59,014 nt of DNA from Chloroflexota bacterium. GTDB taxonomy: Bacteria > Chloroflexota > Anaerolineae > DTLA01. Within the stretch, counting starts at the first letter, position 1, and every line of letters begins with the position of its first letter. The notes under the pieces are model-generated. The model did no database searches and had not been told where the DNA came from. It was given only the letters and a program-made list of their open reading frames with translations. Of the stretch, positions 1 to 59,014 are shown one piece after another. The stretch covers positions 1 to 59,014 of the forward strand of contig JACIWU010000009.1 of assembly GCA_014360805.1 (NCBI GenBank), read 5' to 3'. Made by a program: the position numbers and the translations under genes.

Positions 1-56
1 CCGAACCGAAGATGCGAGTGTTCTATTGGAGTAGCGAGATTCTATAGGAGGATGCT

Positions 57-1181
57 GTGGAACTGCACGAATACCGAAGCCTTTTCCCGTCCGTGGCGAA
101 CCAGGTTTACCTGAACCACGCCGCCTGCTCCCCCCTCCCCACCCCCACCATCCAGGCGACGCAAGCCCTGCTGGAGGAGCAGCACCTGTACGGCTGCCGC
201 TACTCGCATGGGTGGTCGGGCCTGGTGGAGCAGATTCGCAAGACGGCAGCGCAGTTCATCGGCGCGTCCGAGGACGAAGTGGCCCTCACCCGCAACACCA
301 GCCACGGCCTGCTCCTGGTGGCCAATGGCCTCCCCTGGCGCGCCGGCGACAACCTCATCGTCCCGCAGGAGGAATTCACCGCCAACGTGTACCCCTGGCT
401 CACGCTGCGCGGCAGGGGCGTGGAGGTGCGCTTCGCGCCCGCGCGGGATCACCGCATCCTGCCCGAGGACATTGAGGCGCAGATGGACGCCCGCACGCGC
501 CTGGTCGCCATCAGCGCCGTGCAGTTCGGCAGCGGCTTCCGGTGCGACCTCCACGCCATCGCCGCCCTGTGTCGGGCGCGCGGCGTGCTCCTGTGCGTGG
601 ACGGCATCCAGGCGCTGGGGCAAATGCCGTTCAACGTCAACGACCCCCAGGTGGACTTCCTGTCCGCCGGCGGCCCCAAATGGCTCATGGCCCCGCTGGG
701 CACCGGCATCTTCTACTGCCGCAAGCCCCTGATTGAGCGGTTGGCGCCCGTGTTCATGGGCTGGCGCAGCACCACAAACCCCGACGACTATTACCGCTAC
801 GACATGCCCTGGCACCCCACCGCCCGGCGGTTTGAAGAAGCCACCCTCAACATCCCGGGCCTCCTGGGCCTGCAGGCCAGCATGAACCTGCTCGCCGAGG
901 CCGGGCTGGAGCGGATTCGGGCGCACCTGCTGCGACTCACGGACGCCTTGGCGGATGGGCTGAGGGCGCGGGGATACGTCGTAACCACGCCCATAGAGTA
1001 CACCGCGGAGCGCTCCGGCATCCTGTGCTTCAAACACCCGACGCTGAAGGCGGCCGAGATTCACGAGAGGCTGACGGCGGCGAACGTGGTCGTGTCCTTG
1101 CGCGGCGAGGTCATCCGCGTGTCGCCGCACTTCTACAACACGCCCGACGACATGGAGGCGCTCCTCCGGGCGTTGGGGTGA
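57..1181 (+). CDS. Class V aminotransferase (cysteine desulfurase / isopenicillin-N-epimerase-like)
   Basis: PLP-dependent fold-type I enzyme of 374 aa. Visible features are the N-terminal substrate loop LNHAACSPLP (about residues 19-28), the PLP-binding aspartate in CVDGIQALG (D182) and the Schiff-base lysine in GGPKWL (K208). The start is GTG at 57, preceded by AGGAGG at 47-52; an ATG five bases earlier is out of frame. It faces thiI tail to tail with only 13 bp between the stops. Class V enzymes include cysteine desulfurases that feed ThiI, but the cysteine-bearing loop of IscS/SufS is not evident near the C-terminus. The adjacency is therefore only suggestive, and a lyase, epimerase or kynureninase-like activity is equally possible. 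Confidence 0.85.
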   Translation: MELHEYRSLFPSVANQVYLNHAACSPLPTPTIQATQALLEEQHLYGCRYSHGWSGLVEQIRKTAAQFIGASEDEVALTRNTSHGLLLVANGLPWRAGDNLIVPQEEFTANVYPWLTLRGRGVEVRFAPARDHRILPEDIEAQMDARTRLVAISAVQFGSGFRCDLHAIAALCRARGVLLCVDGIQALGQMPFNVNDPQVDFLSAGGPKWLMAPLGTGIFYCRKPLIERLAPVFMGWRSTTNPDDYYRYDMPWHPTARRFEEATLNIPGLLGLQASMNLLAEAGLERIRAHLLRLTDALADGLRARGYVVTTPIEYTAERSGILCFKHPTLKAAEIHERLTAANVVVSLRGEVIRVSPHFYNTPDDMEALLRALG

Positions 1182-1194
1182 TTTCGCCCTCCCG

Positions 1195-2313
1195 CTACGG
1201 CAGCACATCGGCCAGGCGCTCGCGCAACTCCAGCCACTTGTCCATCGCGGGCCGCGTAACCACCGACGACGGCAGGAACGGGCACGGCTGCGATTCGCGC
1301 GTGGAGATGCCAAACGTCCCGATGGACCGCGCCAGGGCCATGATGTCCACCTTGTCGTACCCGATGAGCGGGCGCAGGATGGGCTTGCCGATTCCCATGG
1401 AGATCATCTCCAGACTCGCCAGCGTCTGACTCGCCACCTGCCCCACGTTCTCGCCCGTAACGATCGCGTTCGCCCCGATCTCGTCGGCCAGTTGCGCCGC
1501 CTTGCGGAGCATGGCGTGCTTGCAGAAGAGACACGTCCACCGCTCGGCCCGCAACTCGTGGAGCCGCTCCACAATCGGCAGCATGATCTCGTGATGGCTC
1601 AACACCAGCGGCTTGATGCGCCATCCGTAAGCGTATCGGTCCAGCACCTGGCAGTTCTCCAGCGCCTTCGCGGTCTCCACCTCGCTCTGCGTGAAATGGA
1701 GCGGGGCCACGCCGCACCCGCGCTTCATCATCAGCCATGCTGCCACCGGCGAATCAATCCCGCCCGAAATCAACGCCACCACCCGCCCCTGACTGTTCAG
1801 GGGCAACCCGCCCGGCCCTGGGCACGCCGCCGCGAAGATTAGCGCCTCCTCGCGGCGAATCTCCACGCCTATCGTTACATCCGCATCGTCCGAGAGGTCC
1901 ACGCGCGCCCCCGTCGCCAGGCGAATCGCCTCGCCTACGTGGGCGTTGATCTGCGGCGAGGTCAGGGGGAAGCCCTTGAAAGCGCGGCGCGCCTCCACGC
2001 GGAAGGTGCGGTCGGGCCCCAAACCAACGCCCCGTGCGATGGACACGGCCTCGGTGGTGATCGCCTCCACGTCCAGTGGCGCGCGATGCACCGCGCTCAG
2101 CGACACAATCCCGAACACACGCTGGAGATGGGGCAGCGCCGCGTCCACATCGTCGGTCTCCACGTACAGGCGCTGGCCGTGCACCGAAACCTCGCCCGCC
2201 AGGCCGTTCCGCTTCAGGCAGTCCTTTATGTTGAGCCGCAGCCGCCGCACGAACAGGTTGCGGTTTCGCCCCTTCAACCCGATCTCGCCGTACCGCACCA
2301 AAATCAGGCCCAT
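1195..2313 (-). CDS. thiI: tRNA 4-thiouridine synthase ThiI (short form without rhodanese domain)
   Basis: Adenylates U8 of tRNA and inserts sulfur; in many bacteria it also supplies sulfur for thiamine thiazole synthesis. The 372-aa protein has the N-terminal ferredoxin-like region (VRYGEIGLKGRNR), a THUMP domain at about 60-165, the PP-loop SGGIDS at about 183-188, and a C-terminal Cys in the QPCPFLPSSVVTRP segment that aligns with the catalytic Cys of ThiI. There is no C-terminal rhodanese domain, as in many Gram-positive and archaeal homologues, so sulfur must come from a separate carrier. ATG 2313 is chosen because GGAGGGG lies 5 bases upstream; the frame is open a few codons further. 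A terminator-like hairpin of the upstream secF overlaps this leader. Confidence 0.93.
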   Translation of the reverse strand: MGLILVRYGEIGLKGRNRNLFVRRLRLNIKDCLKRNGLAGEVSVHGQRLYVETDDVDAALPHLQRVFGIVSLSAVHRAPLDVEAITTEAVSIARGVGLGPDRTFRVEARRAFKGFPLTSPQINAHVGEAIRLATGARVDLSDDADVTIGVEIRREEALIFAAACPGPGGLPLNSQGRVVALISGGIDSPVAAWLMMKRGCGVAPLHFTQSEVETAKALENCQVLDRYAYGWRIKPLVLSHHEIMLPIVERLHELRAERWTCLFCKHAMLRKAAQLADEIGANAIVTGENVGQVASQTLASLEMISMGIGKPILRPLIGYDKVDIMALARSIGTFGISTRESQPCPFLPSSVVTRPAMDKWLELRERLADVLP

Positions 2314-2325
2314 CGCATCCCCTCC

Positions 2326-2360
2326 GAAAAGCAAAGCGGGGCAAGGTTAACCCCGCCCCG
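2326..2360 (-). terminator. Probable rho-independent terminator after secF
   Basis: Read on the minus strand, CGGGGC (2360-2355) pairs with GCCCCG (2342-2337) across a 12-base loop, followed by a T-rich stretch CTTTGCTTTTC. It lies between the secF stop and the thiI ribosome-binding site, so read-through or processing here would decide whether thiI is co-transcribed with secDF. Confidence 0.55.
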
Positions 2361-2385
2361 CCGTAAAGTCCATGTTCGCGCCCGT

Positions 2386-3309
2386 CTAGGCAGTGGCAGG
2401 GCGCCCCCGGAACAGCCTGCGGAAGAACCCGCCGATCTCCCCTTTCTCCCACACCACCAGCAACGGAACGGCAGTGAACAGCGAAGCGTAGGTCTCGCTC
2501 AGCATCCCCACCAGCATCACCAGCACGAATTGCTTGATGGTCGCGCCGCCGAACAGCAGAAGCGCCAACAGCACGAACATGGCGTTCAACTGCGTCGCCA
2601 GCGACCGGTGGAGCGTCTCCAGCACGCTGCGGTTGACGATGGTTTCGTAGTCCTCGCCCCGCCGCCTCGGGATGTTCTCACGAATGCGGTCAAACACCAC
2701 GATGATGTCCTGCACGCTGAACCCGATGACCGTCAACAGCGCGGTCAGGAACAGGGCGTCCACCTCCCAGCCCAGCACAGCACCCAGGATGGAGAACAGC
2801 CCCGTTACCACCAGGATGTTCTGCGCAATGGCGACCACCGCACAGACTCCGTACCGGAACGCGTTGGGCACCTTCCGGAACGCCAGCAGGATAAACGCAA
2901 CGATGGCCAGCGCCGTGAAGCCGATGGCCGTGAACGCCGACCGGGTAACTTCCTTGCCTACCGACGGCCCCACCGAGCGGAAGTACAATTCGGTTACCGG
3001 CCCGAAGCGCTCCTCCACTTTCTTCACCAGTTGCGCCTTAGTCTCCTCATCCACCTGCTTCATGCGGATGAGAACCGTCTTGTCGTCCCCCACGTTCGTC
3101 GCCGACGTGTCGGTATACCCCGCGTCCACAAACACATCGCGGACCTCGCTCGGGAAGACGGGCTTCTCAAAGCGCAGTTCCAGCGCCGCCCCGCCCGTGA
3201 AGTCAATGCTGGGCTTCAGCCCGTTCACCGCCAGGGATACAATGCCCGGAATCAGGATGATCAGCGTGATCAAGAAGTACCAGTAGCGTTTCTGTGCGAA
3301 ACTAAACAT
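2386..3309 (-). CDS. secF: Protein translocase subunit SecF
   Basis: Inner-membrane RND-type subunit that works with SecD to use the proton-motive force for late steps of Sec-dependent export. The 307-aa protein starts with one membrane helix (YWYFLITLIILIPGIVSL), followed by the typical SecF periplasmic opening IDFTGGAALELRF, then five helices with the conserved RND stretch FSVQDIIVVFDRIREN. Length is normal for stand-alone SecF. It follows secD by 24 bp in the same direction, the usual order. A hairpin and T-rich run follow its stop. Confidence 0.96.
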   Translation of the reverse strand: MFSFAQKRYWYFLITLIILIPGIVSLAVNGLKPSIDFTGGAALELRFEKPVFPSEVRDVFVDAGYTDTSATNVGDDKTVLIRMKQVDEETKAQLVKKVEERFGPVTELYFRSVGPSVGKEVTRSAFTAIGFTALAIVAFILLAFRKVPNAFRYGVCAVVAIAQNILVVTGLFSILGAVLGWEVDALFLTALLTVIGFSVQDIIVVFDRIRENIPRRRGEDYETIVNRSVLETLHRSLATQLNAMFVLLALLLFGGATIKQFVLVMLVGMLSETYASLFTAVPLLVVWEKGEIGGFFRRLFRGRPATA

Positions 3310-3333
3310 CTCGCCTCCTCAAGTCCATTCCTA

Positions 3334-4782
3334 TCAGACGCCCATGAGCCAGTGCTTGCCTTCAATCTTCTCGCCGACGGCATCAAACAACGCCCGCAGG
3401 AAGGTCCGAGTTACCGTGATGGCCGTGAACATGTTGATGATCACGCCAAGCCCCAGCGTGATGGCAAACCCCTTGACGATGGACGCGCCGAAGTTGGAGC
3501 CAAAGAAGAAGAGGATCGCGCACGTGATGAGCGTGGAGATGTTGGAATCCCTGATAGATGTCCACGCGCGGTCAAACCCCGCCGACAGGGCGCTTTCCAG
3601 ACTGCGCCCTGCCCGAATCTCCTCCTTCATGCGCTCAAAGACCAGGATGTTGGCGTCCACCGCCATGCCGATAGAAAGCAAGAAGCCCGCGATGCCCGGG
3701 AGGGTCAGGGTTACCGGCAGGAGTTTGTACACCATGAAGTTCAGCAGCCCGTAGAGAATCAACGCGAGCGCCGCCATAAGCCCAGGCAGACGATAGTAGG
3801 TGGTCATGAACAGCAGGACGACGATGACGCCGATGAGGCCCGCCGTCGTGCTCCGCCGCACCGAGTCGGAGCCCAGCGTCGCGCCCACGGTGCGGTTGTC
3901 CACAACCTTCAGTGGCACCGGCAGCGCGCCGTACTTCAACTGGATCGCGAGGCTGCGCGCCTCCTCCAGGGTGAAGTTTCCCTCAATCACGCCGCGGCCA
4001 TCCGGAATCGCCGACCTGATGACCGGGCATGAGATGACCACCTTGTCCAGGACGATGGCCAGATAGCGACCCACGTTGGCCGCCGTGTGATCCGCAAACA
4101 ACTGGGCGCTCTCCGGCTGCAGTTCAAACTGGATGAGCGGCTTGCCCGTATTGTCAAACCCCACATCCGCCTTCTTGAGGTCCTTGCCCGTCATCACCGT
4201 CTTGTAGATAATCTCCGGCGCGGGCGTCGGGGTAACCGTCGGTGTAACGGTGCCCGTCTCGGTAACGGGGGCGGTAGGCGTAACCACCTCGGTCGCGGTG
4301 GCCTCGGCGGTCGGCGTAACGGTAGGCGTGATCGGCCCGGGATCCGACGTGCCGAACGTCGTCTTCACCACCGTGCCGGGCTCAATGAACGTCTCCGAGT
4401 CTATGAACTCCAGGAGGCCGGTCTGCCGAAACGTCGCGATGGCCTGATCCGGGTCTTTGATGCCGGGGAGTTCCACAATAATGCGGCGGTCGCCCTGAAG
4501 TTGCACCAGCGGCTCCGTAACGCCCAGGCCGTTGACGCGGTTCTCCACAATCGTGCGGGCCGCTTCCATCGCCTCGGCGCTCACCTGAGTTGTCTCCGGC
4601 ACATCCGCCTCCAGAAGCACCTGCGTCCCGCCCTGAAGGTCCAAGCCCAGCCGCACGGAGATATCCCGCGTGCCCTTGATGAGCGGCAATTTGAGGGTGT
4701 CGTGGCCGGGCCAGTCAATCCAGATGGCCACGGCCGCAATGAGGATGACGAGAATCAGCAAATTGAAGTTCCGATCCCTCAT
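3334..4782 (-). CDS. secD: Protein translocase subunit SecD with a Thr/Pro-rich insertion
   Basis: Inner-membrane Sec accessory subunit of 482 aa. It has an N-terminal helix (residues about 7-22), the SecD hallmark RLGLDLQGGTQVLLE (about 44-58), periplasmic P1 regions, and a C-terminal block of membrane helices with GIAGFLLSIGMAVDANILVFER. Residues about 148-190 form a low-complexity stretch almost wholly of T, P, V and E (repeats like TPTVTPT), sitting between two folded parts of P1. Such a linker is typical of lipoproteins in this genome but not of SecD. The upstream leader carries two inverted repeats before the GAGGAGG ribosome-binding site. Confidence 0.95.
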   Translation of the reverse strand: MRDRNFNLLILVILIAAVAIWIDWPGHDTLKLPLIKGTRDISVRLGLDLQGGTQVLLEADVPETTQVSAEAMEAARTIVENRVNGLGVTEPLVQLQGDRRIIVELPGIKDPDQAIATFRQTGLLEFIDSETFIEPGTVVKTTFGTSDPGPITPTVTPTAEATATEVVTPTAPVTETGTVTPTVTPTPAPEIIYKTVMTGKDLKKADVGFDNTGKPLIQFELQPESAQLFADHTAANVGRYLAIVLDKVVISCPVIRSAIPDGRGVIEGNFTLEEARSLAIQLKYGALPVPLKVVDNRTVGATLGSDSVRRSTTAGLIGVIVVLLFMTTYYRLPGLMAALALILYGLLNFMVYKLLPVTLTLPGIAGFLLSIGMAVDANILVFERMKEEIRAGRSLESALSAGFDRAWTSIRDSNISTLITCAILFFFGSNFGASIVKGFAITLGLGVIINMFTAITVTRTFLRALFDAVGEKIEGKHWLMGV

Positions 4783-4841
4783 GAAGCGCTTCTCCTCCTC
4801 AGCCGGAAAGGCATCGCCGGCTCAAGTTCTTCAACATAAAC

Positions 4842-4876
4842 CAGGGCTCCTCGGCGCGTGGCTCCCAGGAGCCCTG
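4842..4876 (-). terminator. Stem-loop in the leader between the P-loop gene and secD
   Basis: A perfect 10-bp inverted repeat, CAGGGCTCCT (4842-4851) and AGGAGCCCTG (4867-4876), with a 15-base loop. On the minus strand it follows the stop of the small P-loop gene and is trailed only by GTTTATGTT, a weak T tract. A second repeat, AGCCGG/CCGGCT, lies between it and the secD ribosome-binding site. It may be a terminator of the upstream unit or a 5' leader structure for secD. Confidence 0.45.
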
Positions 4877-4913
4877 ATTGTTGAAAGCGTTGCTTGGTGA
4901 GGCCCATTATAGC

Positions 4914-5261
4914 CTACGGCAATAGGCGTGTCAAATAGCCCGCGGCCTTGCGGAACACCTGGTCTTCGTCCAGCCCATCGGAGGCGATGACAAGGTCGGC
5001 GTGCTCGCGGGCATGCTGCAGGCGCTGGCGCATCTCGTCGTACAGCCTCGGTGTCATCAGAGGATTGGGCCGGCGCCGCATCACCGTCTCATACTCCGCA
5101 TCCAGAAAGATGAGGACGTCGGGCGGGTGAATGCGCTGCCACATGTCGGGCACGTAGGAATGCTCCTGGGCAATCTCCGCCGCATCGTAGCCAGCCTGCC
5201 TCAGCCGCCACACCAGCGAGGTTTTCCCGGAGCCGCACACTCCAACAATACCAACCCTCAT
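4914..5261 (-). CDS. Small P-loop nucleotide-binding protein (unknown role)
   Basis: Only 115 aa. The N-terminus has a clear Walker A motif, GVCGSGKTS (residues 7-15), and a later hydrophobic strand ending in D (VLIFLDAEY) resembles Walker B. The layout is like a shortened adenylate-kinase or shikimate-kinase type P-loop NTPase. No substrate can be inferred. It lies 15 bp after the phosphatase gene and upstream of secD on the same strand, so it may be the last gene of a ferredoxin oxidoreductase/cca/phosphatase transcript. It is complete as it stands: the start follows directly after the phosphatase stop region and the stop is in place. Confidence 0.7.
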   Translation of the reverse strand: MRVGIVGVCGSGKTSLVWRLRQAGYDAAEIAQEHSYVPDMWQRIHPPDVLIFLDAEYETVMRRRPNPLMTPRLYDEMRQRLQHAREHADLVIASDGLDEDQVFRKAAGYLTRLLP

Positions 5262-5276
5262 GCCCCCGGCCTGCCC

Positions 5277-5996
5277 CTATATCGGCACGCGCACCACTAA
5301 CCGCCGCACTTCTCCCTGCTCCGCCCTGGGCACGATGCCCAGCACCAGCACGCTCATGTCATCGGCGGGCCTGCCCGAATCCAACTCCAGCGCCCGCTGC
5401 AGCAGCGCATCGGCGACGGCCTGCGGGTCCGGCGTAGCCTCGGCCACCTTCTGCGTGTACCCGAGCACATCCCACGGCCCCCGATTCCGTCCGGCAGCCC
5501 ACAGCCCATCGGTGGAAACAATCACCCACGTGCCAGCCTCAAAGGGAAACTCCAGAATCGTGGGCCTCGTGGCGGCGTACAGCCCGACAGGTCGGGCGGA
5601 CTCATCCACCACACTCCATTGCCCGTCCCGCCGCACGATAGCAGGGCACTGCGTATTGCGGGACAGCACCACCGTCCTCGTGGTCAAGTCTAGCGACAGG
5701 ATGGTCAGGTCGGCGCGAACTTTGCCCTGATACTGGGTGAAGAGATAATCGTGGGCGGCGCGTGCGGCGGCTCCATCCCGAACGCCCTCGCCCAGCAGCG
5801 ACACCACTTTGCGCGCCACGGTGTTACTGATGGCCTTGGCCCCGCGCCCGCTGCTCTGCCCATCCACGAGCACAAATGACAGCCCTCCACGCGGCCTCTC
5901 TATCATCTCCAGCGTGTCGCCGCTCTCGCGCGTGGCGTACTTGCCCACCTTGGCCGCAGCAACGCGCAACTCCAGCCCCAGGTCAACGATCTCCAC
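5277..5996 (-). CDS. PP2C/SpoIIE-type serine phosphatase-like protein
   Basis: A 239-aa protein with the metal-binding motifs of the PPM fold: FVLVDGQSSGRGAKA (first Asp-Gly), VSTDGLWAA in the middle and ADDMSVLVLG near the end. The compact form resembles SpoIIE/RsbU catalytic domains without a sensor region, so it is probably a soluble phosphoserine/threonine phosphatase acting on a partner-switch or signalling protein. No anti-sigma factor or kinase is nearby. Its start overlaps the 3' end of the CCA-adding enzyme gene by 14 bp, so the two are translationally coupled. Confidence 0.82.
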   Translation of the reverse strand: MEIVDLGLELRVAAAKVGKYATRESGDTLEMIERPRGGLSFVLVDGQSSGRGAKAISNTVARKVVSLLGEGVRDGAAARAAHDYLFTQYQGKVRADLTILSLDLTTRTVVLSRNTQCPAIVRRDGQWSVVDESARPVGLYAATRPTILEFPFEAGTWVIVSTDGLWAAGRNRGPWDVLGYTQKVAEATPDPQAVADALLQRALELDSGRPADDMSVLVLGIVPRAEQGEVRRLVVRVPI

Positions 5997-7686
5997 CTCG
6001 CCCCACCTTCTGCTGGCGTCTCACCACCCGCGCCGCCAACGCCAGCGCCTCCTCGCGAGTCGTAACTTTCCCTTCGGCCTGCGCCTCGCGGATGGCGTCC
6101 AGCAACACGCCGATGAGCGGCCCTTCGCTCAGTTGCAGCGCGGCCATCAACTCGCGCCCGTCCACCACAGGGCGCGGCGACACCACATGCGGCTCGCACA
6201 GGCACGCATGGAGCACGCGCCGCACGATGGCCTGCGCCGCTGTCCAAGACGGGTCGTCCTCCACGGGCTGCGTGGCGAACAGGTCGGCCAGGAACAACAG
6301 CGCCGCTGCCACCGTTCCATCGCCCACGGCGCGATGGAACCGGTACAGCGCCCGATTGGTAACCTGGCGCGTCCGTACCAGCGACAGGAGCCACATGTGT
6401 TCGCGCACCACGCCCGACACCAGCGCCACCGCCGCGGCGCTGTAGCGAAGGCGGGTCAGCGCCTGCGCGGCCATCTCCGCGCCCACCTGCGGATGACCAA
6501 AAAACCGCACGCGGCCCCTCTCCTCCGTCCGCGTGGCGGGCTTGCCGATGTCGTGCAGCGCCGCCGCCAGTTTCAGCAGCACAAGGCGCGACTCACCGGC
6601 CGCAACGCAGGACGCCAGATAGTCGGCCACCTGCGGGCGCAACGGGCCGAGCGTCACCACAAAATCGGCCCACGGCCCGCCCTCCGCGCCGCCCAACAAT
6701 GCCGCGGCGAGACCCTCCGCCGCCTCCACCGTCCGCAGGCTGTGCTCAAGCCCATCCCACACGTGGGGCCTGGGTTGCGCCAGCCCGCGAAGGCCCAAAA
6801 GTTCGGGCAGCACGATATCCAGCAGCCCCAGCCGCTCCATATCCCGCAGGCAAGCCCCGAAATCGGGCAACGCCGCCATGCGGTTCATCTCGTCCCGCAC
6901 CCGCTCCGCCGCCACACTGGCCAGCAGCGGCGCATCGGCCGCGACGGCCCCATCCAGCCCTGGGGCCGCCTTCAAGCGAAGTTCATGCACAAACCGCACA
7001 GCCCGCAGCGTCCGCACCGGATCGTCCCGAAACACTGCATCCGACACTGGCCGCAGGACGCCCGCCCCAAGGTCGGCCAGCCCGCCCAGCGGATCCACAA
7101 TGGCCTCGCGCCGCAGGTCGCCCATGGGCATGGCCATCGCGTTGATGGTGAAGTCGCGCGCGCGCAGGTCCGCGTCCAGGGTCGGCCCTCGCAACGCCGC
7201 CACGTCCACCGAAAACGACTCGCCCTGCCACGAAAACAGCACGCGCGCCACGTCTCGCTGCTCGTCCAGCGGGTAGAAGGCCCCGCCCAGCGCGTCGGCC
7301 AGCCACCGGCCGAGACCAAGTGCATCGCCAGGGACGACGATATCCACATCGTGGACGGCGCGCCCCAATAGGAAGTCGCGCACTGTGCCGCCAACCAGGA
7401 AAGCAGTCGCTTCCCGCTGCCCGATGGCCTCGGCCACGCGGCGGATGGCCCCTGGCGTCGCGTCGTAAGGCCCCTGCGAATCCGCCACCCGCGCTGGCGG
7501 GACATGCAGACAGCCGTCGTCGCGCGTCGGATTCGGGACGTACACGACCTGCGGCTCCTCGCGGCGGCGCGCCGACTTGGCCGCCTGGTACGCCTCGTCT
7601 CTCGTGCGCCCCACGCCCGCCACCCGATCCCTCACCAGGGCCACCCAGTACCCGGCATAGGCGCTCAAATCAGGTTGGCGCGGCAT
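5983..7686 (-). CDS. cca: CCA tRNA nucleotidyltransferase / poly(A) polymerase family with HD domain and an N-terminal extension
   Basis: Class II nucleotidyltransferase of 567 aa. Residues 1-55 (SAYAGYWVALVRDRVAGVG onward) look like a small DUF5678-type module, absent from ordinary Cca. The catalytic head follows, with GGTVRDFLLGR and the metal-binding DVDIVV, then the head/neck RNA-binding region, and an HD domain (LAAALHDIGKPATR, later VREHMW). It should add or repair tRNA 3' CCA; the two tRNA genes in this window lack encoded CCA, which fits. The N-terminal module is also found in bacterial proteins that pair a visible-residue marker with toxin-like or nucleotidyl functions, but nothing here shows its role. 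Transcribed with the kor genes upstream (22-bp gap). Confidence 0.88.
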   Translation of the reverse strand: MPRQPDLSAYAGYWVALVRDRVAGVGRTRDEAYQAAKSARRREEPQVVYVPNPTRDDGCLHVPPARVADSQGPYDATPGAIRRVAEAIGQREATAFLVGGTVRDFLLGRAVHDVDIVVPGDALGLGRWLADALGGAFYPLDEQRDVARVLFSWQGESFSVDVAALRGPTLDADLRARDFTINAMAMPMGDLRREAIVDPLGGLADLGAGVLRPVSDAVFRDDPVRTLRAVRFVHELRLKAAPGLDGAVAADAPLLASVAAERVRDEMNRMAALPDFGACLRDMERLGLLDIVLPELLGLRGLAQPRPHVWDGLEHSLRTVEAAEGLAAALLGGAEGGPWADFVVTLGPLRPQVADYLASCVAAGESRLVLLKLAAALHDIGKPATRTEERGRVRFFGHPQVGAEMAAQALTRLRYSAAAVALVSGVVREHMWLLSLVRTRQVTNRALYRFHRAVGDGTVAAALLFLADLFATQPVEDDPSWTAAQAIVRRVLHACLCEPHVVSPRPVVDGRELMAALQLSEGPLIGVLLDAIREAQAEGKVTTREEALALAARVVRRQQKVGRGGDR

Positions 7687-7708
7687 TGCACTCGCCCCTG
7701 TCCGGCGC

Positions 7709-8296
7709 TCAGGATGTGCGGGCAGGCGCAGATTGGCCCCGCTCGCTCTCGGCGCGGATTCGTTCCGCCTCGTCCAGTCCCGCCTGCAGCGCCTTGAGGT
7801 TGATGGTTTCTGTTCCTTTGGGCGCCCGCGCTCGCACCGCCGCCTCTATGGCCTTCCGCGACACGATGTCGGTCAGGCCCACGATAATGCCCAGCGCCAC
7901 CATGTTGGCGGTGATGCGGCGGCCGGTCGCCTCCTCCGCGATGCGGGTGATGGGAATCATGTAGGCGCGGCTGGTCGGCACCCGGTCCACGTGGACCGAG
8001 TCCACAATGAGGATGCCGTTTCGCTTCAGGTCGTACACGTACTTGCTGCATGCCTCCTGGCTCATGCAGAGGAGCAGGTCCGCGGCGATCACCTTGGGAT
8101 AGTCAATCACGCCGTCGCTGATGACCACCTCGGCCTTGCTGGCGCCGCCCCGAGCCTCCGGCCCGTAGGACTGCGTCTGCACGGCGTTTTTCCCGTCGTA
8201 CACCGCCGCCGCTTCGGCCAGGATCAGCCCGGCCAGGATCAGCCCCTGCCCTCCTTCGCCCGCCAGCCGGATTTCGTACCGTTCGTTATTCTTCAT
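7709..8296 (-). CDS. korC: 2-oxoacid:ferredoxin oxidoreductase, gamma subunit
   Basis: A 195-aa gamma-type subunit of a pyruvate/2-oxoglutarate ferredoxin oxidoreductase. It opens with RLAGEGGQGLILAG, the family signature (GxGGQG), and has QSYGPEARGG in the middle, both diagnostic of PorG/KorC. It assembles with the alpha and beta subunits encoded directly upstream to form the CoA-binding part of the enzyme. ATG 8296 is preferred because AGGAGG lies 4 bases upstream; an earlier start at 8326 would overlap korB and lacks a ribosome-binding site. Whether the enzyme prefers 2-oxoglutarate or another 2-oxoacid cannot be told from sequence alone. Confidence 0.92.
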   Translation of the reverse strand: MKNNERYEIRLAGEGGQGLILAGLILAEAAAVYDGKNAVQTQSYGPEARGGASKAEVVISDGVIDYPKVIAADLLLCMSQEACSKYVYDLKRNGILIVDSVHVDRVPTSRAYMIPITRIAEEATGRRITANMVALGIIVGLTDIVSRKAIEAAVRARAPKGTETINLKALQAGLDEAERIRAESERGQSAPARTS

Positions 8297-8322
8297 GATG
8301 CCTCCTGCGTGCGCCTTGAGCC

Positions 8323-9165
8323 TCATACCCGGCGCTGCCCCGCCATCGCCTGCTCTATGATCTTGGCGTAGGCGGCCGTGTATTCCGGGAACTCCCGTTC
8401 GTGGAAGATGCCGCGAACGATCTTGCCTTGGAGTTGCTCGGGCGTCATCTTGGCGGCGGCCTCCCGCGTTACGCTGTTCTCCTTCTGCCAGCGCAGCATG
8501 TCCACAGCCGTGCCGAGTTTGTTGATGCGCCCAAAGGTCGTGTGGCAGTAACTGACAGCCTCCACCACCGAGAACCCCTCGTGCACAAGCGCCTTCTCAA
8601 TCAGCCTATCCAGTTCCACGGCATGGTAAACCGTGCCCCGCGCCACGAACGTCGCACCCGCCGCGATGGCCAGTTCGCAAATGGGGAACGGCTGGTCTAT
8701 GTTGCCGTAGGGCGCGGTCGTAGCAAGGCTGCCCGTGGGCGTCGTGGGCGAATACTGCCCACCGGTCATCCCGTACACCGAGTTGTTGATGACGATGGAC
8801 GTAATGCCGATGTTCCGGCGCGCGGCGTGGATAAAGTGGTTCCCGCCGATGGCCAGGGCGTCGCCGTCGCCCATGATGGCAATCACGTGCATCTCCGGCT
8901 TCACCATCTTCAGGCCAGTCGCGAAGGCCAACGCCCGCCCGTGGGTGGTATGCATGGTATTGAAGTCCATGTACACCGGCATCCGTCCGCTACACCCGAT
9001 GCCCGAAATCATGGCGATATCGTCTTTCTCCCAGCCCAGGCGATCTATGGCGCGGATGATCGCGCTCATCACAATGCCTATCCCGCAGCCGGGACACCAT
9101 ACGTTGGGGAACTTCTTGTGGCGTCGCAGGTAACGGTACATGCGGTTCTCTTCGTAGCGTCTCAC
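8323..9165 (-). CDS. korB: 2-oxoacid:ferredoxin oxidoreductase, beta (TPP-binding) subunit
   Basis: Thiamine-diphosphate and FeS-binding subunit, 280 aa. It shows the Cys pair in NVWCPGCGIGI, a further Cys in GIGCSGR, and the TPP motif GDGDALAIGGNHFIH ending in INN. The short beta subunit belongs to the KorB type and not to the longer PorB type. GTG 9165 begins 2 bp after the korA stop; ATG 9141 is an alternative start. Order on the strand is ferredoxin, korA, korB, korC, the arrangement of a complete four-part enzyme. Confidence 0.93.
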   Translation of the reverse strand: MRRYEENRMYRYLRRHKKFPNVWCPGCGIGIVMSAIIRAIDRLGWEKDDIAMISGIGCSGRMPVYMDFNTMHTTHGRALAFATGLKMVKPEMHVIAIMGDGDALAIGGNHFIHAARRNIGITSIVINNSVYGMTGGQYSPTTPTGSLATTAPYGNIDQPFPICELAIAAGATFVARGTVYHAVELDRLIEKALVHEGFSVVEAVSYCHTTFGRINKLGTAVDMLRWQKENSVTREAAAKMTPEQLQGKIVRGIFHEREFPEYTAAYAKIIEQAMAGQRRV

Positions 9166-9167
9166 CT

Positions 9168-10289
9168 CTACTTCTCCTCAATGGCCGCTAAAATCTGCTG
9201 AGGCGTGATCATTTCCCCGTTGGCCCGATTCACGCGCCGAACCTTCTGCCTGCCAACGACGCGCTCCACTTCCAGGGCCAGTTGCCCCAGGTTCATCTCG
9301 GGCACGATGACCCGCTTGCACTGGCGGGCCAGCCGCTCCGTAACCTCTTCGGGGAACGGCCAGATGGTCTCCAACTTCAGGAAGCCCACCTTGTACCGCT
9401 TGGCGCGGGCCAACTTCACGGCATGGCGCGCCGCGCGGGCCGTGGCCCCGTAGGCCACCACCAGCACCCGCGACCCAGCCGGAAAGTCCTCCTCCCACGA
9501 AAGGACGTCCGAAAGATGTTGGTTTATCTTGCCAAACACGCGAGCGATCCAAGGGTCAATCTCGTCCACGCGCTCCGTCGGGAAGCCCGCCCGGTCGTGG
9601 AACAGCCCCGTGATATGATAGCGGTAGCCCTCGCCAAAGGGAGCCAGCGGCGGCACGTCCGTGCTGGGATCTTCAAACGGGAAGTACCATTCGGGCGGCA
9701 CGTGGGCAGCCACCCGATCGGTGATCTCCAGCGTCTCCCGCGGGGGCAGTTCCACCCGCTCCCGCATGTGCCCCACCACCTCGTCCATCAGCAAGATGAC
9801 CGGCGACCGGTATTTCTCCGACAGGTTGAACGCCCGCACGGTCAGCAGGAACGCCTCCAGCACGGACGACGGCGACAGCACGATGATGGGGTGATCGCCG
9901 TGGGTGCCCCACCGGGCCTGCATCACATCGCCCTGGGAAGGCTTGGTCGGCAACCCCGTGCTCGGCCCCGTGCGCTGCACGTCCACGATGACGCACGGGA
10001 TTTCCGCCATGGCCGCGTAGCCGATGTTCTCCTGCATGAGCGAGAACCCCGGGCCACTGGTCGCCGTCATCGCTTTGACGCCGCCCACCGACGCGCCGAT
10101 GACCGCCGCGATGCTGGCGATCTCATCCTCCATTTGGATGAAGTGCCCGCCCACCTGGGGCAGGCGTCGCGACAGGAGTTCCGCGATCTCCGACGAGGGC
10201 GTGATCGGGTAGCCGGCGAAGAAGCGGCATCCCGCGGCAAGCGCGCCCTCCACGCATGCCTCATTGCCCTGCATCAGTCGCGCTGCCAT
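9168..10289 (-). CDS. korA: 2-oxoacid:ferredoxin oxidoreductase, alpha subunit
   Basis: A 373-aa alpha subunit carrying the pyrimidine-binding half of the TPP site. Diagnostic stretches are GCRFFAGYPITPSSEIAE at the N-terminus, the TATSGPGFSLMQE loop, and QRTGPSTGLPTKPSQGD. Near the C-terminus, VIVPEMNLGQLA is typical of KorA. It starts within the last 29 bp of the ferredoxin gene, with GGAGGAGGAG directly upstream, so translation is coupled. In anaerobes such enzymes run oxidatively to make reduced ferredoxin or reductively in carbon fixation; the direction here is unknown. Confidence 0.94.
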   Translation of the reverse strand: MAARLMQGNEACVEGALAAGCRFFAGYPITPSSEIAELLSRRLPQVGGHFIQMEDEIASIAAVIGASVGGVKAMTATSGPGFSLMQENIGYAAMAEIPCVIVDVQRTGPSTGLPTKPSQGDVMQARWGTHGDHPIIVLSPSSVLEAFLLTVRAFNLSEKYRSPVILLMDEVVGHMRERVELPPRETLEITDRVAAHVPPEWYFPFEDPSTDVPPLAPFGEGYRYHITGLFHDRAGFPTERVDEIDPWIARVFGKINQHLSDVLSWEEDFPAGSRVLVVAYGATARAARHAVKLARAKRYKVGFLKLETIWPFPEEVTERLARQCKRVIVPEMNLGQLALEVERVVGRQKVRRVNRANGEMITPQQILAAIEEK

Positions 10290-10557
10290 CCGTCTCCTCC
10301 TCCACTTCGGTTACCACGATAGCCAGGTCGGGGCAGTGTACGTCGCACCAGTGGCACGCCGTACACTGATCCTCGTGCGCCACCACGGGCCTGCCGTCCT
10401 CGTCCATCTCGTACACGTGCTGCGGGCAGAACGCGATGCAGATGCCGCACCCTTTGCACCAGTTGTCAAACACGTGAACGTGCCCGCGGCGCCGCTTCTT
10501 CCGCCCCGCAGGTGCCGTCGCCACCGCCTGGGGGCCTTCCTGTTCTTCCGACGCCAT
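10261..10557 (-). CDS. korD: 2x[4Fe-4S] ferredoxin subunit of the 2-oxoacid oxidoreductase
   Basis: A 98-aa protein with two classical cluster motifs, CKGCGICIAFCP and CTACHWCDVHCP, preceded by a 25-residue Lys/Arg/Ala-rich N-terminal tail. It is the KorD/PorD-type electron acceptor of the enzyme encoded next on the strand and the first gene of that operon. ATG 10557 is chosen because GGAGG sits 5 bases before it; the frame is open 10 codons further upstream without a site. A TTGACG-16-TAAAAT promoter lies just upstream. Confidence 0.9.
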   Translation of the reverse strand: MASEEQEGPQAVATAPAGRKKRRRGHVHVFDNWCKGCGICIAFCPQHVYEMDEDGRPVVAHEDQCTACHWCDVHCPDLAIVVTEVEEETDGSATDAGQ

Positions 10558-10598
10558 GTCATCCTCCTGTTGTGCCGCAAAGTACAATCGCCACGGCT

Positions 10599-10626
10599 AT
10601 TTTATGAGTTTGGGCGCTGGCGTCAA
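10599..10626 (-). promoter_or_regulatory. Sigma70-type promoter of the kor operon
   Basis: Minus strand: -35 TTGACG (10626-10621), 16-bp spacer, -10 TAAAAT (10604-10599), about 40 bp before the ferredoxin start. It lies back to back with the plus-strand trmI promoter. Confidence 0.6.
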
Positions 10627-10683
10627 AGATGGCACGCCAGACGCCGGAACTGCCCGCTGTGAGCCTTGTCGCGCCACTGCGAA

Positions 10684-10712
10684 TTGCGCACATGCCCATC
10701 GCGGCCTATAAT
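10684..10712 (+). promoter_or_regulatory. Sigma70-type promoter of the trmI-like gene
   Basis: -35 TTGCGC (10684-10689), 17-bp spacer, consensus -10 TATAAT (10707-10712). The predicted start near 10719 leaves a leader of about 60 bases before ATG 10779. This promoter location is one reason to reject a longer coding start at 10629. Confidence 0.62.
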
Positions 10713-10778
10713 GGGCGCAGGCCGGTCGCCCCAGGGCGGCGGCGACGCACGGCCCAGCCTGCACAGGAGGCTCCACCC

Positions 10779-11633
10779 ATGGCCGAAGCCCGCGAAGGCG
10801 ACGTGGTGCTCTTCATCGCCAAAGACCGCAAACGCTATCTGGTGCGCCTGTCCCAAGACGGCGCGCTTCACACCAAGCACGGCGTCATCGCCCACGCCGA
10901 AATCATCGGCCGTCCGCTTGGCCGCAAGGTGTTGACCCACCTCGGCGTACCCTTCCTGGTGCTGGAACCCTCCACCGAAGACCTCATCCTGGAACTCAAG
11001 CGGGCGACGCAGATCATGTTCCCGAAGGACATCGGCTACACGCTCATGAAACTGGGCGTGCAAGCGGGCAGCCGCGTGGTGGAGGCGGGCACGGGCAGTG
11101 GGGGGCTGACCCTGGCGCTGGCGCGGGCGGTGGGGCCTCAAGGACGCATCTACTCCTACGAGTCCAACCCCCAGGCCCTGGCCCTGGCCCGCAAGAACCT
11201 GGAATCGCTCGGGCTGCTGGACCGCGTGGAACTCAAGGAGCGCGACATTGCCGAAGGCTTTGACGAGACCGATGTGGATGCGCTTTTTCTGGACGTGCGC
11301 CACCCCTGGGAGTACCTGTCGCAGGCGCGGGCCGCCCTGAAGCAGGGCGGGTTCTTCGGAGCCATCGTCCCCACGACCAACCAGGTAGCCCAGTTGCTGG
11401 AGGGGCTGGCGCAGTTTGCCTTCGCCAACGTCCAGGTGGAGGAACTGCTGGTGCGCGAGTACAAGACGCTGCCCGGACGGCTCCGCCCGATGGACAGGAT
11501 GATCGCGCACACGGGGTATCTGGTGTTCGCGCGACCGGTGGAATCCCCGTTCGGCCAGGTGATCGGCCATGGCGCGGGCAAGATCGTCTGGCCTCCCGAC
11601 GATTCCGACGCCGCAGACAGCGAGGAGGAGTGA
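10779..11633 (+). CDS. trmI: tRNA (adenine-N1-)-methyltransferase TrmI-like (m1A58)
   Basis: SAM-dependent methyltransferase of 284 aa. The N-terminal beta domain (DVVLFIAKDRKRYLVRL) is typical of TrmI. The Rossmann core has VVEAGTGSGGLTLALA (SAM motif I), IYSYESNP (motif II), and the family's LDVRHPW in place of the usual catalytic loop. A C-terminal RLRPMDRMIAHTGYLVFARP is also characteristic. It should methylate A58 of tRNA; some homologues act in archaeal-type tRNA or rRNA sites. ATG 10779 has CAGGAGG 8 bases upstream. It overlaps the next gene by one base (TGATG). Confidence 0.9.
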   Translation: MAEAREGDVVLFIAKDRKRYLVRLSQDGALHTKHGVIAHAEIIGRPLGRKVLTHLGVPFLVLEPSTEDLILELKRATQIMFPKDIGYTLMKLGVQAGSRVVEAGTGSGGLTLALARAVGPQGRIYSYESNPQALALARKNLESLGLLDRVELKERDIAEGFDETDVDALFLDVRHPWEYLSQARAALKQGGFFGAIVPTTNQVAQLLEGLAQFAFANVQVEELLVREYKTLPGRLRPMDRMIAHTGYLVFARPVESPFGQVIGHGAGKIVWPPDDSDAADSEEE

Positions 11634-11905
11634 TGTTTCGGTCCACACGCCCCAGAAGGCCCGGCCTGACGCTCGTGTACACGTCGCAGGGAATGCTGCC
11701 TGCCCAGGTCATCAAGACGAAGTTGGAAGCCGCGGGCATTCCGGCGCTCCTGGAATACGAGAGCGCGGGCCAGGCCATCGGCATCACCATGGACGGCCTG
11801 GGCGAGGTGCACGTCTTCGTGCCCGACGATTTCGCGGACGACGCGCGCCGAGTCCTGGACGTGCAAGGCCCGCCCGATGAGGACGAGATCGGCGTCCAGG
11901 ACTAG
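11633..11905 (+). CDS. DUF2007-type small protein (putative signal-transducing)
   Basis: About 90 aa. The sequence LVYTSQGMLPAQVIKTKLEAAGIPALLEYES followed by VHVFVPDDFADDARRVL matches the pattern of DUF2007 proteins (a beta-alpha-beta ferredoxin-like fold with a conserved V-x-V-P-x-xx-A end), which in other proteins occurs fused to zinc ribbons or PII-like domains. No enzymatic residue is evident. The start ATG overlaps the trmI stop, with GAGGAGG within the end of trmI; a GTG one codon earlier is possible. It is co-transcribed with trmI and converges on a zinc-ribbon gene. Confidence 0.72.
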   Translation: MFRSTRPRRPGLTLVYTSQGMLPAQVIKTKLEAAGIPALLEYESAGQAIGITMDGLGEVHVFVPDDFADDARRVLDVQGPPDEDEIGVQD

Positions 11906-11921
11906 GCCGCTGCGGCGTCGG

Positions 11922-12398
11922 CTACCCGATCTTCGTGCCGCAGTCGGGGCAGAACTTCGCACCCTCGCTGAGTTTCGCGCCGCAGTTTGGGCAGAACCTA
12001 GCCGGGGCCGCGGCGGGCTGGGCGGCGGGGGCTACCGGCTCGGCGGGCTGCGCCGGCTCGGGCGCAGCGGGTTCTACGGGCTGCGCCGGCCCTGCGGCAG
12101 GCGCGCCCTCAAACTGCATCGCCTTCACCGCCGCCAGTTCCTGCTCCTTGGCAGCCACCTGCGCCTGCAGGTCAGCAATGGCCGGGATGAGTTCCTCCAG
12201 TTCGGGGAAGTGCATTCCGGCAGCCCTCAGTTCCAGCACCTTGTCGGCGATCGCCACCTTGGCTTCCAACACCTGCTGCTTCAGTTTGGCGATCTCGGCG
12301 TTGAGAGCCGAGGTCTTGCGCACCTTCTCGGCCTCAAATTTGGCCTGCTCGGCGGCCTTGCTGACGCCCTTCGCCAGTTTGTCAAATATCGGGGGCAT
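11922..12398 (-). CDS. Zinc-ribbon protein with an N-terminal coiled coil
   Basis: A 158-aa protein in three parts. Residues about 1-85 are charged and heptad-like (EVRKTSALNAEIAKLKQQV), a likely coiled coil. Residues about 90-130 are an Ala/Pro/Glu-rich linker. The last 25 residues hold a double CxxC zinc ribbon, FCPNCGAKLSEGAKFCPDCG. It resembles the widespread zinc-ribbon proteins that act as adaptors, but no partner is visible. It has its own -10 element (TATAAT, 12443-12438) with a poor -35. Confidence 0.75.
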   Translation of the reverse strand: MPPIFDKLAKGVSKAAEQAKFEAEKVRKTSALNAEIAKLKQQVLEAKVAIADKVLELRAAGMHFPELEELIPAIADLQAQVAAKEQELAAVKAMQFEGAPAAGPAQPVEPAAPEPAQPAEPVAPAAQPAAAPARFCPNCGAKLSEGAKFCPDCGTKIG

Positions 12399-12437
12399 GA
12401 ACGGTTCCTCCTATGGGTTTGACTGAACTGCGGGGTC

Positions 12438-12466
12438 ATTATAGCACAAAAACGCTAACAAGGACA
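12438..12466 (-). promoter_or_regulatory. Possible promoter of the zinc-ribbon gene
   Basis: A perfect -10 hexamer TATAAT (12443-12438) on the minus strand, about 40 bp before the start codon. At 17-bp spacing the -35 position reads TGTCCT, a weak match, so activation or an extended element may be needed. Confidence 0.4.
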
Positions 12467-12489
12467 GCGCGCATTCCCCATCGGGCAAG

Positions 12490-12519
12490 TTGACAGCCCC
12501 TCCCCCGCGGTGCTATAGT
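12490..12519 (+). promoter_or_regulatory. Sigma70-type promoter of the metallo-hydrolase gene
   Basis: -35 TTGACA (12490-12495), 18-bp spacer, -10 TATAGT (12514-12519). It leaves a leader of about 100 bases before ATG 12624 in which no riboswitch-like structure was recognised. Confidence 0.68.
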
Positions 12520-12623
12520 GAGCGTGGTGCGCAGCAACCCGTGTCGCACCGCTGGCATTCCGGGCAACCCTTGCTGACACACACGGCAAACAGGGGCAGG
12601 CACAGGCCCCAGAGGAGGGTAGA

Positions 12624-13235
12624 ATGATCGCGCATATCCACTGGCTCGGCCACGCTACCGTGCGCCTGGACTTTGACAAGATCATCTACGTGGATCCGTG
12701 GAAGATTCGCAGCGGCGCGCCCAAAGCCGACCTCATCCTCATCACCCACGACCACTACGACCACTTTTCCAAGCCCGACGTGGACAAAATCCGCAAGGAT
12801 TCCACGTCGGTGGTTACCATTGCGACCGTCGCCGCCGCCCTCAAAGGCAACGTCCACGTCGTCAAGCCCGGCGACTCCATCACCATCCAGGGGGTTGGCA
12901 TCCAGGCGGTGCCGGCGTACAACATCGGCAAGCAGTTCCACCCCAAGGCCGCTGGGTATGTGGGCTTCGTCATCCAGACGGGAGGCCACGCCATCTACAT
13001 CGCCGGCGACAGCGACCTGACGCCAGAAATGAAATCGGTGCGCGCCGACGTGGCCCTGCTGCCCGTGGGCGGAAAGTACACGATGACCGCCGAGGAGGCC
13101 GCCCAGGCCGCCAACGCCATCCAGCCAAAACTCGCCATCCCGCTGCACTACGGCGACATCGTCGGCTCCAAGGCGGACGCCGAGCGGTTCCGCAGCCTGT
13201 GCAAGGTTCCGGTGCAAATCCTACAGCCCGAATAG
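12624..13235 (+). CDS. Metallo-beta-lactamase-fold hydrolase (UPF0173-like)
   Basis: A 203-aa MBL-fold protein. The N-terminus MIAHIHWLGHATVRLDFDKIIYVDPW and the metal motif THDHYDHF (HxHxDH) are typical of the UPF0173/UlaG-like group; later IYIAGDSDLTPEM gives the Asp ligand and IPLHYGD the last His. Members hydrolyse lactones, phosphodiesters or unknown substrates; none can be assigned here. The ribosome-binding site is GAGGAGGG. It is followed after 13 bp by an exported protein gene on the same strand, so they probably share a transcript. Confidence 0.85.
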   Translation: MIAHIHWLGHATVRLDFDKIIYVDPWKIRSGAPKADLILITHDHYDHFSKPDVDKIRKDSTSVVTIATVAAALKGNVHVVKPGDSITIQGVGIQAVPAYNIGKQFHPKAAGYVGFVIQTGGHAIYIAGDSDLTPEMKSVRADVALLPVGGKYTMTAEEAAQAANAIQPKLAIPLHYGDIVGSKADAERFRSLCKVPVQILQPE

Positions 13236-13248
13236 GACAGGAGAGCCA

Positions 13249-13920
13249 ATGCCGCACATACCCCAACGCACGTCCCGCCTGGCGCGCCGTGTATGCGCGG
13301 CAGCGGCCATCCTTGCGTGCGCGCTGGCCGCCGCCTGTTGCAGCGCGCCTACCGCCGCGCCAGCCACGCCGGCCCCCACCGCCCCGCCGACCCCGATGCC
13401 CATCGCCACGCCGCCCTTCGGGCTTACGCTGCCCTTCCCGAAAGAGGCCAACACCGGACGGTCGCCGGCCTTCGTTACGGTGGAAGGCATCCCCATCATC
13501 GGATTTTATGTCAACAACGGAGGGCTGGTGTTGGCCCCGCACGAGGCCGCCGTCGTGGAGGTCTTGCTCGTAACAGAGCCGACGGCCCTGCTCAAGGAAG
13601 GAGGGCTGGTGCTCAACTTCATCCACCCCGCCGGGTTTGCCAGCCAAATCTACCTTTGGCATGGGCAGGCCGTGCAACAGGACAAGTCGGGCGCCTACAG
13701 GCCGCTGAACCTGACTCCCGCCCAGCCCTCGCTCAGTTACGGCCCCGTCTATCGGGGGCAGGTGGTGGCGCTTGCCGGCGAACCGTTCCCTCAGGCGCCA
13801 TTCAAGGGCGCGAACCTGCTGCTCACCCTGGCCCGGCAGGACGGCTCCTACGTGCCCCCCGACACCCTGTGGCTCCAGGGCAAGCCCCAGTACGTCGCCA
13901 CGCCAACGCCCGCGAAGTGA
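13249..13920 (+). CDS. Predicted lipoprotein of unknown function
   Basis: A 223-aa exported protein. It has a basic N-terminus, a hydrophobic stretch (VCAAAAILACALAAAC) and a lipobox-like end with Cys at 30-31, then an Ala/Thr/Pro-rich linker (about 32-55). The mature part (about 60-215) is beta-rich by inspection and has no recognised motif. Its stop codon abuts the stop of the convergent M1 peptidase gene with no base between them (TGATCA). Function unknown; a cell-surface role is inferred from the export signal only. Confidence 0.7.
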   Translation: MPHIPQRTSRLARRVCAAAAILACALAAACCSAPTAAPATPAPTAPPTPMPIATPPFGLTLPFPKEANTGRSPAFVTVEGIPIIGFYVNNGGLVLAPHEAAVVEVLLVTEPTALLKEGGLVLNFIHPAGFASQIYLWHGQAVQQDKSGAYRPLNLTPAQPSLSYGPVYRGQVVALAGEPFPQAPFKGANLLLTLARQDGSYVPPDTLWLQGKPQYVATPTPAK

Positions 13921-15588
13921 TCACTCGCTGAAGAACCACTGTCGGAAGAAGGCGTCCAAATCGCGCCCGGCCTCTTCTTCTAGCAAGTCCAGCAGACCCT
14001 GTCCGCGGGCCACCTGGAAGCGCGAATGCTCGTAGTAGCGGCGCAGCGCCCGGAAGAACGCATCGTCGCCGATCTCTGCGCGAAGGGTCTGAAGCGCAAT
14101 CGCCCCTTTATAATACACCGTAGTAACGTAGTCCCAACTGCTCCGAAACCGCCCCACCGGCCAGGTTACCGCGCCCACGGTTCCGTTCCTCTGGCCCGTC
14201 TCATAGCGCTCCACCCACTGCGCGTACTGCGACCGGAAAGCCTCCCCGCCCATGATGTCCTGCACGTACACGCCCGAGGACAACGTAGCCAGCGCCTCAT
14301 CCAGCCACGGCTCGCGCAGGATGTCGTTGCCCACGACCCCGTACCACCACTGGTGCGCGATCTCGTGGGCCGTCGTAACGTCCAGCCGCCACTTCTCGGC
14401 GGGCGTGTACAGCGCGTCGGAAACAAGCACAACGCCCGGATACTCCATCCCCAGCAGCCCGATGAGCGGCGCTTCCACAATGTCCAACTCGCGATACAGG
14501 TAAGGCCCGAAGCGGGCGTTGAAGACGCTCAGGGCATCCTTGCCGGCGACCAGTGCTTCGGTGCGGGCCGCCCCGTGCTCGGGATAGGCGTAGGAGCGCA
14601 GGGTAATGTCGCCCACGCGCCCCGACGCCACGTTCAGGCTCGGCGACAGCGCCACGAAGAAATCGCGCGCCGGCCCCGAAAGGAACGCGTGGGTAATGCC
14701 GTGGACGCCCGCCTCCGAAGCCACCTCGCTGCCCGTCGCGATGATGGTGTAGCCCTCCGGCGCGGTGAACCAGACCTCGTAGAAGGCGATCTCGCTGTAC
14801 ACCGGGTCGCCCCAGTCGGGCACCGCGTCCAGCCGCCAGCCCTCGCCCTCGTACACGGCCAGCATCGGGAACCATTCCGCCAGCAGGGTCAGCCCCTTCG
14901 CCTGTCGGAATATCCCGTAGCCTTGCTCGCGAGTCCAGGGCTGTTCGCCCTCCACCGGAATGTCGGCCCGCCATTCCAGGTACAACATCAGCGCCTCGCC
15001 CGGCCGCCACGCCTCCGGCAGCGCCACCCGCACCACGGACACATCGGCCCCTTCGGCCCAGTCCAGCGGCTTCCCCCAGTCGTCCGTAACGCGGCTCAAC
15101 TCCATCCGGGCGGGGCCGTACAGCCTGCCCGCGCTGGGGTACAGCCGGAAGTACACCTCCGACAGCGCGCGGCCACTGCGGTTCACCACGCGCACCCGCT
15201 CGGCGCCGCGCAGCGACATCGTCGCGGGGTCAAAGGACGCGGCAATCTGATAGCGCGGGGCATTCTGCAACCCCTCCAGGTATGGGACCGCCGAGGGCAC
15301 CATGACGCGCGCGTGCGCCTGGGGTTCCGACGGCAACGAGGCAAACGGCGCGGGCGAGGTCGGCGTGGCCGTGGGAGAGGGCGTTGCCGACGGGGCAGGG
15401 CTTGGCGTCGCCGTCCGCGACGGCGCAGTTGGCGCCGCCGTGGTGGGGGCAGGCGTCGGGTGGCAAGCCCCTAGGGCTAGCACCGTCACCAGCGCGACAA
15501 GCGCAAGTCCCACGGCCCACCGCAACCCAAGTCGCCCGCGACGACTTCTTGTTCCGTTCGTGGCAGCAAACGCGGCCTCACTCAGCAC
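13921..15588 (-). CDS. M1-family zinc metallopeptidase, lipoprotein
   Basis: Predicted outer-face aminopeptidase of about 555 aa. The zinc motif is THEIAHQWW-type (AHEIAHQWWYG), followed 18 residues later by the third ligand Glu in WLDEALATLSS; the upstream LIGLLGMEYPGVV stretch corresponds to the GxMEN exopeptidase motif, with N replaced by Y. The N-terminus has a helix ending in the lipobox LALGAC and a long Thr/Pro/Ser-rich linker. GTG 15588 is preferred because GCGAGG precedes it and it lies after the clpX terminator; GTG 15630 is possible but falls inside that hairpin. The altered GxMEN motif makes strict aminopeptidase activity uncertain. Confidence 0.88.
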   Translation of the reverse strand: MLSEAAFAATNGTRSRRGRLGLRWAVGLALVALVTVLALGACHPTPAPTTAAPTAPSRTATPSPAPSATPSPTATPTSPAPFASLPSEPQAHARVMVPSAVPYLEGLQNAPRYQIAASFDPATMSLRGAERVRVVNRSGRALSEVYFRLYPSAGRLYGPARMELSRVTDDWGKPLDWAEGADVSVVRVALPEAWRPGEALMLYLEWRADIPVEGEQPWTREQGYGIFRQAKGLTLLAEWFPMLAVYEGEGWRLDAVPDWGDPVYSEIAFYEVWFTAPEGYTIIATGSEVASEAGVHGITHAFLSGPARDFFVALSPSLNVASGRVGDITLRSYAYPEHGAARTEALVAGKDALSVFNARFGPYLYRELDIVEAPLIGLLGMEYPGVVLVSDALYTPAEKWRLDVTTAHEIAHQWWYGVVGNDILREPWLDEALATLSSGVYVQDIMGGEAFRSQYAQWVERYETGQRNGTVGAVTWPVGRFRSSWDYVTTVYYKGAIALQTLRAEIGDDAFFRALRRYYEHSRFQVARGQGLLDLLEEEAGRDLDAFFRQWFFSE

Positions 15589-15602
15589 GGCAGCCTCGCA
15601 AC

Positions 15603-15633
15603 AAAAAGGGATGAGAGGATGCCCCCTCACCCC
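15603..15633 (-). terminator. Rho-independent terminator after clpX
   Basis: On the minus strand GGGGTGAG (15633-15626) pairs with CTCATCCC (15615-15608) with one G-U pair, extended by inner pairs to about 11 bp, followed directly by TTTTT (15607-15603). It ends the tig-clpP-clpX transcript and separates it from the M1 peptidase gene. Confidence 0.8.
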
Positions 15634-15658
15634 TTATCGCGATCGTCCACGGAGCAAT

Positions 15659-16945
15659 TTAGGCCGTTTCTTCCAGGCCCACGATGCCCCTGTCGGACTG
15701 GGTTACCAGGATCGGTTTGGAACGCTTGCAGATGGTGTCCTCGTTCACGACGACCTTGCGCACGTCGCGGCGCGAAGGAATCTCGTACATGACATCCAGC
15801 AGCGCCTCTTCAATGATGGTGCGAAGGCCGCGGGCCCCCGTCTTATGCTTCATCGCCTCGCGGGCCGCCGCGCGCAACGCCCCCTCGGTGAACGTGAGTT
15901 CCACCTTGTCCATGGCGAACAGGCGCTGATACTGCTTGACGATGGCATTCTTGGGACGGGTGAGCACTTCCACCAGCGCGTCCTCGTCCAGGGGATCCAC
16001 GCTGACGGTAACCGGCATGCGCCCGACAAACTCGGGGATCATGCCATACGCCAGCAGGTCGTCCGGCGTTACCTGGCGCAGCAACTCGGAGGCCGTCCAC
16101 TCGGTCTTGCGACGCGCCTCGGCGCCCTTGGGGAAGCCAACCTGGCCCTTGACTCCGATGCGCTCGGCGATAATCCGATCCAGGTCGTCAAAAGCGCCGC
16201 CGCAGATGAACAGGATATTGCGCGTATCCAGTTGGATGAACTCCTGATGGGGGTGCTTGCGGCCACCCTGCGGCGGCACGTTCGCCACCGTCCCCTCTAT
16301 GATCTTCAGCAGCGCCTGCTGCACGCCCTCGCCCGAAACGTCGCGGGTGATGGAGGGGTTGTCGCCGCTCTTGCGGGCGATCTTGTCAATCTCGTCAATG
16401 TACACGATGCCCTTGGACGCCTTGGCCAGGTCAAAATCCGCCGCCTGAATCAGGCGCAGCAGGATATTCTCCACGTCCTCGCCCACGTAGCCCGCCTCGG
16501 TGAGGGCGGTGGCGTCGGCGATGCAAAAAGGCACGTCCAGGATTTTCGCCAGGGTCTGGGCGAGGAGCGTCTTGCCGCAGCCGGTCGGGCCGATGAGCAG
16601 GATGTTGCTCTTCTGGAGTTCCACGTCGTAGCACTCGTCGCCCGACGCGATGCGCTTGTAGTGATTGTACACGGCGACCGACAGGACTTTCTTGGCCCGC
16701 TCCTGGCCCACCACGTACTCGTCCAGGCGCTGGTAAATCTCCTGCGGGCTGGGGATGCGCTGGGGGATGAACTCGGCGGGAGTCTCCTTGGGCTGGAGCA
16801 TCTCGGCCTCAAGGATTTCGCGGCACAGGTTCACGCAATCATTGCAGATATAGACCCCGTCCGGCCCCGCGATGAGCCGATCCACCTCGTGCTGGCTGCG
16901 CCTACAGAACGAACAGACCTCTTCCGCCCGGCTGAGTCTAGGCAT
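15659..16945 (-). CDS. clpX: ATP-dependent Clp protease ATP-binding subunit ClpX
   Basis: AAA+ unfoldase of 428 aa that recognises substrates and feeds them to ClpP. The N-terminal zinc-binding domain has CSFCRR and CNDCVNLC; Walker A is GPTGCGKT, Walker B VYIDEID, with the sensor-2 region [10 protein letters not shown] near the end. The start overlaps the clpP stop by 8 bp. Expression is with tig and clpP. Nothing unusual in length or motifs. Confidence 0.97.
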
Positions 16946-17570
16946 CTTTGGACTCCTCGGACTGGGCTGGCTCCTCCGCCTTCAGGGAGGGTGGCGTCAA
17001 GACTTCATCTATGATCCCGTAATCTTTCGCCATATTGGCGTCCATAAAGAAGTCGCGGTCAAAGTCGTGCTTGATGCGCTCCAGCGGCTGCCCTGTGTGT
17101 CGGGCCAGGATGCGGTGCAGCAAGTCCTGCGTCCGCAACAACTCTTTGGCGGCGATCTCCACATCGGGCGCGTAGCCCTGCATGCCGCCGCCAGCAGGAT
17201 GCATGTGGATCGTCGCGTTGGGCAGCGCATAGCGGCGTCCCCTCGTGCCCGCCGCCAGCAGCACCGTTCCCATGCTGGCCGTCCAGCCCACGGCGATGGT
17301 GGAGATGGGCGCGCGCACCTGCTGCATGGTGTCGTAGATGGCGAGGCCGGCGTAAATCGCCCCGCCCGGGCAATTGATGTACAGCGAAATCTCCTTGTCC
17401 GGATCCTCGCGGTCCAGATACAGCAACTGCGCCACCACGAGGTTGGCCACCTGGTCGCTGATGGGCGTGCCGAGGAAGATCACCCGCTCCTTGAGCAGAA
17501 GCGAGTAGATGTCATAGGCACGCTCGCCGCGCCCCGTATTCTCAATGATCATGGGGATCAGGTTTTCCAT
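16938..17570 (-). CDS. clpP: ATP-dependent Clp protease proteolytic subunit ClpP
   Basis: Serine peptidase of 210 aa forming the Clp proteolytic chamber. The catalytic Ser is in [14 protein letters not shown] (most homologues have GQAASM), the His in [10 protein letters not shown], and the Asp in [10 protein letters not shown]. The oligomer-forming N-terminal segment [22 protein letters not shown] is standard. The Trp-Thr before the catalytic Ser and the altered His loop are uncommon and may change cleavage preference. It sits 13 bp after tig and overlaps clpX. Confidence 0.95.
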
Positions 17571-17583
17571 GAAAGCCTCCGAA

Positions 17584-18912
17584 TCAGCCCGCGTCCGAGT
17601 TCTTATCTTCCGGCGGCTCTTCAGGAACTTCGGGAGCCTGGCCGGTCGCGATCTCTCGGATGCGCTCCATGACCTTCTCCGTCATCATGTGCGCGAAGAG
17701 CCTTTCCCCCAGGTTGCTCCGCTCCACGACCTCCTCCGGGTACCCTGCGCGCATGTAGGACTCCTTCAATTCCTCATAGGCCTCGTCAAACTCCTGGGGA
17801 TCCGGTTCAATCTTCTCCCGTTGGCTTATCTCGGCCAGCACCAGTCCACGGTGCAAGTTCCGTTCCGCGCGCGGCTTCAGGCTGGCGCGGAAATCCTCGC
17901 GGGTTTGCCCGGCGAGGTTCAGATAGGAATCCAGATCGCGGCCCTCGCGCCTCAACTGCGCTTCTATGTTCTCCATCATGGAGTCCAGTTCCTCTTCCAG
18001 CATCGTGGGCGGGTACTGGATGGTGCTCTGGGCGACAATCGTGTCCAGCACGTCATCGCCGAACTGCTCCTCGGCTTGGCGTTTATGCTCTTCCAACAAC
18101 ACCTCGCGCACCTTGGCCCGTAGCGCGTCCAGGGTTTCGTAGTCGCCGACCATCTTCGCCAGATCGTCATCCAGCGGCGGAAGGTCCAGCGCGCGCACGG
18201 AGAGCACGTGCACCCGAAACTGGCACGGCTTGCCGGCCAGTTCCTGTTTGGGGTAACCCTCGGGGACGTCCACCGTGAATTCCAGGTCGTCGCCCTCTTT
18301 GGCTCCCGCCAGCCGCTCGCTGAAGCCGGGCAGCGGCTCCCCATACGGCTCGCCAACGATAAGGGGAAAATCATCCGGCTCGTCAAACACAGCCGAACCG
18401 TCCACGCTACCGGCAAACGTTACGAAGACCATGTCGCCCTTTTCCGCCGCCCTGTCCACAGGCACCCACGAGCCTTGATCCTTGCGGATGCGCTCCAGGG
18501 CTTCGTTGACCTCCTCGTCGGTAACGGAGATATCCGGGAACTCCTTCCGAATCTCCCGGTAGTTGCCCACGTCCACCTTCGGGGGCAACGGGATGGACAG
18601 TTTCAGCGTGAAGGGGTCTCGCGTTACGTCTACCAGGCTCGCAGGAGCGTAGGGCATGATCCCAGTCTCCTTGAGTGCCTCGCGCAGCGCCTCGTCGGCG
18701 AAACCGTCCAGCATCTCCTCAAAGATCGCATCCTCGCCGTAGTGGCGGGCTACCACGGCGTAGGGGGCCTTGCCTTTACGATAGCCCGGGATGCGGCCCC
18801 GGCTCGCGAGGCGGCGCGCCGCCTTCTGCATCTCCGACTGCACGCGCTCTGGCTCCACCTCTATCGTAAGCGCCACCTGGCAGTTCTCAAGGGATTCCGT
18901 CGTGAATTTCAA
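17584..18912 (-). CDS. tig: Trigger factor (ribosome-associated chaperone)
   Basis: Peptidyl-prolyl isomerase chaperone of 442 aa. It begins [19 protein letters not shown], the ribosome-binding domain, including the [12 protein letters not shown] loop (GFRxGKxP signature). The central FKBP-like domain (about 165-245) and a C-terminal helical domain follow. The start is TTG at 18912, with AAGGAGA 7 bases upstream; there is no ATG in a suitable place, and the open frame running further upstream enters tRNA-Gly. First gene of tig-clpP-clpX. Confidence 0.94.
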
Positions 18913-18952
18913 ATCGCTATCTCCTTCTGCAACGTCCTTCCAGAACGCGCGG

Positions 18953-18981
18953 ATTATAACATGAGTCGCCCGTGCCACCAA
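18953..18981 (-). promoter_or_regulatory. Promoter of tig-clpP-clpX
   Basis: Minus strand: -35 TTGGTG (18981-18976), 17-bp spacer, -10 TATAAT (18958-18953), about 40 bp upstream of the TTG start and downstream of tRNA-Gly. Read-through from the tRNA promoter is also possible. Confidence 0.6.
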
Positions 18982-19014
18982 AGCCCTCTTGCCCTGGCAG
19001 CCGACAACGCAAGG

Positions 19015-19086
19015 AGCGGAAGACGGGATTTGAACCCGCGGCCCTCTCCTTGGCAAGGAGATGCTCTACCGCTGAGCCACTTCCGC
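19015..19086 (-). tRNA. tRNA-Gly (GCC anticodon)
   Basis: 72-nt cloverleaf on the minus strand. The acceptor stem is GCGGAAG/CTTCCGC with discriminator U, usual for bacterial tRNA-Gly. The D-arm begins GGCTCAGCGGTAGAGC, the anticodon loop is CTTGCCAAG-like with GCC, and the T-loop is GGGTTCAAATCCC. CCA is not encoded. Transcribed after tRNA-Leu. Confidence 0.95.
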
Positions 19087-19120
19087 CCGATCCATGCGGC
19101 GTCAGGTCGCGCCGCCCAGG

Positions 19121-19202
19121 TGGGGAAGGAGAGACTTGAACTCTCACGGATTGCTCCACGTGATCCTAAGTCACGCTCGTCTGCCAGTTCCGACACTTCC
19201 CC
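19121..19202 (-). tRNA. tRNA-Leu (UAG anticodon)
   Basis: 82-nt class II tRNA on the minus strand. The acceptor stem is GGGGAAG/CTTCCCC with discriminator A. The anticodon arm is CGTGA-CTTAGGA-TCACG giving UAG, followed by a variable arm and the T-arm GAGAG-TTCAAGT-CTCTC. CCA is not encoded. Confidence 0.95.
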
Positions 19203-19213
19203 AACCCAGCGCG

Positions 19214-19242
19214 ATTATATACCAACCCGCACCGTGCCGCAA
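19214..19242 (-). promoter_or_regulatory. Promoter of the tRNA-Leu/tRNA-Gly pair
   Basis: Minus strand: -35 TTGCGG (19242-19237), 17-bp spacer, consensus -10 TATAAT (19219-19214), 12 bp before the tRNA-Leu 5' end. Confidence 0.65.
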
Positions 19243-19291
19243 ATGCCACACAATCAACGCAACTGTCGCCCGCCGACCGGAAGCAGGAGGC

Positions 19292-19407
19292 AGGTATGCA
19301 AACCCCGTACGCCCGCAATGGACTGGTGGCACAATGCCCAAACACGTGGGGCGGCTTTCCATAGCCGCTGGAGCACGCGGTAGGTATGCAAACCTGCCCT
19401 ACGCCCG
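19292..19407. repeat. Pair of short direct repeats in the tRNA/moxR intergenic region
   Basis: AGGTATGCAAACC followed by TACGCCCG occurs at 19292-19315 and again at 19382-19407, 90 bp apart. The second copy is embedded in a partly palindromic stretch (AGGT...ACCT within GTAGG...CCTAC). This resembles a small dispersed intergenic (REP/MITE-like) element, though only these two copies are in the window. The rest of the 383-bp gap holds the tRNA promoter at one end and the moxR promoter at the other; no gene was seen in it. Confidence 0.45.
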
Positions 19408-19468
19408 TTGTCGTGCACAGGCGACCCCAACACCGACCGAGTTGTGGAAAAGACCGTTTGCACCTTTC

Positions 19469-19497
19469 TTGACGCTGCCTGCTTCTGAGAGTATAAT
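19469..19497 (+). promoter_or_regulatory. Sigma70-type promoter of the moxR/VWA genes
   Basis: -35 TTGACG (19469-19474), 17-bp spacer, -10 TATAAT (19492-19497). The expected start is near 19504 and the leader about 80 bases. The -10 lies in the middle of a perfect palindrome, noted separately. Confidence 0.72.
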
Positions 19498-19502
19498 ACT
19501 CT
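19488..19502. promoter_or_regulatory. Operator-like palindrome over the moxR -10 element
   Basis: AGAGTAT-A-ATACTCT is a perfect 7-1-7 inverted repeat centred on the -10 hexamer. A dimeric repressor bound here would block RNA polymerase. No regulator gene lies next to it. Confidence 0.4.
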
Positions 19503-19585
19503 TAAAGATGAACTGCCCGGCCTTTGCATTTGCACCGCGGCGAGCGCCATCCGAGAACACTCAACAAATAGAACCGAGGGACAGC

Positions 19586-20599
19586 ATGGCCGCAAAAGAC
19601 TTCTATACCATCAAGGATTTGCAACAGGCGCTTCTGGAGCACGCCTATGTCGCTGACCAGGCGCTGGCGACTTCGCTCTTCCTGACGCTGCGACTGCACA
19701 AGCCGCTGCTGCTGGAAGGAGAGGCTGGCGTCGGCAAGACGCAGATCGCCAAGACGCTGGCCGACATGCTGGACCGGCCCCTGATTCGGCTCCAGTGCTA
19801 CGAGGGGCTGGATGTCAACAGCACCATCTACGAGTGGAACTACACGCGCCAGTTACTTCACATCCGCGCGCTGGAAGCCCAGGATGGCAAGTGCAGCGGC
19901 GACCTGGAGCAAGACCTGTTCAGCGAGAAGTACCTCATCAAGCGGCCCCTGCTCCAAGCCTTTGAGTTGAGCGAGCGCGGCACAGCGCCTGTCTTGCTCA
20001 TTGACGAACTAGACCGATCCGACGCGGAGTTTGAGGCGTTCCTCCTGGAGTTGCTGAGCGACTACCAGATCACCATCCCCGAAATTGGCACCATCCGCGC
20101 CAAGGAACCGCCCATCGTCATCATCACGTCCAACCGCACGCGCGAGATTCACGACGCCCTGAAGCGGCGCTGCATCTACCACTGGATAGACTATCCTACC
20201 GCCGAGAAGGAATATCAAATCGTCATGCTCAAGGTGCCGCAGGCAACCTCCCACCTGGCGCAGCAGTTGGTGCTCCTGGTGCAGGAACTCCGCCACATGG
20301 ACTTGTACAAGGTGCCGGGCATCGCCGAGACGCTGGACTGGGCCGAGGCCCTCGTTACGCTGGACGCCCACGAACTGGATGAGGACATCGTCAACGACAC
20401 GTTGGGCGTGCTCCTGAAGTATCAGGACGACATTGAGGCCGTGCGCAATGGCCCCGTCCAGAAGATGATCGCCCGCCTGCGCGCCCAGATCCGGAGCGAG
20501 GGCAAGGAGCCGGACTACAAGAAGATGGCGCCCCCGCACCCCTGCCTGCCGGAATACAACCCCGAGGCGGGATACGAAGCGCCCGTTTGCGGCGGATAG
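19586..20599 (+). CDS. MoxR-family AAA+ ATPase
   Basis: A 337-aa AAA+ ATPase of the MoxR/CoxD type. Walker A GEAGVGKT is at 45-52, Walker B VLLIDELD, and the arginine/sensor region SNRTREIHDALKRRC follows. Such proteins act as metal-insertion or assembly chaperones together with a von Willebrand A partner, which is encoded immediately downstream and slightly overlaps in reading space. The start at ATG 19586 leaves GAGGGA upstream; the frame is open for 160 codons more, but that stretch crosses tRNA-Leu and the promoter. Confidence 0.88.
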   Translation: MAAKDFYTIKDLQQALLEHAYVADQALATSLFLTLRLHKPLLLEGEAGVGKTQIAKTLADMLDRPLIRLQCYEGLDVNSTIYEWNYTRQLLHIRALEAQDGKCSGDLEQDLFSEKYLIKRPLLQAFELSERGTAPVLLIDELDRSDAEFEAFLLELLSDYQITIPEIGTIRAKEPPIVIITSNRTREIHDALKRRCIYHWIDYPTAEKEYQIVMLKVPQATSHLAQQLVLLVQELRHMDLYKVPGIAETLDWAEALVTLDAHELDEDIVNDTLGVLLKYQDDIEAVRNGPVQKMIARLRAQIRSEGKEPDYKKMAPPHPCLPEYNPEAGYEAPVCGG

Positions 20600-20640
20600 C
20601 CCACGGCGTTCCCTTGCCGCATGACCCCGAGACAGATGCG

Positions 20641-22038
20641 ATGAGCGTGGACTACGCAGAGGATATCCTGGCCGAGTGGCTCGGCGACTCCGAAGACCTC
20701 CCCAACGGCGGCCATCTCCTGGCGCATATCCTCCAATTCGGGCGCCTGTTGCGCCTCATGGGCGTCAATGTTAGCCTAAGCCAGATGCTGGATCTGGTAA
20801 CGGCCCTGGGCTACGTCTCTATCACCGACCGCGATTCCTTCTACTACTCGGCCCGCGCGCTGCTCGTCAATCGCCGCGAGGACCTGCCCGTGTTTGACCA
20901 GGCGTTCCGCATTTTCTGGGAGATGCAGCAGCCGGAAAAGCACGATCCCTCAAAGCCTGCCAAGCCCAAGCGCGCCCGCCTGCCCGAACGCCCCGCGGAG
21001 GGCCTGCGCGCCGGCCCTGTGCGCTACGAGCCGTCGGAATTGGGGACCCAACCGGAGGACGGCGACCAGCAGGTGCCGGCCCAGAAGTTCACCCACACCT
21101 ACAGCCCCACGGAGGTGCTCCGCCACAAGGACTTCAACGAGATGACCTGGGAGGAAATCCAGGAGGCAAAGCGCGCCATTGCCAGTTTGCAGTGGAAACT
21201 GGGGCAACGCCGCACCCGCCGATACCACACAGGCTCCAAAGGCCGCCTGAACCTCCGCAGCATCGTGCGCGACAACCTGTCCAGCGGAGGCGAGCCGCTG
21301 AAACTCGCCTACCGCTTGCGCATCCACCGCCCGCGCCCGCTGGTCATCCTCTGCGACATCAGCGGCTCTATGGAGCGCTACTCGCGCATGCTCTTGCATT
21401 TCGTCCACGCCCTCACCCATGGCATGAAGGACGTGCCGGTGGAGGCGTTCGTCTTTGGGACGCGGCTCACCCGCATCACCCACCACCTGCGCCACCGCGA
21501 CGTGGACGAATCCATGGACGAGGTGAGCAAGGCCGTCCTGGACTGGTCCGGGGGCACGCGCATCGGGGAGGCCCTCAAGGCGTTCAATTTCCGATGGGCG
21601 CGGCGGGTTCTGGGTTCGGGCGCCGTGGTGCTGGTCATCAGCGACGGCTGGGATCGGGGCGACATTGACCTCCTGCGCCGCGAGGTGGCGCGCCTGCAGC
21701 GGTCCTGCCACCGCCTCATCTGGCTCAACCCCCTGCTGGGCACGCCTGGCTTCCGGCCCGACCAGCGCGGCATGGTCGCCGCCCTGCCTTTCATAGACGA
21801 TTTCCTGCCGGGCCACAACTTGGCCAGTTTGGAGCAAATGGCCGACATCCTGTCCTCGGTGGGCATGGCAAGGCCGGAGCGCAAACAGCACCCGATTCTT
21901 AGGACGGTGCAGGCCGACTCCCAGCCGTTGGCCTCCTACGAAGTCGGCCAGCCTGCTCCCCGCGAGCAGTCGGTAAAGCACCTGGTTCGGGAGTACCCCT
22001 TCCTGCGGGACTGGTTCCCCGGCCACGACAGCGAGTAA
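20641..22038 (+). CDS. VWA-domain protein, CoxE-like
   Basis: A 465-aa partner of the MoxR ATPase. The C-terminal half is a von Willebrand A domain with the MIDAS motif DISGSM starting near residue 239; later GGTRIGEAL and VLVISDGWDRGD complete the metal site. The N-terminal half is helical with a charged Lys/Pro linker (about 100-150). In CO dehydrogenase clusters the CoxD/CoxE pair helps assemble the Mo-Cu site, but no coxMSL genes are here, so the target is unknown. ATG 20641 is chosen as it begins the conserved region; upstream ribosome-binding signal is weak. Confidence 0.86.
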   Translation: MSVDYAEDILAEWLGDSEDLPNGGHLLAHILQFGRLLRLMGVNVSLSQMLDLVTALGYVSITDRDSFYYSARALLVNRREDLPVFDQAFRIFWEMQQPEKHDPSKPAKPKRARLPERPAEGLRAGPVRYEPSELGTQPEDGDQQVPAQKFTHTYSPTEVLRHKDFNEMTWEEIQEAKRAIASLQWKLGQRRTRRYHTGSKGRLNLRSIVRDNLSSGGEPLKLAYRLRIHRPRPLVILCDISGSMERYSRMLLHFVHALTHGMKDVPVEAFVFGTRLTRITHHLRHRDVDESMDEVSKAVLDWSGGTRIGEALKAFNFRWARRVLGSGAVVLVISDGWDRGDIDLLRREVARLQRSCHRLIWLNPLLGTPGFRPDQRGMVAALPFIDDFLPGHNLASLEQMADILSSVGMARPERKQHPILRTVQADSQPLASYEVGQPAPREQSVKHLVREYPFLRDWFPGHDSE

Positions 22039-22046
22039 CCGCGCGG

Positions 22047-22640
22047 TCAGCGGCCTCCCGCCATGCGCACGAGGAGCGCAATCTGCGCCGTCTCCTCCAC
22101 CAGTTCGGCGATCTGCTCGGCCACGGCCAGCGTCGGCCCGGCGGCAACCAGGCCGTGGCGCGCCAGCAGCACCGCCGCCACATCGGGATCGCGGTACGCG
22201 CCCACCACCAACGCCTCCAACTCGTCGGATTCGGAAGGCGCAAAGGGTAGCACGGGAACCCGCCGCAGTTTCGCCTCAGCCTGCGTCGTCAGCAACGGCA
22301 ACTCCGCGTCGCCCAACAGCCCCAGGGCAATGGCCCACGGCGCATGAGCGTGGACGATGCCGCGTACGTCATCCCGCACGCGGTAGATGCCCAGGTGGAA
22401 GTTGGTGTCCTTGCTGGGCTTGCCCTTGCCAACGACAATATGCCCGTCCAAATCCAGCCCGATGAGATCTTCCGGCCCGCAGTCCAGCGCCGCCACGCCG
22501 CTCGGCTTGATCATCACCAGCCCTGTCCCCGCGATGCGCAGGCTGATGTTGCCCCCGCTCCCCGCGACCAGCCCGCGCTCCCACACGCGCCTGGACACGC
22601 GAGCGAACTCCTCGGCGGCGCGAAGCCAGGCTTCATCCAT
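22047..22640 (-). CDS. Class II aldolase/adducin-family protein (fuculose-phosphate-aldolase-like)
   Basis: A 197-aa zinc-dependent aldolase or decarboxylase. The family opening GLVAGSGGNISLR, the zinc motif VHAHAPWA and the third His in ARHGLVAAG are present. Where most aldolases have SSE before the helix, this protein has SKD, an Asp for the catalytic acid. It may cleave a sugar phosphate or act on a small hydroxy acid. It is the last gene of operon A, 2 bp after a UPF0261 gene; class II aldolases are often placed beside UPF0261 or DUF1537-type genes in acid-sugar pathways. Confidence 0.87.
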   Translation of the reverse strand: MDEAWLRAAEEFARVSRRVWERGLVAGSGGNISLRIAGTGLVMIKPSGVAALDCGPEDLIGLDLDGHIVVGKGKPSKDTNFHLGIYRVRDDVRGIVHAHAPWAIALGLLGDAELPLLTTQAEAKLRRVPVLPFAPSESDELEALVVGAYRDPDVAAVLLARHGLVAAGPTLAVAEQIAELVEETAQIALLVRMAGGR

Positions 22641-22642
22641 CG

Positions 22643-23860
22643 CTACCCCTCCATAAACGCCCGCATCTTCTCGGCGACGGCATCGGCGAACGCCTCGTCA
22701 TTGACATGCGCGTCAATCTTGTGAAGTTCCACATTCGGATTGAGGGCAGCCTCCAGCGCCTCCACCAGCGCCGCGTCGGCGTCGGGGTCATAGAACGCGT
22801 GGCCGGGCCTGTCCGAGAAACTGAACCCGCCCATCGGGATGAGTACCGCCGCCGGGCCTTTGGCCGCGTTGAGCCGCCGCGCCATGAGCCGCCCGACCTC
22901 CGCCATCTCGGAGCGCGCCGTCCGCACCAGGGTAATGTTGGGATTGTGGATGATCAGCGGGCGCGCCTTGTGCTCCTCGGACAGGGACGACAGCGGCCCG
23001 AGCACGATGTAATCGGTGCCCGCCGGCGTCGCCACCAGGGGAAGCCCCAATTCGGCCGCGGCCGTCATCCGCTCGGGGCCGGCGTCAAACAGCCCGCGAC
23101 ACACGTGCCCGGTGAGTTCCTGCGTGCTGATGTCCATCACCCCCCGGACAAGCCCCTCTCGCACCAGGCGCTCCAGGCAGCGCCCGCCCGTACCATTGGC
23201 ATGGAACCCCACGACCTCATAGCCCCATGCCTCCAGGTGCTCCTTGGCGCGCAACACGCACGGCGTCGTCAGTCCCAGCATGGTAACGCCGATGGTAACC
23301 TTGCCCGAATCCTGCACCGCTTCGTTGGCGTCGGCCATCGCCACCACAGCCGCCGCAGCGTTGCCGAACACCCGCCGCGTTACCGCGTTCACGCCCAGGA
23401 TGTCGGCCACCGAGTGCATCAGGGTCATGTCGGTGGTGCCCACATACGGCTCAAAGATGTTGCGGCCGCTGGCGATGGTGGAGACCATCACCTTCGGCAC
23501 GCCGATGGGCAGCGCCTGCATGGCCGTGGCGCCGATGGCCGTCCCCTGGCCGCCGCCCACCGCGATGGCTCCGCCCACCTGCCCCTCGGCGTAAAGGCGC
23601 GCCAGGATGGCCGTCGTGCCCTCTGTCATCACCCGCATCGCCTCGCCCTTGTCGCCCGCCGCGATGAGCGAAGGCAGGTCGCGCCCTCCCGCCTTGGCCA
23701 CTTCCTCCCGCGTAACGTCGGCGGGGATGGTAGGGCGGCCCAAAACGCCCGGATCTATCACGATGGTGTCCCGCCCGCGCGCCCGAATCAAGTCGCGGAT
23801 GTAGGCCACCTCAGGCCCTTTGGTGTCCAGGGTCCCGATAATCGCAATCTTCCTTGCCAT
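22643..23860 (-). CDS. UPF0261 / Tm-1-like ATP-binding protein, copy 2
   Basis: A 405-aa protein of the UPF0261 family, related to the tomato Tm-1 ATP-binding domain. It begins ARKIAIIGTLDTKGPEVAYIRDLI, typical of the family, has the Gly-rich GGAIAVGGGQGTAIG loop and the LMHSVADILGVN stretch, and ends with the PMGGFSFSDRPG segment. The exact reaction is unknown; homologues sit in operons with class II aldolases or TIM-barrel PEP-hydrolase-like genes. ATG 23860 follows GGGAGG by 6 bases; an in-frame start 12 codons earlier lacks a site. It lies downstream of a paralogue with which it probably pairs. Confidence 0.85.
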   Translation of the reverse strand: MARKIAIIGTLDTKGPEVAYIRDLIRARGRDTIVIDPGVLGRPTIPADVTREEVAKAGGRDLPSLIAAGDKGEAMRVMTEGTTAILARLYAEGQVGGAIAVGGGQGTAIGATAMQALPIGVPKVMVSTIASGRNIFEPYVGTTDMTLMHSVADILGVNAVTRRVFGNAAAAVVAMADANEAVQDSGKVTIGVTMLGLTTPCVLRAKEHLEAWGYEVVGFHANGTGGRCLERLVREGLVRGVMDISTQELTGHVCRGLFDAGPERMTAAAELGLPLVATPAGTDYIVLGPLSSLSEEHKARPLIIHNPNITLVRTARSEMAEVGRLMARRLNAAKGPAAVLIPMGGFSFSDRPGHAFYDPDADAALVEALEAALNPNVELHKIDAHVNDEAFADAVAEKMRAFMEG

Positions 23861-23927
23861 CACTCCCTCCCCGGCGCGTTTTTCACAGGGTACCACAACG
23901 GCAGGCCCAAGGCAAAGCCGCGCCGCA

Positions 23928-25145
23928 TTACACGCGCAACATGCTCCGCATCAGTCGCACGGCGGTCTCGGCTACGTCAGGATCGTTGAGCGCGGCGTCC
24001 AGTTCCACAACCTCAACCCTGGCGGGCACGGACGCGCGGATTTCCTCCGCGAAAGCCCTGTCCGAGTCCGGGTCGTGCAGCGGCTGGCCCTCGGTGGAGA
24101 AAGCGCTGAACCCCCGCAGCGGGAGAATCAGCGCCGCCGGGCCGCGCGACTCGGCCAGCCGTTCGGCGATAAGCCGCGCCGCGGCGCGCATCTCATCGGG
24201 CGATGAGCGCACGAGGGTGATAGTCGGCGTGTGGCGCATGGTCTTGCGGCCCGCGTAGCGGCGCGGGAGCGCGTCGGGCGGCCCCTCAATGATGAAGTCC
24301 AGCGCGCCCGGGGCCACCACCTGGGGAATGCCACGTTCGCCCGCGGCGCGCATCCGCTCCGGGCCGGCGCTGTACGGCCCGCCCGCCAGATGCGCCAGAA
24401 GTTCGGTGGGGCTTACGTCAAACACGCCGTCCATGAGGCCCTGGGCGACCAGTTCCTCCATGGCCCGACCGCCCGTGCCCACCGCATGAAACGCGATGAC
24501 CTCGCTTTCGGGCGAAGTCATCGCCTGCCGAATGCGCTCCACGAGCGGAGTGGACGCGCCGAGCATCGTAGCCGCCAGCACCCGCGATTTGGCCTTCGCC
24601 ACCGGCGCAGCCGCGCGGCTCATGGCGGCGATGGCCCGCGCCGCGTTGGCGAAGATCGGCCGGGTTACCGAGTTCACCCCGCTGATGTCGGCCACCGAAT
24701 GCATCAGCGTGATGTCCTTGGTCCCCACATACGGCCCGAATGGGGTTGGGCCGCTGGCCATCGTGGACACCATGAGTTTGGGGATGCCGACGGGCAGCGC
24801 CTGCATCACGCGGGTTCCCAGCGCGGTGCCGCGCGACCCGCCGACGGACAGCACGCCGCCCAGCCGCCCCTCCGCCAGCATGCGCAACAGGATGCGGCTC
24901 GCGCCGTCGGCCATCGCCACCAACGCGCGCGCCTTATCTCCCTCGCGGATGATGGCGTCCAACGTCGTGCCCGCGGCCTGCGCCACCTCCTCGCGCGGAA
25001 CGTCGGCCTCAATCCCCGGCTGGCCCAGCACGCCCGTGTCCACCACCAGCGGTTCGCCGCCTTCGGCGCGGACGATGTCGCGCAGGAAAGCCGCCTCTTC
25101 GCTCTTCGTGTCCAAAGACGCCAGAATCGCCACGAACCTGGGCAT
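23928..25145 (-). CDS. UPF0261 / Tm-1-like ATP-binding protein, copy 1
   Basis: A 405-aa paralogue of the next gene. Shared blocks include the start PRFVAILASLDTKSEEAAFLRD, LMHSVADISGVNSVTRPIF, the ERMRAAGERGIPQVVAPGALD stretch, and the end LPLRGFSAFSTEGQPLHDPDSD. The Gly loop here reads GGVLSVGGSRGTALG. Tandem duplication followed by divergence is evident; a heteromeric complex is a fair guess. A hairpin with TTTTT precedes its start by 20 bp, so expression may be attenuated relative to the upstream genes. Confidence 0.85.
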   Translation of the reverse strand: MPRFVAILASLDTKSEEAAFLRDIVRAEGGEPLVVDTGVLGQPGIEADVPREEVAQAAGTTLDAIIREGDKARALVAMADGASRILLRMLAEGRLGGVLSVGGSRGTALGTRVMQALPVGIPKLMVSTMASGPTPFGPYVGTKDITLMHSVADISGVNSVTRPIFANAARAIAAMSRAAAPVAKAKSRVLAATMLGASTPLVERIRQAMTSPESEVIAFHAVGTGGRAMEELVAQGLMDGVFDVSPTELLAHLAGGPYSAGPERMRAAGERGIPQVVAPGALDFIIEGPPDALPRRYAGRKTMRHTPTITLVRSSPDEMRAAARLIAERLAESRGPAALILPLRGFSAFSTEGQPLHDPDSDRAFAEEIRASVPARVEVVELDAALNDPDVAETAVRLMRSMLRV

Positions 25146-25164
25146 TCCAATCCCTCATCGCGCG

Positions 25165-25204
25165 AAAAAGGGCGCAGCAGAACGATACCCATTCCCCTGC
25201 GCCC
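25165..25204 (-). terminator. Intra-operon terminator or attenuator before the UPF0261 pair
   Basis: Minus strand: GGGCGCAG (25204-25197) pairs with CTGCGCCC (25177-25170) over a 19-base loop and is followed by TTTTT (25169-25165). It meets the form of a rho-independent terminator, placed between the cyclase gene and the UPF0261 genes. Confidence 0.65.
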
Positions 25205-25222
25205 CGAACATGCCGGTGCGGG

Positions 25223-25942
25223 TTATTCGTCCAAGATGGCCACGGCGCGCACCGGCGCTGCCGTCGTGCCCTTCCACTTGATGGGCAAAACCGACACCTT
25301 GAACCCGAAGGGCTTCGGGATGGCGTCCAGGTTCGCCAGGTTCTCCAGATGATAGTACTCGCGGTGCAGCATAACCACGTGCGCCGGCCAGAATTGCTTC
25401 GTCTCAAACATGGACCGCACCGGGCGGTCCCATGTCGGCGCGTCAATCCCCACCATCTTGATGCCCTGGTCCAGCAGCCACTCGGTGGACTCGCCCGTCA
25501 TACCGCAGTGGTCGGTGAGGTAGCGCATCTCGGTATTGTACCGAGAAGCGCCGGTTTTCACCAGCACGATGTCCAGCGGCTTCAGGCGGTAGCCGATGCG
25601 CTTCAGTTCGGCCTCGCAGTCCTCCGGCGTGATGCCGTAGCCAACCGGCTTGTCGCTGAAGTCCAGCACCACGCCGTCGCCGTAGCAATACTCCAGCGGG
25701 ATGCCCTCGGGGCCGGGCGCGTCGCTCCGCATGTGCCGCAGCGAATCCACGTGCGTGCCCACGTGGTCGCCCAAGACGACGACGTAGTGGGCCGTAAGCC
25801 AGGTCGCGCCGTACTTCGCCGCGCCGATGTTGGTGGCAAACTCCTCCCAACTCTCCAGCATCGCCATGATGGGCGGCGCAACCCTGGGAAAAACCACCAT
25901 ATCCTTGCTGACTTCCATACTGAGATCAATGAGTTTTACCAT
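25223..25942 (-). CDS. Cyclase-family metal hydrolase (kynurenine formamidase-like)
   Basis: A 239-aa protein of the cyclase/kynurenine-formamidase family. The metal motif is present as GDHVGTHVDSLRH (HxGTHxD). It starts MVKLIDLSMEVSKDMVVFPRV, the usual first strand. Members open amide or lactone rings, so it could hydrolyse a lactone or formyl amide in this pathway. ATG 25942 has GGAGG 4 bases upstream; a longer open frame continues into the AOR gene in another frame and is an artefact. It is 41 bp after AOR-1. Confidence 0.86.
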   Translation of the reverse strand: MVKLIDLSMEVSKDMVVFPRVAPPIMAMLESWEEFATNIGAAKYGATWLTAHYVVVLGDHVGTHVDSLRHMRSDAPGPEGIPLEYCYGDGVVLDFSDKPVGYGITPEDCEAELKRIGYRLKPLDIVLVKTGASRYNTEMRYLTDHCGMTGESTEWLLDQGIKMVGIDAPTWDRPVRSMFETKQFWPAHVVMLHREYYHLENLANLDAIPKPFGFKVSVLPIKWKGTTAAPVRAVAILDE

Positions 25943-25983
25943 GTCGCCTCCAAAACAGGTGATCGCATGTCCGCGCGGATGCC

Positions 25984-27870
25984 TCAAGCCGACAGGACAC
26001 CCCGGCGTTCCAGGTCGTCGGCGATGTCGGCCAGGCCCAACGCCTCCAGCGTGGCGCGGGTCGGAAGGCCGGTCTCCACATCCCAGCCGTGCGCCCTGTA
26101 CCACGCCGGTTTGAGCGCGTCCAGGATGTCGTACACCCTGCCCTCTGCGGGGCCCTCCGGCATCACGTCTTCGGTGAAGCGCGGCGGAAGCGTATCGTCC
26201 TTCGCGCCAACGCCCAGCCGCGCGTTGTGGGCGCGCTCCACGTTGGCCACGCGCTCGGCCACGCGGAGCAAATCGTCGCCGGTAACCTCCAGCCCCGTCG
26301 CTGCCGAATATAGACCCGGTACGATAGTCAGCATCTTCCGAAGCGTCAAATCGGGCGTCTCGGCGTAGTACGAGTAGGGGAACTTGCAAACGCCCATGAG
26401 GTCCGGAATGGTAACGATGCTCTCCCAGAGTTTCAACTTGGCGGCGGCCTCGTCCGGCGGCAGGGCATCCAGCCCGTAGGCCCCGGGCGCGGAGATGCGC
26501 AGATGGTCGGCCCCCCGTGATGCCACCGCGTAGCGGAAGTTGTATACCTTGACGGCGCGCGGGTCCAGCGGCGGCGGCGTCATGCCCTTCACGTGCACGG
26601 CGTACCGCTCCGCCCCATGGCCGATCTCCTGCGCCGCCTGCGCGATCCCCTCCGCCAGCAAGTCGCCAAACCCCTGCCGGAACGCAATGCGGTCTATCAT
26701 CTCCAGCACGGCATGGTAATTCCCCCACGTGAGATCAAGCCCATCGGCCTGCTCCCGCGTCAGGATGCCGCGCTGGTACAACTCCATGGCGAAGGCGATG
26801 AGGTTGCCCGTCTCAATGGTGTCCAGGCCGTAGCGGTTGCACATGTCGTTCGCCTTGAGGATGGCAGCCAGGTTGCTGTTGCCCACCGCCGAGCCGAACG
26901 CCACCAGCGTGCTGTACTCCGGCCCGCCCACCGCCACGCCCGCGAATTCGCCATCGTGCACCTCGCTGTAGCGGTCGCACTTGCAAGGGCAGCGGTAGCA
27001 GGCCGTGGGCCGCACCAGGTACCGCTCGTTCAGCGCATCGCCGTCAATCTGGTCGGCGCCCTCAAACACGCCCGACTGGAAGTTGCGCGTGTTCAGCCCG
27101 CCCAGTGCCATGTGGTGCCGCAAGAGCGCCGTCGTCCCATATGTGGGCAGTTCCACGCCGCTGCGCTTGTCCTGCTTGAGCAACTCGGTGAGTTCGTCCG
27201 AGAGTTCCTTGAAACGCGGCGGATCGTAGATGGGCACTCCCCTCGTGCCGCGCACGGCGATGGCCTTGAGCCGCTTGGAGCCGAGCACCGCGCCAAGGCC
27301 CGTGCGGGCCGCCGCGTGCTCGCCGTCCGCGATGAACCCGGCGAGTTTGACCAGGTTCTCGCCCGCCTGCCCGATGCAGGCCACGCTGGCGGTCTTGCCC
27401 ATCTCGTCGCGAATCAGCCGCTCGGTCTCGTGCGTATCCTTGCCCCACAGGTGCCGCGCGTCGCGCAGTTCCACGTGCTCGTTGTCAATCCAGAGGTATA
27501 CCGGCTGCCGCGACTGGCCCTGTATGACGATCATGTCGTAGCCGGCCCGACGGAGCACCGCGCCCCACATCCCGCCCGAATTCGCGTCGCCGAGGATTCC
27601 CGTGAGCGGAGACCGCCCGCCCAGGGTGAACCGGCCCGACGATGGGGCCGTCGTCCCCGTGAGCACCCCCGGCGCAATGATCAGCACATTGTCGGGCCCC
27701 AGGGGGTCCACCGCAGGCTCAATCAGGTCGTACTGCAGGCGCGAGGTGAACCCGCGCCCGCCAATGTAGCCCAGCGCCAGGCCCTCATCCAGGGCCTCCT
27801 TCCGCACCACTCCCGCCGTCAAATCCAGCCACAGCGCCACGCCGCTGTAGCCGCCTTTCAACCGTTCCAT
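25984..27870 (-). CDS. Aldehyde ferredoxin oxidoreductase family, AOR-1
   Basis: Tungsten/molybdenum bis-pterin enzyme of 628 aa that oxidises an aldehyde to the acid with ferredoxin as acceptor. Family features are GGRGFTSRLQYDLI at 38-50, the pterin-contact stretch TGTTAPSSGRFTLGGRSPLTG (about 71-91), the [4Fe-4S] ligands C291, C294 and C298, GLDTIETGN, and the last Cys in MGVCKFPY. An extra Cys (C296) lies between the ligands. It is encoded between a PEP-utilising protein and a cyclase hydrolase. GGGAGG lies 11 bases before the start, a long spacing. The substrate is unknown. Confidence 0.93.
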   Translation of the reverse strand: MERLKGGYSGVALWLDLTAGVVRKEALDEGLALGYIGGRGFTSRLQYDLIEPAVDPLGPDNVLIIAPGVLTGTTAPSSGRFTLGGRSPLTGILGDANSGGMWGAVLRRAGYDMIVIQGQSRQPVYLWIDNEHVELRDARHLWGKDTHETERLIRDEMGKTASVACIGQAGENLVKLAGFIADGEHAAARTGLGAVLGSKRLKAIAVRGTRGVPIYDPPRFKELSDELTELLKQDKRSGVELPTYGTTALLRHHMALGGLNTRNFQSGVFEGADQIDGDALNERYLVRPTACYRCPCKCDRYSEVHDGEFAGVAVGGPEYSTLVAFGSAVGNSNLAAILKANDMCNRYGLDTIETGNLIAFAMELYQRGILTREQADGLDLTWGNYHAVLEMIDRIAFRQGFGDLLAEGIAQAAQEIGHGAERYAVHVKGMTPPPLDPRAVKVYNFRYAVASRGADHLRISAPGAYGLDALPPDEAAAKLKLWESIVTIPDLMGVCKFPYSYYAETPDLTLRKMLTIVPGLYSAATGLEVTGDDLLRVAERVANVERAHNARLGVGAKDDTLPPRFTEDVMPEGPAEGRVYDILDALKPAWYRAHGWDVETGLPTRATLEALGLADIADDLERRGVLSA

Positions 27871-27925
27871 GCTGTTCCAGACCTCCCAACCAAGAGTCTA
27901 TGCGCCATGTCAAAACAGGCAAAGC

Positions 27926-27957
27926 GGCGGGCCTGGAGCACAATCCCCAGACCCGCC
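27926..27957 (-). terminator. Hairpin with T-rich tail between the PEP-utilising protein and AOR-1
   Basis: Minus strand: GGCGGGTCTGG (27957-27947) pairs with CCAGGCCCGCC (27936-27926) as an 11-bp stem with one G-U pair and a 10-base loop. The 3' flank is GCTTTGCCTGTTTT. It can act as a partial terminator or RNA-stabilising element in the 128-bp gap. Confidence 0.6.
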
Positions 27958-27998
27958 ACTCATCCCAGGCCATTCCCAGGCCGGGCAACGTCGCGGGC

Positions 27999-29708
27999 CT
28001 AGCCGAGTATCTCCACGACGCCCGTGTTGCCGTTCACGCGGATGCGGTCGCCCGTCTTGATGGTGCGCGTGCCCACAGAGGTGCCCACCACCGCCGGGAT
28101 GCCGAACTCGCGCGCCACCACCGCCGGGTGAGCCAGCACGCCGCCGGCGTCGCACACCACCGCGGCGATCTTGGTGAAGACCACGACCCACGCGGGGTTG
28201 GTCATCACGCACACCATGATCTCGCCCTTCTTGACCTTGTCAAAGTCCTCCGGGCCCATCACGACGTGCGCCGTCCCTTCGGCCACGCCAGCCGCAGCCG
28301 CCAAGCCCTTGACGACGCCCTTCGGAGCCGCCGCTTCCTTCTCGCGCTCAAACTTCTGCGGCCAGCCCCACAGGGTGTGGTACGGCTCCTCGTACATGGA
28401 CCACTGCGTAGCCGTGCCTACCCAGTCGCGCGGGCGCACCTTCCAGGCCTCTTCGCGGGCGCGGCGGTTCTGCTTGATGACCGTCTTGCCGTCAAACCCG
28501 TTCGGATTGCTCTCGGTCTTCGGGTTGGCGACGTACCAGCGCAGTTGCTCGTACTCCAGGTAGAACACATCCTCGGGATCATCCAGCAGGCCGATCTTCT
28601 TCAGGTGCCGCCCGATGGCCAGGAGCACCAGGCGCATGCGCGCATACGTGCCCTGGTCAAAGTAGAAGTGATGGTCGGGAGTCAGCGGCATCATCTTCAC
28701 CGCCAGGGCCATCGCATCCTCAACCTTCTTCCGCTGCTCTTCGGTCGCGGTGGCCGGAATCATGGCGCGCAGTTCGTCCATCGCCCTCGCCTGATCGTCC
28801 ACGATGGCCTTGTACGCCGCAGGGAAGTTGTAATCGGTTGCCAGGTAGCCGTTGATGGTCTCCACGATGGGCGTGATGTCCTCCACCCACAGTTTGTTGA
28901 TGTACTCGTGGGTGTGCAGAGGCTTCATGCCGTACTCTTTGGCATACGCGCGGACCTCATCCAGGAAGGCTTTGCCTTTGGCGGTCTTCTCCAGAAGCGG
29001 GATGATGGCCGAGGCGGTCTCGCCTTTCGTGAAGGCTGCCTTGAGGTCGGCATCCGCCTTGACCTTCTCCTTCAGCCGCCACAGGTTCTCAATGGAGTCC
29101 CAGTTCCGGTCCTTGACCGAAATGAGGATGCGCCCCATGAGCGCCGGATCCACCTGGCCGATGACTTCCCCGACCGCCGCCTGGAAGTCCAGCGACGCCT
29201 GGAACTGCGCCAGGTTCAGAATCCAGTGCAGGCGGAAGTGCCGCTCCTGGATGTCCAGGGCTTCCTCCAGGAAGATCATGAGTTCGGGGAGGGTTGCGGT
29301 CTCGGTCGGGAAGGTGTCCAGGTACTCAAAGTTGCGCTTGACCTCGGGCAGATAGCGCTCTTCCCACCACTTGGTGAACTCCTTGGCGTAGGTCGGCATA
29401 ACCATCATGTAGTAGGGCGCGATCTTGGCTGCCTCTTCGGGGTCGCGCGGCACAATGGCGCTGTACACGTACCCGTTGATCTTCTTGCCGATCCAGGCCT
29501 TGCCGAAGGGCGCGCCGAAGCGGCGGTACATGTACTCACAGGTCGGCCCCCACCACCCTCCGATGGAGAAGTACATGGGGGAGATGGGATAGGGGCAATG
29601 GGTGTCGTCGTAGAACCAGAATAGTTGCTTTTCCTCTTCGCTTGCCCACTCCACGGGGAAATCCTTGTCGCCGAAAAACGTCGCCAGCACCTTGTTAGAA
29701 TCGCTCAT
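27999..29708 (-). CDS. PEP-utilising (phosphohistidine) protein, separate from its ATP-grasp domain; phenylphosphate-synthase-like
   Basis: A 569-aa protein whose last 90 residues are the swivelling phosphohistidine domain of PEP synthase/PPDK, with GGVLAHPAVVAREFGIPAVVG-type signature (split here as GGVLAHPAVV and AREFGIPAVVG) carrying the phosphorylated His. The usual Ser before the His is Ala. The first 470 residues are helical and do not contain an N-terminal ATP-grasp domain or a C-terminal PEP-binding barrel. This architecture matches the larger subunit of phenylphosphate synthase, which works with a separate ATP-grasp subunit. ATG 29708 has AAGGAGG 7 bases upstream. First gene of operon A. 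Confidence 0.85.
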   Translation of the reverse strand: MSDSNKVLATFFGDKDFPVEWASEEEKQLFWFYDDTHCPYPISPMYFSIGGWWGPTCEYMYRRFGAPFGKAWIGKKINGYVYSAIVPRDPEEAAKIAPYYMMVMPTYAKEFTKWWEERYLPEVKRNFEYLDTFPTETATLPELMIFLEEALDIQERHFRLHWILNLAQFQASLDFQAAVGEVIGQVDPALMGRILISVKDRNWDSIENLWRLKEKVKADADLKAAFTKGETASAIIPLLEKTAKGKAFLDEVRAYAKEYGMKPLHTHEYINKLWVEDITPIVETINGYLATDYNFPAAYKAIVDDQARAMDELRAMIPATATEEQRKKVEDAMALAVKMMPLTPDHHFYFDQGTYARMRLVLLAIGRHLKKIGLLDDPEDVFYLEYEQLRWYVANPKTESNPNGFDGKTVIKQNRRAREEAWKVRPRDWVGTATQWSMYEEPYHTLWGWPQKFEREKEAAAPKGVVKGLAAAAGVAEGTAHVVMGPEDFDKVKKGEIMVCVMTNPAWVVVFTKIAAVVCDAGGVLAHPAVVAREFGIPAVVGTSVGTRTIKTGDRIRVNGNTGVVEILG

Positions 29709-29871
29709 CCCATAACCTCCTTGTTGTTTGGATTTCTGTGGCGCTGGGGCTCTCGCCGCCCCTGCCGCGCCATTGCCTGCAGCCACTATTGGGTTCGCCG
29801 CGCCTCGGCGAGAACAGGGCGCGACGTGGATTCATCGCCTGTCGCAGCCTGACAGGAGTGGGAGCGGAGGA

Positions 29872-29891
29872 ATTATCGATAATCGATTATC
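29872..29891. promoter_or_regulatory. Overlapping palindromes at the operon A start site
   Basis: GATAATCGATTATC (29878-29891) and ATTATCGATAAT (29872-29883) are perfect palindromes that share bases. They lie just downstream of the -10 of the operon A promoter, spanning the expected start site, a classic repressor position. Confidence 0.5.
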
Positions 29892-29894
29892 CAT

Positions 29895-29923
29895 AGTATA
29901 CAACAACAATCCCCATCTGTCAA
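29895..29923 (-). promoter_or_regulatory. Strong sigma70-type promoter of operon A
   Basis: Minus strand: -35 TTGACA (29923-29918), 17-bp spacer, -10 TATACT (29900-29895). The start should be near 29888 and the leader about 180 bases. The leader (29709-29887) contains no recognised riboswitch or gene. Confidence 0.75.
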
Positions 29924-29952
29924 GGTCTTTCGGAACCAGTTTTCGCAATCGC

Positions 29953-29968
29953 GGACGCCCTCGCGTCC
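29953..29968 (-). terminator. Short stem-loop after the larA-like gene
   Basis: GGACGC (29953-29958) pairs with GCGTCC (29963-29968) around a 4-base loop, 13 bp past the stop of the LarA-like gene. No T run follows, so it is more likely a stabilising 3' hairpin than an intrinsic terminator. Confidence 0.35.
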
Positions 29969-29980
29969 AGCCGACTCGTC

Positions 29981-31237
29981 CTACGTCGCAGGCGGCTGGG
30001 GGAGCACCGAGCCGCCCTCGGGCAGGACGATAACCGTGGCGTCGCGGCCCATGCGCTTCCAAGCCTCCGCCAGCGCCGCGTCCAGCGAGTCGTAAGGCTC
30101 CATGCCCGCCAGCCGCCAGGTCACCATGCTCGGCGAGACGAAGAAAATCTGCGCCTTCTGCGCCACCACCGCCACCGCCGCGGCCTTGTGCCCTCCCAGG
30201 ACAAACCGCTCCTGGATGCGGTTCAGCAGGGCCGAAGGCGTGTCGCCGCTCGTCATCCACTCCTCAAACGTCCGATTCCCGCAGCCCTCGGCGCACTCGG
30301 CCACCAGGATGATGATACCCCCAGGCTTCACCGCGTAGGCCGCGTTGTCCAGCGCCTTCTGCGCCTGATAGAGGTTGACATCCTTCGGGTAGCCGCCCGC
30401 GCTCACCAGCACGATGTCGGCCAGGGCAGGAATCGGCACCTTGCCGCGTTGCGACACCCACTCGCACCCCACGCGGTGGGCCGCCTTCACGTCGCCTGCC
30501 ACCGCCTGCACGATGCGGTGCTCGCCGTCCACAACAACGTTGAGGATAAAATCCACGCCCACCATCGCCGATGCCTCTTCCAGGTCGGCGCGCACGGGGT
30601 TGCCTTCCAGCCGCCCCGCCTGCGCCTCGGGCCGCACCATCATGGCGTGATTCGCCGTTACCGCAGCCTCGGACGCGCAGCCTGGAAAGATGGCCTTGGC
30701 CCCGCCCGAAAATCCCGCGAAGTAGTGGAACTCCATGTTGCCCAGGCAGACCCGAAAGTCCGCGTCCACCACCGGCCGGAAGATCTCCACCGGCGTCCCG
30801 AACGAGGTGCGGCCCAGCGAAACGATGTCCCGAACGTCGTGGTTCACCACCCGCACGCGCCCGAACACCGCCTCGCCCACCGCGTCCCGCAGTTCGGCCT
30901 CGGTCATCGGGCGGTGCAGGCCCAGGCCGAGGACGATGGTGATGTCCTCATCGGGGATGCCCGCGGCCGACAACTCGGCCAGCACTGGCGGCAGCAGCCT
31001 GTCGGAAGGGCACGGGCGCGTCAAATCGCTGGTAACGAGAGCGACCTTCTGCCCGCGCCGCGCCAAGTCGCGCAGCCTGGGCGCGCCGATGGGATTCTCC
31101 AGCGCGCGCCGCAGGAGGTCGCCCTCGTCCACGGCCGACTGCCCCACCGATCGCGGCGGGAAGACGCCGATAAGGTTTTCCGACGGGATCCTGGCCGACA
31201 GACTCCCGCGGCCAAAGGGCAACTCCACCACGCTCAT
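29981..31237 (-). CDS. LarA-family nickel-pincer racemase/epimerase-like protein
   Basis: A 418-aa protein of the lactate racemase family, which uses the nickel-pincer nucleotide to racemise or epimerise 2-hydroxy acids. Residues seen are GLHRPMTEAEL (His of the active site), NHDVRD, and the FSGGAKAIFPG block containing the Lys that holds the cofactor and a following His region. LarB, LarC and LarE, which make the cofactor, are not in the window. The start ATG 31237 overlaps the pgk stop (ATGA). Other LarA homologues act on malate, phenyllactate or sugar acids such as gluconate, so the substrate may be a sugar acid. Confidence 0.87.
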   Translation of the reverse strand: MSVVELPFGRGSLSARIPSENLIGVFPPRSVGQSAVDEGDLLRRALENPIGAPRLRDLARRGQKVALVTSDLTRPCPSDRLLPPVLAELSAAGIPDEDITIVLGLGLHRPMTEAELRDAVGEAVFGRVRVVNHDVRDIVSLGRTSFGTPVEIFRPVVDADFRVCLGNMEFHYFAGFSGGAKAIFPGCASEAAVTANHAMMVRPEAQAGRLEGNPVRADLEEASAMVGVDFILNVVVDGEHRIVQAVAGDVKAAHRVGCEWVSQRGKVPIPALADIVLVSAGGYPKDVNLYQAQKALDNAAYAVKPGGIIILVAECAEGCGNRTFEEWMTSGDTPSALLNRIQERFVLGGHKAAAVAVVAQKAQIFFVSPSMVTWRLAGMEPYDSLDAALAEAWKRMGRDATVIVLPEGGSVLPQPPAT

Positions 31238-32493
31238 GCGCCTTTCTCCAGATACCGCTGCGCGGCGCGCCGCAGCGCGGTAACGACCGGCAACTCCTGG
31301 CCCGACAGGAACCGCACCATGCCCCCGCCCGACGTGCAGACGTACCCCATCCTGTCCAGCACGCCGAACTTGGCGCCGGCTGCCACGCTGTCGCCCCCGC
31401 CGATGACGGAGTAGCCAGGGGCGTCGGCGATAGCATTCCACAGGCGCTCGGTGCCTTTGGCGCTCACCGGCTTCTCGTACACGCCCGCCGGCCCGTTGAC
31501 AAAGATAGTGGCCGCGCCCCGAATCACGCGGGTGTACTGGGCGATGGTCTGCTCCCCGATGTCCACCAGCAGATGGGGCGTGGGCAGATCCTTCAGTTCC
31601 AGTTCCTTGCGCCCGCCGTCGTCAATGGCAAAATCCACGGGGCTCAGGATTCTGTCGCCGAAGGTCGCCAGCAACTCCCGCGCCGCAGCGACAAACGGCG
31701 ACAGCCCCTTGTCCTCAATCAGGCGCTCGGTGGGTTCGCCCAGGCGATACCCTTTGGCCAGGGTCATGACCTCGCCCGTCAGGCCCGACGTGAGCACTAC
31801 ATCCGCCGCGCCCTCCGCGAGAACCTGCTTCATCATGCTGAATGCGTCGGCGATGCGGGCGCCGCCCAGCACGTACACGGACGGGTGCTTGGGCGTTTCT
31901 TTGACCCGCGCCAGCGCGCCGAATTCCTCTACGAACAGCCGCCCACCGGCTGCCGGCAACACCTCTGCGAACCCCACCAGCGACGGCGAATAGCGATGCG
32001 CCGCCGCGAACGCCTCGCACACGTAGTAGTCGGCCAGCGGCGCCAGTTTCCGCACCAACCACGTCTGCACCAGTTGCGCCGGCGTGAGTTTCACGAAGTT
32101 CACGAACGTGGACACCTCTTCGGTCAGGTAGCGCACGTTGTTCAGGAGCAGGATTTCGCCGTCGCGCAGGCCCTTGACCCGCTCCAACGCCGCCGGCCCC
32201 ACGATGTCGTCCATGAAGCCCACCGGCCTGCCCAGGAGCGCGGTCAGCCGCTCGCCATGTTCTTCCAACGAGATCAGGTTGTGATAGTCCTCGGTGTCGC
32301 CCTGATGGGCCAGCATCACGATGCGCGCGCCCGCGTCGGCCAGTTCGCGAATGGTGGGCACGCTCTTGCGGATACGATTGTCGTTGCTGATGCGCTTGGT
32401 CTGCGGGTCTATCGGCGAGTTGATGTCAACCCGCAAGATGACCGTCTTGCCCGCAAATCGGAAATCGTCCAGCGTCAGAATGCCCGCTTCCAC
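31234..32493 (-). CDS. pgk: Phosphoglycerate kinase, archaeal-type
   Basis: A 419-aa PGK interconverting 1,3-bisphosphoglycerate and 3-phosphoglycerate with ATP. The N-terminal domain has LRVDINSPID, RIRKSVPTIREL and LAHQGD; the last replaces the bacterial SHLGRP. CEAFAAAHRYSPSLVGF, VNGPAGVYE and the nucleotide-binding GGGDSVAAG follow. The overall pattern (HQG, SPSLVGF, TLAKGY) matches archaeal PGKs more than bacterial ones. Start is GTG 32493 with GGGGAGGG upstream. It is paired with an archaeal-type GAPDH upstream. Confidence 0.9.
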   Translation of the reverse strand: MEAGILTLDDFRFAGKTVILRVDINSPIDPQTKRISNDNRIRKSVPTIRELADAGARIVMLAHQGDTEDYHNLISLEEHGERLTALLGRPVGFMDDIVGPAALERVKGLRDGEILLLNNVRYLTEEVSTFVNFVKLTPAQLVQTWLVRKLAPLADYYVCEAFAAAHRYSPSLVGFAEVLPAAGGRLFVEEFGALARVKETPKHPSVYVLGGARIADAFSMMKQVLAEGAADVVLTSGLTGEVMTLAKGYRLGEPTERLIEDKGLSPFVAAARELLATFGDRILSPVDFAIDDGGRKELELKDLPTPHLLVDIGEQTIAQYTRVIRGAATIFVNGPAGVYEKPVSAKGTERLWNAIADAPGYSVIGGGDSVAAGAKFGVLDRMGYVCTSGGGMVRFLSGQELPVVTALRRAAQRYLEKGA

Positions 32494-32520
32494 CGTCAGC
32501 CCTCCCCAGCGAAGATGACA

Positions 32521-33549
32521 CTACCGCCGCGGCACAAGCCCCAGGTAGCGGTTGGTCAGCCCCACCGCCTCCAGCCGATCCCGCTGCATCTCCATGCACG
32601 CCCGTATCCCGTCCACCGTCTCCGGTATCGTTACCGCCTCCTGCGGAATGTTGATCGCAAACATCACATCCTCACCCGACTTCGCCACGCACTCCTCCCA
32701 CACCCCAATCTCGTACATGTCCCCTCGCTTGTTCCCCAATTCCCGCGCATACTTGAAAAACGCCGTGTTGGAGTCAAACCCGTCCTCTATCCGCACCACA
32801 CGCATCCTCGGGTGCGCGCGGAACGTCTCCAGCACCGCCTCCACGCTCACGCTCTTCTTCGGCGTCGCCACCACATTGATGATATGCCCATGCGTTACCG
32901 GCGTGTGCACCAACAGCCCCGTCGCCTTCACATGCGGCATGATGTGCATCAGGTCCACCGCCTGGTGGCTCGGCACCTTGTCCACCTTCAGCAAATCCAC
33001 CAACCCTCGGTGCGTGTCCCCAGGATCCGCCACCCGCCGTATGATCGTGATCGCTATCTTCTCCACACCCACCAGCCGATCCACCGCGTCCACCGCCCGA
33101 ATCAGCCCCGTCGTGTTGCACGACGTCAACTTCAAGAACTGCTGCCCCAACCCCTTCTCGTAGTTCGCATACCCGTGGAAGAATACATCCGCAACCTCGT
33201 CCTTCTCACCACCTTGGAAGATCGCCTTCACCCCGTGCTTCCGGTACAACTCCTTGTTCTTCGCCCCAATCCCCGCAGGCGTCGCGTCCAACACCACGTC
33301 CACCTGCTCCAGCAAATCGTCCAGCGACCCCGACACCGGTATCCCCAGCGCCTCAAACGCACCCTTCCGCCCCATGTCCACCAAATACAACTTGTACGGC
33401 ATCCCGCTCTCATGCAGCGCCCGCACCTGCAACGTCGGCGCCACATCCGCCACGCCCACCAACTCCATGTCCCCCTGCAGCGCCGCTCCATCCGCCAGCC
33501 GCGTCCCAATCGTCCCGTACCCCACCACGCATACTTTCACCTTGCTCAT
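32521..33549 (-). CDS. Type II (archaeal-type) glyceraldehyde-3-phosphate dehydrogenase
   Basis: A 342-aa phosphorylating GAPDH of the archaeal class. The Rossmann motif is VVGYGTIGTRLAD (8-20), the catalytic Cys is C144 in LTSCNTTGL, and RRVADPGDTHRG and HIMPHVKATGLLVHTPVTH are characteristic of the class II enzymes; bacterial SCTTNCLAP is absent. It should convert glyceraldehyde-3-phosphate to 1,3-bisphosphoglycerate with NAD(P). ATG 33549 has GAGGAGG close upstream. The whole gene uses G-ending codons (GGG, CGG, GCG, TTG) far more than pgk next door, a sign of separate history. Confidence 0.9.
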   Translation of the reverse strand: MSKVKVCVVGYGTIGTRLADGAALQGDMELVGVADVAPTLQVRALHESGMPYKLYLVDMGRKGAFEALGIPVSGSLDDLLEQVDVVLDATPAGIGAKNKELYRKHGVKAIFQGGEKDEVADVFFHGYANYEKGLGQQFLKLTSCNTTGLIRAVDAVDRLVGVEKIAITIIRRVADPGDTHRGLVDLLKVDKVPSHQAVDLMHIMPHVKATGLLVHTPVTHGHIINVVATPKKSVSVEAVLETFRAHPRMRVVRIEDGFDSNTAFFKYARELGNKRGDMYEIGVWEECVAKSGEDVMFAINIPQEAVTIPETVDGIRACMEMQRDRLEAVGLTNRYLGLVPRR

Positions 33550-33566
33550 CGTCGGCCTCCTCGTTA

Positions 33567-34559
33567 TCAAATCTCCCCGCGAACCAACTGCCTCACCCGG
33601 TCCGCGATCTTCTTCGCGTCCACCATCACGTAGTCCTCCATCTGCCGCGCAAACGGCGCAGGCACGCTCGGCGCGCACACCCGCACAATCGGCGCGTCCA
33701 CGTACCCATACGCCTTCTCCGCCACCTGCGCCACCACCTCCGCACCAAACCCGCACCGCTCCACCGCCTCGTGCACCACCACCAACCGCGACGTCTTCTT
33801 CACCGACCCCACAATCGTCTCCACATCCAGCGGAAACAGCGTCCGGGGATCCACCACCTCCACACTGATCCCCTCGCGCTCCAACGCCTCCGCCGCCTCC
33901 AGCGCCATCAGCACCGTCCGCGACGTCGCCACCACCGTGCAGTCCCGCCCCTCTCGCTTCACGTCCGCCACACCAAACGGTATCGTGTACTCCTCCTCCG
34001 GCACCGGCCCCTTCGTGTTGTACAGCAACTTGTGCTCTATGAAGATCACGGGGTCGTCCAACCGTATCGCCGTCTTCAGCAGCCCCTTCGCGTCATACGG
34101 CGTGGACGGCATCGCCACCAGTAGCCCTGGCGTGTGCACAAACCACGCCTCCAGGCTCTGCGCGTGCTGCGCCGCCGAAGACCGCCCCATCCCCCCCTGC
34201 GTCCGAATCACCAGCGGCACCTTCGCCTGCCCACCGGACATGTATCGTATCTTCGCCGCCTGGTTCACAATCTGATCCATCGCCATCGTGCAGAAGTCAA
34301 TGTAGAGAATCTCCGCGACGGGACGCCTGCCCATGAGCGCCGCGCCTACCGCCGTGCCGATGAACCCCTGCTCGCTGATAGGCGTCTGAATGACTCGGTC
34401 CAGGCCAAACTCGGTGGACAGCCCCGCGGTAACTTTGTAGGAGCCGCCGTGGGGGTCGGCAATATCTTCACCGATGAGGAAGATGGTCTCATCTCGGAGC
34501 ATTTCCTCGCGCATGGCTTCTTTCAGCGCTTCTCTGTAGGTGATTTCGCGGACAGCCAT
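33567..34559 (-). CDS. 2-oxoacid dehydrogenase E1 component, beta subunit (PDH/acetoin dehydrogenase type)
   Basis: Beta subunit (330 aa) of the heterotetrameric E1 of a pyruvate-, acetoin- or branched-chain 2-oxoacid dehydrogenase. Conserved parts are YREALKEAMREEM, GEDIADPHGGSYKVTAGL, TPISEQGFIGTAVGAAL, and EVVDPRTLFPLD near the C-terminal domain. It pairs with the alpha subunit upstream. ATG 34559 follows GGAAGG. From the stop to about 34270 the gene uses G-ending codons heavily, while the 5' third does not, so composition changes inside the gene. Confidence 0.92.
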   Translation of the reverse strand: MAVREITYREALKEAMREEMLRDETIFLIGEDIADPHGGSYKVTAGLSTEFGLDRVIQTPISEQGFIGTAVGAALMGRRPVAEILYIDFCTMAMDQIVNQAAKIRYMSGGQAKVPLVIRTQGGMGRSSAAQHAQSLEAWFVHTPGLLVAMPSTPYDAKGLLKTAIRLDDPVIFIEHKLLYNTKGPVPEEEYTIPFGVADVKREGRDCTVVATSRTVLMALEAAEALEREGISVEVVDPRTLFPLDVETIVGSVKKTSRLVVVHEAVERCGFGAEVVAQVAEKAYGYVDAPIVRVCAPSVPAPFARQMEDYVMVDAKKIADRVRQLVRGEI

Positions 34560-34572
34560 CGTGCCTTCCTTC

Positions 34573-35601
34573 CTATCTTGGATTGCCCAGGTAGTCAAAG
34601 TGGACGTACAACTCGTCCAGCGCCGTCTCCGGCGCCGCCAGCGGACTCGCCTTCGCGTACTCCACGCCCGCCTCTATCTCCGCCGCCACCTCCGCTCCCA
34701 TCGCCTCGTCTTCCGCCTCCGTCAGATACCCCCACGCCAGCAACTGCCCCCGCAACTTCACAATCGCGTCCCGCTTCCGCCAAGCCTCCCGCTCCTCCGC
34801 CGGCATGTACAGCGCAGGGTCCCCCACATAATGCCCCAAGAACCGATACGTCTTCGCCTCTATGAACCCAGGCCCGCCGCCGCGCCGTGCCCGCTCCACC
34901 GCTTTCCGCGCCGCGCGGTGCACCGCGATCACATCCATCCCGTCCACGCACTCCCCAGGGATGTGGTACGTCCCCACTCGCGCCACCAAATCGCACTTGT
35001 ACGCCGTCTTCTCCCACGGCTGCGATAACCCGTACAGGTTGTTCTGGCACACAAACACCACAGGCACCTGCCACAGCGACGCCAGGTTCAGCGCCTCGTG
35101 GAACCCACCTTCCGCCGTCGCCCCGTCCCCAAAGAAGCACACCACCACCTCGTCCCCGCCGCGCTGCTTGATCCCCATCCCAATCCCCACAGACGTCGGC
35201 AGGCTCCCGCTCACAATCCCCGTCGCCCCAATGATCCCCTGGCTGAAGTCCGCAATGTGCATGGAGCCGCCCTTGCCCTTGCAGTACCCCGTCGCCCGCC
35301 CGTACAACTCCGCAAACATCCGCTTCACCTCGCACCCCTTCGCAATCACGTCCCCATGCCCACGGTGCGTGCTCGTGATGTAGTCCCGCGGCCCCAGCGC
35401 CCAGCACACCCCAACCGGCACCGCCTCCTGCCCCTGCGACAGGTGCAAGAACCCCGCGATCTCCCCCGCCTCAAACCGCTCCTTCGCCTTGTCCTCAAAC
35501 GCACGGATCAGCCGCATCCGCCGGTACATCCCCAACAACTGCTCCCGCGTCAGGTCCTCCGGCGGAGCCTCGGTCGTTGCCTCTGTCTTCTTCGCGCTCA
35601 T
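34573..35601 (-). CDS. 2-oxoacid dehydrogenase E1 component, alpha subunit
   Basis: TPP-binding E1-alpha subunit of 342 aa. Hallmarks are MYRRMRLIRAFEDKA, GFLHLSQGQEAV, STHRGHGDVIAKG, YCKGKGGSMHIAD, and the TPP motif starting GDGATAEGGFHEALN and ending in QNN. Phosphorylation-loop region TYRFLGHYVGD is intact. Together with E1-beta and E2 it forms most of a pyruvate or acetoin dehydrogenase complex; sequence does not settle the substrate. It is 13 bp after E2 and 13 bp before E1-beta. G-ending codons dominate throughout. Confidence 0.93.
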   Translation of the reverse strand: MSAKKTEATTEAPPEDLTREQLLGMYRRMRLIRAFEDKAKERFEAGEIAGFLHLSQGQEAVPVGVCWALGPRDYITSTHRGHGDVIAKGCEVKRMFAELYGRATGYCKGKGGSMHIADFSQGIIGATGIVSGSLPTSVGIGMGIKQRGGDEVVVCFFGDGATAEGGFHEALNLASLWQVPVVFVCQNNLYGLSQPWEKTAYKCDLVARVGTYHIPGECVDGMDVIAVHRAARKAVERARRGGGPGFIEAKTYRFLGHYVGDPALYMPAEEREAWRKRDAIVKLRGQLLAWGYLTEAEDEAMGAEVAAEIEAGVEYAKASPLAAPETALDELYVHFDYLGNPR

Positions 35602-35614
35602 TCTACCCTCCGCG

Positions 35615-36916
35615 TTATGTCAATATCAGCACCGGCTCTTCCATCAGCCGCGCGATCGTCTCCAAGAACCTCGCCGCTGGCGCGCCGTCTATCACCCGAT
35701 GGTCAAACGCCAGGCTCAACACCATCATCGGCCTCACTGCCATCTCATCCCCTACCACCACCGCCTTCTTCACCATCCGCCCAACACCCAATATGCAGCA
35801 CTCCGGCAGGTTGATCACCGGCGTGAACCCCTCCACGCCGTACATCCCCAGGTTCGTGATCGTGAACGTCCCGCCTGTCAGGTCGTCCGGCCCAATCCGC
35901 CCGCTCCGCGCCGCCTCCACCAGCCGCGCCCGCTCTCGCGCCAACTCCGCCAGGCTCATCCGGTCGGCGCCGTGAATCACCGGCACCAGCAGCCCCCGCT
36001 CTGTGTCCACCGCCAACCCAATGTTCACATCCCCCAGCCGCTCAATCACCCCATCCCCAAGCCGCGCGTTCGCCTCCGGATGCCGCCGCAACGCCTCCGC
36101 GCACACCCGCACCAGGATGTCGTTGTACGTGATCTCTATCCCCTCATCCTTGAGGCGGTCGCGCAACGCGATCATCTTGCTCGCGTCCACCTCCCGGAAC
36201 AGCGTTACCCGCGCCGTCTCCCGCGCGCTCTCCGCCATCCGCCGCGACACAACCCCACGGACGCCCGTCAGCGGTATCCGCTCCACCACGCCCGACGGCG
36301 CCGCAGGAGCCGCCTCCACTGCCCCGCGCCCGCGGATCACCGCCGCCGCAGCGCGCAACACGTCCTCCTCCATCACGCGCCCGCCAGGGCCCGTCCCCGC
36401 AATCCCGGCCATCTCCAGCCCCAGCACCGCCGCCAACCTCTCCGCCGCCGGCGTCGCCTTCACAGCCTCTGCCGCCGGAGCCGCCTTCGCCGCCACCGCG
36501 CGCGCCACATCCGCCGCCACCACGCGCCCCCCAGGGCCGCTCCCCGCGATGCTGGCAATGTCAAGTCCGGCTTTCCGCGCTTCCACCCGCGCCTTCCACG
36601 ACGCCTCCCCCCGCACCGCTTCCGCCGCGGGTTCGGCCTCGCGCCTCGGCTCCGGCGGCGCAGCAGCCACCGCCGCGCCCTCGCCCTCCAGCACCGCCAC
36701 CGGCGCGCCCACCGGCGCCTCCTCCCCCTCCGCCACCAGAATCCGCGCCACCTTCCCGCTCTGCTGCGCCTCCACCGTTACGATGGCCTTGTCCGTCTCC
36801 ACCTCAAAGATCGCCTGGCCGCGGGCGATGGTGTCCCCAACGCCCACCAGCCACTTCACCACCTTCCCACGCTCCATCGTCAGCCCCAACTGGGGCATCG
36901 TGATCTCCATCGCCAT
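35615..36916 (-). CDS. Dihydrolipoamide acyltransferase (E2) with two E3/E1-binding domains
   Basis: A 433-aa E2. Residues 1-80 are one lipoyl domain with the lipoylated Lys in VETDKAIVT (K43). After an Ala/Glu/Pro linker come two peripheral-subunit-binding domains, about 107-141 (IAGSGPGGRVVAADV) and about 155-190 (IAGTGPGGRVMEEDV); a single one is normal. The acyltransferase domain (about 210-433) has the catalytic HRVIDG. Transfers the acyl group from lipoate to CoA. No E3 gene is nearby. ATG 36916 has GGAGG upstream. The lipoyl-coding part has ordinary codon use; the rest is G-ending-rich. Confidence 0.93.
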   Translation of the reverse strand: MAMEITMPQLGLTMERGKVVKWLVGVGDTIARGQAIFEVETDKAIVTVEAQQSGKVARILVAEGEEAPVGAPVAVLEGEGAAVAAAPPEPRREAEPAAEAVRGEASWKARVEARKAGLDIASIAGSGPGGRVVAADVARAVAAKAAPAAEAVKATPAAERLAAVLGLEMAGIAGTGPGGRVMEEDVLRAAAAVIRGRGAVEAAPAAPSGVVERIPLTGVRGVVSRRMAESARETARVTLFREVDASKMIALRDRLKDEGIEITYNDILVRVCAEALRRHPEANARLGDGVIERLGDVNIGLAVDTERGLLVPVIHGADRMSLAELARERARLVEAARSGRIGPDDLTGGTFTITNLGMYGVEGFTPVINLPECCILGVGRMVKKAVVVGDEMAVRPMMVLSLAFDHRVIDGAPAARFLETIARLMEEPVLILT

Positions 36917-36950
36917 GACCACCTCCAGCAGCATGAAATCCGATGGGCGA

Positions 36951-37439
36951 CTACAGGCGGGAAATCGCCCGTTCCCACTCCTGTTCGTCGCCCAGGGGAG
37001 CAAGCGCGCGCACCGCGAACTCTATCTGGCGCATGCAGACATCTCTCCAGATGCCGCTCTCAATGAACCGCGCGTGTTGGGTCGGCTCATGAATGTCCAG
37101 GCCCAGCAGGTCGCGGCAATGTGTGGCACCATAAGCGGCACAAAACCGGTCTATGAACCCGTTGATAATGGCTCTGCTAACTCTTTTGGCCTCTTTGTGG
37201 TCGGGGATGCGCGAGGCGGCCAGGCGGCCCACGGCAATCGCAGCGCCCGAAATCGCGCCGCAAACCCATCCGCGCCACGCCACCCCGCCGTTCAGCGCCA
37301 TGCACAGCGCCGCATCGTCCTCGCCGCCCAGCCCGAAGACCTCAAGGAGCGCCACGAGGGTTGTCTCGGCGCAGCCGTACAGGTTGTCGTCGCGCAGGAA
37401 CAGTTCACGCGCCCTTGCGAGAGCATCCGCCTGCGTCAT
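36951..37439 (-). CDS. C_GCAxxG_C_C family redox-associated protein
   Basis: A 162-aa cysteine-motif protein of the family TIGR01909/C_GCAxxG_C_C. The pattern is visible as NLYGCAETTL, then GWVCGAISGAAIAVG, then the paired Cys of FCAAYGATHCRDLLG. Its biochemical role is unknown; members occur near oxidoreductases in anaerobes and may bind a metal or FeS centre. The start overlaps the GntR gene stop, and it precedes the E2 gene by 34 bp, so it is part of operon B. Confidence 0.8.
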   Translation of the reverse strand: MTQADALARARELFLRDDNLYGCAETTLVALLEVFGLGGEDDAALCMALNGGVAWRGWVCGAISGAAIAVGRLAASRIPDHKEAKRVSRAIINGFIDRFCAAYGATHCRDLLGLDIHEPTQHARFIESGIWRDVCMRQIEFAVRALAPLGDEQEWERAISRL

Positions 37440-38125
37440 CCCAGACCATTCTCCTGGCCGAAGTTCTCGGGGGGTTTGCCCAAGTCCTCAATGTGGCGGC
37501 GCATCGCCGTCATGGCCTTCTGGGGATTGCGCGTCTGGAGCGCCTTCAGCAGGTCCTCGTGGCGCTTGGCCAATTCCTCCAGATTGTACTCGGACACGCG
37601 CGTGGTTACGATGGTCCAGTAGCCGAAGCGCAGCGTTTGCCAAAGGTTGTACAACAAGCGGTTGCCCGACAACTTCATGATGGCCTCGTGGAAGATATTG
37701 TCCAGGCGCACCATACGGTTCCCGTCGCGCGCCTTGCCCGCTTCCACCATCTGCTCCAGGATGTCCTGAAGCGCGGCCAGGTCCTCATCGGTGGCACGCG
37801 GGGCCGCCAGGCGGGCCGCAAGGGATTCCAGCGCCGCGCGCACCGTGTACACTTCGTACAATTCCTCAGCCGTGAACGACCGCACGAACGTGCCCTTATA
37901 CGGCTCGGACTCCAAGAAGCCCATGAGCACTAGGTCGCGAATGGCCTCGCGCACCGGCGCTTGGCTCACCCCTAACTGCCGCGCCAGGGCGCTCTCTATG
38001 ATGCGCTGGCCGGGCTTCATCTCCCCGCTCATGATGGCTTTGATGATGAACTCGCGCACCCGGTCGCTGAGCGCCGTCTTGGGGAACGTCTCCCCTTCGG
38101 CCGCTCCGATGGCTCTCATTCCCAC
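37436..38125 (-). CDS. GntR-family transcriptional regulator (FadR/FCD subgroup)
   Basis: A 229-aa regulator. The N-terminal winged helix has LSDRVREFIIKAIMSGEMKPGQRI and SQAPVREAIRDLVLMGFLE, with the recognition helix about 52-64. The C-terminal FCD domain (about 85-215) contains DNIFHEAIMKLSGN, whose His and Asp usually bind a metal and a carboxylic acid ligand such as an organic or sugar acid. It is the only regulator within operon B and a candidate for control of operons A, B and perhaps C. It follows the HprK-like gene by 32 bp. Confidence 0.92.
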   Translation of the reverse strand: MGMRAIGAAEGETFPKTALSDRVREFIIKAIMSGEMKPGQRIIESALARQLGVSQAPVREAIRDLVLMGFLESEPYKGTFVRSFTAEELYEVYTVRAALESLAARLAAPRATDEDLAALQDILEQMVEAGKARDGNRMVRLDNIFHEAIMKLSGNRLLYNLWQTLRFGYWTIVTTRVSEYNLEELAKRHEDLLKALQTRNPQKAMTAMRRHIEDLGKPPENFGQENGLG

Positions 38126-38157
38126 CTCCGTTTCTGTAGGCGGTGCTGCCCCGATGC

Positions 38158-39039
38158 TTACAGCAGTTTCTCCACCTCGTCCAGGATCACCTGCGGGTTC
38201 CGCCCCCGAATCAGGTAGTAGGGACGGACCGCGAAGCGGTGCACGAAGTCGGCGCGGCGGGCCCTCCGCTCGTCCGTATCCACAATGGGCATCGGCAGCC
38301 CAGGCGACAGCAGTTGATTGAGGCCAAAGTAGTTCATCACCGAGTGATACGTCTGATACTCCCGCTCAAACGGGATCATCTCCACCACTGCCGTGTCAAA
38401 ATTGCCGTCAATGGAGGGCAGAATCACGATGTCCACGTTGCTGGGCGCGTCATAGTTCACAAACTCGGGCGTCTTGTCAAAGAACTTCGCCACGCCCTGA
38501 TCCTGGTTGGGCAAGTCGGCGCGCTCGGTTCCCTTGGCGCGCTGCCTCAGGAAGACCGACTTGGAACCCATCACCGCCCAGCCGCGCTCGTCCACCACCG
38601 TCGTCTCCGTGGACACGACCAGCCCGCCCCTGCGGCAGCCCTCAATCTGGGACATGGTTTTGCCGTGATTGGATTCGCCGCCCAGGAACATGATGGTGCG
38701 ATCCATGTACCGCACCGCCGACGCGTGGAACGGATGCAGGCCGTGCTCCTCCATGCGAAACGCCAGCATGGTTACCAGCACTTTCTGCACCTCGCCCTGG
38801 AACCACTCGCCGTCCAGAATCAAAATGCCATCCTCGTACCGAATGTCTTTCCGCGCCGCGTCCTGTCGCCAGATGATGTCCGGCCTAGGACGGGTAACCG
38901 TGTCCTCAATGCGAACGCTGGCCAGGCGGTAGTCCAAGAACGACATCTCGTCCAGCACGTGCTCCACCGGGCGGCTTCCGTACACATCCACCCGCAATCG
39001 GGCCTCGCCCGACGACATCTCTTCCGAGAGTTGTAGCAT
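38158..39039 (-). CDS. HprK-like P-loop protein (HPr kinase/phosphorylase-related), unknown target
   Basis: A 293-aa protein. A P-loop, GGESNHGKT (120-128), sits in the context AVRYMDRTIMFLGGES, followed by GGLVVSTETTVVDERG; this resembles the HPr kinase core, where the P-loop is followed by a strand with the 'DDxV' acid (here TETTVVD). No HprK N-terminal domain or HPr gene is seen. ATG 39039 is chosen because GGAGG lies 5 bases upstream. It is 14 bp after the ATP-grasp gene and probably co-translated, which suggests it phosphorylates or dephosphorylates something in the same phosphotransfer chain. The function is not established. Confidence 0.65.
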   Translation of the reverse strand: MLQLSEEMSSGEARLRVDVYGSRPVEHVLDEMSFLDYRLASVRIEDTVTRPRPDIIWRQDAARKDIRYEDGILILDGEWFQGEVQKVLVTMLAFRMEEHGLHPFHASAVRYMDRTIMFLGGESNHGKTMSQIEGCRRGGLVVSTETTVVDERGWAVMGSKSVFLRQRAKGTERADLPNQDQGVAKFFDKTPEFVNYDAPSNVDIVILPSIDGNFDTAVVEMIPFEREYQTYHSVMNYFGLNQLLSPGLPMPIVDTDERRARRADFVHRFAVRPYYLIRGRNPQVILDEVEKLL

Positions 39040-39053
39040 CTCTCCCTCCACGT

Positions 39054-40004
39054 TTACAGGCATGTGATGGGGCGGCTCTGCAACAGATAGATTGTGCCGC
39101 CCTCCGACGCCCACTCAATATCCTGTGGGCACCCGAAGTGTCGCTCCACTTTGTTGCCGAGGTCCACCAGTTGGCGCAACTCGTCCAGCGTCAGCACCTT
39201 GGCCGCTGCCTTGTCCGGCGGAACCTGCAACGTGATCACCCCGCAATCGCCGTCGCGACAGACCATGATCTGCTTCTCGGGCACGAACTCGTACACGATC
39301 TCGTAGGTCTCGCGGTCCACCTTGTAGTGATCGGGCGTGATGGTGCCGGAAACGATCCCCTCGCCCAGCCCCCACACCGCCTCAATGGTCATCTGGAAGT
39401 GATTGCGCATCACGGGGTCAACCGTGAAGGTAACGCCCGACTTCTCCGAATTGATCATCTTCTGCACCACCACGGCCATAGACACCTCGGAGTGCTCAAA
39501 GCCCTTCTGGTGCCGATAGAAGATCGCTTGAGACGTGAAAAGCGAGGACCAGCACCCCCGCACCGCGCGCAGGAGTTGGTCCTCGCCAACCACGTTTAGA
39601 AAAGTCTCCTGTTGCCCCGCGAAACTGGCCCCCGCCAGGTCCTCGGCCGTCGCGCTAGAGCGCACCGCTACCGCCGCATCCGGGCCCAGGGCGCGGTAGT
39701 GGGCCACGATCTCGTCCCGCAGGTCATCCGGAATCGGGATGTCGGCAAACAACGCCCGCACCCGATGCTCTACTTCCTGAAGGTGCCCGCTTTCCAGATA
39801 ATCCAGGCCGCTGAGAATGCGGGCGATTTGCTCGCCCAGGCCCAGCGCCTCGGCAACCCGCCTGTACGCCGAGGATAGGATGACGAACCCCGGCGGGATG
39901 GGTAGCCCCGCCTGCGCCATGTCGCCCAGATTCGCGCCTTTACCTCCCGCCAGCGCCACATCGTTCCGCGAAATCTCCGAAAACCACCGACACATTATAC
40001 CCAT
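39054..40004 (-). CDS. Stand-alone PEP-synthase/PPDK ATP-grasp domain protein
   Basis: A 316-aa protein equal to the N-terminal nucleotide-binding third of PEP synthase. It shows GGKGANLGDMAQAGLPIPPGF, the VRSSATAEDLAGASFAGQQETFLN block (split motif VRSSATAEDL), VVVQKMINSEKSGVTFTVDP, and the closing YLLQSRPI. The phosphohistidine and PEP-binding domains are missing because the gene simply ends there, with a proper stop. It is the size of the small subunit of phenylphosphate synthase. The natural partner is the phosphohistidine protein at 27999-29708. GGAGG lies 10 bases before the start; an in-frame ATG three codons on is possible. Confidence 0.86.
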   Translation of the reverse strand: MGIMCRWFSEISRNDVALAGGKGANLGDMAQAGLPIPPGFVILSSAYRRVAEALGLGEQIARILSGLDYLESGHLQEVEHRVRALFADIPIPDDLRDEIVAHYRALGPDAAVAVRSSATAEDLAGASFAGQQETFLNVVGEDQLLRAVRGCWSSLFTSQAIFYRHQKGFEHSEVSMAVVVQKMINSEKSGVTFTVDPVMRNHFQMTIEAVWGLGEGIVSGTITPDHYKVDRETYEIVYEFVPEKQIMVCRDGDCGVITLQVPPDKAAAKVLTLDELRQLVDLGNKVERHFGCPQDIEWASEGGTIYLLQSRPITCL

Positions 40005-40019
40005 GGATCCGACGCCTCC

Positions 40020-40808
40020 TCATTGAGATGCCGTAATGCCGCCATCGGCGAAGATGATCTGCCCCGTGATGAAGTCCGACGCAGGCGCCGACAGGTACAC
40101 CGCCAACGCCGCAATGTCCTTCGGCTCCGCAATCCGCCCCAACGGTATCCGCGCCACCAACGGATTGTAGAACTCCGGATCCGCCAACATGTGCGCCACC
40201 AACTCCGTCCGCACAAACGTCGGCGCAATCCCGTTCACCGTGATCCCGTACTTCGCCCACTCCGTCGCCAAGTGCTTGATCATCATGTTCATCCCGCCCT
40301 TGCTCGCGCAGTACGACACATACCCACGCTTCGGCAACCCCAACATGCTCCGCACCGAACTGATGTGAATGTGCTTCCCGCCGCCGCGCTCCACCTGCTC
40401 CCGCGCCACCGCCTGCGATAAGAAGAACGCCGCCTTCAGGTTCAAGTCCAGCGCGTAGTCCCAGTCCTCCTCCGTGTACTCCAGCGCAGGCGCCTCCCGC
40501 AGTATCCCCACGCTGTTCACCACCACGTCTATCTTCCCAAACCGCTTCGCCACCTCGGGCACAAACGCCCGCACTTCGGCCACATTCAGCACGTCCAGCG
40601 CCGCGCCCCACGCCTTGCCCCCTTGCTCGTTGATGCGCGCCGCCAGCGCCTCGGCCTTGGACCCGGTGCGCCCGCACACCACCACCGTCGCCCCGAAGGC
40701 CGCCAGCGCCTCGCAGATGGCCGCGCCGATCCCGCCCGCGCCCCCTGCCACCAGCGCCACCTTCCCGCTCAAATCGTACAGTTTGCGATAGTCGTCAAGT
40801 GAGGACAT
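40020..40808 (-). CDS. SDR-family oxidoreductase (gluconate/sugar dehydrogenase-like)
   Basis: A 262-aa classical short-chain dehydrogenase. The cofactor motif is VAGGAGGIGAAI, NSVGIL stands for NNAG, and the catalytic Tyr/Lys are in YVSYCASKG; the end VYLSAPASDFITGQIIFADGG is standard. It is closest in style to gluconate-5-dehydrogenase-like enzymes, so a sugar, sugar acid or sugar alcohol is a reasonable substrate. First gene of operon B, with AAGGAGATG upstream. The 3' two thirds (40023 to about 40560) uses G-ending codons heavily and the 5' third does not. Confidence 0.9.
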   Translation of the reverse strand: MSSLDDYRKLYDLSGKVALVAGGAGGIGAAICEALAAFGATVVVCGRTGSKAEALAARINEQGGKAWGAALDVLNVAEVRAFVPEVAKRFGKIDVVVNSVGILREAPALEYTEEDWDYALDLNLKAAFFLSQAVAREQVERGGGKHIHISSVRSMLGLPKRGYVSYCASKGGMNMMIKHLATEWAKYGITVNGIAPTFVRTELVAHMLADPEFYNPLVARIPLGRIAEPKDIAALAVYLSAPASDFITGQIIFADGGITASQ

Positions 40809-40884
40809 ACTTTCATCTCCTTTCGTAGGTTTTCACATCCGGAGAACCCAACTGCCCAAATTCTAACGTTGTAACTTACTATCC

Positions 40885-40913
40885 ATTGTAGCACACTCTG
40901 TCCCAGACGTCAA
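40885..40913 (-). promoter_or_regulatory. Promoter of operon B
   Basis: Minus strand: -35 TTGACG (40913-40908), 17-bp spacer, -10 TACAAT (40890-40885). After the -10 the sequence continues ATGGATAGT, similar to ATGGATAAT found at the same place in the operon A promoter. Confidence 0.7.
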
Positions 40914-40964
40914 GCGTTTCGGGCCATGTTAGCACACCGGTGCATTCACGGCAGAGGTAAACTC

Positions 40965-40993
40965 TTGACAACGCGCGAAATTCCGTGTATACT
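40965..40993 (+). promoter_or_regulatory. Promoter of operon C
   Basis: -35 TTGACA (40965-40970), 17-bp spacer, -10 TATACT (40988-40993). The start near 41000 gives a leader of about 115 bases. The -10 region, GTATACTAT, is identical to that of the operon A promoter. Confidence 0.77.
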
Positions 40994-41115
40994 ATTATCG
41001 GTCAGTAAAAATCATTTTCATAGAACAAAAACCCTAGCGCGCCGCGTGAGGGCCTTTCCCTTATGGCGACGCTTTCGTTACATCTCGTCCAGCCCGTTTG
41101 TAGCGGAGGTTGCTT

Positions 41116-42243
41116 ATGCCGGTCTATTCATTTACACCCGCGGACGTGGAACCCCTCTTGGAAGGCTTGGCCATCCTGGGCACGGGCGGCGGAGGCTCCC
41201 CCGAATGGGGCAAGGCTATCATGCAGAATGACTTCGCCCACAATCGGCACCCCCAGATTATCCCCCTGGAAGAAATCGCCGACGACGCAACCGTGGTCTC
41301 GGGCGGCATCATGGGGTCGGTCAAGAAACTGGAAGAGTTTGGCACCGACGCCATCATGGCCCACTGGGAGGAGCGATTTGAACTGGAAGCCGTAACCCGC
41401 GTGATGGAGGGCATCCTGGGCCGCAAGATAGACCACATGGTTCCGTTTGAGGTGGGCGGGCTGAACACGCCGGTGGTGCTGTCGTTGGGGGCGCGCTTGG
41501 GCATCCCCATCATTGACGGCGACGCCCTGGGCCGGTCCGCGCCGGAGACCCAGATGACCAGTTTCATCGGCCATGGCGTCTCGCTTACGCCGATGCCGCT
41601 CATAGACTACTACGGCAACGTGGTGATTGTCCAGAGCGCGGTCAGTCCCACGTACCCCGATCAACTGGGCCGATGGGTTGTGAGCAATGGCGGCGGGCTG
41701 GGCGCCAACAACCACTACCCGATGACCGGGCGCCAGGCGAAGCAGGCGGTGGTCCCCGGAACCATCAGCAAAGCGCTGCACCTGGGCCGCGCCGTGCAAG
41801 CCGCGCGGCGACTGGGTGGCGACCCGATTTCGGTGATCGCCGCCGAGATGAAGGGAAAACGCCTCTTCACCGGTCGGATTCTCAGGCTGGACGAAGAGGA
41901 GAGACTGGGCTTCTATTTCACGACGGCCACCATTCAGGGTGAAGGGGCGCACCGAGGCCAGACGGCGCGGCTCGTGATCAAGAACGAGACCATGCTCCTG
42001 GAGATTGACGGCAAGGTGCGGGCCATGTTCCCCGACCTGGTGCTGCTCCTTGACCCTACCACGGGCCGTGGGCTGATGAGCGTGGAACTGAAGGCAGGGA
42101 CGGAGGTGGCGCTGGTGGGTGCGCCTTGCCATGAGCGCCTGCGCGAAGCCGTGCGCACGGACGTCGGAGCACAAGCCTTCAGCCCCGAACGGTACGGTCG
42201 CCCTGACTTGACCTATCGTCCCTTGGAGGAGTTGGCGGGATGA
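41116..42243 (+). CDS. DUF917-family protein (hydantoinase/oxoprolinase-associated)
   Basis: A 375-aa DUF917 protein. It begins FTPADVEPLLEGLAILGTGGGGSPEWG, with the Gly-rich motif typical of the family, followed by VVSGGIMGSVKK and GRSAPETQMTSFIGHG. DUF917 proteins are related to accessory parts of hydantoinases and acetone-carboxylase-type enzymes, but no catalytic partner (HyuA/HyuB) is next to it. The start ATG 41116 has GGAGG 6 bases upstream. Its stop overlaps the next start (ATGA). It is the first gene of operon C, placed ahead of a URO-D-family protein. Confidence 0.84.
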   Translation: MPVYSFTPADVEPLLEGLAILGTGGGGSPEWGKAIMQNDFAHNRHPQIIPLEEIADDATVVSGGIMGSVKKLEEFGTDAIMAHWEERFELEAVTRVMEGILGRKIDHMVPFEVGGLNTPVVLSLGARLGIPIIDGDALGRSAPETQMTSFIGHGVSLTPMPLIDYYGNVVIVQSAVSPTYPDQLGRWVVSNGGGLGANNHYPMTGRQAKQAVVPGTISKALHLGRAVQAARRLGGDPISVIAAEMKGKRLFTGRILRLDEEERLGFYFTTATIQGEGAHRGQTARLVIKNETMLLEIDGKVRAMFPDLVLLLDPTTGRGLMSVELKAGTEVALVGAPCHERLREAVRTDVGAQAFSPERYGRPDLTYRPLEELAG

Positions 42244-43388
42244 ACAGCCGGGAACGTGTCCTTGCGGCGCTGGCGCACCGCGAACCCGACCGCGTGCCGG
42301 TGGATTTCGGCAGCACGTGGATCACCACCATCACGATCCCGAAGTACGAAGAACTCAAGCGGCATCTGGGCATAGATAGCCCCACGGTCGTCATGGAGCG
42401 GTCCCAGCAGGTGTGCATGGTGGACGAACGCATTCTGGACATCTTCCATGTGGACACCGTTGGCGTTTTCTACGGCCCGCCCGAGTTGGAACGCAATCAG
42501 TTCGTGGAACTGGGCGAAAACGTTTACCGCGATTCTTGGGGCATCACCTGGCACAAGCCGCCGACATCCCACTACTTTGACATGCTCAAGCCCCCGTTGG
42601 GCGGCGAGATCACGATCCACGACGTGCTGAATCATCCATGGCCCGACCCGCACGACCCGGGCTACACCCGCGGACTTCGCGAGCGCGTCCGCAAACAGCG
42701 CGAGTCCACGGATCGGGCGTTGGTGCTCAACCTGTCCATCTGGGTGCTGCAGTGTAGCCAATTCGTGCGCGGGTTTGAGGATTGGTTTGTGGACCTGATC
42801 GCCCAACCTCGGTTGATGGAGGCGATTTTTGACGCCATCACCGAGTCGCTGCTCGGCGTGGTGGAGGATGTTCTGGACGAGGTGGGCGATTTGGTGGATG
42901 TGGTCTCGGTGTCCGACGACATGGGGCATCAGGACAGGACCTGCATCCGGCCCGAACTGTACCGCAAACTCATCAAGCCCCGACATGCGCGGCTGATGGA
43001 GGCCATCAAGTCGCGGACGCGGGCGCCCGTCATGTGGCACACCTGCGGGTCGGTGTACGACCTGCTGGACGACCTGATTGACATGGGCGTGGACGCCCTG
43101 AATCCGGTGCAGACCGACGCCGCCAAGATGGAGCCCGAACGGCTCAAGCGGGATTACGGCGACCGCCTGACGTTCTGGGGCGGCATAGATGCGATTCGCG
43201 TCCTGCCCTTCGGCACGCCGCAGGATGTGGAAGACGAAGTGAAGCGCAAGATTCGGGTGTTCGCGCCCGGCGGGGGCTACATCCTCAATTCCGTTCACAA
43301 CATTCAGCCCAACGTGCCCCTGGAAAACCTGTTTGCCATGTTTGAGGCCGCGCAGAAGCACGGTCGCTACCCTATCGCGGAGGGATGA
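42240..43388 (+). CDS. Uroporphyrinogen decarboxylase-family (URO-D) protein, likely methyltransferase-like, copy 1
   Basis: A 382-aa TIM-barrel protein of the URO-D superfamily. Motifs include REPDRVPVDFGSTW near the start, DDMGHQDRTCIRPELYRKLIKP (about 225-246), the metal-type motif WHTCGSV (around 260) and VDALNPVQ. The HxC motif occurs in the methylcobamide:CoM methyltransferases of this superfamily but not in haem-biosynthetic HemE, so a cobalamin- or metal-dependent transfer or demethylation is more likely than decarboxylation. No corrinoid protein is nearby. Overlaps its neighbours by 4 bases at both ends. Confidence 0.84.
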   Translation: MNSRERVLAALAHREPDRVPVDFGSTWITTITIPKYEELKRHLGIDSPTVVMERSQQVCMVDERILDIFHVDTVGVFYGPPELERNQFVELGENVYRDSWGITWHKPPTSHYFDMLKPPLGGEITIHDVLNHPWPDPHDPGYTRGLRERVRKQRESTDRALVLNLSIWVLQCSQFVRGFEDWFVDLIAQPRLMEAIFDAITESLLGVVEDVLDEVGDLVDVVSVSDDMGHQDRTCIRPELYRKLIKPRHARLMEAIKSRTRAPVMWHTCGSVYDLLDDLIDMGVDALNPVQTDAAKMEPERLKRDYGDRLTFWGGIDAIRVLPFGTPQDVEDEVKRKIRVFAPGGGYILNSVHNIQPNVPLENLFAMFEAAQKHGRYPIAEG

Positions 43389-43393
43389 CTCGC

Positions 43394-44239
43394 ATGCAGA
43401 GCAAATCTGCGGAGAACGAACGGTACCATATCCGGGCGGTGCTCCGCGCGCTGGATGTCCTGGAGGCCTTCTCTACGGACGAGCCCGCGTTGTCGCTGAT
43501 GGAGGTGAGCGACCGAATCGGGCTGAACCCAAGTACCACGTTCCGGCTCCTGGCGACGCTGGAGAGTCGGGGCTACGTGGAGCAGGATGAGGCCACGGGG
43601 CGGTATCGGGTCGGCGTCAGCATCCTGAAGCCCACCAGCACGTTCTTGGCTCACCTCAACGTCCGCGAGCGCGTGTACCCGTTCCTGGTGGAATTGCGCG
43701 ACGCCAGCCGCGAGACGGTCCACCTGACAGTGTTGGATCCGCGCATGATGGAGGTCATCTATCTGGAGAAACTAGAGGGACTTCAGCCCATCGGCCTCAT
43801 GAGTTCGCGGGTAGGCGGGAGGTCGCCGGCCTACTGCACGGCCGTTGGCAAGGCTCTGCTGGCCTATCAGGATCCGGGCATCGTCCGCGGGTTCTTCTCC
43901 AAGAACGGCATGAGGCGCTTCACCGCCAACACCATCACGACGGTGGACGCGCTGATGGAGGAATTGGAGCGCGTGCGGGAGCGCGGGTATGCGCTGGACA
44001 ACGCCGAGCACGAGGAAGATGTGATGTGCGTCGCCATCCCACTTTGGAATCATCTGGGCACGGTGGTGGCTGCCATCAGCGTCTCGGGGCCGGTGGAGCG
44101 GATAACCCGTGCCATTCGCGAGGATGGGCTGGTGGAGCGGGTCCTGTCGGTGGGCAAGCGGGTCAGTCGGCAACTGGGAGCCTTGCCGTCGGGCGAAGCA
44201 ATGCCCGGCAGGCAGGGCGTGCCCTACAGGGCAGTGTGA
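43394..44239 (+). CDS. IclR-family transcriptional regulator
   Basis: A 281-aa regulator. The N-terminal helix-turn-helix has AVLRALDVLEAFSTDEPALSLMEVSDRIGLNPSTTFRLL; the C-terminal effector domain has the usual VGGRSPAYCTAVGKALLAY block and ending VAAISVSGPVERIT. IclR proteins commonly control uptake and breakdown of sugar acids such as KDG, which fits the KDG kinase and KDPG aldolase genes directly downstream. ATG 43394 is preferred: GGAGG is 10 bases upstream, whereas the ATG at 43385 is too close to it. It probably autoregulates the operon C promoter. Confidence 0.92.
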   Translation: MQSKSAENERYHIRAVLRALDVLEAFSTDEPALSLMEVSDRIGLNPSTTFRLLATLESRGYVEQDEATGRYRVGVSILKPTSTFLAHLNVRERVYPFLVELRDASRETVHLTVLDPRMMEVIYLEKLEGLQPIGLMSSRVGGRSPAYCTAVGKALLAYQDPGIVRGFFSKNGMRRFTANTITTVDALMEELERVRERGYALDNAEHEEDVMCVAIPLWNHLGTVVAAISVSGPVERITRAIREDGLVERVLSVGKRVSRQLGALPSGEAMPGRQGVPYRAV

Positions 44240-44270
44240 GCAACCATTCTTCAGCGGAGGCATCGTTGCC

Positions 44271-45254
44271 ATGGACGTCGTTACCTTTGGAGAGACCATG
44301 ATTCGTTTGGCGGCGCCGGGGTTCCAGCGCCTGGAGCAGGTTACTTCGCTGGCCGTAACGGTGGGCGGCGCAGAACTCAACGTGGCCACAGGCGTAGCGC
44401 GGCTCGGATTGAAGAGCGCGTGGGTCAGCCGCCTGCCCGACAACCCCCTGGGGCGCATGGCCCGCAACAAGGCCAACGAGTTCGGCGTGGACACGTCGCA
44501 CATCGTCTGGACTTCTGAGGACCGCATGGGGCTGTACTTTGTGGAATACGGGGCCGCGCCCAGGGCCAGTTCGGTGCTGTACGACCGCGAAGGCTCGGCC
44601 ATAAGCCGCATCCGGCCGGGCGAGGTGAAGTGGGACGAAGTGCTGCGCGGCGCCCACCTGTTCCACACCACCGGCATCACGCCCGCCCTGAGCGATTCGG
44701 CAGCCGCGGTGGTGGCCGAGGCGATGGAAGCGGCAAAGCGGCATGGCTGTCTGGTGAGTTACGACCTCAACTACCGCGCCAAACTGTGGAGCACGCAGAA
44801 GGCGCGGCAGGTGCAGGAGCCACTCATGCAGATGGTGGACATCCTCTCCACAACCGAGGAAGACACCGAGAAAGTCTTCGGCGTCAAGGCCGATTCCTAT
44901 GTAGATGTGGCGCGCAAACTGATTGATCGCTTCGGGTTCAAGGTGGTTACCATCACCCTGCGGGAAACGCCCTCGGTGTGGCGCAACACCTGGACGGCCA
45001 TTGCGGTGGACCGCGAGGGCAACGTGTACGACGACCGGGTGTACGACGTGGAGGTGGTGGACCGGGTGGGCGGCGGCGACGCCTATACCGCGGGCTTCTT
45101 GTATGGGTATCTGACGCAGGGCGTGGCGGCAGGCGTGCTGTACGGCAATGCCTTCTCGGTGTTGAAACAAACGTCGTGGGGAGATTTCAACTGGGCCACA
45201 CTGGCCGAGGTGGAGGCGCTTCTGAAAGGCGCGGGGCTGCGCATCGTTCGCTAG
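44271..45254 (+). CDS. kdgK: 2-keto-3-deoxygluconate kinase (PfkB-family sugar kinase)
   Basis: A 327-aa ribokinase-family kinase. It begins MDVVTFGETMIRLAAPG, like KdgK, and has the N-terminal GGAELNVATGVARLG and the C-terminal catalytic DRVGGGDAYTAGF with the base Asp. It should phosphorylate 2-keto-3-deoxygluconate to KDPG. The next gene is the matching aldolase, which supports the substrate. Fructokinase or tagatose kinase activity cannot be excluded from sequence alone. ATG 44271 has GGAGG 10 bases upstream. Confidence 0.88.
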   Translation: MDVVTFGETMIRLAAPGFQRLEQVTSLAVTVGGAELNVATGVARLGLKSAWVSRLPDNPLGRMARNKANEFGVDTSHIVWTSEDRMGLYFVEYGAAPRASSVLYDREGSAISRIRPGEVKWDEVLRGAHLFHTTGITPALSDSAAAVVAEAMEAAKRHGCLVSYDLNYRAKLWSTQKARQVQEPLMQMVDILSTTEEDTEKVFGVKADSYVDVARKLIDRFGFKVVTITLRETPSVWRNTWTAIAVDREGNVYDDRVYDVEVVDRVGGGDAYTAGFLYGYLTQGVAAGVLYGNAFSVLKQTSWGDFNWATLAEVEALLKGAGLRIVR

Positions 45255-45265
45255 GAGGTTCTCGC

Positions 45266-45922
45266 ATGTTCAAGCAGGATGTCATCGCCCGAATTCTGCG
45301 CACGGGGGTCATCGCCATCGTGCGCCTGGACAGCGCCGAATCGCTGCAAAAGGTCGCGGATGCCATCCTTGAGGGCGGAGTGGACATCATTGAGTTCACC
45401 ATGACGACACCCGGCGCGCTGGACATTCTGGAATCCGCGACGGCGAAATTCGGCGACAGGGTCATCCTTGGCGCGGGCACCGTGTTGGATCCGGAGTCGG
45501 CGCGCGCGGCCGTGCTGGCGGGGGCCCGATTTGTCGTCTCGCCCAACCTTAATCCCCGGACGGTGGGACTGTGCCATCGCTATGGCGTCGTGGCGGTGCC
45601 CGGCGTGTTGACGCCGACCGAGATTGTCGCCGCGATGGAGGCTGGGGCCGACCTCATCAAGGTGTTTCCGGCGTCGCTGGGCGGGCCGGAGTACATCAAG
45701 GCGGTACGAGCGCCTTTGCCGCAGGCCCCGCTTGTGCCCACTGGCGGCGTGGAGGTGGAGAACGCAGGCGACTACATCAAGGCCGGCGCGGTAGCCGTGG
45801 CCGTGGGGGGGAGCCTGGTGAACAAGAAGTGGGTCGCCGCGGGCGAGTTTGCCAAAATGACCGAGACGGCGCGCCGCTTGATGGAGACCGTGCAGGCTGC
45901 ACGGGCGGGAGCAGAGGCATGA
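45266..45922 (+). CDS. eda: KDPG/KHG aldolase
   Basis: A 218-aa class I aldolase of the Entner-Doudoroff pathway that splits KDPG into pyruvate and glyceraldehyde-3-phosphate. Motifs are TGVIAIVRLDSAE, IEFTMTTPGALD, LGAGTVLDPESA, and the Schiff-base Lys in LIKVFPAS; PTGGVEVEN ends the phosphate site. The size is normal. TAGGAGG precedes ATG 45266. It overlaps the next gene by 4 bases (ATGA), so kdgK-eda-flavoprotein are made together. Confidence 0.93.
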   Translation: MFKQDVIARILRTGVIAIVRLDSAESLQKVADAILEGGVDIIEFTMTTPGALDILESATAKFGDRVILGAGTVLDPESARAAVLAGARFVVSPNLNPRTVGLCHRYGVVAVPGVLTPTEIVAAMEAGADLIKVFPASLGGPEYIKAVRAPLPQAPLVPTGGVEVENAGDYIKAGAVAVAVGGSLVNKKWVAAGEFAKMTETARRLMETVQAARAGAEA

Positions 45923-46668
45923 AGCCGCTGTCGCTCTTGGGCATATGCGGGAGTCCGCGTCGCACCGGCAACAGCCGATACCTACTGGAACTGGCGGTGG
46001 AGGAGGCGCAGAAGGCGGCTGGCGACCGAATGCAGGTTGAGGTGGTCAGCCTGGCCGGCTTGAAGATCGGCCCGTGCGTGTCGTGCTATACGTGCGGCAA
46101 GCGCAACGGCGAATGCTCCATCAAGGACGATTTCGCCGCTCTGCGGGACAAGTGGGCCGCCGCCGATGCCATCATCTACTCCATCCCGGTGTACCATCTG
46201 GGAATTCCGGGGCAACTCAAGTGCTTCATAGACCGCCTGGGCAACAGTCTGTGGAGTTACTACGGTGGGGTGGTGGCCAAGAGCCTGCGGGTCATCGGGA
46301 TCATCGTCCAGGGCGCGCACATCTTTGCGGGCCAGGAGCAGGCAGCCACGCAACTCATCCACCACGCCCTGGTCATGGGTGGGATTCCGGTTACGGGAGA
46401 CCCCTGGGAGTCGTACATCTCGGCGGCAGGGTGGACGCGCTGCGGCGACGGCAAGAACTCGCTGCGCGAGTTGGTGGCGCGAGGGGATGAGGATGCGCTG
46501 GTAACCGTGCGCGCGACTCAGAGCCTGGGCAGGCGCGTGGCGCAGATCGCCCTGTTGGTGCGCGCTGGCGGGCAGGCCCTGTACCCCGAACTGGCCGAAG
46601 ACGGCGGGTATAGCATCTTTCTGGAGCGGCTGGAGAGGCCGGCAGATCACGCGCAGGGAAAGGAGTAG
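45919..46668 (+). CDS. Iron-sulfur flavoprotein (NADPH-dependent FMN reductase fold, Isf-like)
   Basis: A 249-aa flavodoxin-like protein. The FMN-phosphate loop is GICGSPRRTGNSR (8-20). A compact Cys motif, CVSCYTCGKRNGEC (C-x2-C-x2-C-x6-C), matches that of iron-sulfur flavoproteins, which carry a [4Fe-4S] cluster and FMN and pass electrons singly between ferredoxin and other acceptors. It lies directly before a 16-Cys ferredoxin and AOR, so it is likely the electron exit of that oxidoreductase. The final acceptor is unknown. Confidence 0.85.
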   Translation: MKPLSLLGICGSPRRTGNSRYLLELAVEEAQKAAGDRMQVEVVSLAGLKIGPCVSCYTCGKRNGECSIKDDFAALRDKWAAADAIIYSIPVYHLGIPGQLKCFIDRLGNSLWSYYGGVVAKSLRVIGIIVQGAHIFAGQEQAATQLIHHALVMGGIPVTGDPWESYISAAGWTRCGDGKNSLRELVARGDEDALVTVRATQSLGRRVAQIALLVRAGGQALYPELAEDGGYSIFLERLERPADHAQGKE

Positions 46669-46674
46669 GCAACT

Positions 46675-47163
46675 ATGGACGAGGCGCATATCGTGAACAT
46701 CCACATCAACGCGGCCAAATGCACCGCCTGCAAGGCGTGCGAACTGGCCTGCTCGTTTACAAAGGAGGGTGTTTTCTCCCCCAGACTCTCGCGCATTCGC
46801 GTGATGCAATTGCACGATGTGGGCATGAACGTGCCGGTGGTGTGCGTCAACTGCGCCGACGCGCCGTGCATCGCCGCATGTCCGACGGGAGCCGTGCGCA
46901 GGGATGCGTCGGTGCCCGTGGTGCGCATTGACGAGGAAGAATGCATCGGGTGCGGGGATTGCGTGCGTGCGTGCCCGTTTGGAGCCGCCGACATGAACGA
47001 GGAGCGCGGCGTGGCGATAATGTGCGATCTTTGCGATGGCAGCCCTGTCTGCGTGGATCACTGCATCTACGGGGCGCTGTCTTTCGGCGAGGCCATGCCA
47101 ACCGCGCAGGTGAAGCGCCTGGCGCACGCGCACACAGTTGCGGCGCAGTACCGTGGCCGATAG
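46675..47163 (+). CDS. Four-cluster [4Fe-4S] ferredoxin-type electron-transfer subunit
   Basis: A 162-aa protein with 16 cluster Cys in four sets: CTACKACELAC, CVNCADAPCIAACP, CIGCGDCVRACP and CDLCDGSPVCVDHC. This is the DmsB/HycB-type layout, normally a subunit that passes electrons between a catalytic subunit and a partner. It is encoded between an iron-sulfur flavoprotein and AOR-2, which indicates a dedicated AOR electron carrier. The start ATG 46675 follows AAAGGAG. No membrane anchor is present. Confidence 0.9.
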   Translation: MDEAHIVNIHINAAKCTACKACELACSFTKEGVFSPRLSRIRVMQLHDVGMNVPVVCVNCADAPCIAACPTGAVRRDASVPVVRIDEEECIGCGDCVRACPFGAADMNEERGVAIMCDLCDGSPVCVDHCIYGALSFGEAMPTAQVKRLAHAHTVAAQYRGR

Positions 47164-47173
47164 GAGGGGAGAA

Positions 47174-49087
47174 ATGCTTCGCGACATCGCCAAACAGCGG
47201 CTTCTGCATGTGGATTTGTCCAAGCGCGCCACCTGGGTGGAGGACGTTCCGCTGGAGGATCTCCAGAAGTACCTGGGCGGGCGCGGCCTGGCGGCCAAAT
47301 GGCTGTACGAGCAGGTGCCTGCCGGAGCCGACTCGCTGGGGCCTGAGAACGTCATCATCTTCAGCACCGGCACACTGACGGGTACCAGCGCCCCTTCGTC
47401 GGGCCGCTCGTCCATCACGACGAAAAGCCCGGCCACCGGTCTTTACCTGAAGGTTAGCGTGGGCGGCCACCTGGGCGCCGCCATCAAGTATGCCGGCTAC
47501 GACTACCTGATGATTCACGGCGTGGCGTCCAGGCCGGTGTACCTGTGGATTGACGATGGGAAGGTGGAACTGCGCTCGGCAGAGCATCTGTGGGGCAAAG
47601 GGACCCGCGAGGTGGATGACCTCATCAAGGAGGAAATCGGCGACCCCACGATTCAGACCGGCATCATCGGCCCCGCCGCCGAGAATAAGGTGAAGTTCGC
47701 CTGCTTCATGGTCTCGCGCTACAACTCGGCTTCCCGCGGCGGCATCGGCGCCGTGTTCGGCAGCAAGAACCTGAAGGCCATCGCCGCCAGGGGCACGGGT
47801 GGCCTGCGGCCCGCCAGGGGCAAGGAGTTCTTCGCCCTGGCGCGGAAGGTGCGCGGGGCGCTCGCGGCCGATGCCGGCTCGGAGAGCCTGTACAATTGGG
47901 GCACCGCCGGTTCCATCCCCGGCCTCAACGAGATGGGCATGCTGGCGGCTTACAACTTCAGCCGCGTTACCATTGAACACGGAGAGCGGCTGAGCGGCCA
48001 GTACCTGTTGAGCGAGGGGTACCTCATCGGCCGGGAGTCGTGCTTCGCGTGTTCCACTGCGTGCCATCGTTTCGTGAAGAGCCGCTCGCCGAAATGGGGC
48101 GACGTGCTGGATTCCGGCCCCGAACTGGAGACGGTGATGAGCCTGGGCGCCGAGTGTGGCATCACCGACATTGAGGCCGTGCTCAAAGCCAATCAACTGT
48201 GCAACGACCTGGGAATGGATACCATATCCACGGGCCACGTTATCTCCTGGGCCATGGAGACCTACGAGAAGGGCCTGATTTCACCGAAGCAGGCGGACGG
48301 GCTGGACTTGCGCTTTGGCAACGCCGAGGCGCAACTGGCCCTGATTCAGCGCATCGCCCGCCGCGAGGGGCTTCTGGGCGACCTGCTGGCCGAGGGGACG
48401 CGCGCGGCCGCGGAAGAAATCGGCGGGGATTCCTGGAAGTGGGCCATTCAGGCGAAGGGGCTGGAGCAGTCGGCGGTGGATACCCGCGCCGCCAAGAGTT
48501 ACGCCCTGGCCTTCGCCGTCAACCCGCGCGGCCCCGATCACCTCATGACGGAAACCTACGCGGAGTTTGGGTTCACCCAGGAATCGCGCGACGTCATCCG
48601 CAAGGTTACCGGCGATGAGAAGTACGCCGACCCCCGCCTGACCGAGAAGCGCGCCGAGATTGTCCTGTGGCACGAGCAGTGTTACGGGGCCAGTGAGGCG
48701 CTCGGGTTCTGCGTCTTCACGTCCACCGCGGCCTTCGCCGTGAATCCGGAGAACATGGCGCAGATGTTCAGCCTGGCCGTGGGCGTTCCCATGTCCGAGG
48801 AAGATTTGATGCTGGCGGCCCGCCGTATGGTTACCATTGAGAAATGCTTCAACGTGCGCGAGGGGGCGCGCCGTCAGGACGACCGCCTGCCCTGGCGCAT
48901 GATGAACGAGCCTGTGCCCGATGGGCCGAACAAGGGGATGATTACCGACGCCGCCATGCTGGAGAACTTGCTGGACCAGTACTACACGGCGCACGGCTGG
49001 GACCTGGAGACCAGCATCCCCCGACAAAGCACGCTGAAGTTCCTGGGGCTGGATTCGGTGTGCGTGGGCATTCCGCAGATTCCGTGA
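47174..49087 (+). CDS. Aldehyde ferredoxin oxidoreductase family, AOR-2
   Basis: A 637-aa tungsten/molybdopterin aldehyde oxidoreductase. GGRGLAAKWLYEQ (35-47), GTSAPSSGRSSITTKSPATG (about 70-89), the cluster ligands C290, C293 and C297 in SCFACSTACHRF, GMDTISTGH, and the last Cys in LGFCVFTS are present. It differs clearly from AOR-1 in the same window and has its own ferredoxin, flavoprotein and MoaD. Given KdgK and Eda upstream, glyceraldehyde or another sugar-derived aldehyde is a candidate substrate (inference). ATG 47174 has GGAGGGG 5 bases upstream. Confidence 0.93.
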   Translation: MLRDIAKQRLLHVDLSKRATWVEDVPLEDLQKYLGGRGLAAKWLYEQVPAGADSLGPENVIIFSTGTLTGTSAPSSGRSSITTKSPATGLYLKVSVGGHLGAAIKYAGYDYLMIHGVASRPVYLWIDDGKVELRSAEHLWGKGTREVDDLIKEEIGDPTIQTGIIGPAAENKVKFACFMVSRYNSASRGGIGAVFGSKNLKAIAARGTGGLRPARGKEFFALARKVRGALAADAGSESLYNWGTAGSIPGLNEMGMLAAYNFSRVTIEHGERLSGQYLLSEGYLIGRESCFACSTACHRFVKSRSPKWGDVLDSGPELETVMSLGAECGITDIEAVLKANQLCNDLGMDTISTGHVISWAMETYEKGLISPKQADGLDLRFGNAEAQLALIQRIARREGLLGDLLAEGTRAAAEEIGGDSWKWAIQAKGLEQSAVDTRAAKSYALAFAVNPRGPDHLMTETYAEFGFTQESRDVIRKVTGDEKYADPRLTEKRAEIVLWHEQCYGASEALGFCVFTSTAAFAVNPENMAQMFSLAVGVPMSEEDLMLAARRMVTIEKCFNVREGARRQDDRLPWRMMNEPVPDGPNKGMITDAAMLENLLDQYYTAHGWDLETSIPRQSTLKFLGLDSVCVGIPQIP

Positions 49088-49105
49088 TGCAGCGAGGGAT
49101 GCGAG

Positions 49106-49396
49106 ATGGCCAGGGAGCGCGTGGGCATACGGTTGCGATTGTTCGGGCTGAGCCACCCCCAGAGCGGCCGCATGGAAGAGGAACTCGTGGCGTACAGCGA
49201 GGGGGTGACGGTGGGACAGCTCTGGACCGACTTGCAGCGTCGGGCCGACCCGCGCGCCCCCCTGGCGAGCCTGCAAAGGGATATGGTGCTGGCGCTGGTG
49301 AACGGCGTTCCGGTGCAGCGGCTGGCGGAGGGATGGGATGCACCCTTGCAGGAGGGCGACACCGTAACGTTTATGGTGAAGGCATTCGGAGGATAG
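49106..49396 (+). CDS. MoaD/ThiS-family sulfur carrier
   Basis: A 96-aa ubiquitin-fold protein that ends in Gly-Gly (VKAFGG), the reactive C-terminus of MoaD-like sulfur carriers. MVLALVNGVPVQRLAEGWDAPLQEGDTVTFM is the typical second half. It supplies dithiolene sulfur for the pterin cofactor and is often found next to AOR genes. It follows AOR-2 by 18 bp and is likely dedicated to it. No moaE or moeB is in the window. Confidence 0.86.
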   Translation: MARERVGIRLRLFGLSHPQSGRMEEELVAYSEGVTVGQLWTDLQRRADPRAPLASLQRDMVLALVNGVPVQRLAEGWDAPLQEGDTVTFMVKAFGG

Positions 49397-49512
49397 ACGC
49401 TTCACTGTGCCACGACTGGCGACGAAGGGAGGTGAGACAACAACAGATGCTGGCGGGTTTTCAACAGCGTGGTTACCCAAATCTGTAAGTTTAGGAGCAA
49501 GGAGGAGTTTCC

Positions 49513-51201
49513 ATGCGTACCGATCGTTTGTTCAAGATTCTGGTTGTGATTGTCGTGCTGGGTGTTGCGGTGGCGGGGCTGGCGGCCTGCGCCAAGAAGG
49601 CTACGCCCACGGCGCCGCCGCCGTATGAGGCCAAGCCCTCCCCCACACCGGAGCCAACCACCCCACCGCCGCCCACGCCGACGCCTGTCCCAACCAAGCC
49701 CGTGATCGTCCTGGCGCTGGACAGCGACATTGACCACATTGAACTGATGGAGTTCCGGAGCGACGCGGGGTACTACGCGACGGCCAACCTGTATGAGCCG
49801 ATGCTCCAGCAGAAACTGGTACCCGATGCCGACGGCACGGTGCTTGAAGGGCAACAGGAGTACGTGCCGGGTCTGGCCGAGTCGTTCGCCATAGCCCCCG
49901 ACGGGAAGTCCATCACGCTGAAGATTCGTCAGGGCGCCAAGTTCGCGGATGGTGCCGAGATCACCGCCGAGTCCTTCAAACACACCTTTGACCGCGCGCT
50001 GACGTCTCCGCGCAGTTACATCCCGCTGCTCACCCAGTTCATGGGCTTCTCCAAGGCGGAAGATGTTGTGGTTGTGGACAAGTACACCCTGCGCATCAAT
50101 CTCCAGCAGCAGGGCGCCCTGCTGATCCCGCAGTTGGCCTTCCAGGTGTTCGGCGCGATGGACCCGGCGACCACCAAGGCCCACGCCACGGCCGAGGACC
50201 CCTGGGCCCATGACTGGTACCGCAAGAATGCGAACCCCAGCGGGCCGTACATCCTTACCAAGTGGGAGCCTGGGGTGGAGTATGTCTTTGAGCCGAATCC
50301 CAACTACTGGCAAGGCCCCGACTTCTTCCAGAACTCCAAGGTCATCGCCAAGGTGGTGCCCTCGCCCGAGGATCGCGAGTTGCTGCTGAAGAAGGGCGAC
50401 ATTGACCTGGCGCTGGGCCTCCCGTTCAAGGACATTGACGCGCTCAAGGCCGACCCCAACGTGAAGGTCAAGGCCATCCACTACACCCGCCTGTTCTACC
50501 TGGGGATGAACAACAAGATCCCGCCGTTTGACAACGTCAAGGTGCGGCAGGCCATCTCCTACGGCATCCCGTATCAGACCATCCTGGACAAAGTGCTGTA
50601 TGGCTACGGCCAGCGGGCCTACTCGCCCATCCCCAAGGGGATGCCGCTGCACAACCCGTCCTTCTGGAACTACGAAACGGATACGGCGAAGACCGCCCAG
50701 TTGCTGAAAGAGGCGGGCGTCTCCAACCTCAAGTTGGAACTGTCGGTCCGCCAGTCCATCCCCTGGGACGTGGATGCTGCCGTGTGGATTCAGGCGTCCC
50801 TGGCCGAGGCGGGTGTGGATGTGACCGTCAACCGCATGACCGACGCCGACTTCTTCGACAAACTCAATAAGCACGAGTTGCCGTTCTTCATTCACGACTG
50901 GTATTCGTGGGGCAACGACCCTGCGTTCCAGTTGACATTCCTACTGAAGTGCGGCGCATTCACCAACTACGCCGACTACTGCAACCCACGCGTGGATGAA
51001 CTGATTGAGCAGGCGACGTGGACGGTGGATCAGGCGGCACGCCAGAAAATGCTGGACGAGGCGCAGCAGATCATCGTGAGCGAGGCCCCGTGGGCGTACC
51101 TGCATCAGCCCGACTGGATCGTGGCGATGAACAAGGACTTTTACGGCTTCGCCAAACTGGATGACCTGTGCCTGCGGTTCGCCTACATGGGCAAGAAGTA
51201 G
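49513..51201 (+). CDS. ABC transporter substrate-binding lipoprotein (family 5, oligopeptide/oligosaccharide type)
   Basis: A 562-aa extracellular solute-binding protein. The N-terminus has a helix and lipobox LAAC (C26), then a Pro/Thr-rich linker to about residue 60. The SBP-5 fold follows: YEPMLQQKLV, ILKIRQGAKFADG-type motif (TLKIRQGAKFADGAEIT), and NPNYWQGPDF. Family members bind peptides, nickel, or sugars such as xyloglucan and cellobiose. The setting among sugar-acid genes favours a carbohydrate ligand, which is inference. AAGGAGGAG precedes ATG 49513. A strong hairpin follows its stop. Confidence 0.92.
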   Translation: MRTDRLFKILVVIVVLGVAVAGLAACAKKATPTAPPPYEAKPSPTPEPTTPPPPTPTPVPTKPVIVLALDSDIDHIELMEFRSDAGYYATANLYEPMLQQKLVPDADGTVLEGQQEYVPGLAESFAIAPDGKSITLKIRQGAKFADGAEITAESFKHTFDRALTSPRSYIPLLTQFMGFSKAEDVVVVDKYTLRINLQQQGALLIPQLAFQVFGAMDPATTKAHATAEDPWAHDWYRKNANPSGPYILTKWEPGVEYVFEPNPNYWQGPDFFQNSKVIAKVVPSPEDRELLLKKGDIDLALGLPFKDIDALKADPNVKVKAIHYTRLFYLGMNNKIPPFDNVKVRQAISYGIPYQTILDKVLYGYGQRAYSPIPKGMPLHNPSFWNYETDTAKTAQLLKEAGVSNLKLELSVRQSIPWDVDAAVWIQASLAEAGVDVTVNRMTDADFFDKLNKHELPFFIHDWYSWGNDPAFQLTFLLKCGAFTNYADYCNPRVDELIEQATWTVDQAARQKMLDEAQQIIVSEAPWAYLHQPDWIVAMNKDFYGFAKLDDLCLRFAYMGKK

Positions 51202-51230
51202 CGTGGGCATCGTTCTGGGGATTCTGTGAG

Positions 51231-51270
51231 GACGTCGGCCTCCGATGTGCGGGCCTCGGAGGCCGACGTC
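51231..51270 (+). terminator. Perfect hairpin between the binding-protein gene and its permease
   Basis: GACGTCGGCCTCCGA (51231-51245) and its exact complement TCGGAGGCCGACGTC (51256-51270) form a 15-bp stem with a 10-base loop. No T tract follows, so it is more likely a processing or stabilising structure that raises binding-protein expression above the permeases. Confidence 0.72.
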
Positions 51271-51296
51271 AAGATCATACTGGGGTGGAGAAGGCT

Positions 51297-52316
51297 TTGG
51301 GATCGCTGAGACGATATGCACTGCGCAGACTTGCGCTGGCTTTTGTAACGCTGTGCGGCGTCGTGGTGGTGGTGTTTATCATCACGCGCATTCTGCCCGG
51401 GAACCCCGCGGCGGTGCGCGTTGGCCCATACGCGAAGCCGGAACTGCTGGCGCAAGTAGAGAAGGAGATGGGCCTGGACAAGCCCTTGCCTGTCCAGTTT
51501 GTGAACTACGTGGCGAAACTGGCGCGCGGCGACATGGGCAAAAGTTGGCGCACCGGCCAGCCGGTCCAGCAAGACCTGTGGCAGCGCCTGCCCGCGACGC
51601 TGGAACTGGCCCTGGCGGCCACGCTGATTGCCATCTTTGTCGGCGTCATCCTGGGCATCCTCGCGGCGCTGTTTCACAACTCGTGGTTTGACCAGGTGGT
51701 GCGCATCTTCACCATCTTCGGGGCTTCCACGGCGCTGTTTTGGCTTGCGCTTGTCTTTATCTTCGTGTTCTACTATCGGCTGGGGTGGGCCGCGTCTCCT
51801 CTCGGGAGGCTCACCGTCGGGATAGAGCCGCCCGCGCGAATCACGGGCATGTTCGTTGTGGACAGCGCCCTCACGGGCAACACCGCCGCGCTGAAGGACT
51901 CGCTACATCATCTGGCGTTGCCGGCGTTCACGTTGGCCTTCGTGGTGAGCGCCCCCATCACCAAGATTGTGCGCGCGGGGATGCTGGACCAACTGAACGC
52001 TGACTACATCCGCACCGCCAAGACCATCGGCGTGCCGATGCGCGAAATCCTGTGGCGCGACGCGCTGCGCAACGCGATGATTCCGATTTTGACCACCATC
52101 GGCATCGTGTTCGGCTACCTGATGGCGGGCAACGTGCTGGTGGAGATGATCTTCGCCTGGCCGGGCATCGGCTCCTATGCATGGATGGCCCTGCTCAACA
52201 AGGACTTTGAGGCGATCCAGGGGTTTGTGCTCCTCATCGCGGCCATGTACGTGCTCCTCAACCTGGCCATTGACCTGCTGTACAGCGTGGTAGACCCCAG
52301 GATACGCCTGGGTTAG
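51297..52316 (+). CDS. ABC transporter permease (DppB/OppB family)
   Basis: A 339-aa inner-membrane permease with about six helices. The N-terminal LALAFVTLCGVVVVVFIITRILPGNP and the EAA loop DYIRTAKTIGVPMREILWRDALRNA are typical of DppB. The start is most likely TTG 51297, preceded by GGAGAAGG; GTG 51285 is the alternative and lacks a good site. It is encoded after the binding-protein hairpin and pairs with the DppC-type permease next to it. Confidence 0.9.
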   Translation: MGSLRRYALRRLALAFVTLCGVVVVVFIITRILPGNPAAVRVGPYAKPELLAQVEKEMGLDKPLPVQFVNYVAKLARGDMGKSWRTGQPVQQDLWQRLPATLELALAATLIAIFVGVILGILAALFHNSWFDQVVRIFTIFGASTALFWLALVFIFVFYYRLGWAASPLGRLTVGIEPPARITGMFVVDSALTGNTAALKDSLHHLALPAFTLAFVVSAPITKIVRAGMLDQLNADYIRTAKTIGVPMREILWRDALRNAMIPILTTIGIVFGYLMAGNVLVEMIFAWPGIGSYAWMALLNKDFEAIQGFVLLIAAMYVLLNLAIDLLYSVVDPRIRLG

Positions 52317-52341
52317 CCTTGATTCTCAGGAGTGAACAGCA

Positions 52342-53238
52342 TTGGTAAGTGAACCGCTCACAGTACCCCGACAGAGAGAACAAGCGGCGCGTGAGGGCAG
52401 AGCCTGGCGCGCCTGGTATGTCCTGCGGTCGCATCCTTCCATGATTGCAGGGCTGGTACTCCTTGCCATTGTCCTCTTCGTAACCATCTTCGGGCCGGCG
52501 CTGGTCCCGTACAAGCCGCTGAAGACGGACCCGGAGAATCGCCTGTTGCCGCCTTCGGCGCTGCACCCGATGGGCACCGACGCTTTCGGGAGAGATATCC
52601 TGTCGCGAGTGGTGCACGGCGCCCGCCTAGACCTGCTCATCGCCTTCTCGGTGGTGGCCATCGCGCTCGGTATCGGCGTCTTCGTGGGCATGTTCAGCGG
52701 CTACTACGGGGGGAAGGTGGACGATGTGGTGATGCGCATCACGGACGTGATCCTGGCGTTCCCGTCGTTCATCCTAGCGCTGGCCATCACGGCTATCCTG
52801 GGCAACAGCATCCCGAACGTGATCATCGCCATCGCCATCGCGTACATCCCATACTTCGTGCGGCTGACCCGCGGCGAGGTGCTCAGCGCGAAGGAGCGGG
52901 AGTACGCCGAGGCAGCCCGCTGCGTCGGCAACTCCAACTGGCGCATCATCTACCTGCACCTGCTGCCCAACTGCCTGACTCCCGCGCTGGTTCAGGCCAC
53001 GCTGTGCCTGGGGTGGGCCATCCTGGACGCATCGGGGTTGGCGTTCCTGGGGCTGGGCATCCGCCCGCCGACGCCGGAGTGGGGCGTCCTCGTGAGCGAG
53101 GGATCCCGAGACATCATAGGCGGGCAGTGGTGGACCTCGTTCTTTCCGGGTGCGGTCATCGTGCTTACGGCGTTCGGGTTCAATCTGGTCGGGGATAGCC
53201 TTCGGGACGTAACGTCCCCCACGGAGGCGGTACAATGA
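52342..53238 (+). CDS. ABC transporter permease (DppC/OppC family)
   Basis: A 298-aa permease. HPMGTDAFGRDILSRVVHGAR is the diagnostic DppC stretch, and the EAA loop is REYAEAARCVGNSNWRIIYLHLLPN. The start is TTG at 52342 with AGGAG 9 bases upstream. It has the usual cytoplasmic N-terminal tail before the first helix. Its stop overlaps the ATPase start by 4 bases (ATGA). Confidence 0.92.
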   Translation: MVSEPLTVPRQREQAAREGRAWRAWYVLRSHPSMIAGLVLLAIVLFVTIFGPALVPYKPLKTDPENRLLPPSALHPMGTDAFGRDILSRVVHGARLDLLIAFSVVAIALGIGVFVGMFSGYYGGKVDDVVMRITDVILAFPSFILALAITAILGNSIPNVIIAIAIAYIPYFVRLTRGEVLSAKEREYAEAARCVGNSNWRIIYLHLLPNCLTPALVQATLCLGWAILDASGLAFLGLGIRPPTPEWGVLVSEGSRDIIGGQWWTSFFPGAVIVLTAFGFNLVGDSLRDVTSPTEAVQ

Positions 53239-54236
53239 CCGCGCACGACGAGCCTCTCCTTGCAATTCGTTCGCTGAGTGTGAGTTTCCCGCGCTACAAT
53301 CAGCGCGTGCGTGTGCTGGACCGGGTGTCCTTCAGCGTGGACCGCGGGGCCTTCGTGGGGCTTGTGGGCGAAAGCGGCTCGGGCAAGACGTTGAGTTCGC
53401 TCACGGCCATGGGGTTCTTGCCGCCCTCGGCGCGCGTGGACGAAGGGGAGATCTGGCTGAACGGCCAGAACCTGCTGGCGCTGTCGCCCGAAGAGATGAC
53501 CCGATTGCGCGGGCGCAAGATCGCCATGATCTTCCAGAGCACCCGCAGCGCGCTGAACCCCATGATGCGCGTGGGCGATCAGGTGGCCCGCGCGATCCGC
53601 ATCCAGAAGCGGGTGGGCGGCAAGGAAGCCTACGCTGAGGCCGTCCGCCTGCTGGCGCGGGTGGGGATCGCCGACGCGGAGAAGCGGGCGCGCGCCTATC
53701 CTCACCAACTGAGCGGCGGCATGTGCCAGCGGGTGCTGGTGGCCATGATGCTGGCCTGCCGACCCGCCCTGCTCATCGCCGACGAGCCCACCACCGGCCT
53801 GGACGTAACAATACAGGCCCAAATTTTTGAGATGTTCCTGGAGATTCAGCGGGAAATCGGCGCGTCGGTTCTCCTGATCACGCACGACCTGGGGGTTGTC
53901 GCCGAGACCTGCCAGCGTGTGGTTGTGATGTACGCTGGCCAGATTATGGAAAGCGCGCCGGTGGCGTCGCTGTTTGCGTCGCCGCTGCACCCCTACACGC
54001 GGATGCTCATGCGCTCGGTGTTGCGGGTGGACCGCCGCGTGGAGCCACCCGACGCCGCTTCCGTCATGAAAGAGGAGATCACGTACAGCATCCTGGGATG
54101 CCGATTCGCGCCGCGCTGTCCGGTGGCTCTGCCCATCTGCTGGGAGCAGAAGCCGGATGCCGAGAGCGCGGAGAACGACCATCAGGTAGCCTGTTACAAT
54201 TGGCGAGGGACGAATGGAACCGGTCATTCGGGTTGA
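53235..54236 (+). CDS. ABC transporter ATP-binding protein (DppD/OppD family)
   Basis: A 333-aa ATPase. Walker A is GESGSGKT, the signature is LSGGMCQRVLV (Cys replaces the usual Arg), and Walker B is LLIADEPTTGLD. The C-terminal oligopeptide-type region has CRFAPRCPVALPICWEQKPD, a Cys-containing FeS-type motif usual for DppD. It overlaps the next ATPase by 23 bp and will form a heterodimer with it. Confidence 0.94.
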   Translation: MTAHDEPLLAIRSLSVSFPRYNQRVRVLDRVSFSVDRGAFVGLVGESGSGKTLSSLTAMGFLPPSARVDEGEIWLNGQNLLALSPEEMTRLRGRKIAMIFQSTRSALNPMMRVGDQVARAIRIQKRVGGKEAYAEAVRLLARVGIADAEKRARAYPHQLSGGMCQRVLVAMMLACRPALLIADEPTTGLDVTIQAQIFEMFLEIQREIGASVLLITHDLGVVAETCQRVVVMYAGQIMESAPVASLFASPLHPYTRMLMRSVLRVDRRVEPPDAASVMKEEITYSILGCRFAPRCPVALPICWEQKPDAESAENDHQVACYNWRGTNGTGHSG

Positions 54237-55167
54237 TAATTTGCGCAAGGCCTTCCGCGAAGGACGATCTGTCATCTGGGCTGTGAACGGCGTGAGCCTG
54301 GAAATCTACCCGGGGGAGGCCGTGGGCCTGGTGGGGGAAAGCGGATGCGGCAAGACGACCACGGCGCGATGCGTGCTCCGCCTGGTGGAGCCGACCGAGG
54401 GGCGGGTGTTCTTTCAGGGCGCCGACATGGCCCAATGGAGCGGCGGCCACCTGCGCCGTCAGCGCCGTTTCTTCCAGATGGTGTTCCAGGATCCGAACAC
54501 CTCGCTGAACCCTCGGTTCACGGTGCGCCGCACGCTGGCCGAGCCGCTGCGTCTGCACGGCCTGGCAAGCAGCCGCAGGGCGACCGAGGAGATGCTCTGC
54601 GAGACGATGCTACGCGTGAATTTGGAGCCGCGCCTGCTGGAACGCTACCCGCACCAGTTGAGCGGGGGCCAGAAGCAGCGCGTGGGCATCGCGCGGGCCA
54701 TCATCACGAATCCCCGATTCATCGCCCTGGACGAACCCACATCGTCGTTGGACATGTCCATCCGCATTCAGATACTGAGCCTGCTTCAGCGGTTGCAGAA
54801 CGAGATGAACATGGCCTACCTGTTCATCTCACACGATTTGAGCGCCGTTCGTTTTCTGTGCAGCCGCGTATTCGTGATGTACCTGGGCAGGGTTGTGGAG
54901 GCAGGCCCGGTGGATGAGATCTTTGAGCGGCCTGCGCATCCCTATACGCGGGCACTACTCTCAGCGATCCCGATCCCGGACCCGAAACTGAAGCGGCAGC
55001 GGATTATCCTGGAAGGCGAGCCGCCCAGCCTGTTCAACCTGCCGCCAGGGTGCGGGTTCTACGACCGTTGCTGGGCGAGAAAGCCCTCCTGTCGCGGAGA
55101 AATGCCGCCGTTCAGGGATGTCGGAGACGGCCATTTTGTCGCATGTTTTGCAGAGGTGGAGGAGTAG
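54214..55167 (+). CDS. ABC transporter ATP-binding protein (DppF/OppF family)
   Basis: A 317-aa ATPase. Walker A is GESGCGKTT, the signature LSGGQKQRVGIARAI, Walker B FIALDEPTSSLD, and the C-terminal part GCGFYDRCWARKPSC is the DppF-type Cys motif. Partner of the ATPase before it. The start has GAGGGACGA upstream within dppD-like coding sequence. Confidence 0.94.
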   Translation: MEPVIRVDNLRKAFREGRSVIWAVNGVSLEIYPGEAVGLVGESGCGKTTTARCVLRLVEPTEGRVFFQGADMAQWSGGHLRRQRRFFQMVFQDPNTSLNPRFTVRRTLAEPLRLHGLASSRRATEEMLCETMLRVNLEPRLLERYPHQLSGGQKQRVGIARAIITNPRFIALDEPTSSLDMSIRIQILSLLQRLQNEMNMAYLFISHDLSAVRFLCSRVFVMYLGRVVEAGPVDEIFERPAHPYTRALLSAIPIPDPKLKRQRIILEGEPPSLFNLPPGCGFYDRCWARKPSCRGEMPPFRDVGDGHFVACFAEVEE

Positions 55168-55171
55168 GTTT

Positions 55172-55930
55172 ATGGAAGCGTTCTCTCTGAAAGGAAAGCA
55201 CGTGTTGATCACCGGAGGTTCGCGACATCTTGGCGCGGTGGTAGCGCGCCGATTCGCAGCGTTGGGCGCCAACCTGACCATCAACCACTGGCAGGACGCG
55301 GAGAAAGCCGAAGAACTCCGGCGCGACCTTGAGGCGCAAGGGCATCGCGTTCGGGTGGTAGAGGCCGACGTGAGCCAGAGCGCCCAGGTGCGGGCGCTAG
55401 TCGCCGAGGCGGTGGCAGCCTTCGGCCCCGTGGATGTGCTCATTCACTGCGCCGGCCCCTTCGCCATGACGCCCTTCACCCAGATGGACGAGAAGGAGTG
55501 GGACAATATCCTGGGCGTCAACGTGAAGGCCGCCTATCTGCTTGTCAAAGAAGTGGCGCCGAAGATGAAGGAGCGCGGCTGGGGGCGCGTGATTTTGATG
55601 GCGGCGGGTTCGGCCTTCATCCGCACCCATTCCATTTACACCCTGGCGAAGTCCGCGGTCATCACCCTTACGGAGGAATTGGCGGTGGAGTTGGGGCCTG
55701 AAATCACCGTCAACGCCATCGCGCCCGGGCAGATTTACGAGAGCGCTGCGATGATGGACGCTTTTGAGCCTGGGTTCTCCGACCGCGCCACCCAGGCTGC
55801 GCCGCTGAAGCGGCTGGTAACACGCCCTGAAGTCGCCGAGATGATGGCGCTGATTTGCACCTCGCCGGCGATGCAGTCGGTTACCGGGCATACCTTCGTG
55901 ATGGATGGCGGCTGGCGGCTCACGGCATAG
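55172..55930 (+). CDS. SDR-family oxidoreductase
   Basis: A 252-aa classical SDR. It begins FSLKGKHVLITGGSRHLGAVVA (cofactor loop), has VLIHCAGPF, and the catalytic Tyr-Lys in SIYTLAKSAV; the end is VTGHTFVMDGGWR. The residue before the Tyr motif that usually is Ser lies in MAAGSAF. It may reduce or oxidise the transported substrate. It follows the transporter by 4 bp, so it belongs to operon C. ATG 55172 has GGAGG upstream. Confidence 0.88.
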   Translation: MEAFSLKGKHVLITGGSRHLGAVVARRFAALGANLTINHWQDAEKAEELRRDLEAQGHRVRVVEADVSQSAQVRALVAEAVAAFGPVDVLIHCAGPFAMTPFTQMDEKEWDNILGVNVKAAYLLVKEVAPKMKERGWGRVILMAAGSAFIRTHSIYTLAKSAVITLTEELAVELGPEITVNAIAPGQIYESAAMMDAFEPGFSDRATQAAPLKRLVTRPEVAEMMALICTSPAMQSVTGHTFVMDGGWRLTA

Positions 55931-55946
55931 CGAGCGGGAGGTTGCG

Positions 55947-56384
55947 ATGACGCACGAGGCACCGACCCAAGCCCCGGTGGACTGGGAGGCCTTTCGGCAG
56001 TCCATGGGGTACACGCCGGAGGAACTGGAGGCGTTTCGCTCCCATGCGAACAATGCGTATGTGGTGGAGAACGCGCAGCGCCTGGACCGTTGGGTGATCG
56101 TGGCCGAAGTGGTGGACTCGCACGGGTGCGCGGCGGGGCACAAGGTGGGCGACAAACTGTACTTTTCGCCCCACGGTGTGCTGGAGACCGAGAAAGGCCC
56201 CGCGCGCATCTGCGTGCAGGCAATCCCCGCATTGGCGTCGGCGGTGGCGGTGTTCCAGGAGCGCATCATCGCGGGCCTGACGCCCGACCCGTACCTCTTC
56301 CGCCATGTGGGTTGCGTGGACGTGGGGGTGGCCTGCGGAGGCTGGGGGCACATTGCGTTCAAGTTATACGCGCTCCCACGCTGA
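55947..56384 (+). CDS. TIGR04076-like small protein
   Basis: A 145-aa protein. The stretch VVDSHGCAAGHKVGDKLYFS with later CVQAIPALASAVAVFQERI resembles the TIGR04076 family, which has the C-x-x-GHKVGD pattern and a small beta-barrel-like core. The first 40 residues are acidic and helical. The function is unknown; the family is associated with anaerobes and sometimes with redox enzymes. ATG 55947 has GGGAGG upstream. It converges on the URO-D copy 2 gene. Confidence 0.62.
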   Translation: MTHEAPTQAPVDWEAFRQSMGYTPEELEAFRSHANNAYVVENAQRLDRWVIVAEVVDSHGCAAGHKVGDKLYFSPHGVLETEKGPARICVQAIPALASAVAVFQERIIAGLTPDPYLFRHVGCVDVGVACGGWGHIAFKLYALPR

Positions 56385-56398
56385 CCACTTGGCGCAGG

Positions 56399-57529
56399 CT
56401 ACGAAAGCCGATGGCCGGTGGCCGCCTCTAGCATGGCGGATAGGTTCTCGGGGGGCGTATCGGCCTGGATGTTGTTGGTAGCGCTGAGCACGTAGCCGTC
56501 GGGCCCCAGGGTGTGAATCATGCGCACGACGGCCTCGCGCAGTTCCTCGGGCGTGGCCCGCGGCAAGACATGGGCCACGTCTATCCCGCCCCAGAAGCAG
56601 AGGTCGCGCCCGAATTCGCGTTTCAGGCGCGCGGGGTCCATGCCCACCGCCGAGATCTGCACCGGATTGAGCACGTCCACCCCGATTTCCACCAGGTCGC
56701 CGATGAGGGGGTAGATGGCGCCGCAGGTGTGGTACACGACTTTGGCGCGGGTCTTGGCATGAATCATGTCCAGGTAGCATCGCTGCCTGGGCTTGATGAG
56801 GCGGCGATAGAGGGCCGGCGACATCATGGGGCGGTCGTGGGTGCCCAGGTCGTCGGCGAACATGACAGCGTCGGCCAGGTCTCCCGCGGCTTCCAGCATG
56901 CGCTGTGTGATGGCGTACTGGACGTCCAGCACGGCGTCCAGGAGGGCTTCAGCCAAACGCGGGGCGCGCAGCATGTCCACGAACAGGTTCTCCATGCCGC
57001 GGAGGAAGGTGGCCTGGTGCAGGAGGCCGACGGGTAGGCACAGGATCACCGCATACCCTGCGGCGCGTCCTCTCTGTGCTTCGTCGCGCAGCCCTTCCAC
57101 ATAGCCCGGATCGTCAGGGTCAGGCCAGGGGTATCGGACGATGGCGTCCAGAGAGCATTCGGCGGCGAGCGGCTCGTGGCTGACGTAGTAATGCCCGCCG
57201 CCGGGAGGGCGGCTGCGAACGACGCCCCATTCGTCGCGGTACGAGCCGTCGGGGAACGATTCTTCGGGCGGGTGGCGCGGGCCGCGGGGGAGGACAGACC
57301 AGGTGTCAATGCCGAACCGTTGCCGAATGTCGTCTTCTACCCGCGCGATTTGGGAGCGGCGGCTGGCGATGACCGTGGGCGTATCCAGTCCGAGGTAAGC
57401 CTTCCATGCCGCGTAGGCATCCACGTTGACGCCAGTGGCGTAACTTCCGCCCACATCCACGGGGATGCGGTCGGGCGTGCCGTGGTTCAGCGCCATAACG
57501 ACGCGCTCGCGCGGGGTCAGTGTGGGCAT
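56399..57529 (-). CDS. URO-D-family protein, copy 2
   Basis: A 376-aa paralogue of the URO-D protein at 42240-43388. The shared blocks are GTPDRIPVDVGGSY, ADDLGTHDRPMMSPALYRRLIKP, YHTCGAIYPLI, DVLNPVQISAVG and the ending NNIQADTPPENL. The HTCG motif is kept. It faces operon C from the other strand and has its own promoter. The two copies probably perform related methyl- or group-transfer reactions; no corrinoid protein or reactivase is nearby. Confidence 0.85.
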   Translation of the reverse strand: MPTLTPRERVVMALNHGTPDRIPVDVGGSYATGVNVDAYAAWKAYLGLDTPTVIASRRSQIARVEDDIRQRFGIDTWSVLPRGPRHPPEESFPDGSYRDEWGVVRSRPPGGGHYYVSHEPLAAECSLDAIVRYPWPDPDDPGYVEGLRDEAQRGRAAGYAVILCLPVGLLHQATFLRGMENLFVDMLRAPRLAEALLDAVLDVQYAITQRMLEAAGDLADAVMFADDLGTHDRPMMSPALYRRLIKPRQRCYLDMIHAKTRAKVVYHTCGAIYPLIGDLVEIGVDVLNPVQISAVGMDPARLKREFGRDLCFWGGIDVAHVLPRATPEELREAVVRMIHTLGPDGYVLSATNNIQADTPPENLSAMLEAATGHRLS

Positions 57530-57556
57530 GGGAATCCTCCCGGTGCGACTGCGGTT

Positions 57557-57585
57557 AGTGTAGCCTGTGCGGCTGCGTGGGTCAA
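57557..57585 (-). promoter_or_regulatory. Promoter of URO-D copy 2
   Basis: Minus strand: -35 TTGACC (57585-57580), 17-bp spacer, -10 TACACT (57562-57557), about 28 bp before the start codon. Confidence 0.62.
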
Positions 57586-57695
57586 ATTGGGGGATGGGCT
57601 ATCGCAAATCCAGCAAATCCGCAAACTGGCGAGGGGTAACAGCGGATGGTGCACTCCAAAGGGCTGAACTGCGCTCCAATGCGGCCAGACATCTG

Positions 57696-57920
57696 CTATT
57701 CTCGCAGATGCAAATGCACCCTGGCATACCGAAATGCTTCCGGCATGACCAGAATGCGCGGGTTCCTGCCAACGTAACGCTCGGCGCAACGCAGTGCCTG
57801 GTCAAATGTTTTCGTCGGGATACAGCCCATACCCCGCGCGTAACTGGGTGACTTCGCACCGGGGATGAAAACTACGCTTGCACGTTGATGCGCGATCGCC
57901 CCCATGGAAACCATAGACAA
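57696..57920 (-). pseudogene. C-terminal remnant of a larA-like gene
   Basis: The minus-strand frame from 57920 to a stop at 57696 encodes about 70 residues with RGMGCIPTKTFDQALRC and VGRNPRILVMPEAF, which look like the C-terminal end of LarA/DUF2088-type proteins (a Thr-Phe-x-x-Ala-Leu helix, then a strand ending near Pro). No upstream larA body exists: the frame runs into the 3' end of the alcohol dehydrogenase gene in another frame. This is best read as the tail left by a deletion. The family assignment rests on pattern only. Confidence 0.42.
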
Positions 57921-58882
57921 CGCATGAGCGGGATGAGCGGCTTCGCGTCAATCACGCCCTGGCACACCATGCGAAAAGCACGCTCCAGGGAAAGGGGCGT
58001 AAGATGATAAACGCCAAAGATGGACATCTCGTCGTAGTGAATCCGAGTGGAATTCACTTCAACCATAGTGCCTTCAGGCAGGCCCCCAAACCACTCCACG
58101 CGCGCCCCCTTGCGGGCCACATCCAGCGCCGTTAGCCAGGCCGCCTTGACCCCTGCACACTCTATGACCACATCGGCGCCGCGGCCATCCGTAAGTTCGC
58201 GCACGGCCTCCACCGGATCCTGGGCTGCGGAATTGATCACCGCCGTAGCCCCCAAGGCCCTCGCGACGGCCAGCCGCCTATCGTTGACATCCACGGCGAT
58301 CACCGGCGACGCACCTTGCCTCAGCGCCAGTTGAACGTGCATCAGACCGATCGGCCCGCCGGCACCTATGACTGCCACGCTCTCACCCGCTTGAATGCGC
58401 AGCAAGTCCTGGCCGTGCACCACGCAAGCCAACGGTTCGGTAATGGCCGCCTCACGGTAACTCAGGTGATCCGGCAGTACAAAAGTGTTCTGTCTTACCA
58501 GGCGGCCAGGGATGCGGATGTACTCGGCGAAAGCGCCCAAATTCACCATCAGGTCCTCGCACAGATTCGGCTGCCCGCGCTTGCAAAAGTAGCACCGGTT
58601 GCATGGGGCCGTGTTGCCGCTGACCACGCGCATCCCCACTTCAAAGCCCCTTACCTCTGACCCAACCGCCACCACATCACCGGCGAATTCGTGGCCGAAC
58701 AAAGTCGGCGGGATATACTTGGGATGCCCGCGCTTGAACGTTTTTACATCCGTGCCACAGGTCAGCGCCGTCCTGACACGAACCAACAAGTCTTCCGGTC
58801 CGATCTCCGGTATGGGCATACGCCGAAAAGAAAGCGCACCTGGGCCCATGTACACTGTAGCCCACATTGTGTTGTCCGTCAT
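57872..58882 (-). CDS. Zinc-dependent alcohol (polyol/threonine-type) dehydrogenase, apparently truncated
   Basis: A 336-aa MDR-family dehydrogenase. The catalytic zinc site is CGTDVKTFKRG and GHEFAGDVVAVG; the structural zinc Cys are in CNRCYFCKRGQPNLC; the NAD loop is VIGAGGPIGLMHV. After VIDAKPLIP, where the family usually continues with about 35 residues of the last strand and helix, it ends in 17 unrelated residues (LMRCLWFPWGRSRINVQA). This point coincides with the larA-like remnant in another frame, so a deletion probably fused the two genes. ATG 58882 has AAGGAGG 8 bases upstream. Confidence 0.85.
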   Translation of the reverse strand: MTDNTMWATVYMGPGALSFRRMPIPEIGPEDLLVRVRTALTCGTDVKTFKRGHPKYIPPTLFGHEFAGDVVAVGSEVRGFEVGMRVVSGNTAPCNRCYFCKRGQPNLCEDLMVNLGAFAEYIRIPGRLVRQNTFVLPDHLSYREAAITEPLACVVHGQDLLRIQAGESVAVIGAGGPIGLMHVQLALRQGASPVIAVDVNDRRLAVARALGATAVINSAAQDPVEAVRELTDGRGADVVIECAGVKAAWLTALDVARKGARVEWFGGLPEGTMVEVNSTRIHYDEMSIFGVYHLTPLSLERAFRMVCQGVIDAKPLIPLMRCLWFPWGRSRINVQA

Positions 58883-58942
58883 CGATTGTGCCTCCTTACG
58901 GGAGACTGCGGGGATGTCTGAGCAAGTGTGCGGCGCAAAAGA

Positions 58943-58959
58943 TGTACGCCCTCTGTACA
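58943..58959. promoter_or_regulatory. Inverted repeat in the alcohol dehydrogenase leader
   Basis: TGTAC (58943-58947) and GTACA (58955-58959) flank a 7-base spacer, about 15-30 bases downstream of the predicted start site. It has the size of a GntR- or LacI-type operator. Confidence 0.35.
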
Positions 58960-58980
58960 AGAGTTCGCAGCCACATACCT

Positions 58981-59009
58981 ATTCTACAACCTGTCTGTGC
59001 AAAAGTCAA
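58981..59009 (-). promoter_or_regulatory. Promoter of the alcohol dehydrogenase gene
   Basis: Minus strand: -35 TTGACT (59009-59004), 17-bp spacer, -10 TAGAAT (58986-58981), at the window edge. Confidence 0.6.
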
Positions 59010-59014
59010 CGAGG

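Follow-up and report, generated by a model that had tools for sequence, protein, structure and literature searches.

A PEPCK-like P-loop protein encoded beside a predicted two-component, HpeHI-type dikinase in a Chloroflexota bacterium

A protein of 293 amino acids, encoded on the minus strand at 38158..39039 of a contig of a Chloroflexota bacterium (JACIWU010000009.1; the whole stretch analysed, 59,014 nucleotides, is called the window), was found to belong to the PEPCK/HprK P-loop superfamily without being an HPr kinase. Its nearest relatives, both by sequence and by predicted structure, are the ATP-dependent PEP carboxykinases (PEPCKs). This placement is well supported, as is the association of the gene with an HpeH-type dikinase. 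As to function, the reading that we tentatively prefer is that of a catalytically competent, metal-dependent ATP/ADP phosphotransferase, which would be a third, accessory component of the dikinase module and would act on a phosphorylated pathway intermediate.

The gene extends from an ATG at 39039 to a stop codon at 38158-38160, and is present as a single copy in the source genome (96.15% complete). It is a genuine gene and no chance ORF, as judged from 96% identity of the protein to copies in two congeneric genomes, 51-70% identity over almost the full length at other loci (Chloroflexota, Spirochaetota, Bacillota), and a P-loop, GGExNHGK[ST], shared by all 34 homologues aligned. Conservation is strong and distribution patchy. 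Among 60 relatives searched, the family was confined to the source genome and two others of the same genus; three further rows at E ~5e-4 were short matches inside ORFs that, at 544-645 aa, are about as long as a PEPCK. When 84,980 species genomes were scanned with short peptide patterns, 15 loci emerged, distributed over Chloroflexota (Anaerolineae), Spirochaetota, Oscillospiraceae and Lachnospiraceae, and among 400 Chloroflexota genomes searched with a profile the gene was detected in 20, 17 of these from one family (f64). No tblastn match was obtained in plasmid records. The alignment comprised 34 homologues, locus L014 (start cut, near-identical to L013) and locus L008 (near copy of L007) being omitted, and in the tree a Bacillota/Spirochaetota side was separated, with support, from a Chloroflexota side. 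Gene content of the loci was read from tblastn, as the first gene caller had chosen many antisense ORFs in GC-rich loci.

The initial annotation had seen in this protein an HprK-like catalytic core. A fold common to HprK and PEPCK was indeed recovered, but PEPCK proved closer by Pfam, by profile comparison and by Foldseek. The sole Pfam match was to PEPCK_ATP, over residues 66-128 (E=1e-5, 24.9 bits, under the 26.5 cut-off), and neither Hpr_kinase_C nor the HprK N-terminal domain was matched at E<=1, the lack of the latter having been recognised from the start. When 14 members were compared to Pfam at E<=1, PEPCK_ATP was matched by 8 and Hpr_kinase_C by 4, with a best E of 0.1. In NCBIfam, PEPCK models alone were hit, with scores far under their cut-offs, and a search of PDB sequences with the family profile ranked PEPCKs first (best E=0.0074). 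Comparison of the 34-member alignment by hhalign gave a probability of 79% against PEPCKs versus 8.6% against HprKs (single-comparison E of 1.6e-5 and 0.0039), with reference sets taken mostly from genomes bearing the PEPCK-like gene.

Structure prediction likewise found similarity to the HprK/PEPCK P-loop fold. With an AlphaFold2 model (pLDDT 82.4, pTM 0.82, loop 166-176 poor), the top 35 Foldseek rows were all PEPCKs, the best at E=6.6e-8, followed by HprK 1knx at 2.6e-4. VIA-align superposed the model on Thermus PEPCK over 242 residues spanning residues 1-293 (Z 11.3, rmsd 4.8), and on HprK 1ko7 over 122 residues spanning residues 100-293 (Z 10.2, rmsd 3.4), so that the HprK catalytic-core fold is present in the predicted model. 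The two Z values are near-equal, and the separation suggested by the model rests on coverage.

The earlier statement that HPr and a PTS are lacking was borne out in the source genome (96% complete), where HPr (PF00381) had 0 matches at E<=1 and where no enzyme I candidate (PF00391 and PF02896 searches), no HprK above cut-off and no other PEPCK_ATP match were found. PF00391 matched twice, in a PPDK-sized ORF of 953 aa and in the HpeH-like gene described below; PF02896 matched solely the 953-aa ORF. Of 18 genomes that bear the PEPCK-like gene, 10 also have a canonical HprK (10 of the 11 reached via Spirochaetota/Bacillota loci, 0 of the 7 Chloroflexota), which means that the PEPCK-like protein is no HprK stand-in. 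Since PEPCK_ATP was also found above cut-off in 11 of these 18 genomes, the family is distinct from both enzymes. It scores under both Pfam cut-offs, and the earlier suggestion of a new subfamily was right.

Inspection of the active site gave a mixed picture. The Walker A motif GGESNHGKT is present as first read, at residues 120-128 (38656..38682, minus strand). Upstream lie a W79-x2-G82-x3-K86 motif (38782..38805, minus) and H105 (38725..38727, minus); K86 and H105 align with the Lys and His that ligate Mn2+ in PEPCK. Invariant across the 34 homologues were W79, G82, K86, H105, GGExNHGK127, R137, E145, R167, G170-T-E-R173 and D175. The distances K86 to H105 (19 residues) and H105 to K127 (22) were also constant in 34/34, and are those of PEPCK, 7 of 9 PEPCKs having Lys-His 19, His-Walker Lys 22-23 and Walker Lys-acid 15; the two others are L082, a diverged PEPCK whose spacing differs, and L076, whose Lys-His value of 6 is an artefact, the pattern having caught a KK further along. 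A substrate-side metal site of PEPCK type is thus predicted from sequence. No W-x2-G-x3-K motif was found upstream of the His in 9 HprKs. Behind the P-loop the spacing becomes that of HprK: K127 and E145 are 18 residues apart in 34/34, the distance from Walker Lys to second Asp in 9/9 HprKs. The Asp-Asp pair of HprK is itself absent, [SA][ST]E standing instead in 34/34 at HprK spacing; in the window protein this is STET (residues 143-146, 38602..38613, minus), where E145 occupies the position of the second Asp. The family also has Glu at the metal-site Asp position of PEPCK, and in the YGGExKK motif of PEPCK the Tyr is replaced by F/E/P/A and the first Lys by Q/N. With these two residues replaced, the protein is unlikely to act as a PEP carboxykinase proper; in E. 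coli PEPCK the substrate Arg residues are R65 and R333. Length, Pfam cut-off and substrate residues together rule out an ordinary PEPCK. The protein thus has a PEPCK-type front followed by an HprK-type rear, and the family, which mixes the spacings of both enzymes and falls short of both Pfam cut-offs, is intermediate between the two.

The position of the gene, between an ATP-grasp protein and a GntR regulator, had been read correctly. It starts 14 bp after a gene for a stand-alone ATP-grasp protein (39054..40004, minus, 316 aa; PPDK_N, PF01326, E=7e-102) and ends 32 bp before one for an FCD-domain GntR regulator (37436..38125, minus), which overlaps by 4 bp the gene of a C_GCAxxG_C_C family protein (36951..37439, minus). 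Upstream, a short-chain dehydrogenase (SDR) gene (40020..40808, minus) ends 15 bp ahead of the ATP-grasp gene. What had been missed is the role of the ATP-grasp neighbour: by sequence it is the HpeI-type half of a small-molecule dikinase with two components, of HpeHI/CreHI/PpsAB type. The HpeH half, a relative of rifampin phosphotransferase, is encoded ~8.5 kb further down the same operon-like minus-strand run, at 27999..29708. It carries the swivel domain of PEP-utilising enzymes and matches RIF_Ptrans_rph (NCBIfam, E=3.4e-32) and PRK08296 (E=5.5e-54); its predicted model (pLDDT 72.4, N-terminus poor) superposes on rifampin phosphotransferase 5fbt over 469 residues (Z 24.4, rmsd 3.8; Foldseek E=3e-16). 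The swivel His lies in the motif GGVLAHPAVVAR, of GGxxxH type, and GGxxxH was found in every listed HpeH-like copy except two cut copies that end short of it. As described in PMC12167813, HpeI binds ATP and HpeH bears the catalytic His, a division common to HpeHI, CreHI and PpsAB.

Known dikinases are regulated at a Thr that precedes the swivel His by two residues. In HpeH-like sequences, the comparison including clusters without the PEPCK-like gene, this position was L/T/V/A/N and not conserved, so that regulation through it is disfavoured. In its description of HpeH itself, PMC12167813 likewise reports that the conserved dikinase regulatory Ser/Thr is lacking.

These genes belong to a long, mostly same-strand run (22047-40808, minus) that contains SDR, HpeI-like, PEPCK-like, GntR and C_GCAxxG genes, PDH-type E2/E1a/E1b, an archaeal-type GAPDH-II, PGK, a LarAH6-type malate racemase homologue and the HpeH-like gene; after the latter come what are presumably, by sequence, AOR, UPF0261 and a class II aldolase. 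GAPDH-II and PGK beside a 2-oxoacid dehydrogenase make an unusual set. On the plus strand, a divergent cluster (41110-45922) includes an S-Me-THD-like protein and genes that we take, on similar grounds, for a UROD-like methyltransferase, an IclR regulator, a PfkB kinase and a KDPG-type aldolase; it looks like a cluster for sugar-acid catabolism. Most of the remaining genes in the minus-strand run, and in related clusters, encode metabolic enzymes, in keeping with a metabolic phosphotransferase. A GntR match was found near the PEPCK-like gene in many relatives, and XDH-type, SMP30, ADH, cupin and MBL neighbours varied between phyla.

The association with HpeH was examined in the 400 Chloroflexota genomes, a score of at least 450 bits being taken for HpeH-like and of at least 280 bits for stand-alone HpeI-like proteins. 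All 20 genomes with the PEPCK-like gene fell among the 37 bearing an HpeH-like gene (hypergeometric 6e-24, a value that ignores relatedness). An HpeH-like gene was also present in 14 of 15 further gene-bearing genomes, the exception being G450, with the G002 copy in two 277-aa pieces at contig starts. Overall, the count is 34 of 35. Of the 19 Chloroflexota stretches added, 18 have the HpeH-like gene within ~3.1 kb; the exception, L051, is a contig of 6.2 kb, and the HpeH-like gene of that genome (G383) is on another contig. By comparison, a stand-alone HpeI-like gene was found in only 14 of 34 genomes. The PEPCK-like gene was missing from 17 of the 37 HpeH-bearing Chloroflexota genomes, and clusters L089 and L090 have almost the same gene set without it. 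It is therefore dispensable, and this agrees more with an accessory or regulatory function than with an obligatory one. On the HpeH tree, no fewer than 2 changes are needed to explain its presence, which is split between two groups, one with the window, Anaerolineae, Spirochaetota and Bacillota, the other with f64-type Chloroflexota. A mirror-tree analysis of 15 loci gave r=0.918 for PEPCK-like versus HpeH; as every cluster pair reached at least 0.757, this indicates co-inheritance of the cluster rather than a specific contact.

Several observations were made on related clusters. In f64 Chloroflexota, a second protein is encoded near the PEPCK-like cluster (L039 ~14096-15406, and similar places in L041, L047 and L052-L054). 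It combines divergent PPDK_N and swivel parts in open frames of ~520-800 aa, and is possibly the ATP-grasp supplier there. HpeH-type clusters without the PEPCK-like gene (L089-L098), many with HpeI, GntR, XDH-type subunits and UPF0261, form a wider family of dikinase-linked catabolic clusters. L012 has fragments of an HD-protein and XdhB at 6067-7068, where in L010, a relative, full genes flank an HpeI-like gene; this is either a deletion or an assembly fault. Finally, the motif SESSYARQGIKT is repeated in frame translation at L009 9688-11134, adjoining the cluster, and is possibly part of a CRISPR or other repeat array.

That distant bacteria share the PEPCK-like gene and a two-part dikinase suggests a third, unstudied part of the same phosphorylation chemistry. 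By homology to HpeHI, the HpeI-like subunit would load ATP, and the swivel His of the HpeH-like subunit would take the beta-phosphate and deliver it to a hydroxyl or enol of the growth substrate. The PEPCK-like protein would then carry out a PEPCK-type phosphoryl transfer between ADP/ATP and that phosphorylated intermediate or a following one. A bolder version, which we consider unlikely, is a three-component route repeating on a non-pyruvate substrate the sequence from PEP synthase to PEPCK: HpeH/HpeI would make an enol- or aryl-phosphate, on which the PEPCK-like protein would perform a PEPCK-type reaction (the phosphoryl going back to ADP, perhaps coupled to carboxylation or decarboxylation), or else it would swap phosphate directly with HpeH where HpeI is lacking. 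If true, a small-molecule dikinase pathway would have a dedicated enzyme from the PEPCK superfamily.

The chief rival to a metabolic phosphotransferase is a regulatory protein kinase/phosphorylase with an HprK-like role, which would phosphorylate HpeH, HpeI or the adjacent FCD-GntR protein according to energy state. We regard it as somewhat unlikely. It is kept alive by the optional gene, frequently near a GntR gene, and by the HprK-like rear, with its constant Walker Lys-acid spacing of 18 and the alignment of HprK folds to residues 100-293. However, the regulatory Thr of dikinases is unconserved in HpeH, which speaks against the known type of regulation by protein kinase, HPr is absent from the source genome, and the protein retains a PEPCK-type Lys-His site whose W-x2-G-x3-K element no HprK examined possesses. 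A diverged but otherwise ordinary HPr kinase/phosphorylase is hardly credible: for it there are the shared superfamily and the weak Hpr_kinase_C matches in 4 of 14 members; against it, the missing HPr, canonical HprK alongside in 10 of 18 genomes, the lead of PEPCK in sequence, profile and structure, and the unmatched HprK N-terminal domain. An ordinary HprK is ruled out, Hpr_kinase_C, N-terminal domain, DD pair and HPr partner all being lacking.

Two other possibilities seem to us improbable. The PEPCK-like protein might directly charge the swivel domain of HpeH, or the substrate of HpeH, replacing the ATP-grasp subunit or working beside it, as the near-constant presence of HpeH compared to the rarity of stand-alone HpeI could indicate. 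Many HpeI-less Chloroflexota genomes nevertheless have another PPDK_N and swivel protein near the cluster, incomplete genomes may account for the HpeI absence counts, and we know of no PEPCK-fold kinase that makes phospho-His on a dikinase, which also counts against the idea. The other, to which we give as little credence, is a nucleotide-binding sensor or scaffold without catalysis. The unusual Walker A (GGExNHGK), the Glu where HprK has its DD pair and the optional gene would agree with it, but Walker Lys and Ser/Thr, His, Lys and Glu are all kept in 34/34.

PEPCK and HprK are a textbook example of one P-loop core serving both an enzyme and a protein kinase. With ATP-dependent PEPCK (PckA, PF01293), the PEPCK-like protein shares its predicted fold, the W/Y-x2-G-x3-K and H motifs at equal spacing and the P-loop; it differs in its length (293 aa versus ~530), its score below the Pfam cut-off, the replaced Tyr and first Lys of YGGExKK, the metal-site Glu for Asp and the Walker Lys-acid distance of 18 instead of 15. 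With HprK (PF07475) it has in common the C-terminal half of the fold, the Walker Lys-acid distance of 18 and a helix ending in R-R-G ahead of the acid motif; it differs by the absence of a Pfam match and of the N-terminal domain, by a genome without HPr and by the PEPCK-type Lys upstream of the His. Having the metal-site spacing of one and the rear spacing of the other, and being tied to recently recognised small-molecule dikinases, the family offers a defined system for how one became the other. A P-loop regulator of phospho-His dikinases exists in the PEP synthase/PPDK regulatory protein (PDRP, DUF299); it is of another family, as the PEPCK-like protein has no Pfam match to it, and the Thr that it targets is unconserved in the HpeH-like subunit. 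Archaeal SerK has a ParB-like fold without P-loop. Judged by title or abstract, no paper was found to connect two-component dikinases with a protein like PEPCK or HprK. The family draws attention to a hitherto unstudied step in the catabolic gene clusters of Chloroflexota, Spirochaetota and Bacillota, most of which are represented by MAGs alone. The closest parallel for the neighbourhood is with HpeHI, CreHI, PpsAB (phenylphosphate synthase) and rifampin phosphotransferase: as in these systems described in PMC12167813, the neighbours are a PPDK_N subunit and an RPH-type substrate/swivel subunit with catalytic His. HpeHI, CreHI and PpsAB are presented there as two components, with no PEPCK-like partner mentioned in the passages that describe them, whereas here a third, PEPCK-like gene is present.

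Follow-up and report, generated by a model that had tools for sequence, protein, structure and literature searches.

Tungsten oxidoreductases (WORs) of Class II consist of WorL-WorS, with WorX defined, and include CbGOR and PfASOR; in the 2026 classification, a role has been defined for a member of only 5 of the 92 WOR clades (PMC13328260). In these Class II enzymes, the large subunit carries AFOR domains and the four Cys residues of a cluster, a four-cluster WorS is adjacent, and a ThiS-like WorX is encoded nearby. Class III (WorLSN) and Class IV (WorLS-ABC) also contain WorL and WorS, accompanied by the FAD/NAD subunit WorN or by WorABC, respectively, and Class IV WORs bifurcate. The AOR sensu stricto group (PfAOR, AmWOR1, and AaAOR; WOR clade 87) provides the closest solved structures for the enzyme described below. 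Relatives with other chemistry also exist in the family, among them benzoyl-CoA reductase and an aliphatic sulfonate oxidoreductase.

The locus described here lies in a 59,014-nt stretch of DNA (the window) from an uncultured Chloroflexota bacterium. It shares the listed features of Class II but differs in that an Isf-like flavoprotein adjoins the enzyme at 9 of the 14 loci of its clade. Whereas Classes III and IV have WorN or WorABC, neither of which was found among the gene family assignments for the 41- to 56-kb block, the operon encodes a flavodoxin-like protein in their place. By motif and fold, this protein is likened to Isf of the Methanosarcina thermophila type, an FMN_red/flavodoxin-like protein that likewise carries four Cys residues in a compact motif. 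Adjacent genes for a KDG-type kinase and a KDPG aldolase recall semi-phosphorylative Entner-Doudoroff modules; unlike those modules, the operon contains no sugar-acid dehydratase gene, and WorLS, DUF917, and UROD-like proteins are encoded alongside.

Layout of the operon

All six genes that an earlier note on this DNA had named were found on the + strand where it had placed them, and family searches confirmed their order as kdgK, eda, Isf-like flavoprotein, 16-Cys ferredoxin-like subunit, AOR, and ThiS/MoaD protein. The eda and Isf genes overlap by 4 nt, and the remaining gaps are 11, 6, 10, and 18 nt. The six genes are embedded in an ~14-gene same-strand run from 41.1 to 55.9 kb that also encodes DUF917, UROD-like, and IclR proteins, a family-5 ABC importer, and an SDR (Table 1). 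This extent had been missed: the operon begins at ~41.1 kb with the DUF917, UROD-like, and IclR genes and continues past the importer and SDR genes to ~55.9 kb. Consensus matching placed the best promoter match of the block, which is the single strong match on the + strand, immediately before the run, and detected no + strand terminator-like site from there to 51.3 kb. The 4-nt overlap, the gaps of 6 to 18 nt, the occurrence of the block in three genomes, and the single strong + promoter match support the existence of an operon.

Table 1. Positions of features in and upstream of the same-strand run
Feature	Position	Strand	Basis or remark
Sigma-70-like promoter match, TTGACA-17-TATACT, 11/12	40965..40993	+	Upstream of operon; consensus match only
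DUF917/S-Me-THD-like protein	41128..42243	+	Family search; start uncertain, 41110-41128
UROD superfamily protein, MtaA/CmuA-like	42240..43388	+	Profile search; below all curated cut-offs
IclR-type regulator, closest models BhcR and KdgR	43385..44239	+	Profile search; below cut-off
kdgK, PfkB sugar kinase nearest KDG/KDGal kinases	44271..45254	+	Profile search
eda, KDPG/KHG aldolase	45266..45922	+	TIGR01182
Isf-like flavoprotein	45919..46668	+	FMN_red domain, CX2CX2CX6C, WrbA/flavodoxin-like predicted fold
WorS, four-[4Fe-4S]-cluster small subunit	46675..47163	+	16/16 Cys; sequence comparison
WorL (AOR-2), tungsten/molybdenum oxidoreductase large subunit	47174..49087	+	Family search, alignment, tree
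WorX, ThiS/MoaD-like protein, C-terminal GG	49106..49396	+	Family search
Family-5 solute-binding protein of ABC importer	49513..51201	+	Family search
Two ABC permease genes	51300..53238	+	Sequence and conserved position; first ends at 52316 (start not fixed), second starts at 52342
Two ABC ATPase genes	53235..55167	+	Sequence and conserved position
SDR, last gene of genus-conserved same-strand run	55172..55930	+	Gene neighbourhood comparison

The eda product scored 192.5 bits against TIGR01182, above the cut-off of 156.05. The best scores of the kdgK product against curated KDG kinase models, 381.7 (cut-off, 700) and 292.5 (cut-off, 440), fell below both thresholds; its membership of the PfkB family is certain, and its substrate is a presumptive one. 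The DUF917 gene is the most widely conserved neighbour of the WorL clade. The UROD-like protein scored 69.9 bits against TIGR01463 (cut-off, 235.4), and, at positions that we take to be those of the HxC...C zinc ligands of the MtaA/CmuA methyltransferases, it retains HxC and has no Cys at the usual third position. With its scores below the cut-offs and the last Cys missing, canonical MtaA-type methyltransfer was rejected for this gene. B12-binding proteins are encoded near DUF917 and WorL at two other loci (L044 and L046), and one is encoded elsewhere in the window genome.

WorL, WorS, and the altered active site

WorL scored 252.8 bits against AFOR_N (cut-off, 29.8) and 397.2 bits against AFOR_C (cut-off, 27), and the positions of its [4Fe-4S] ligands, equivalent to C288, C291, C295, and C494 of PfAOR, are occupied by Cys in all 13 aligned homologues. 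The small protein beside it, recognized in the earlier note as a four-cluster ferredoxin, has exactly 16 Cys residues in four sets, all invariant among 10 homologues, and corresponds to the known subunit WorS, with the small subunits of AmWOR and AaAOR as its nearest relatives. The MoaD-type WorX ends in -GG in all seven aligned homologues. Judged by sequence, the AOR and the 16-Cys protein represent the WorL and WorS of a Class II tungsten oxidoreductase, and WorX accompanies them; this assignment was made because a four-cluster WorS is adjacent and WorN and WorABC are absent from the operon.

The nearest solved pairs for WorL and WorS alike are 9mqx (D/E) and 8c0z (A/C), and the identity of WorL to the AOR sensu stricto structures is under 45%. 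The window protein retains Thr243, Glu311, Glu313, and His448 (PfAOR-type positions), and thus shares Thr243, Glu313, and His448, as well as the cluster Cys residues, with AOR sensu stricto. It differs from that group in having extra residues after the His448 region and in belonging to a separate, fully supported clade of the tree that lies outside the PfAOR/AmWOR/AaAOR group. The second-shell set of the aldehyde-oxidizing AOR sensu stricto enzymes (Thr243, Glu313, Tyr427, and His448) is also incomplete, with Tyr427 replaced by Val. None of the 13 aligned clade members has Tyr427; Val, Ala, Ile, or Pro is present instead. In many other relatives outside the clade this Tyr is likewise replaced, frequently by His. 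Tyr312 and Tyr452 are also replaced in the window group, by Leu and Glu in the window protein itself. The refuting check proposed earlier, on residues and gene order, gave a divided answer: the four cluster Cys residues are present, but the active-site Tyr427 is not, and conservation of the order is partial. Because this Tyr is replaced across the clade, aldehyde oxidation by WorL is not assured.

Association of the flavoprotein with the WorL clade

The four Cys residues of the compact CX2CX2CX6C motif of the Isf-like protein are kept in all nine homologues, with a different spacing in two of them (L041 and L045). The folds closest to it are those of the quinone reductases WrbA and PnpB and of a flavone reductase, and its nearest solved relative by sequence is flavone reductase 7d38. 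Motif and fold together predict that the protein binds a cluster and FMN, and the four conserved Cys residues suggest a cluster of a kind that could accept single electrons from ferredoxin-type donors.

We surveyed 396 genomes of the class, 9 of which have the WorL clade. Isf orthologues occurred in only 7 of the 396 genomes, all seven among those 9, and every one of the nine Isf genes (three of them in genome G172) adjoined a WorL-clade gene. At L057 and L058, Isf follows WorL and no WorS was detected nearby; at L041 and L045, 2-oxoacid oxidoreductase genes lie between Isf and WorS. Neither Isf nor eda was found within the 1.5-kb flanks of other Chloroflexota AORs (28 to 39% identity; 26 loci of relatives and seven other AOR loci of G000), and the literature searched yielded no tie between Isf or WrbA and tungsten aldehyde oxidoreductases. 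The position of all nine Isf genes beside this clade supports the flavoprotein as a genuine clade-specific companion of WorL. It is not indispensable, however, because 5 of the 14 loci of the clade lack a nearby Isf gene, and searches of the full genomes for these five returned either no Isf or just a 34% relative elsewhere.

The earlier note had also called for a survey of the six-gene order. The full order was found in three congeneric genomes only and was rejected as a conserved unit, whereas the WorL-Isf link is much stronger. At the WorL-clade loci, eda is present at 6 of 14 and kdgK at 5 of 14. Both genes occur in the window genus, at L044, and at L060, where they come after WorS-WorL and the genes for an ABC permease and binding protein of the monosaccharide type; L055 has eda alone. 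Placement of the enzyme in sugar-acid breakdown is thus supported in that the link recurs in at least three divergent lineages, but it is not universal.

Possible reactions and electron partners

Our preferred reading, to which we give a probability of slightly less than one half (0.48), is that a Class II WorLS with WorX and a dedicated flavoprotein, encoded in an import-and-breakdown operon, would oxidize a pathway intermediate and send the electrons via WorS to the flavoprotein. The core of this system would be WorL, WorS as an electron wire, the maturation-type WorX, and the Isf-like protein, presumably acting as a complex in an IclR-associated setting. In the window genus, an imported compound would enter a 2-keto-3-deoxy sugar-acid pathway with kdgK and eda as its final steps. 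WorL, probably with tungsten or molybdenum, would carry out a low-potential two-electron oxidation of an intermediate, most likely at the aldehyde carbon of a sugar-derived compound that is probably not glyceraldehyde-3-phosphate. Electrons would leave one at a time from the WorL [4Fe-4S] cluster through the four WorS clusters to the flavoprotein, where its cluster and FMN would receive them, and from there to ferredoxin or a further pathway substrate. The electron path from AOR to flavin drawn in the earlier note is supported by association, at the nine Isf loci; its substrate idea is supported only partly.

The role of the flavoprotein might be a different one. It could serve another pathway substrate as a flavin reductase, or have a protective function as a remover of oxidants, as its quinone and flavone reductase-like folds, the WorL loci without Isf, and the genes intervening at L041 and L045 would allow. 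Its exclusive tie to the WorL clade, even where WorS is missing, and the four Cys residues suggestive of a one-electron-type cluster argue for a partner of WorL, and we consider a separate role rather unlikely. The presence of a flavin and several clusters within one operon, together with the precedent of Class IV, could also point to a bifurcating or confurcating unit of WorLS and flavoprotein, as had been suggested. Since no WorN or WorABC subunit is encoded in the operon, bifurcation has no support in the sequence; all genes of the 41- to 56-kb block were assigned to other families, and the Isf fold, which is flavodoxin-like, is not known to house a site of bifurcation. Such a unit is therefore highly improbable.

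With respect to the substrate, a GOR-like WorLS could convert glyceraldehyde-3-phosphate directly to 3-phosphoglycerate and thereby yield reduced ferredoxin in place of NADH and ATP, which is the bypass of the substrate-level step raised in the earlier note. Eda at this place yields glyceraldehyde-3-phosphate, and CbGOR of Caldicellulosiruptor, also a Class II WorLS, oxidizes it (PMC13328260). GOR enzymes, however, retain all four second-shell residues (PMC12096430), and compared by these published residues the present clade differs in lacking Tyr427. In addition, WorL scored 30.5 bits against the archaeal GAPOR model NF040818 (cut-off, 1300), a GAPDH-family protein is encoded on another contig of the window genome, and 8 of the 14 clade loci have no eda. 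The bypass is accordingly disfavoured, and we regard it as improbable. WorL may instead catalyse a non-aldehyde reaction, such as acid reduction, a sulfonate-type oxidation, or a reductive step, possibly with electrons running from Isf to WorL. The replaced tyrosines and the family members with other chemistry are consistent with this, as is WOR4, in which a Tyr-to-Trp change at the Tyr427 site accompanies loss of aldehyde activity (PMC12096430). Against it stand the retained Thr243, Glu311, Glu313, and His448 and the frequent replacement of Tyr427 in other relatives, including the His variant AOR Cf, which is an active aldehyde enzyme (PMC12096430); on balance, such chemistry seems unlikely. 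It is likewise doubtful, if slightly less so, that the clade represents a tungsten oxidoreductase outside the published Classes I to V, made up of WorL with or without WorS, mostly with an FMN/[4Fe-4S] flavodoxin-type partner. Given an active site without the catalytic tyrosine(s), the enzyme would then catalyse chemistry distinct from ordinary aldehyde oxidation.

The locus thus encodes a real and rare enzyme set of a kind already known, with a flavoprotein found almost nowhere else. The context of the WorL clade is unusually informative, combining a flavoprotein exclusive to it, an import system, and a KDPG aldolase in several lineages, and the clade deviates at residues of the active site that form part of the proposed mechanism. 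These features allow direct tests both of the electron acceptor and of what Tyr427 does.

Layout of the operon

Family search and coordinates bore out every gene named in the earlier note, all on the plus strand. Because overlaps or gaps of just 4 to 18 nt join the neighbors from eda to the ThiS/MoaD gene, this stretch is likely a single transcript. The top promoter match of the block lies 5' of the DUF917 gene, and no terminator-like site was found on the plus strand from there to 51.3 kb (both searches being consensus matches only).

Features of the window and related loci
Feature	Locus	Coordinates	Strand
Putative 2-oxoacid:ferredoxin oxidoreductase subunit genes (judged from translations)	Window	7709-10289	-
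Class II aldolase-fold gene adjoining two UPF0261 (Tm-1-like) genes, near second AOR	Window	22047-25145	-
Second AOR-family gene	Window	25984-27870	-
Protein with PEP-utiliser mobile domain	Window	28002-29708	-
PEP-synthase N-terminal-like protein (separate gene from the preceding)	Window	39054-40004	-
Top promoter match	Window	40965-40993	
DUF917/S-Me-THD-like	Window	41128-42243	+
UROD-like	Window	42240-43388	+
IclR	Window	43385-44239	+
kdgK	Window	44271-45254	+
eda	Window	45266-45922	+
Isf-like flavoprotein	Window	45919-46668	+
16-Cys ferredoxin (WorS)	Window	46675-47163	+
AOR (WorL)	Window	47174-49087	+
ThiS/MoaD (WorX)	Window	49106-49396	+
Family-5 ABC importer	Window	49513-55167	+
SDR	Window	after ABC importer	+
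Corrinoid (B12-binding) protein	L044	4128-4763	
Corrinoid (B12-binding) protein	L046	57-686	
Three Asp/Glu/hydantoin-racemase-like genes in a row (one family-scanned)	L058	10970-13275	-
AOR gene adjoining ThiS-like, lactate-racemase-N and IlvD/Edd-family dehydratase genes	L096 (window genome, contig C44)	8516-15622	-

The oxidoreductase and its active site

Both family domains are present in the AOR, as is the full set of four cluster cysteines. The solved structures closest to it are PfAOR (1aor) and 9mqx D, and the closest chains to the ferredoxin-like protein are small subunits of similar enzymes (9mqx E and 8c0z C); judging from PDB molecule names and the literature, 9mqx is probably the Acetomicrobium bifurcating enzyme. 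A 2026 classification of tungsten oxidoreductases places WorL-WorS pairs in Class II and names the ThiS-like gene WorX (PMC13328260). By sequence, we assign our pair to that class, with the ThiS/MoaD gene as its WorX. All 16 WorS cysteines are invariant across ten aligned homologues. In the Isf-like protein, an FMN_red domain is accompanied by four conserved cysteines, and the predicted fold is flavodoxin-type and WrbA/PnpB-like (mean pLDDT, 81.5). The sequence gave no support to the suggestion that this unit bifurcates electrons.

In a tree whose PDB chain sequences were near-complete, being read from alignments, the WorL clade was fully supported and fell outside the PfAOR/AmWOR/AaAOR group. 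The window WorL retains Thr243, Glu311, Glu313 and His448 (PfAOR numbering) and carries Leu for Tyr312, Val for Tyr427 and Glu for Tyr452. Tyr427, part of the proposed aldehyde mechanism (PMC12096430), is replaced in 13/13 clade members (by Val, Ala, Ile or Pro), as is Tyr452, and Tyr312 in 11 of the 13; in relatives L057 and L058, Thr243 is lost as well. In contrast to the WorL clade, the bacterial glyceraldehyde-3-phosphate oxidoreductase clade retains the four second-shell residues in full, Tyr427 among them (PMC12096430). All four characterised enzymes aligned also keep Tyr427; among other Chloroflexota paralogues, the position is taken by Tyr, His or one of several further residues. These active-site residues, together with a GAPDH-family protein encoded elsewhere in the genome, make it unlikely that WorL provides a glyceraldehyde-3-phosphate bypass of the kind raised in the earlier note; it may perform a non-aldehyde reaction.

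The window's own 3.2-Mb genome has nine AOR-family genes, two in the window. The second of these (38-40% identical) likewise departs from aldehyde-oxidising members, since Ser stands in for Glu313 and Leu for Tyr427.

Association with Isf and neighboring pathways

We sampled 396 genomes of the class and drew 400 from the phylum, all uncultured assemblies and several fragmentary. The WorL clade, counted at 47% identity and above, was present in 9/396 class genomes, in no other genome of the phylum draw, and in three genomes from another collection (L042, L044 and L046), giving 14 loci with shared contigs counted once. Isf orthologues (E of 1e-35 or better) occurred in seven class genomes, every one among those nine; if kinship is ignored, the probability of such an overlap by chance is 1e-13 counting genomes and 5e-9 counting genera, a statistic that kinship inflates. 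All nine Isf genes stand beside a WorL-clade gene. One of these genomes (G172) has three WorL-Isf pairs; at L057 and L058, Isf directly follows WorL and no WorS was found nearby; at L041 and L045, 2-oxoacid:ferredoxin oxidoreductase genes lie between Isf and WorS in the WorL operon. Isf is absent at 5/14 loci; searches of those genomes either came up empty or gave just a 34% relative at another place. DUF917 orthologues occurred in eight class genomes, seven of which also have the WorL clade. In the remaining genome, DUF917 immediately precedes an IclR homologue, 0.2 kb beyond which the contig ends.

Both kdgK and eda occur with WorL in the window's genus, L044 and L060, and eda without kdgK in L055. 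L060 reads binding protein, permease, WorS, WorL, eda, class-V aminotransferase, kdgK, its transport genes most resembling ribose/arabinose-type importers. L057 and L058 carry DUF917; in L058, several copies adjoin WorL-Isf together with hydantoin-racemase-type genes. The corrinoid proteins, encoded close to DUF917, WorS and WorL, hint at methyl transfer in some relatives. The WorL-Isf pair is thus steadier than its surrounding pathway, which is sugar-acid-like in only part of the clade.

Gene content, association and residues were observed, and we infer complex formation, the metal, the electron acceptor and the substrate. Most likely, a Class II tungsten oxidoreductase would hand electrons to a dedicated Isf-like partner, the WorLS-Isf unit sitting within an operon for the breakdown of an imported compound.
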